21,256 bases of DNA from the NCBI GenBank assembly GCA_022385805.1, contig MU277725.1:6446-27701 (forward strand), read 5' to 3'. Shown here one piece after another: positions 1 to 21,256 of the stretch; position 1 is the first letter of the stretch, and each line of letters begins with the position of its first letter. This DNA is from Pilatotrama ljubarskyi (Eukaryota > Basidiomycota > Agaricomycetes > Polyporales > Polyporaceae). Position numbers and translations under genes: made by a program. The notes under the pieces are model-generated. The model did not search any database. It saw nothing but the letters and a program-made list of their open reading frames with translations, and had not been told where the DNA came from.

Positions 1-441
1 AGGAGTACCGAAGGACACCTATGCTTGTCCGCCGCAACAAGGTAGCTGATGCATTAGAGTGGCTCAAGCTTAATCATGTAGACTATGCAGACCTCGAGAT
101 CTCTCAAGAATATCTGGTGTCATACCCTGAAGACGAGCCGCCTGTCATAGTCAACTACACTCAAAGCATGGAGTCAAACAAAGGATCCCGAGGCCACTGC
201 TGTGAACAATGTCGAGGAGGATGAGTGTGCTGAGGATGGCGCGTGTCCTTTCGTAGTTCACGGATTGACTGGGGCAAGCCTAGAACATATGGGCAAGGTC
301 AGACCTCATGAGATCACTGCACGTGCAGTCGAGCACTTCAAGTCTGGAGGAAAGGTGCTTGGCATAGGGCAAGCAGCAGAACCAGAGTCCTTGTATCACA
401 ACCCCCAACTGTATCCACAGATGTTTCCATGGCTCTTTTGA
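1..441 (+). pseudogene. Broken N-terminal fragment of a Helitron protein
   Basis: This is the N-terminal part of the Helitron protein whose helicase half follows. The motifs LEWLKLNHVDYADL, YPEDEPPVIVNY, CPFVVHGLTG and NPQLYPQMFPWLF are typical of the DUF6570-like region that precedes the Helitron replication domain in Agaricomycete Helitrons. The reading frame is broken. GVPKDT at the window edge and LVRRNKV are in different frames, implying a one-base loss near 17-20. An extra base near 182-186 separates the frame of YTQSMESNK from the frame of NNVEEDECAEDG; removing it would read straight through. The piece ends at a TGA (439-441) just after FPWLF, where relatives continue into the replication-initiator domain. 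The start lies outside the window. I infer a dead copy. Confidence 0.82.
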
Positions 442-442
442 C

Positions 443-3400
443 AACCGTGGCTGTACAGACCAGAATGGCGTATGCAAGGCACGCTTCTCCTGGGAGACTC
501 ATGCCGAAACTGTGGTTGATCCAGAGACTGGTGTGCTCATCATGAAGAAGGGTGAAACGTGGATCAATACAGTCACGCCAGCGCTCACCTACCTCATGCG
601 CTCCAACACTGATGTAACCAGCTTGCTCTCAGGCACTGCGATCAAGTCTGTGGTAGCGTATGTTGCTGACTACATCACCAAGACTCCCCTGAAGACCCAT
701 GTGATGCTCCAGTCCATCCAGCAGGTTTTTGAGCACAACACAGAGCTTCTTGGCAGTCACAAAACCAACAAGGAGAAGGCAAGGTCTCTGATCACCAAGA
801 TTGTCAATTCTCTCACTGCCTGCTCAGAGATTGGGGGGCCCATGGCAGCCATGTATTTGCTCAGACACCCAGACCACTACAAGAGCCACCGGTTCCGCAC
901 ATGCTTCTGGAAGGGTTATGTATACGAGGTGATGCGTGCGTGGGAAGACTCGGTGAACATTGAAGAGGAGGGACCATCAAAAGTGATGCTTGGCTTGGTA
1001 AGGGATGGAAAGTCAAAGCGTGTGGTCGCACTGTCCCCAGTCCAAGACTACATGTGGAGACCCGTGGAGCTCGAGTCCATGTCACTCTATGACTGGATCA
1101 GACTGCATGACAAGGAGCGCAGAAGTACGCGGCACAAAGGCCCTGCGGTTGAGGAACCTGTGCAACTGGAGGCAGACTCTGAGTTTGAGGACAACTATGA
1201 TGTTGATGAGCCAGGAGAGAGCACAGAGTTGGCTGGTGCTGGCTTGCCTCTGGCAGAAGAGGAAGAGGAGTCTGAGGATGAGCTCCTGCTCACCACAGAG
1301 TCCAATAATAAGCTCAAGGATGAGACACAACTTCTTACTGCCACTGAGCCCTCTTCTGGGAAGAAAAAGAAGATCCACCTGCACTTCCACCCAAATCATC
1401 CTCAGTACCAGAGCCGCCATGTCAAACTTGTGGATGAGTCTGAGGCCTATGTGCCTAACTTCATCGGTGGATCTATGCCAAGGCAGGACACTGGCAACCG
1501 TGAACAGTACTGCTTGACCATGCTGACCCTGTTCAAGCCCTGGCGCTCAGGCAAAGACCTCCGTTCTCATGCAGACATGTTGTGGGATGATATTTTCAGA
1601 GAATACCAGTTCACGCCAAGGCAACAAGACATCATGAAATACTTCCACATCCGGTACGAGTGCAATGATGCCAGAGACGACTTTGCTGCGGCACGCAAGA
1701 GGGGTCTCAAGGCTGGCTCAGCCCCATTCAACATGGATGACAGGACACTTGATGACATGGACACCCAGTTCTACACCAATGATGGCGAGGTGAGCATTGA
1801 CGAGCTGGAAGACATGATACTTCAAGCAAATGACTGGACCAAGCTCAGCAATGCAGAAGTCAACAGGCGCACGCAGATGCTCCAGGCAGAGCAGATCATC
1901 AGAGCATCAGGCTGGCTGGATCCTATGGAAGACAAGACCAAGGCAGACATCCCTCCCCAGTTCTGGAGCAAGGAGGACATGAGCGCTGCTGACTGGAAGA
2001 ATGTGCTGGCAAGCAAGAAGCAGGAGATCCTTGATGCACGTGATGCTCAGGCTGATCTCAAAAAACCTGTAGATCCAAAAACTGGCCTGCCCAAAAACAC
2101 AGAGGTCAACGAGGTCAAGGTCATCGACAAGTCGTACATGACCAAGGGCTTCAAGGCCAAGGACAAGCAGGCACAGGCGCTCATCGATGCGACAGCCAAG
2201 AAGTTCAGTCTGAATGAAGCACAGGAGCGTGCCTTCCGCATAGTAGCCAACCACGCAGTGCAAGAGAGCGGAGAACACCTGAAGATGTACCTCGGTGGCA
2301 TGGCTGGCACTGGCAAGTCTCAGGTGATCAAGGCCCTCACACATTTTTTTGCTGAGAGACAGGAGAGCTACCGGTTCATGTGCATGGCACCCACAGGATC
2401 TGCTGCTGCCCTCATTGGAGGTTCTACCTACCACAGCATGCTTGGACTGAGGCAAAAGAACTCCTCTGATCCTGTTGCGAGCCTGATGCAGGTCAAAGCG
2501 CGCCTCCAGAATGTGGAGTACGTCTTCATCGATGAAATCAGCATGGTCGACTGTCATAGCGTGTACACCATATGTTCAAAGATGTGTGCAGCTCTGAGGA
2601 ATGAAGGCAAGCCGTTTGGAGGTATCAATATGATATTTGCAGGGGACTTTGCACAGCTACCACCGGCTATGAGCGGCCATGCCCTCTACTCTCACAAGGT
2701 TGGCAGAGTGATACATCGCACCCAGGCTCATGCCCAGCAGGAGGCATCCATTGGCAAGGCAGTCTGGCACCAGTTCACCACTGTAGTCATTCTCAGAGAG
2801 AACATGAGGCAGCGCTCACAGGGTCCAGAGGATGCCAAGCTCAGGACTGCTATAGAAAATCTCAGATACAAGGCGTGCACCCCAGACGACATCAAGCTCT
2901 TGCAGTCGCGCGTTGCAGGCAGAGGTTCAGGCAAACCAAAGCTCAACCAGCCGAGGTTCAGGAATGTCTCTGTGATCACAGCATGGAACTCTCACAGAGA
3001 CAAGATCAACGAGCTCGGGTGCCAGAGGTTTGCTCAGGAGAACGGCAAGAGCTTGACCACGTTCTACTCTGTAGACAGGCTGTCGGCAGACAACGATGAG
3101 GAGGGCACTAAGAAGCAGCGCAGAAACACAGTGAACCCAAGACGGTCTACCAATATCCTCAGTGAAGAGCTCCAGAACTGTCTGTGGGACCTGTCACCCA
3201 CTCTGACCAATCACCTTCCAGGCAAGCTGCCGCTCTGTATAGGCATGCCGGTCATGATCAAGGTCAACGAAGCCACTGAATGCTGTGTCACAAACGGAGC
3301 TGAGGGTGTGGTAGTGGGATGGAAGGCAAAGCCAATTGATGAGGACAAGGAGACTCTGGAGACTCTTTTCGTCAAGCTGACTGCTGCGCCCACCACCGTT

Positions 3401-4348
3401 CAGCTCGAGGGTCTGCCAGAGAATGTGGTGCCAATCAGCCAGCAGGCTCGGAAGGTCCAGTGCAAGATGCCCAACGGCAGAACCCTGACTATATCCAGAT
3501 CTCAGGTGTCAGTGGTCCCCAACTTTGCGATGACAGACTTTGGGTCTCAGGGGAGGACACGGCCCAACAATGTGTGTGACCTGCAGAACTGTCGCTCACA
3601 TCAGTCGATATATACCTGCCTGTCTCGAGGATCAACGTATGAGGGGACCATCATCGTGCAGCCCTTTGATGCCAGCAAGCTCACCGGGGGGATTTCTGGG
3701 AGCTTGCGGCAGGAGTTCAGAGAGCTGGAGCTGCTGGATGAGATCACCAAGTTGCGGTATCTCGGCAAGATCTCACCAAAAGTGACAGGCATCACCAGAA
3801 ATGAGCTCATACACTCCTTCAGGAAATGGAAGGGCGAGCAATTCTTGCCCAAGACAATGCACCGTGCACTCGTGTGGGGTAACAGTGACCCTTTTCCCAT
3901 TGCTGATGTCCAGGAGGACAGTCCGTGGCAGGTCATCCAGAGGCCTAAGAAGTCTAAGAAAAAGGCAGACACCAAACCAGAGCATCCTAGCCAGGCAGAT
4001 ATTGCTGAACAGACCAAGGCAGCAGGGTATGTACCAGCCAAGGGCACACAGATGCTGGCAGCTCTCAACAACACTCTGGACACCAAGCGTGCAAAGCGCA
4101 AAAGGGATGAGGATGTTGACAGCGAGCCACTGCTGAAGAAGCCCCGAGCTGTGCACTCTGCAAGCAATGTGCAACTCACTGGGTTCCAGTGGGACAATGT
4201 CAACTACAGCTGCGCCTATGACAGTCTTCTGACCATTTTGCTGGCAGCATACACAGAGTCCAGCAATGTCTGGAACACACTGGAAAGGAGAAAATCGAAA
4301 TCTGTATCTGAGAAATGGGACTGGTATGGCATATATGTGCTATCGTAG
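443..4348 (+). pseudogene. Helitron PIF1-type helicase, lacking the Rep domain and C-terminally truncated
   Basis: A long intron-free frame, open from about 443 with the first ATG at 512 (1278 aa from that Met). It encodes the helicase half of a rolling-circle Helitron. Numbered from Met 512: Walker A GMAGTGKS at 596-603, Walker B FIDEIS at about 672-677, the GDFAQLPP motif at about 711-718, the RENMRQ motif soon after, and the SQGRTRPNNVCDL / YTCLSRG block near 1011-1040. The 5' end enters abruptly at GCTDQNGVCKARF, a position that lies after the HUH nuclease in relatives, so the Rep/Helitron-N domain is deleted. The C-terminus begins a recognisable NYSCAYDSLLTIL domain but stops 50 or so residues later. 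Helicase motifs look intact, so decay may be recent or the frame could still be translated. Mobility on its own is unlikely without the nuclease. Confidence 0.88.
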
Positions 4349-4610
4349 AAACTATTCTAAAACTGATTTTACTGCAAGGGGATGCCTTGGGGTCTCTCGG
4401 GCACGTCTGTCCACAGGACTGTCTGACGCGCGAAGTGGGGATGGGGACTAGACGAACAGATAGAAACTAGCTAGGGGACCGAGTATGTGGAGGTGTCCGG
4501 TAACTATGTACGTGTACCAGTCGGCGTGACTGATGAGGTAAACGCAGAGGCCGAAGCGGATCTCAGGTGGAACGGATTCAAACACGAGGGGCATTGGACC
4601 ATGCTACCCC
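4349..4610. other. Intergenic stretch downstream of the Helitron frame
   Basis: I see no convincing coding potential here. I looked for a Helitron 3' end (a short GC-rich hairpin about ten bases before CTRR) and found no clear one; the CTAG near 4469 has no convincing hairpin before it. The downstream boundary of the Helitron remnant is therefore unresolved. Confidence 0.5.
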
Positions 4611-4872
4611 CCGGAATAGGTGCGTGACCAGCCCAGGAACTGGACTCCTGTCACGGCGGTCACTCCCAGAATATTCCGTGCCGGAACAGGTCACAATGTT
4701 TCCACATTTCCCGGTCGCGTTCAGGTCCGGAATATGACTCCTAGTTTTGGTCCGGAATTCTCGCCGAGCCATGCCCGGACAATGAATCCTGTCACATCAC
4801 TATTCCGGTCCTGAACTGGGCAAAGAGCTTTGAAGCGTATTCACAGCCTGTCTCCCGTCCTGAACTATAACC
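4611..4872. repeat. Cluster of CCGGAATA / GTTCAGG-type inverted motifs
   Basis: A non-coding stretch with repeated short motifs in both orientations: CCGGAATA at about 4611, ATATTCCG next to GCCGGAACA near 4671-4688, GTTCAGGTCCGGAATA at about 4719-4734, GGTCCGGAATTC near 4748, TATTCCGGTCCTGAACT at about 4801-4817, and GTCCTGAACT near 4857. The copies at 4719 and 4801 are near-perfect inverted versions of one 16-base word. ACTCCTGTCAC-like words recur near 4645 and 4785. Such clusters are usual in subterminal regions of DNA transposons. Whether this belongs to the Helitron remnant, to the large element on the right, or to a separate small element cannot be decided here. Confidence 0.55.
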
Positions 4873-4894
4873 GGGACAGGTATCCTCCTCCGAG

Positions 4895-4967
4895 GCTCAA
4901 CGTTGAGCATACTACGAAAACAGTCGGGCTAGTTTGCATGTCACGCGTCTGTACTGGTACGCCCGAC
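4895..4967. other. 14-bp perfect palindrome and short hairpin, possible element boundary
   Basis: GCTCAACGTTGAGC (4895-4908) is a perfect 14-base palindrome. It is followed at once by ATACTACGAAAAC, which resembles the CACTACAAGAAA-type termini of plant CACTA elements without matching them exactly. A 7-bp stem (GTCGGGC at 4923-4929 with GCCCGAC at 4961-4967) follows. This is one candidate for the left end of the large element, but no matching right end is visible because that end is outside the window. Confidence 0.3.
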
Positions 4968-5035
4968 AGTCCAATTCGTTTCTCGATACATCGATGCATC
5001 GCGCTCAGCATCGTGTGGTCCAACTGTGAGCGCTT

Positions 5036-5296
5036 GAGCTCGCACGCGGCGCGCGCGTTGAATTCATGTACGAGCTCATACCTGGTATGCTCGACCCCCG
5101 CCGTTCGCAGCTCACGCGTGAGCTCGCGCGCGCAGTGACTTGTAAGAGCTCAAGAGCTCCGTGCCACTCGACGCGAGCTCTGTGCCACTCAACGGCAAGC
5201 TCCGAGCTCGCCGAGCTCATTGTCCGAGCTCCGCAGCTCACAAAGCTCAAACGCGCTTATGGAGCCCAGGCGAACTACGCGAGCTCGCAAGGTGGG
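5036..5296. repeat. Left subterminal AGCTC/GAGCTC motif array (outer part)
   Basis: About 14 copies of AGCTC occur in 260 bases, many inside the palindrome GAGCTC, and the density continues into the adjoining inverted-repeat arm with nine more. Spacing is irregular and flanking bases vary (GAGCTCATG, GAGCTCCG, AGCTCACA), so this is not a simple tandem array. Dense short motifs just inside the termini are the known binding sites of the element-encoded protein in CACTA elements such as En/Spm. By analogy I infer transposase or accessory-protein sites. No coding sequence is supported here. Confidence 0.7.
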
Positions 5297-5461
5297 CACG
5301 GAGGAGCTCCGGGTAGCTCACAGAGCTCATGAATGCGCTCGCTCGAGCACGGGCGAGCCCCGGAGCTCGTCCTAGAGCTCACGCCGTTCTGACTCGCCAG
5401 GCACGCAGGAGCTCCGTAGCTCACAGAGCTCATGCTGGAGCTCGTCCTATGGCCACGGAGT
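5297..5461. repeat. Left arm of the long inverted repeat
   Basis: This 165-base stretch is repeated in inverted orientation at 21088-21256. Aligning the two shows only a few substitutions, a 2-base gap near the outer edge and a 6-base gap next to GCCGTTCTGACTCGCC. The match stops sharply after CCTATGGCCACGGAGT on the inner side. Within the arm there is an internal duplication: the block around GGAGCTCC..TAGCTCACAGAGCTCATG occurs twice, about 105 bases apart. On the outer side the right arm is cut by the window edge, so the repeat may be longer. Confidence 0.85.
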
Positions 5462-5654
5462 CTTATGAGAGGTCACGACGCTCCAGGCGAACTCTCTGCG
5501 CCGCCCGTTGCGCTCAGCTCTACGAGCCACTCGCGCACCCCCCTACCCCTGGAATTCTTCTGAAATGGGCATGCCTCACTCCGACAAGGACGATTATGAA
5601 ATACAAGGTGCTTTATGTACAGTAATAGAGGATATATGATCATCGTATCGCTAC

Positions 5655-8600
5655 TCACCGTTGTGCTGCTGAAACCCTGGGAGCTGGCAAAGTGAACTTG
5701 TAATCCTCTTGGATGATGTTCAAAGACGCGCGTACGTGCGGCCGCAGCGATTTGAGCCACTCCTCGTCGTAACAATTCCTCCAGAGACCGACAGGCGCGA
5801 GGCTATCTTCGACGCGCGCGTCCTTGTGCTCAAGACGGATGCGTGGGGGGTTTCCAGACGTCGCTCGCTCGCCGACGGGCTTGGCCCAGCATTCTCGATA
5901 GAGCGCATCGAGCGTCCTCAAGAATAGCTTCAATGCCAAGCTCTGCCAGCGAGCCTCCACGATGCGGAACTTGGGCGGATGCGTCTTCTCAGCTCCGTCG
6001 GTCTCGTCACCACTCATATGGATAGGGCGGAGCAGACTGAACAGACGCTTGTGCTCTTTCAGCTTGAACTCCAGTATCACGAAGACGCGACTGTCACGGA
6101 GCTCGAAGGACGTCAGCAAGAAGTCCGCACATCAGAGTTACGCAGACCGACCGTAGCCCTCCGGGAGTTCATAGCCTTCCGCTTCTTGATCTTCGCCTGG
6201 TCAGCCTCGCTAAGCGGCTGGAAGTGTTGCTTGTAGCCCCTCCGACGGTACTCCATGTGGACGTCGAGAACTTGACCGACGATCTTCTCGTTGAGAAGCT
6301 TCTCAGGGATACTGAGGTCGGAGTAGGTTCCGCCCCTGTACATCTCGATGAGACTCCGGACGAAGACGTTCTTCGCAAGGCGATTGAATTCGTTGTCCTT
6401 CCAGGAGCGCTCGAAGTCGATCCGAAAGGATTGCACTGAGCATGTCAGCATATCGTCCTCGCCCTCCAGAAAACTGTTCATCTCCTCGTCGGTGATTGGA
6501 GGGTTTTTCTGGACCAGCTCTTCCATCGATCCGACATTGCATAGCGTGAACAAGTGCTTCCGAACACAGGCCTAGAGCCCAGTAAGTTATCGTGTCGGGT
6601 CAACTACGACCAGGAACACTCACCTGCAAGGCTGCTAACCCCTCTTTGAGCTGAGGGTCGCGAAGCATGGAGGCCTTCTTGGCTTTCCGTTTGCGAGATC
6701 GGGCAGTGAGCTCCTCTGGCTCTAGCTCATCGTCAGCCTCAGCTGCCGCCGTCGCTGGACCGCTAGCGGCGTCGCCATCATCGCCGTCGTTGACATCGTC
6801 GTTGTCACCTTCATTCTCGGATGTGCGTCGGCTGTCATTCGCGCGATTCACAAACTTCTGATGTGAAGTCTCGATGGCACCGAGCCGTCCCGAGAGTTCA
6901 GAGAACTGCTCAGTCAAAGTCGATCTGACGATTGATCAGTCTCGCGATCATTATGGGAGACTCATGTGCGTACCGTAGCTCCTGGTTTGAAGTGACCAAC
7001 TGCTGCATGAGGGTCGCCATTTGTTCCCCTTGTCGCAGCAGTAACGACATGAACTGTGCCGAGGGATCAGTCTAGAAATGACCGACACATTATCAGCGAC
7101 TGTCGAAATCCGAAGCACGCCACGTACCTTGATCGGCGAAGGAGACGTCATACGGTCGAAAGTCGGTGATGGTACACGATAATGAGGCTGCTCCGGGGGG
7201 GGAGAAGGCCGACTAGTGGGCTTCTGTGGTGTTGGCGACGAGACAACTTGCTCCAACGCTTCGAAGGAAGGGAGTAGCGAGCCCAGCTCGGATGAAGAAG
7301 AAGCTGCAGGTGAAGGAGGCGACAGTGGGGGCAGATCAGGTTGCATATCAGGGACAGCGGTGAACCGAGTGGACGACGGCAAAGGAGCGGGTAACTCCGC
7401 GGGACGTTTTGGCGAGAGAACGCGGAGTTGCGGAGAGACAGACAACTGTGAATGAGTGTGGCTAAGGCTTGGCAAAATCGAGGCCGGCTCGGGAGAGGAG
7501 CAGTGTGTAGGCGGAGTAGACGCAATGGGAGGAGATAGGGTACGAACAGGTGCATCGTGCGCGGGGGAGGGGAGAGAATCGCTCCACGGATTCCCTTCAG
7601 AGGAAGGCAGACGCTGCACGGAAGTCGGGTGGTAGAGCACAAGTGCTGCAGTAGCCGGAGTATGTGGCAGGGAATGATCAGCGGCGACAGGAGAATGGTC
7701 GCGTGCGGACCCGCCGGGAGTCGACGCCTCTGCTGTGTCTTCTAGCGCTTCTTCAAGGTGCTGCTCGATGAGGAGCTCATCCATCTGCTCCTCGAAGTGT
7801 TGCTGCTGCGGCAATTCCTGGTGGTCGGGCTCCGGGGGAGGGCGTTGCTCGTGCGCACCTTCGAACGAACCCTTGAGATGCTGGTAGACGAGTGACTGCT
7901 GAGGCGATTCCTTGTATGGAGCGTGTCGAATAGTCTCGCTGCGGCCTCCCTCTTGATCCATCGCAAGGACACGTCGATGCGCCTTCGCTTCACGAGAAGC
8001 CTCTCGATCCGACGTCTGCTCTAAATCTTGAAGAGCTTGCTCGCGCGTGCGTTCGCGCAGAGCCTTCTGGCGGGTTTCCTGTTCGAGGCGTGCCTCTTGC
8101 AGCTCCTCCTCACGACGGTGCAGCTCGGCCCTAAGAGCCTCCAGGCGCGTCTCCTCAGCGAGGAGCGCCTCCTGTCGCATCTTCTCAGCACGGAGCGACT
8201 GCTCGTATGCCGCCTGCTCATCTTGGAGAGTGCGCCAACGTGAGGCCTTCTGGGAAAGGGCCTTCTCGTACGCCGCGCGCTTCTGGATAGCCTCTCGGTG
8301 CGCTTCCTCTCGGAAGGCGACGGCCCGGAACGACGCAAGAGCGTGCTGCTGCACTTTCTCTACACGGGAGGTCTCGCGATACGGGGTCTTCTCGATCTCA
8401 CGGAGAGCCTGGCGGCGCGTCTCTTCGCGTCGTGCTTGACGGCGGTTCTCCTCAATTCGGAGGGCCTCGAGGCGTTCCTCTTCGGCTAATTTTGCTCGAC
8501 GATGACTTTCCTCTTCGTGAAGAGCCTTCCATCGAGGCGCGTACTCGTCCGAGATTTGTTGCAGAGTACTGCCCCAAAGGGCGGCTTGAGGCCTATGCGA

Positions 8601-8964
8601 GGTGGGACGGGTGTCTTGGGCCTGTTGGGAGAACTCCTCTTGGCGAACGCGTGCTTGGCGAGCGTCGAGAGTGACACTCTGCGCACAGACTGGGGATTGT
8701 GGCCGAACGGTGAAAGAAGGCTCGCGGCGAATAGCAGGGACCGGTCGAGGGTCAGGTGGCTGTGGGTTAACTCTGAAGGACGGCTGACGGCCAATGGGAT
8801 GATGACTCGGCGAGGACTTGGCGGGTTGGGAGCGCGAGCCTGGCCCTTCGATGATACGGGGCGTCGGGGCTGTGCGCACGCGAGCCTGTACACCTCATTG
8901 TGTTAGTAGTGATTGAGACTCGTCGCAACAGAAAACGCACGGTGTCTCTGGCATTTTCCGCCAT
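5655..8964 (-). CDS. Coiled-coil nuclear protein of an uncharacterised basidiomycete family
   Basis: Model: complement of 5655-6101, 6152-6571, 6624-6924, 6974-7071, 7128-8885, 8941-8964 (six exons, 1015 aa). Introns are 49-56 nt with GT..AG ends and phase-consistent joins; the first exon encodes only MAENARDT. Layout: a proline-rich N-terminus with two copies of an R-x-PSF-x-V-x-PQ motif; a long Arg/Glu-rich coiled coil at about 125-320; a Pro/Ser-rich linker to about 590; a glutamine-rich helix (SAQFMSLLLRQGEQ); an acidic Asp stretch; a basic RSRKRKAKK signal near 700 that suggests nuclear import; then a conserved C-terminal region with MSGDETDG, GNPPRIRL and CYDEEWLKSL. I recognise this C-terminal pattern as recurrent in basidiomycete proteins of unknown function. 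An accessory DNA-binding role for the element (TnpA-like) is possible but is inference. The stop lies inside a GTGAGT donor-like word, so a further 3' exon is possible. Confidence 0.8.
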
Positions 8965-9463
8965 ACTGGGGTTACTCTACGGTGCGGCAGTCGCCTGCGA
9001 TTGCTGCGAGAGATTCTACGAAGTGGCTTGCACGAGATGCACGCGTGTTGTTGCCCGAAGGAACGCTGTTCTTGCAAGCAATGAAACGGCCAGCCTGTGG
9101 CAGAAGAGCAGAAAGAAATGGCGCGTGTGGCGCGTGAAGCAGTTTGGGAGAGAAAAGAGGAGCACGCTTGGTATTCGCGGGGGTCGTTAAAGACGGACAG
9201 CGGAGCGGGCCGAGTGGCACGGGCGCTATTTCGCGGTACCGTGCCTATCACGCATAGCAGCGGCTTGGACCTCACCTGAGTCGAAGTACTTCAAGGCCCA
9301 CTCCAGATATAGAGTCCGAAGCCCGGACTGTCGGGTACAGGGACCATGTCACACGTTCTTAACAAATTCTACAAAGCCAGGGCCCGTATCAGCCGAAAAG
9401 CATCCTAGGGCAAAGTTAGGCGGTCAGAGAGTGTCATGCTGCGAGACTAAGCGGTACCTACCG
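8965..9463. other. Intergenic region upstream of the coiled-coil gene
   Basis: About 500 bases between the start of the coiled-coil gene and the stop of the SUN gene, which are transcribed in the same direction. Short open frames exist on both strands but none shows a recognisable domain or splice-consistent extension. I take it as the promoter of the coiled-coil gene plus the 3' end of the SUN gene; no specific element could be assigned. Confidence 0.5.
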
Positions 9464-10501
9464 TCATAGAGGATCGCCGTGGATCCGCACTCGGTACAAG
9501 CAGGTTGAGTTCCCGCCCCAATTACCCAGTATCTCCACCGCTAGAACTCCGAAGGACAGCTCACTATCGACGAACGGCCGGGATACAGGGAAGGTTTGGA
9601 TAGGGTTATCGGCGTGGATATCGTATACGAAAGACACCAGCTGCGCCCACTGCTGTTCCCGTGCAATAGTCGGAAAGCGTCTGTCGTAGTCGACGAGTCC
9701 CGCAGTCTTGAGAGATGCAAAGATGTCCTTGTTGCGAGTTCCTTCCAAGACGCCCCATAGTGTTATGTTCTTCGGCGCCCGCTCTATGTCAACTGCGATC
9801 TCACCAGGCAGATGCTCGACAGAGATGTGCGTGGGACGGAGGATGCGAGCAAGGCGTATGCCCAACTGAGAGGGTAAGGTGTTCATCGTCCAGCACTTGC
9901 CTGCGTGGACATCATCGTCGATGGCAATGCTTGGGTCGTCCTCCCTTGACGACAAGATGCTTCCTCGGGAGCCCGACGTGAGCTTCAGAGCAACACGACC
10001 ACCATGGGCGCGGAGAGCGTAATCGGGTCGCCCGCGACGGCCGGCTTGCTGCGCACGCATCGTCGATAAGACTACCTCTTCTATGGCCGCCTTCATAGCG
10101 GGGTTCAGGACATCTTTTGATCCGTTGACATCCATCGTCCAAGGCCAGCGCGACTTCAGGGCCAGTAGGGGAGAATTATGAGAGGATTGAGACTGCCGCA
10201 TTGTAGAGAAGGCGACGGCAAGGAGTAGAACAGCCAGGGCGGCAGGGAGGAAGACGGAGGCCCAGCTCCTGTTGCTCGCAGGCAAGACAGGCGATAGGTC
10301 TTGCTCATCCCTATCGGAGGAGATGGATGTGGTGGAGGCGAAGCGAGTGACCTTGCGCGAATCTAGGAGAACGTCGATGACCGGCTGAGTGAGAGTAGAA
10401 ATATACGTACAAGTAGGCTCTGCCGACCACGTCCTTGAATCTTCCCGGAGTGCGAATCTGCTCCCATCGAAGGGGGAGCCAGGATCCCTGACAGAGGACA
10501 T
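9464..10501 (-). CDS. SUN-domain single-pass membrane protein
   Basis: Model: complement of 9464-10362 and 10411-10501 (329 aa), one 48-nt intron with a GTACGT donor. SUN proteins sit in the inner nuclear membrane and bind KASH partners in the perinuclear space to link the nucleus to the cytoskeleton. Seen here: a 64-residue hydrophilic N-terminus that would face the nucleoplasm; one membrane segment at about 65-83 (FLPAALAVLLLAVAF); a linker with a short helical stretch near 120-135; and a C-terminal SUN domain at about 143-329. The domain opens with PDYALRAHGGRVAL, contains GKCWTM and LGIRLARILRPTHISVEH, and ends with ILGNWGGNSTCLYRVRIHG, the hallmark final strand of the fold. It is shorter than animal SUN proteins because the long coiled coil is absent. 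The start is the first ATG in the frame. It lies between the arms of the inverted repeat, so it appears to be transposon cargo or a captured host gene. Confidence 0.88.
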   Translation of the reverse strand: MSSVRDPGSPFDGSRFALREDSRTWSAEPTCTYISTLTQPVIDVLLDSRKVTRFASTTSISSDRDEQDLSPVLPASNRSWASVFLPAALAVLLLAVAFSTMRQSQSSHNSPLLALKSRWPWTMDVNGSKDVLNPAMKAAIEEVVLSTMRAQQAGRRGRPDYALRAHGGRVALKLTSGSRGSILSSREDDPSIAIDDDVHAGKCWTMNTLPSQLGIRLARILRPTHISVEHLPGEIAVDIERAPKNITLWGVLEGTRNKDIFASLKTAGLVDYDRRFPTIAREQQWAQLVSFVYDIHADNPIQTFPVSRPFVDSELSFGVLAVEILGNWGGNSTCLYRVRIHGDPL

Positions 10502-10560
10502 GTACGCGTGTGGCGACGAACGAAGAATTGTGAAGGTAGCAACAAGGAGTCTAGGGAGCT

Positions 10561-10578
10561 CAGCGCTCAAGCGCTCAG
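10561..10578. promoter_or_regulatory. AGCGCT motif pair upstream of the SUN gene
   Basis: CAGCGCTCAAGCGCTCAG lies about 60 bases upstream of the SUN gene start. A similar GAGCGCT pair lies upstream of the WD40 gene (13871-13892), and GAGCGCTTGAGCTC opens the left subterminal array near 5030. A shared site for an element-encoded regulator would explain this. The words are short and palindromic, so chance is not excluded. Confidence 0.3.
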
Positions 10579-10773
10579 TGGCGACGCGAGCTCTCGTGGG
10601 CGCTTAACCATGGGAGCGCCTAGGCGCAGCTTCAAGACCCGGGCGGCGGACCCCAAGTACGGCCCTCATGTCCAGGAATATTTCAGACTCCTCGCAGCAA
10701 GATGAGATCATAGAGTATATTGATTCGTAATAAGGTACATCCTGCACGTTCAGGTATCCTGCCCATATCCACG

Positions 10774-12025
10774 TCACATTCTCTCCAACGCTACTACGGA
10801 GGGAACTGTATACGATCGGTCTCCTGCAATGCAGAGCGTCAGGAAAAACAAGATCTCAGTAGTAGACAAGAGCCACCCACTAGAGGCCCGTCTAGATCCC
10901 CAGTCACCACCGACCCAGGACAAGGCTTGCTTCTTCGGCGTGATCGTCAGAATACGGCCGTCTGCGCGCTCATGCCCGAGCTCGATGGGCCGCCAGATCT
11001 CTTTGTCGTTGGTTCCCTCAACCACTCGTAGCCAGAACTGGTTACGTTCAGGGGTGCTGTGCCAGAAGACATCCCCTTGTCGTAGACCGCAAGTTGGAAG
11101 CAGAGGGGGAGGGCTTGCAATCTCATGCTGAGATTCGGTCTTGAACCACCAGGTATACTGCCGCCCGAGCAGGGCGTCGTGCTTGCCATTCCCTCGGATG
11201 GGATTCTTATGCCTGACCAGCTTGAGCTGACGTATTCATAGTGAGTGAGCTGTGACTATCCGAGCTTCCGTCGATGGTATGAGAGGACGCACCATGCCAG
11301 CCGCAGGAGCCTCAGGCGGGATGCTCACCGCATGACTACTCTCTGTCGGAGATATGGAGCTTCTTGAGTGAGACCTAGTAACACGCATAGTAGTCGCCGC
11401 CGTGGTCCTCGAAGCGGAACGTCGTGGATGTGGGGCACTTGAACGACTCATTTGAACGCCTCCGCTTCCACTTCTACGACCATCTCCACTTCCACCTGCA
11501 TCGCTCTCGCTCGTCGAATGCGCTTCATCCCAGGCAGTTGTCGTTGCACGCCGAGAGAGGAGCTCGGGGGGCGGAGAGGAAATGATAGAACTCAGCGACT
11601 GAGGCGTGGAAGCTTCATCGCTCCGAACGGGTGCGACTGATACTGAGCGCGTGAGAATACTCTTCGGCATGGGTCGTCCGTCTTCTTCTTTGATGCTGCT
11701 CGAGATGTGACTTCATCGGTACGATACGCATATAACAGAAGCAATCTATCACTTACCCTAATGATCTTGCAGGACCCATCGGGTTGATAGTCCGGAGAAC
11801 CATCGGGGCGGCGTTGCTACCGGGCGGCACACGAGCAGAAAACTGAAGCACTGTGGGCGGACGGGCGCGCACAACAGTGGAAGCAGAGAACGCATAGTTC
11901 GCCTCCGCTGGGTGTGGTGCTTTCGATAGGCAAAGCGAGAATATGAGGTAGAGAAATAAGAGAGCTGACAGGGCAATGCAGACGGACGGCAGGTACTCTG
12001 CCAGTGGCGCGTTGAGGACGTCCAT
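10774..12025 (-). CDS. Single-pass membrane protein, unknown function
   Basis: Model: complement of 10774-11226, 11293-11695, 11757-12025 (374 aa) with introns of 66 and 61 nt (GTGCGT and GTAAGT donors). Joins restore smooth sequence, for example GIKEEDGRPMPKSIL across the first junction. An N-terminal membrane segment lies at about 12-34 (PSVCIALSALLFLYLIFSLC). It is followed by FSASTVVRARPPTVLQF, a long Ser/Arg-rich low-complexity region, and a C-terminal globular part with VRHKNPIRGN, GRQYTWWFKTE, GLRQGDVFWH and RVVEGTNDKEIWRPIELG. I know similar architectures from other basidiomycetes but no assigned function. A second hydrophobic stretch near the end (TEILFFLTLCIAG) may be membrane-linked or may lie past a missed intron. 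It sits between the SUN and WD40 genes on the same strand, about 270 bases from the SUN start. Confidence 0.78.
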
Positions 12026-12192
12026 GATCGAGGTAAGAGGGAGACAGTCGCGTCGGCATCAATGCATACTAGTAGTAGCCTGTCTCGTGGCCAGCTAATG
12101 GCCGGCAGCTCGGTGCCCCATCACCTGTTATATCGTAACAAAGCACGGCGCCGTGACGCCACAGCATGGTCGACATGACCAACTCCGCTCGA

Positions 12193-13776
12193 TTACAAGG
12201 GGTATTCTGTAGAGGGGAATGGAAGATAGCCGAGCACAGATCGTCCAACTGCAGACCACCCCATTGCCACAGCCAGCACCAGCACCAGCGGAATACAAGC
12301 CAGCACCAGCAAAATACAAGCCCGCACTGCCCGCCAAGACAAAAACGCTTGTGCCGAGGAAGCCGTCAGCGCTCTGGACGAGGATGAGACACGCGGTCTA
12401 CCTATAGACGATCAACGTAAGCAGCGAGAGTGCGGGGAGCTATACCGGCAACCTACGAGTCTCTCTCGTTCTCCAGAGGATAGTAGAAGAGGGAGCACGG
12501 CGGTTGAAAAGGCCCGTAGCAACGAGGAACGTGTCCCGCTGCTCATCATAATGTGCCTATATTGGATATTAGAACCGCACAGCTGATCATCGCTGCACGT
12601 CGCAATAGGTGCTTACTGAGATGGCAAGGACGGACACCTCGCCTAAGGTACAGGCCGTATCATGAGCAACTCGTCAGCAACGGCAATGGTGGGAGAGAGA
12701 TACCGTCAAGGGTAAGTGACTGTTTCCTCCGCGAATACACATCCCAGATATTGACCTTCCCATTCGAGGTCCCACCCAAGAGGGCATGGTCGCCGTGCAG
12801 GAAACGTACAGGGACTGGCGGACCGTTACTTACATCCTGCTGAAATGAGAAAAGCGGCTCGAGTTCGACGAAGCCCTTGATTGCGAACAACTCGAAGCCG
12901 GTGAGCATGTTCGAGACGGCCAGTATGCGCCCGTCTTTCGTCAGACTCGCATCCGCGCTGGGCAGTATCTCAGTATGGATCGTAGCGAGTGATCCCTCGA
13001 CTGCTCACATGTGACCGGGCAAGGAAGTACCCCCTATACGAGACCAGGTATGCCCTTCGAACGCCCTGCGAAGAGGCTACATCAGTCTCGAAATGACTTG
13101 CTACGGCCACGAAACCTACGCAACACCGTGGCTCAAATACGTGACCAGCAAAACGAGCGGATAGGACATGCTCGCAGTCCAGTGCAAGCTGGACACGATG
13201 ATCTCACATGCGGTAGTATATGAACTTCGTCGAGGAGCACGAAGGTCTGCGGCAAGTTTCCAAGAACCTGCGGGGAGATCTGAATTGGGGAGGAGACGAG
13301 CGATGATGAAGTGTCATAGACTTACCAGCGGCCGTACGCTTCCAAACCTTGACCTCCTTGTGCGCGCCCGAGGCCAGGTATGTGCCATTGAAGGCGAGAC
13401 GTTCCACGGGGAATCTATGCGCCAGGAATCCCTCCAGTTGTATGAGTTTCTGCAGAACCCGAGCCGTGAGCTGTTACGGGAAACGGCGTAGGGATATGCA
13501 GCATACCGTGGAAATTGCTAACGTTGCGATGGTGCCGTCCTCCATCCCGCACACCAAACCCTCATCCGATCCCAGCCACGCGAACGAGAGGACGGGTGAC
13601 TTCCCCAAGAACACATAGAGTAGCTTACCAGAAACGACGTCCCACAGGCAGGCACGCCCATCCAGTCCTCCAGTAGCCAGTAACTGTCCGTGTCGACTGA
13701 AGGCGACCGTTGTGACGGCATCAGAGTGGGCTTCCGGGTGCACTAAGCGCAGATACTGCTGATATTCCAGTGGCAT
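12193..13776 (-). CDS. WD40-repeat protein with C-terminal membrane segment
   Basis: Model: complement of 12193-12401, 12457-12556, 12617-12642, 12704-12957, 13009-13065, 13120-13267, 13326-13449, 13507-13776 (eight exons, 395 aa). Seven introns of 51-61 nt all keep phase, and one exon is only 26 nt. WD40 blades are visible: TTVAFSRHGQLLATGGLDG with CLWDVVSGK (about 23-50), VERLAFNGTYLASGAHK with VKVWKR, SSLHWTASMS, ASLTKDGRILAVSNMLTGFE, ALLGGTSNGKVNIWDV, and TFLVATGLFNRRAPS with ILWR. The last exon adds a basic-serine linker and a membrane segment at about 352-376 (ACILLVLACIPLVLVLAVAM), leaving a roughly 19-residue tail. WD40 propellers are scaffolds; here the scaffold would be held on the cytoplasmic or nucleoplasmic face of a membrane. 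Start chosen at MPLEYQQYL. The partner is unknown. Confidence 0.83.
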
Positions 13777-14340
13777 CGATAGGGTGATAACAGGGAAACA
13801 GGGAGCAAAGAGTAGCACTGCAGAAGTGAGCCCTGTTCCGAGTCATGGATCATAGGTGGAGCGAACAAGGGCGCTGAGCGCTCGTGAGCGCTCCGGTTGC
13901 TGGGTGGTGGAGGCGCCCGGCGTAGCGGACCGATTCTGATTAATCAAAGTCGCGATGTCCCCTCTCGGGACCACGTCTGGGTAACTTCAAGCCTGAAAGC
14001 TGAGTACTCAGGCCTTGTCGAAGGCGTTGTTTCCGACCTTGTCTCCCTGGTACCTGATACCTTGTAATCACAGCACCTACCCAGAAACAATGCCTGTCTG
14101 ATGTTCACAGCTCGCGCACGAGCTCGAGGTTGATGGCGTGCCATAACGCTTACTCCGAGTCCTCCTCGAAACTCCAAGTCCAAGCTGAGGCGCAGACGAA
14201 CTCACTGCAAGCTGGCCTGCGCCACTGGATGTACCGTATAAATTCGGACGCATGGAGGCGCAACAACGGCACTCGAACACCCTCAGGCTCACGCTCTTGC
14301 GAGCTACCAGCTTATCCTCTGAGCACGCCCTCCAAGTACG
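13777..14340. promoter_or_regulatory. Divergent intergenic region between the two gene blocks
   Basis: The minus-strand block and the plus-strand block diverge here, so this about 560-base gap should hold both promoters. It contains a GCGCTGAGCGCTC / GTGAGCGCTC motif pair at 13871-13892, resembling the sequence upstream of the SUN gene, and AGCTCGCGCACGAGCTC at about 14109-14125, resembling the subterminal motif. A further exon of the F-box-like gene could also lie in the right part, but I could not find a phase-consistent one. Confidence 0.45.
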
Positions 14341-15483
14341 ATGCCTATCCCGTCTACTCCGACTCGCAGCCGACAACATGCGCGGCTCACCATGGTCAGA
14401 AATTCGGACAAATGCTCATTCATGTTGACTACTACTAACCTTCAAATCACCGCAGAGTGCGCATGCTGCCCCAATTCGGCGCGACATCAATCTGACGTCT
14501 TGCCGTGCACTGGAGGATTTCATATCCCTCGGTCACTATAACGGGAACATTGGCCGAGTTGTCGAAGACCTGAGGATCGCACTGCCCTTGAACCAAGGAT
14601 ACCCGGCACAAGCAGTCCGCAATGTGCTGCGGCTTACTCCCAACATCGAATGCTTGGTTCTCGACCTCCCTTCTGACTCCCCTGTGACCCTGCTCAACGG
14701 CTTGAACTTTCCGAATCTCCGTGTCTTCTTCACCAATCTTCCCCATCGTGTCCTGGTCTCCTTCCTAACCGCTCACTCTTCTCTCACCTCCTTGGCGCTT
14801 CGTGCGTGCGGACGCAGCGTCATATGCCCCCTCAATGGCCTCGAGCTCCACCATCTCGTGGACTTGCAATGCCCTTCCCGGTGCTTCGTCGGGATCGCAC
14901 GCGGTCCTTTGGCTACTGCAACCGTTAACCTCACCCGTCTCACCTCCATGGCAAATCTTGCGATACAAACCCTCGTCGCATCGCGCATACACACCCTCAC
15001 TGTCGACTGCTTTCCCTCCGACTACGACATACTCTCCCGCGTGGTCAATGCGGTCCCCAACCTGCGTAAGCTCAAGATCAACGAGAAATTTCAACCCCAG
15101 GTACGTGTTGCAGTAAGCAAGAGATCACTGTGTTGATCAACCTGCAGCGTCGACGCAATCATGCCCGCCGACCTTGGAATGACCTGCGCGGATGGCATCA
15201 GACCTTGATGCGGTTGAGGTCGCTCGAGGAATTGATGTTGCGCACTCTCGTCCCAGTATCCGGTCCGAGTCGGTCTGAAGCGCGTGTTGTCAACGGGTGG
15301 GCTCGAGGCGTCGGCCAGCATGCCGTTGTCCACCCCAGTCTCTTCTACATCGCCCTCATTCAGAAGGACAGCGCCCCCGGCTCTACCGGACAGCTGCTCA
15401 GCCACTGGTTCAAAGACCATATGGGTGTCTGGGGACGCGTTTCTGGTGCCGTTATCGGCCCTACCCATTCGTTTACTCTTTAA
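14341..15483 (+). CDS. F-box/LRR-like protein, N-terminus uncertain
   Basis: Model: 14341-14394, 14456-15100, 15148-15483 (344 aa). The introns are 61 nt (strong CTAAC branch point and CGCAG acceptor, weak GTCAGA donor) and 47 nt (GTACGT donor). The main exons read continuously through NLTSCRALEDFISL, ALPLNQGYPAQAVRNVLRL, TNLPHRVLVSFLTAHSS, DLQCPSRCFVGIARG, LRKLKINEK and RRPWNDLRGWHQTLMRL, with regularly spaced leucines typical of the LRR-like part of basidiomycete F-box proteins. F-box proteins select substrates for SCF ubiquitin ligases. The F-box itself, expected just before the NLTSCRALEDF block, is not visible. Either an upstream exon is missed or the copy is truncated. The assignment rests on general sequence character, so the family name is less certain than the existence of the gene. 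Confidence 0.62.
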
Positions 15484-15819
15484 CTCCTATGTACTCCGTC
15501 AATTCTCAGGTTGCCATGAAGTATTATGTGTTCTATGCCGTATGATTTGCTACTCTTATGCCATATATACAACTCATGTTCGGATATCGACTCCACGTAT
15601 ATGCACATTCTGTAGCTTGGACCTTCGCTGCCGATCGGCTGTTTCCGAGATAGCGTGCTCTCAAGCTCAGACTCGTACACGCGCTGTGCCACTGCTGCGC
15701 GCCTAGACCTCCTTTCTCCTTGGCCACCTAACTGCTTCCAGCACAATGTACCCTTCGATGAGCTCCTACACTGATCCCTCTCTCACCGTCTGCCTTCACT
15801 CTCGACGTGCTCACTCCTG
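15484..15819. other. Intergenic region with TATA-like word
   Basis: Between the F-box-like gene and the next plus-strand gene. TATATA at 15564-15569 is a plausible core promoter word for the following gene. A short frame starting with ATG at 15746 (MYPSMSSYTDPSLT) can be joined in phase to 15856 through a 68-nt GT..GAG intron. If real, it would replace the first 12 codons of the next gene's model. Confidence 0.4.
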
Positions 15820-16654
15820 ATGTCCCGCTCTTCCAAATGCCTTGCATGGTCTGAGCCTCCAACTCGGATTGCAACTCCCGATATCGCCGCATCTCCGTTC
15901 GAAGTCAAGGACGCAGGACGTGCCACAGTGGCTACTGGGATAGGGATGTCGAGTGTGTTTGAGGTACGCGTGCCGCCATCGCGGCATTCTGCTGTAGTGT
16001 GCAAGCCTGATACTCGGCTGAAGGACCCCTCGCTCGTTCTCAAGGACCACCTGGAAGCGCTTCGTTCCAAGGTCGTCACCTTACAGCTCGAGGTCACAAT
16101 CCTGAAGGCCCAGAGAGCTACGGATCGCAGCAAGATCGAACAGTATGAGCGTGAACTTGTCGGCCTTCGCGCCAATACACAAGAGCTCTGCCTACACCTT
16201 CGGCGAATGAGTCGGATTCTCGACGACCTTGAGGCGAGTCGGAAGGGTATGAACGAACTATCGGGCCATTGCGTGGCCCGACCTCCAGGTATGTTGTGAT
16301 GTCCACATCTACCGTTATTCTTTGCAGAGCACCAATGGCGAACAGTGGCGCGTGTCGGTACTCCTCAATTGCTCGTGACAATCATGCGCGGCCAGCTACA
16401 AGCTTCTGTGAGTAAGGAGTTGGTATGATACGACACGTTGTGCGGTTGACATATGATAACAGCGTACAGGATGGAACGCGTTCGTCTCGCTCTCAATGGC
16501 CGGTGTCACCTGCCTGCTGCACTATCGTGTGATCTCGCACGCCAGCGCGTGTGGGTGGCTCGCTTTTGGGTTGTGTTGTCTTTTGGGCCTCCTCGTGAAG
16601 CCACCTGGTGATCCCGCTGACGAGTACCCCTTCTGGGCGGCGCTCGATGTGTAG
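15820..16654 (+). CDS. Coiled-coil protein with C-terminal membrane hairpin, unknown function
   Basis: Model: 15820-16288, 16328-16407, 16463-16654 (246 aa), introns of 39 nt (GTATGT) and 55 nt (GTGAGT), all in phase. The middle (about 70-145) is a heptad-like coiled coil (SLVLKDHLEALRSKVVTLQ, KIEQYERELVGLRANTQEL). Then come WRTVARVGTPQLLVTIMRG, two hydrophobic stretches (AFVSLSMAGVTCLLHY and GWLAFGLCCLLGLLV), and a short tail VKPPGDPADEYPFWAALDV. Such a layout suits a membrane-anchored tether. Because a SUN gene is nearby I considered a KASH-like partner, but the tail does not end in the usual PPPX, so this is only a hypothesis. The 39-nt intron is unusually short, and the start is uncertain because of the alternative first exon at 15746. 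Confidence 0.68.
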
Positions 16655-16673
16655 CTCCACGTTCAATGCATGG

Positions 16674-16729
16674 CTACCTTGTTTGACGTCCGTGGCATGC
16701 CCGCCCTTGTTCTACCTTGTTTGATGTCC
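16674..16729. repeat. 18-bp direct repeat upstream of the transposase gene
   Basis: CTACCTTGTTTGACGTCC (16674-16691) recurs as CTACCTTGTTTGATGTCC (16712-16729), one mismatch, 38 bases apart. It lies between the end of the coiled-coil membrane gene and the transposase start at 16813. It could be a regulatory site pair or a local duplication. Confidence 0.6.
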
Positions 16730-16812
16730 ATCATGTATACAGCGCTGCCAGCCCTTCTTCCCCTCCTCAACACCCCCTCCACAACACAACACTCTGCTTC
16801 ACCAGTGGCTCG

Positions 16813-19800
16813 ATGGGCGCAAAGAAGAAGCTTAGGCTCTGCCTGTGCTCGATATGCAGACACATCACGCGGGAGAAGGATGGAACCGTCGAAGCAGGTC
16901 GCATGGTCGACCTGAGGAAGTGGAAGGAGCACCAGGCCGACGATGCCTTGCGTGCGGAGGAAGCCGACCACCTCTTTTACACCGCAGTAGCTGCCGCTCT
17001 CGCAGACGGTCGCGATGTGGACGGCCTTCCGACGCGCCTCCGCAACACCGCATTCCAGAACGCAACGCAGGACGCAACGCAGGACGCAACGCAGGACGCA
17101 ACGCAGGAGCACGACAATCAGCTGTCAGCAGCGTCGGCATGTCTCTCCCTGCAACCCCTGCTCGTGTGATGTACTAATCGCATGTCCTAGGACGCGCCCA
17201 CTACTCAAGGTGCCGATCATCTCCCCCCTTCCTCGCCCTTCGACCAAACGCCACTGCCACCCGACACCAGTCCCCCTTCCCCGGCATCCGACACGTCTTA
17301 TGATGCAAAGGACCAGGTATATGATCTCCTCGTCCTGTCGCCTACATCTGCTGAGGGCACATTGCCAGGTCGACGAAGTCCAACGACGAATGGAGGAACT
17401 TGCACTCCTTGAATCCCTCATTTGCCATGAACTGCGTTTAGCTCCCAAGACTCCGCAACTCGTGTTCGACTCACCACCCTCCTCTATCGACGACGCACCG
17501 CCTGCTCTATGCGCTTCTCACAAGGGTTCGGACAACCAGGAGTTCCTCGCGCTTCGGCACTCGCTGGAGAGTAAGCAACATACTCTGCGCTTGCTTCCCC
17601 CCCTTGGCCATAAAGACGCAGATCGACGACGCGGAAAGCTGCTAGAGCGCGTTCGGGACGCACTTAACGGGTTGGATTCCCAGAGAAACATCGCCTGGGA
17701 ACGTCGGAAGCTGCTGACCGGCCTGTATGGATTCCCTCACGAGTCGGAGACGCGTACGCCGAGGGTGCATTACACCGGTGCGGTTGACTTCTTCACTCTG
17801 CACGTTCACTGCTGACTCCCAAGTAGATCATCTATTCATGTCTCGTCGTACAATGCAGCCGTGCATCTTGCTCACACTGCTCATCGTCAGTGCCCTCCAT
17901 GCGCTCTCCGGGCTGAACAGTGACGCTGCAAATCTCATCCTCGGTGTCATCCGGGTCGTCCTTACGGGTGCCTTCATCGCCTCGAACAATGCCGCCTCCC
18001 CTCCCACGTCGCCTCAAGTCTTGCCTCTCCAGATGAAGTCGCGGACCAGACGTCGTGAGACGACGCAGCTGCAGAGTCTCACGGAAGAGCAGCGATCCAT
18101 GGTCGGCTCGGTACCTCGTGATATACGGACGGTCCTCTCTCGCCTTGACCTCGAGCCGGATTTCATCCGTTACGCAACCTGTCCAAAGTGCTCACAGACA
18201 TACGCGCCAGACCTTGATTCACCTGATCGACCCTACCCCCCAAGCTGCACCTTCAAAGAAACGGACAAACCCATCTGTGGCTCAATCCTGACTCGCAAAG
18301 TCGTCCATGCCACGACAACGGGGTCACGGCCAGGTCATGTCACTCATGTTCCGCTTCGACCGTATCCGTATATGGCTCTCATATCCTGGATCGCGAACCT
18401 ACTCTCCCGGCAGACCGCCGAGACCATCGTTCAGGACGCTTGGACCAGCACGGCCCCCTCACCCGGGAAACCCTATACCGACATCCTACAGTCACCAGCT
18501 CTCCGGAACTTCCGTGCACCAGACGGTTCCTTCTATTGTGTTCAGCCCGACGATGTGATACATCTCGTTTTCGGTCTCTTCGTCGACTGGTTCAATCCCG
18601 GCGGGAACAAGAAAGCGGGGAAGTCGAAATCGATCGGGGCCATATACCTTGTGTGTCTCAACTTGCCGCCTGAGGTACGGTTCCTTCCGGAGTACATCTG
18701 CCTGCTCGGCATCATTCCCGGACCCAACGAACCATCCCTCCATGAAATGAATCACTTCCTGCGTCCCCTCGTTGACGAGCTCCTCGTCCTGTGGCATTAC
18801 GGCGTCCGCTTAAGCCGAACAGCGCTTCACCCGAATGGTCGTCTGGTCCGCGCAGTGGTTATTCCTCTCATCTGCGATCTTCCAGCGCTTCGCAAGACGG
18901 CGGGCTTCGCGGGTCACGGGTCACGCCATTTCTGTTCGTTCTGTCTGCTCAAGAAGCCGGATATCAACAATCTCTCTCGCCCGTGGCCCTCACGCACATG
19001 GCAGGAACATCTAGACATCGCAACTCGTTGGCGAGAAGCGAAGACCGAAGCCGAGCGGGACGCTATCTTCGATGAGCACGGCCTGCGTTGGTCCGAACTC
19101 CTCCGCCTACCGTACTGGGACCCCACACGATTTGCAGTGGTCGACGCCATGCACAATCTATTCCTCGGAGCACTACGCCATCACTGCCGCGACGTCTGGG
19201 GAATCAAGGACGTCAAAGAGAAGACTACGACTAAGGCGACTGCACACACGCCTGCTGAGCAAGGCGAGTGGCTGGAGCACCTGGTAGCCACCCTGCGGCA
19301 AGTTGTCCTCCCCGACAGCACTCTGGCCAAGGGCGCAATGTCGGCAGTTACACGACCGAGAAAAGGATACCTGGTCGCACTCGCCCAGGCCAATGGTATA
19401 CTGCCTGACTCGTGTTCAACCAAGCAAGCCTATGGCGCCGCGCTGCTTGAATGGGTCAGTCACCGCATCGATCTTTGGTCGCATGGAGATGGCGTTGACG
19501 ACAGTAATACAGGCACGGTCTCATTCTGTTGATAGCCTGGTCATACCCCCAGTCCTGCCGAAGCCGACGGCCGACTTCCATCTGGCCAAGAATGCTCACG
19601 ACGTCTCTAAGTTCCGCGTCCTCACTGCTGAACTCATCGAGGCTCTGCGGTCTGATATGTCAACGACATATCTCCCATCGTGGATAGAACGTCCGCCGGC
19701 AAATTTCGGTAGCGCTGCGCATGGGAAGCTGAAAGCGGATCACTGGCGGACGATCTGTTCCATAAGCATGGTCATCACCCTCGTACGGGTCTGGTCTTCG

Positions 19801-20963
19801 TCCACTGCAACTGTCGGAGACCGGAAGGTGCTCGAGAACTTCGTCCATCTCGTTGTTGCTGTCGACTTGGCTTCCCGACGCTCCATGGACTCCGAGCGCG
19901 CTCGCCTGTTCGATTATCATATGACCCAGTACCTGACCACGCTTCGGGAGCTCTTCGACCACGACTTGGTCCCCAATCACCACCTCTCACTCCACCTCAC
20001 TGCATGCCTCCTCTTGTTTGGTCCCGTACGTGGGTGGTGGGGCTTCCCTTTTGAGCGATACAACGGTATCATTCAACGTCTCAACTCAAACAATCACATC
20101 GGTACGTGCGCCTCATTCTCTGCACGAGTCGTACTGCTGACCACGGAACAGCCGAGATCCCCCTGACATTCATGCGCCTATTCTATACCGGTGCGGAGCT
20201 GCGCTGGCTGATCTCTTCGACGAACTGGCCAGACTCGGCGGAGTTCCAAGAGGTTTTGGCATCGTTCCGCAAGACCTATCAGGACGCAGCACATGGATCA
20301 CGCGTACACGACACCTTCAACTCAATTCCTCCCGCTGCTGGCAGTGCTGGCCGACCGCTCGACGACGTATACGCGGGGCTCAGTGCCAGCGAGGTTCGCC
20401 TGCGCGACGATCAGTATCTTGCTCTCGTCAATCTCCTGCATGCCGTCTACGGTCACCATGCGTACACAACCTACAACAGTGATCTCGCCGATGCTCGCTT
20501 GCGCGTCTCGCCGCATGTCCGTCCTCTCACGAAGCTCGAGATAGGTCGTGTCACGTACGGCACTCGTGCGAACCATATCCGAAACTCTTTCGTGTGTTTC
20601 CAAGACCCTGCCTCAGACCACCCGACTCTTGTGCGCGCTGGTCAGATTTCGCAAATCTTCCTCCACTCTCGGGCTGCGTCAGGGACTCGCAATCTCGTTC
20701 AGTCATTCTTGGTCATTGATGAATATGTGCCCTTGACTCAGGCCCACTGCGACCTCGACCCCTATCGTCGCTTCCCCCTCCTCAACACACAACTTCATTA
20801 CAATCACTTCTACCCTCGCCCCACCGTGATTCGTACCGAAGACCTACTATCGCACTTTGCAGCGTATTTCTACGTACCCGAGGGCATCGATCAGGGTTGC
20901 GTTGTGGTGCGCTCATTGGACCGTGTACGTCCTCGCACGTTCCAGATTTATCGGATGAGCTGA
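16813..20963 (+). CDS. Tnp2-type (CACTA/EnSpm superfamily) transposase
   Basis: Model: 16813 to about 17136, then 17191-17316, 17369-17753, 17827-19454, 19513-20101, 20152-20963 (about 1290 aa). Introns are 50-73 nt and the last five exons join in phase. The N-terminus has CLCSICRHITREKDG with GRMVDLRKW and later H and DD, a small metal-binding-like element usual in fungal Tnp2 proteins. Next is a disordered D/P/S-rich linker, a helical region, and CPKC..YPPSC..CG near 396-430. The core has VDWFNPGGNK (D about 532), CLNLPPEVRFLPEYICLLGIIPGPNEP, CDLPALRKTAGF (D about 629) and FCSFCLLKKPD. The C-terminal part (HHLSLHLTACLLLFGPVRGWWGFPFERYNG) matches the region that follows the core in these transposases. 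I take the two aspartates as members of the DDE-type site. The first intron is unclear: phase fits a GC donor at 17137 (54 nt) or an implausible 27-nt GT intron at 17164. An in-frame optional intron may start at 17571. No stop interrupts the model, so it may be active. Confidence 0.9.
17059..17106. repeat. 12-bp tandem repeat in transposase exon 1, four units
   Basis: Four units of (A/G)ACGCAACGCAG run in frame and encode DATQ repeats (the first unit reads NATQ). The units are essentially identical, which suggests recent slippage. The repeat lies just before the uncertain first intron, in a linker where length change should be tolerated. Confidence 0.9.
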
Positions 20964-21087
20964 CATGCCTACAGAGCTAGTTGTAAGCCAATGTGAACTA
21001 TATGCTGAACATCAGACCTTCTCGACAACCTCGTACGCACTCTAGTCGATCTCACCAACAAAATTGCGCCAGCGAAGCTGTCATGAT

Positions 21088-21256
21088 ACTCCGTGGCCAT
21101 AGGACGAGCTCCAGCATGAGCTCTGTGAGCTATGGAGCTCCTGCGTGCCTGGCGAGTCAGAACGGCAACAGCGTGAGCTCTAGGACGAGCTCCGGGGCTC
21201 GCCCGTGCTCGAGCGAGCTCCAGCATGAGCTCTGTGAGCTACGGAGCTCCTGCGTG
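21088..21256. repeat. Right arm of the long inverted repeat (cut by window edge)
   Basis: Reverse-complement copy of 5297-5461, starting sharply at ACTCCGTGGCCATAGG, about 125 bases after the transposase stop codon. It holds about ten GAGCT motifs and the same internal duplication as the left arm. Compared with the left arm it has a 6-base insertion (TGTTGC as read on the minus strand) and a few substitutions. The repeat is still matching at the last base of the window, so it extends beyond it. The 120 bases between the transposase stop and this arm contain no gene. Confidence 0.85.

What the first reader, a model, noticed from the sequence alone, without database searches (positions are those of the whole stretch)
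5297..21256. About 16-kb segment bounded by matching inverted AGCTC-rich arms and containing a Tnp2 transposase plus six other genes
The arms at 5297-5461 and 21088-21256 are inverted copies with few differences, both ending sharply on the inner side, and the transposase stops just before the right arm. This fits one giant CACTA-like DNA transposon carrying cargo. Large cargo-bearing elements are well documented in ascomycetes (Starships, which use a different recombinase), but I know of no described basidiomycete Tnp2 element with this gene set.
Basis: partly seen in the sequence, partly recalled or inferred. Interest (0 to 1): 0.92.

Follow-up and report, generated by a model that had tools for sequence, protein, structure and literature searches.

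The report
Giant fungal transposon carrying nuclear-envelope gene
This stretch of a wood-decay fungus genome is one copy of a family of very large jumping DNA elements that carry, besides their own jumping enzyme, a set of other genes including one for a nuclear-membrane (SUN-domain) protein.

Summary
The host is very probably Pilatotrama ljubarskyi (from matching contig lengths). The window copy (E1) starts further left than reported, at window 4583, with CACGAGGGGCATTGG; its right end lies in an assembly gap. A second copy (E2, contig C109, 18,713 bp) is colinear from arm to arm at synonymous divergence 0.65-0.99; its arms are 99.9% identical, and it sits inside another repeat whose uninterrupted copies show the empty site. 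A more distant relative on contig C1 (31,255 bp) has 1.9-kb arms, CAC..GTG ends and a 3-bp target duplication. Of 27 short elements examined with the E1/E2 terminus, 26 have 3-bp duplications. This is an EnSpm/CACTA-type element.

All seven genes (coiled-coil A, SUN, membrane protein C, WD40, LRR-like E, coiled-coil F, Tnp2) show dN/dS of 0.10-0.38 between E1 and E2, so the cargo looks selected rather than captured junk. A, SUN and Tnp2 relatives recur together in this genome and, pairwise, in Trametes; A and Tnp2 in Ganoderma. Eight searches of open-licence papers listed no transposon with a SUN gene. What SUN does is inferred: probably anchoring at the nuclear envelope. New variant of a known kind.

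The parts
4583..5471 (+). Left terminal arm of element E1; outer end CACGAGGGGCATTGGACCATGCTACC, inner part with GAGCTC repeats (17 copies from 5036 to 5438)
5658..8894 (-). Gene A: about 1,000-aa protein, disordered and coiled-coil N-terminal part, conserved C-terminal domain; five exons modelled, first exon uncertain
   Evidence: dN/dS 0.15 (C-terminal), 0.38 (N-terminal); a Trametes meyenii relative is modelled as helical at its C-terminal domain
9464..10603 (-). SUN-domain (Sad1/UNC-84) protein, one predicted transmembrane helix (residues 117-135 of the ORF), SUN domain at the C-terminus
   Evidence: Pfam PF07738 E 2.2e-17; SUN2 chains of the PDB E 2.5e-15; hydropathy; dN/dS 0.18
10774..12058 (-). 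Gene C: protein with one N-terminal hydrophobic helix and a conserved C-terminal domain without Pfam match
   Evidence: dN/dS 0.135
12443..13842 (-). WD40-repeat protein gene, several exons
   Evidence: PF00400 E 1.6e-13 in the frame 13474-13842; conserved pieces in E2 and C162; dN/dS 0.15
14429..15483 (+). Gene E: possibly LRR-like (F-box/LRR type) protein; intron 15101-15147
   Evidence: weak fold matches to COI1, Skp2 and FBXL proteins on a poor model of the E2 version; dN/dS 0.115
15775..16651 (+). Gene F: small coiled-coil protein upstream of the transposase; by eye, a similar coiled coil starts one Ganoderma sinense Tnp2 gene model (P0021)
16687..20963 (+). Tnp2 (Transposase_21) DDE-type transposase gene, several exons; N-terminal exon(s) within 16687-17815, core 17718-19532, then frames 19288-20166 and 20055-20963 joined by introns (one near 19455-19518)
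   Evidence: PF02992 E 1.6e-16, 60.6 bits against cut-off 28.6; alignment; intron; dN/dS 0.10-0.18
21078..21256 (-). Inner part of the right terminal arm, cut by the gap that follows the window

Best explanation
The segment is one copy (E1; at least 16.7 kb, about 17.4 kb if the right arm equals the left) of a giant EnSpm/CACTA-type DNA transposon of Polyporales fungi. Its own Tnp2 DDE transposase recognises the CACGAGGGGC ends and probably the GAGCTC repeats in the arms, and moves the whole unit by cut-and-paste, making 3-bp target duplications. The element permanently carries six further genes. One encodes an inner-nuclear-membrane type SUN protein; the others encode a coiled-coil protein, a second membrane protein, a WD40 protein, an LRR-like protein and a small coiled coil. 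Shown: the unit, its boundaries (E1 right end excepted), the insertion of its second copy elsewhere in the genome, the duplication in relatives, and purifying selection on every gene between the two copies. Inferred: the transposase's action, and that the cargo serves the element itself, most likely by tethering element DNA or transposition complexes to the nuclear envelope or cytoskeleton through SUN.
For: Colinear second copy with its own arms on C109; the same terminus at E1 left and both E2 ends, identical over the first 15 bp; E2 inserted 28 bp from the end of a 2.1-kb repeat whose own 7-bp duplication (CTGCTGC) is intact outside, and the four uninterrupted copies of that end that I fetched give the empty site; C1 relative of 31,255 bp with arms 99.5% identical over about 1.93 kb and TGA/TGA at the one offset, of 13 tried, that also gives CAC..GTG ends; 26 of 27 short 267-bp elements with the same terminus have 3-bp duplications; dS 0.65-0.99 and dN/dS 0.10-0.38 in all nine gene segments between E1 and E2; SUN within 25 kb of a strong Tnp2 locus at 6 of 14 loci (0.3 expected) and within 5 kb of A at 9 of 14 (0.06 expected); linkage in other species from shared contig lengths or neighbouring gene tags.
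Against: E1's right end could not be read, so its target duplication is untested. E2's left junction also falls in a gap. The C1 relative is only about 56% identical in Tnp2 and 37% in SUN and has a different gene set (two A-like, two C-like matches, no E match), so its duplication supports the family, not E1 directly. One SUN/Tnp2 pair (C6) is convergent rather than divergent and may be two elements. 8 of 14 SUN loci have no strong Tnp2 within 25 kb. The C104 SUN match is weak (31%, E 2.9e-10) and is not among the Pfam SUN hits. GAGCTC is absent from the C1 arm, and the E2 body is also mildly enriched (22 against 9.9, maximum 16). One E1 Tnp2 intron has a changed donor (GTCAGT) and a shifted acceptor, so E1 may or may not still make a full transposase. 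No expression, localisation or transposition data exist here.
Confidence: 0.94

Rival explanations
1. An ordinary CACTA element that captured a host segment once, by chance; the cargo is passenger DNA (as in gene-capturing plant elements; recalled).
For: DNA transposons capture genes elsewhere (recalled); SUN and WD40 are host-type domains.
Against: All six cargo genes show purifying selection at dS 0.65-0.99; A, SUN and C relatives recur with Tnp2 in divergent units of the same genome, and A, SUN and Tnp2 relatives share contigs pairwise in other species.
Confidence: 0.03
2. Two haplotypes or a segmental duplication of a host gene cluster flanked by inverted repeats, with a Tnp2 gene nearby by accident.
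For: Two colinear copies in one assembly at 67-83% nucleotide identity.
Against: The fetched flanks of C56 and C109 share no match outside the unit; both units begin at the same CAC terminus; E2 sits inside a repeat with the repeat's own duplication intact; 3-bp duplications in relatives.
Confidence: 0.02
3. The element is real, but the SUN protein works on the host rather than for transposition: as a transposon-made LINC component it changes nuclear migration, pairing or meiotic chromosome movement so that the element's nucleus or chromosome is favoured in a dikaryon (a drive).
For: SUN proteins act in nuclear positioning and meiotic telomere movement (established knowledge, recalled); SUN is retained in nine A-linked loci of this genome.
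Against: Nothing here tests nuclear behaviour or transmission; a simple anchoring role explains the same data.
Confidence: 0.15
4. A giant element mobilised not by Tnp2 but by another recombinase, as Starships are by a tyrosine recombinase.
For: Size and cargo resemble Starships (listings).
Against: Inverted arms, CAC..GTG ends and 3-bp duplications fit Tnp2; Pfam scans of 18 distinct ORFs (20 queries, one of them the Helitron) found no tyrosine recombinase.
Confidence: 0.02

Closest known systems
EnSpm/CACTA DNA transposons (Tnp2, Transposase_21)
   Same: Transposase family, CAC..GTG ends, 3-bp target duplication, subterminal repeat motif, short non-autonomous relatives
   Different: Size of about 17-31 kb, arms of 0.9-1.9 kb (99.5-99.9% identical to each other in E2 and C1, 90.6% over the visible part of E1), and six conserved extra genes including SUN. 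CACTA elements usually have short terminal repeats and one or two genes (recalled).
TET/JBP-carrying EnSpm and Plavaka families of fungi (Kojima 2025, PMC12730594; abstract, introduction, section 3.2.2 and search passages seen)
   Same: CACTA-clade fungal elements that carry an extra protein; EnSpm families with CAC..GTG and 3-bp duplications
   Different: The extra gene there is a TET/JBP dioxygenase; no TET/JBP hit appears in the ORFs scanned here. 'SUN' gave two word-start hits in the paper that I did not open and 'WD40' none; 'SUN domain' none.
Large EnSpm families of the red alga Chondrus crispus, 16-20 kb with 4-5 ORFs (one passage in PMC6431247)
   Same: Enlarged EnSpm with several ORFs
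   Different: Only one sentence was seen; the gene content was not compared.
Starship elements of ascomycetes (abstract starts in listings)
   Same: Giant cargo-carrying fungal transposons
   Different: Starships use a tyrosine recombinase captain; that they lack long inverted arms is recalled. Here a DDE-type transposase and inverted arms.
Foldback/Galileo-type elements with long inverted repeats (abstract start of PMC3573991 in a listing)
   Same: Long, internally repetitive inverted arms
   Different: Galileo's transposase is of the P-element group; here Tnp2

Membership tests
EnSpm/CACTA | Tnp2 / Transposase_21 transposase | tested here: met
   PF02992 60.6 bits against cut-off 28.6; of the E2 protein D364, C383, C386 and H456 are invariant and D267 and H466 nearly invariant in 14 aligned sequences. 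Reading these as the catalytic and C(2)C/H motifs is recalled, helped by the description.
EnSpm/CACTA | CAC..GTG termini | tested here: met
   E1 left end and both E2 ends; both C1 ends. E1 right end is in a gap.
EnSpm/CACTA | 3-bp target-site duplication | tested here: met
   C1 relative TGA/TGA; 26 of 27 short elements with the E1/E2 terminus. E1: not readable. E2: right flank TAG matches the uninterrupted repeat, left junction in a gap.
EnSpm/CACTA | Subterminal repeats of a short motif | tested here: met
   GAGCTC 17 in the E1 left arm and 16 in an E2 arm against 0.65 and 0.86 in shuffles; 0 in the C1 arm, where no 7-mer rose above the shuffles' maximum. Binding by the transposase was not tested.
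Plavaka | Termini TGT..ACA or CATCA..TGATG | tested here: not met
   Ends are CACGAG / CACGGC; definition from PMC12730594
Starship | Tyrosine recombinase captain gene | tested here: not met
   No such Pfam hit among the 18 distinct ORFs scanned; not every small ORF was scanned
TET/JBP-carrying transposons | TET/JBP dioxygenase gene | tested here: not met
   No such Pfam hit among the 18 distinct ORFs scanned
SUN-domain (Sad1/UNC-84) proteins | C-terminal SUN domain after a transmembrane helix | tested here: met
   PF07738 63.8 bits; match to PDB SUN2 chains over two stretches; hydrophobic helix 117-135 (the same simple scan also flags two stretches in Tnp2 and one at the start of a WD40 frame, so the helix is a prediction)
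LINC complex component | Inner-nuclear-membrane location and binding of a KASH partner | not testable with these tools
   Needs localisation and binding experiments

The most novel reading that the evidence does not exclude
A lineage of giant CACTA transposons in Polyporales has taken over part of the nuclear-envelope bridge: its own SUN protein, a second membrane protein and coiled-coil/WD40 partners form an element-made anchor that holds element DNA at the nuclear envelope, either to bring the distant ends of a 17-31 kb element together for transposition or to bias its inheritance through nuclear movement in the dikaryon.
Probability: 0.35. Interest if true: 0.93.

Novelty: new variant of a known kind. 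Interest (0 to 1): 0.8.

Why it matters
Giant cargo-carrying transposons in fungi are known mainly from ascomycetes (Starships). This shows a basidiomycete counterpart built on a different, DDE-type transposase, with a conserved and selected gene set. A transposon that permanently carries a SUN gene raises a direct, testable question: why would a mobile element need its own nuclear-envelope protein? It also warns that about ten of the 14 Pfam SUN-domain places in this genome are probably transposon genes, not host genes, and that some annotated Trametes SUN proteins may be transposon-borne too.

Tried and rejected
Empty site for E1: the left flank carries a Helitron (window 368-4348), but similarity to its 99% relative on C14 stops at window 4283, 300 bp before E1, so the Helitron does not give E1's empty site. 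The first 1.7 kb after the gap were read; no arm sequence lies in C56:29807-40000, so where E1 ends cannot be told.

Frameshifts in E1 (my first reading of the Tnp2 and gene E frames): rejected. Both places fit introns, although the Tnp2 intron of E1 has a changed donor and acceptor.

28-bp inverted flank of E2 as part of E2's own end: rejected; it is the end of a separate repeat of about 2.1 kb.

C90 ends: only inner arm pieces of 75 bp (93%) and 17 bp match; no outer end or duplication found. IMG/VR scan with SUN: one weak locus, 32% over residues 213-277, not followed. Gene A structure: modelled on the Trametes meyenii relative P0139, mean pLDDT 51, C-terminal helical part mostly 75-95, no PDB match at E below 2. 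Gene E: poor model of the E2 version (mean pLDDT 50, three sequences), best PDB hit COI1 at E 2.3e-3, several LRR F-box proteins below it among unrelated folds. Tnp2 against PDB sequences: nothing convincing (best E 0.67). The SUN tree has 10 of 18 inner branches open; I take from it only the close pairs C1/C18 (starred) and C90/C173 (80/99, not starred).

Literature: eight searches listed no paper describing a transposon with a SUN gene. Two lists were capped (25 of 1,811; 12 of 28), and only open-licence PMC papers are held. The C1, C90 and C104 units were not read in full.
Full report
WHAT IS IN THE SEQUENCE. The two arms exist and are inverted copies (90.6% over 181 columns). The window is C56:6446-27701 of a 33-Mb, 173-contig assembly and is bounded on both sides by N stretches. 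Proteins named Pilatotrama ljubarskyi lie on contigs of 73,259, 211,690 and 87,447 bases, the lengths of C109, C56 and C98 here, so the host is very probably that polypore. The left arm reaches outward to window 4583, where CACGAGGGGCATTGG starts abruptly. The right arm is cut at the window end by the N stretch.

A SECOND FULL COPY. Contig C109 holds the same unit in opposite orientation at 44563-63275 (18,713 bp). Nucleotide matches of 67-83% run colinearly from arm to arm, its own arms are 99.9% identical over 964 bp, and no match extends into the flanks that were fetched (C56 up to 40000, C109 25001-73259). The left arms of E1 and E2 align at 657 of 808 positions. E1's left end and both E2 ends are the only perfect matches in the genome to the terminal pattern (3 of 35 sites at up to 3 mismatches; reversed-pattern control 0).

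INSERTION AND EMPTY SITE. E2 lies within another repeat, X, of about 2.1 kb. X's terminal 28 bp stand directly right of E2, and X's other end stands 2.1 kb left of it, with an N stretch between. In C109, X is flanked outside by CTGCTGC on both sides, and in C30 by GGTGGCG on both sides: a 7-bp duplication. The right ends of four uninterrupted X copies (C30, C37, C55, C68; these four were fetched, of 17 sites of the 28-mer at up to 3 mismatches) read CACTAAC-TAGGAGCC; in C109 E2 ends exactly before TAGGAGCC. So E2 moved into X. The left junction itself is not readable.

ENDS AND DUPLICATION IN RELATIVES. A relative on C1 holds Tnp2, SUN, two A-like and two C-like matches between inverted arms that match at 99.5% over about 1.93 kb. 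At one offset of 13 tried the flanks agree (TGA on both sides), and that offset is the one that gives CACGGCAGG ends: a unit of 31,255 bp, C1:779063-810317. Of the 35 pattern sites, 3 are E1/E2 ends; of the other 32, letters were obtained for 27. Of these 27, 26 are 267-bp elements with inverted ends and a perfect 3-bp duplication, and one is truncated; 5 were not examined. Of the 27, 22 (counting the reference copy itself and the truncated one) are 97-100% identical to the reference copy and five are 85-97%, so the terminus was active recently. CAC..GTG with 3 bp is what Kojima (PMC12730594, passage) gives for fungal EnSpm; Plavaka ends differ.

THE GENES. On the minus strand from the centre to the left: WD40, C, SUN, A. 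On the plus strand to the right: E, F, Tnp2. SUN matches PF07738 and SUN2 chains of the PDB. A simple hydropathy scan predicts one membrane helix each in SUN and C, in both copies; it also flags stretches in Tnp2 and at the start of a WD40 frame, so these are predictions only. A is a roughly 1,000-residue coiled-coil protein with a conserved C-terminal domain, helical in a model of its Trametes meyenii relative. E looks LRR-like, on a weak model. Between E1 and E2, dS is 0.65-0.99 in all nine segments measured and dN/dS is 0.10 (Tnp2 core), 0.18 (Tnp2 C-terminal), 0.115 (E), 0.135 (C), 0.146 (A C-terminal), 0.151 (WD40), 0.179 (SUN), 0.33 (F) and 0.38 (A N-terminal). The similar dS says that the genes diverged as one unit; the low ratios say that each has been useful.

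HOW OFTEN THE SET RECURS. In this genome 14 SUN loci, the 14 strongest of 40 Tnp2 matches and 14 A loci were compared: SUN within 25 kb of Tnp2 at 6 of 14 (0.3 expected), SUN within 5 kb of A at 9 of 14 (0.06 expected), A within 25 kb of Tnp2 at 8 of 14 (0.3 expected). Some Tnp2 loci may be duplicates of one another (C28 and C125 score alike, C157 holds a mirrored pair). Contig C162 holds SUN-C-WD40-E-F-start of Tnp2 in the same order, its first 6.4 kb being N; C104 has SUN-like, C, E and Tnp2 matches in order, but its SUN match is weak and absent from the Pfam search. That Pfam search finds SUN domains at 14 places; C72, C73 and two on C21 have no A and no strong Tnp2 neighbour within those limits and are probably host genes, although weak Tnp2 pieces lie 7 kb from one C21 gene. 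Elsewhere, equal contig lengths or neighbouring gene tags link SUN and Tnp2 (contigs of 16,031 and 26,429 bases; Trametes cingulata, 677,686), SUN and A (T. meyenii, T. pubescens, T. versicolor with adjacent tags 6929/6930, T. sanguinea in one gene model), and A and Tnp2 (T. pubescens TRAPUB_8056/8050; Ganoderma sinense GSI_12586/12594). By eye, the T. pubescens SUN model P0004 begins with a piece like the WD40 gene. Linkage from equal contig length is an inference and weak on long contigs; a T. cubensis protein is listed with the same 18,626 length as the T. pubescens pair, and two other G. sinense A/Tnp2 pairs share a contig but are far apart by tag. The protein searches scored only the candidates sharing most words, and one search lists 120 of 619 hits.

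ARMS. GAGCTC is about 26-fold (E1) and 19-fold (E2) over shuffles in the arms, and absent from the C1 arm; the E1 body is not enriched beyond the shuffles, the E2 body mildly so (22 against 9.9, maximum 16). This is what one expects of family-specific subterminal binding sites of CACTA elements, but binding was not tested.

MECHANISM. Shown: a bounded, mobile unit of CACTA type with selected cargo. Inferred from established knowledge of Tnp2: binding of ends and arms, excision, insertion with a 3-bp stagger. Inferred with less certainty: SUN inserts into the inner nuclear membrane, and A, C, F and WD40 are partners that connect it to the element or to the cytoskeleton. I put anchoring that helps transposition or inheritance at about 0.35 in total.

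AGAINST. E1's own right end and duplication are unread; E2's left junction is unread; the C1 unit is a distant relative with a different gene set; 8 of 14 SUN loci lack a strong Tnp2 neighbour; one pair (C6) is in convergent orientation; E1's Tnp2 has one altered intron.

LITERATURE. Eight searches listed no report of a SUN gene in a transposon; the one paper holding 'SUN domain', 'DNA transposon' and 'fungi' is an essay on the origin of the nucleus (listing only). The library holds open-licence PMC papers only, and two lists were capped.

Noticed in passing
368-4348: Helitron-type protein with a PIF1 helicase domain (the Helitron label is recalled); similarity to a 99% identical copy on C14 stops at window 4283, so this copy seems cut or interrupted 300 bp before E1.
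   Followed up: partly
L019-L045 (27 sites): Family of 267-bp elements sharing the E1/E2 terminus, 26 of 27 with perfect 3-bp duplications, 22 of 27 at 97-100% identity to the reference copy: recently active non-autonomous elements.
   Followed up: yes
C30:25320-27438, C37, C55, C68, C109: Repeat X of about 2.1 kb with inverted ends and a 7-bp duplication (seen at C30 and C109); E2 is inserted in one copy.
   Followed up: partly
C157:63-1319 and 21588-22844: A 22.9-kb contig with mirror-image Tnp2 pieces at both ends (positions exactly symmetrical): a palindromic element or an assembly artefact.
   Followed up: no
C29:326513 and C108:64132: Further near-copies (3 mismatches) of the C1-type terminus, each without a partner in the pattern search.
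   Followed up: no
17049-17108: 12-bp tandem repeat (CGCAACGCAGGA) inside the N-terminal part of the Tnp2 gene.
   Followed up: no
C1:807761-808216: A-like match next to the right arm of the C1 element has three stops in the read frame: introns or decay.
   Followed up: no
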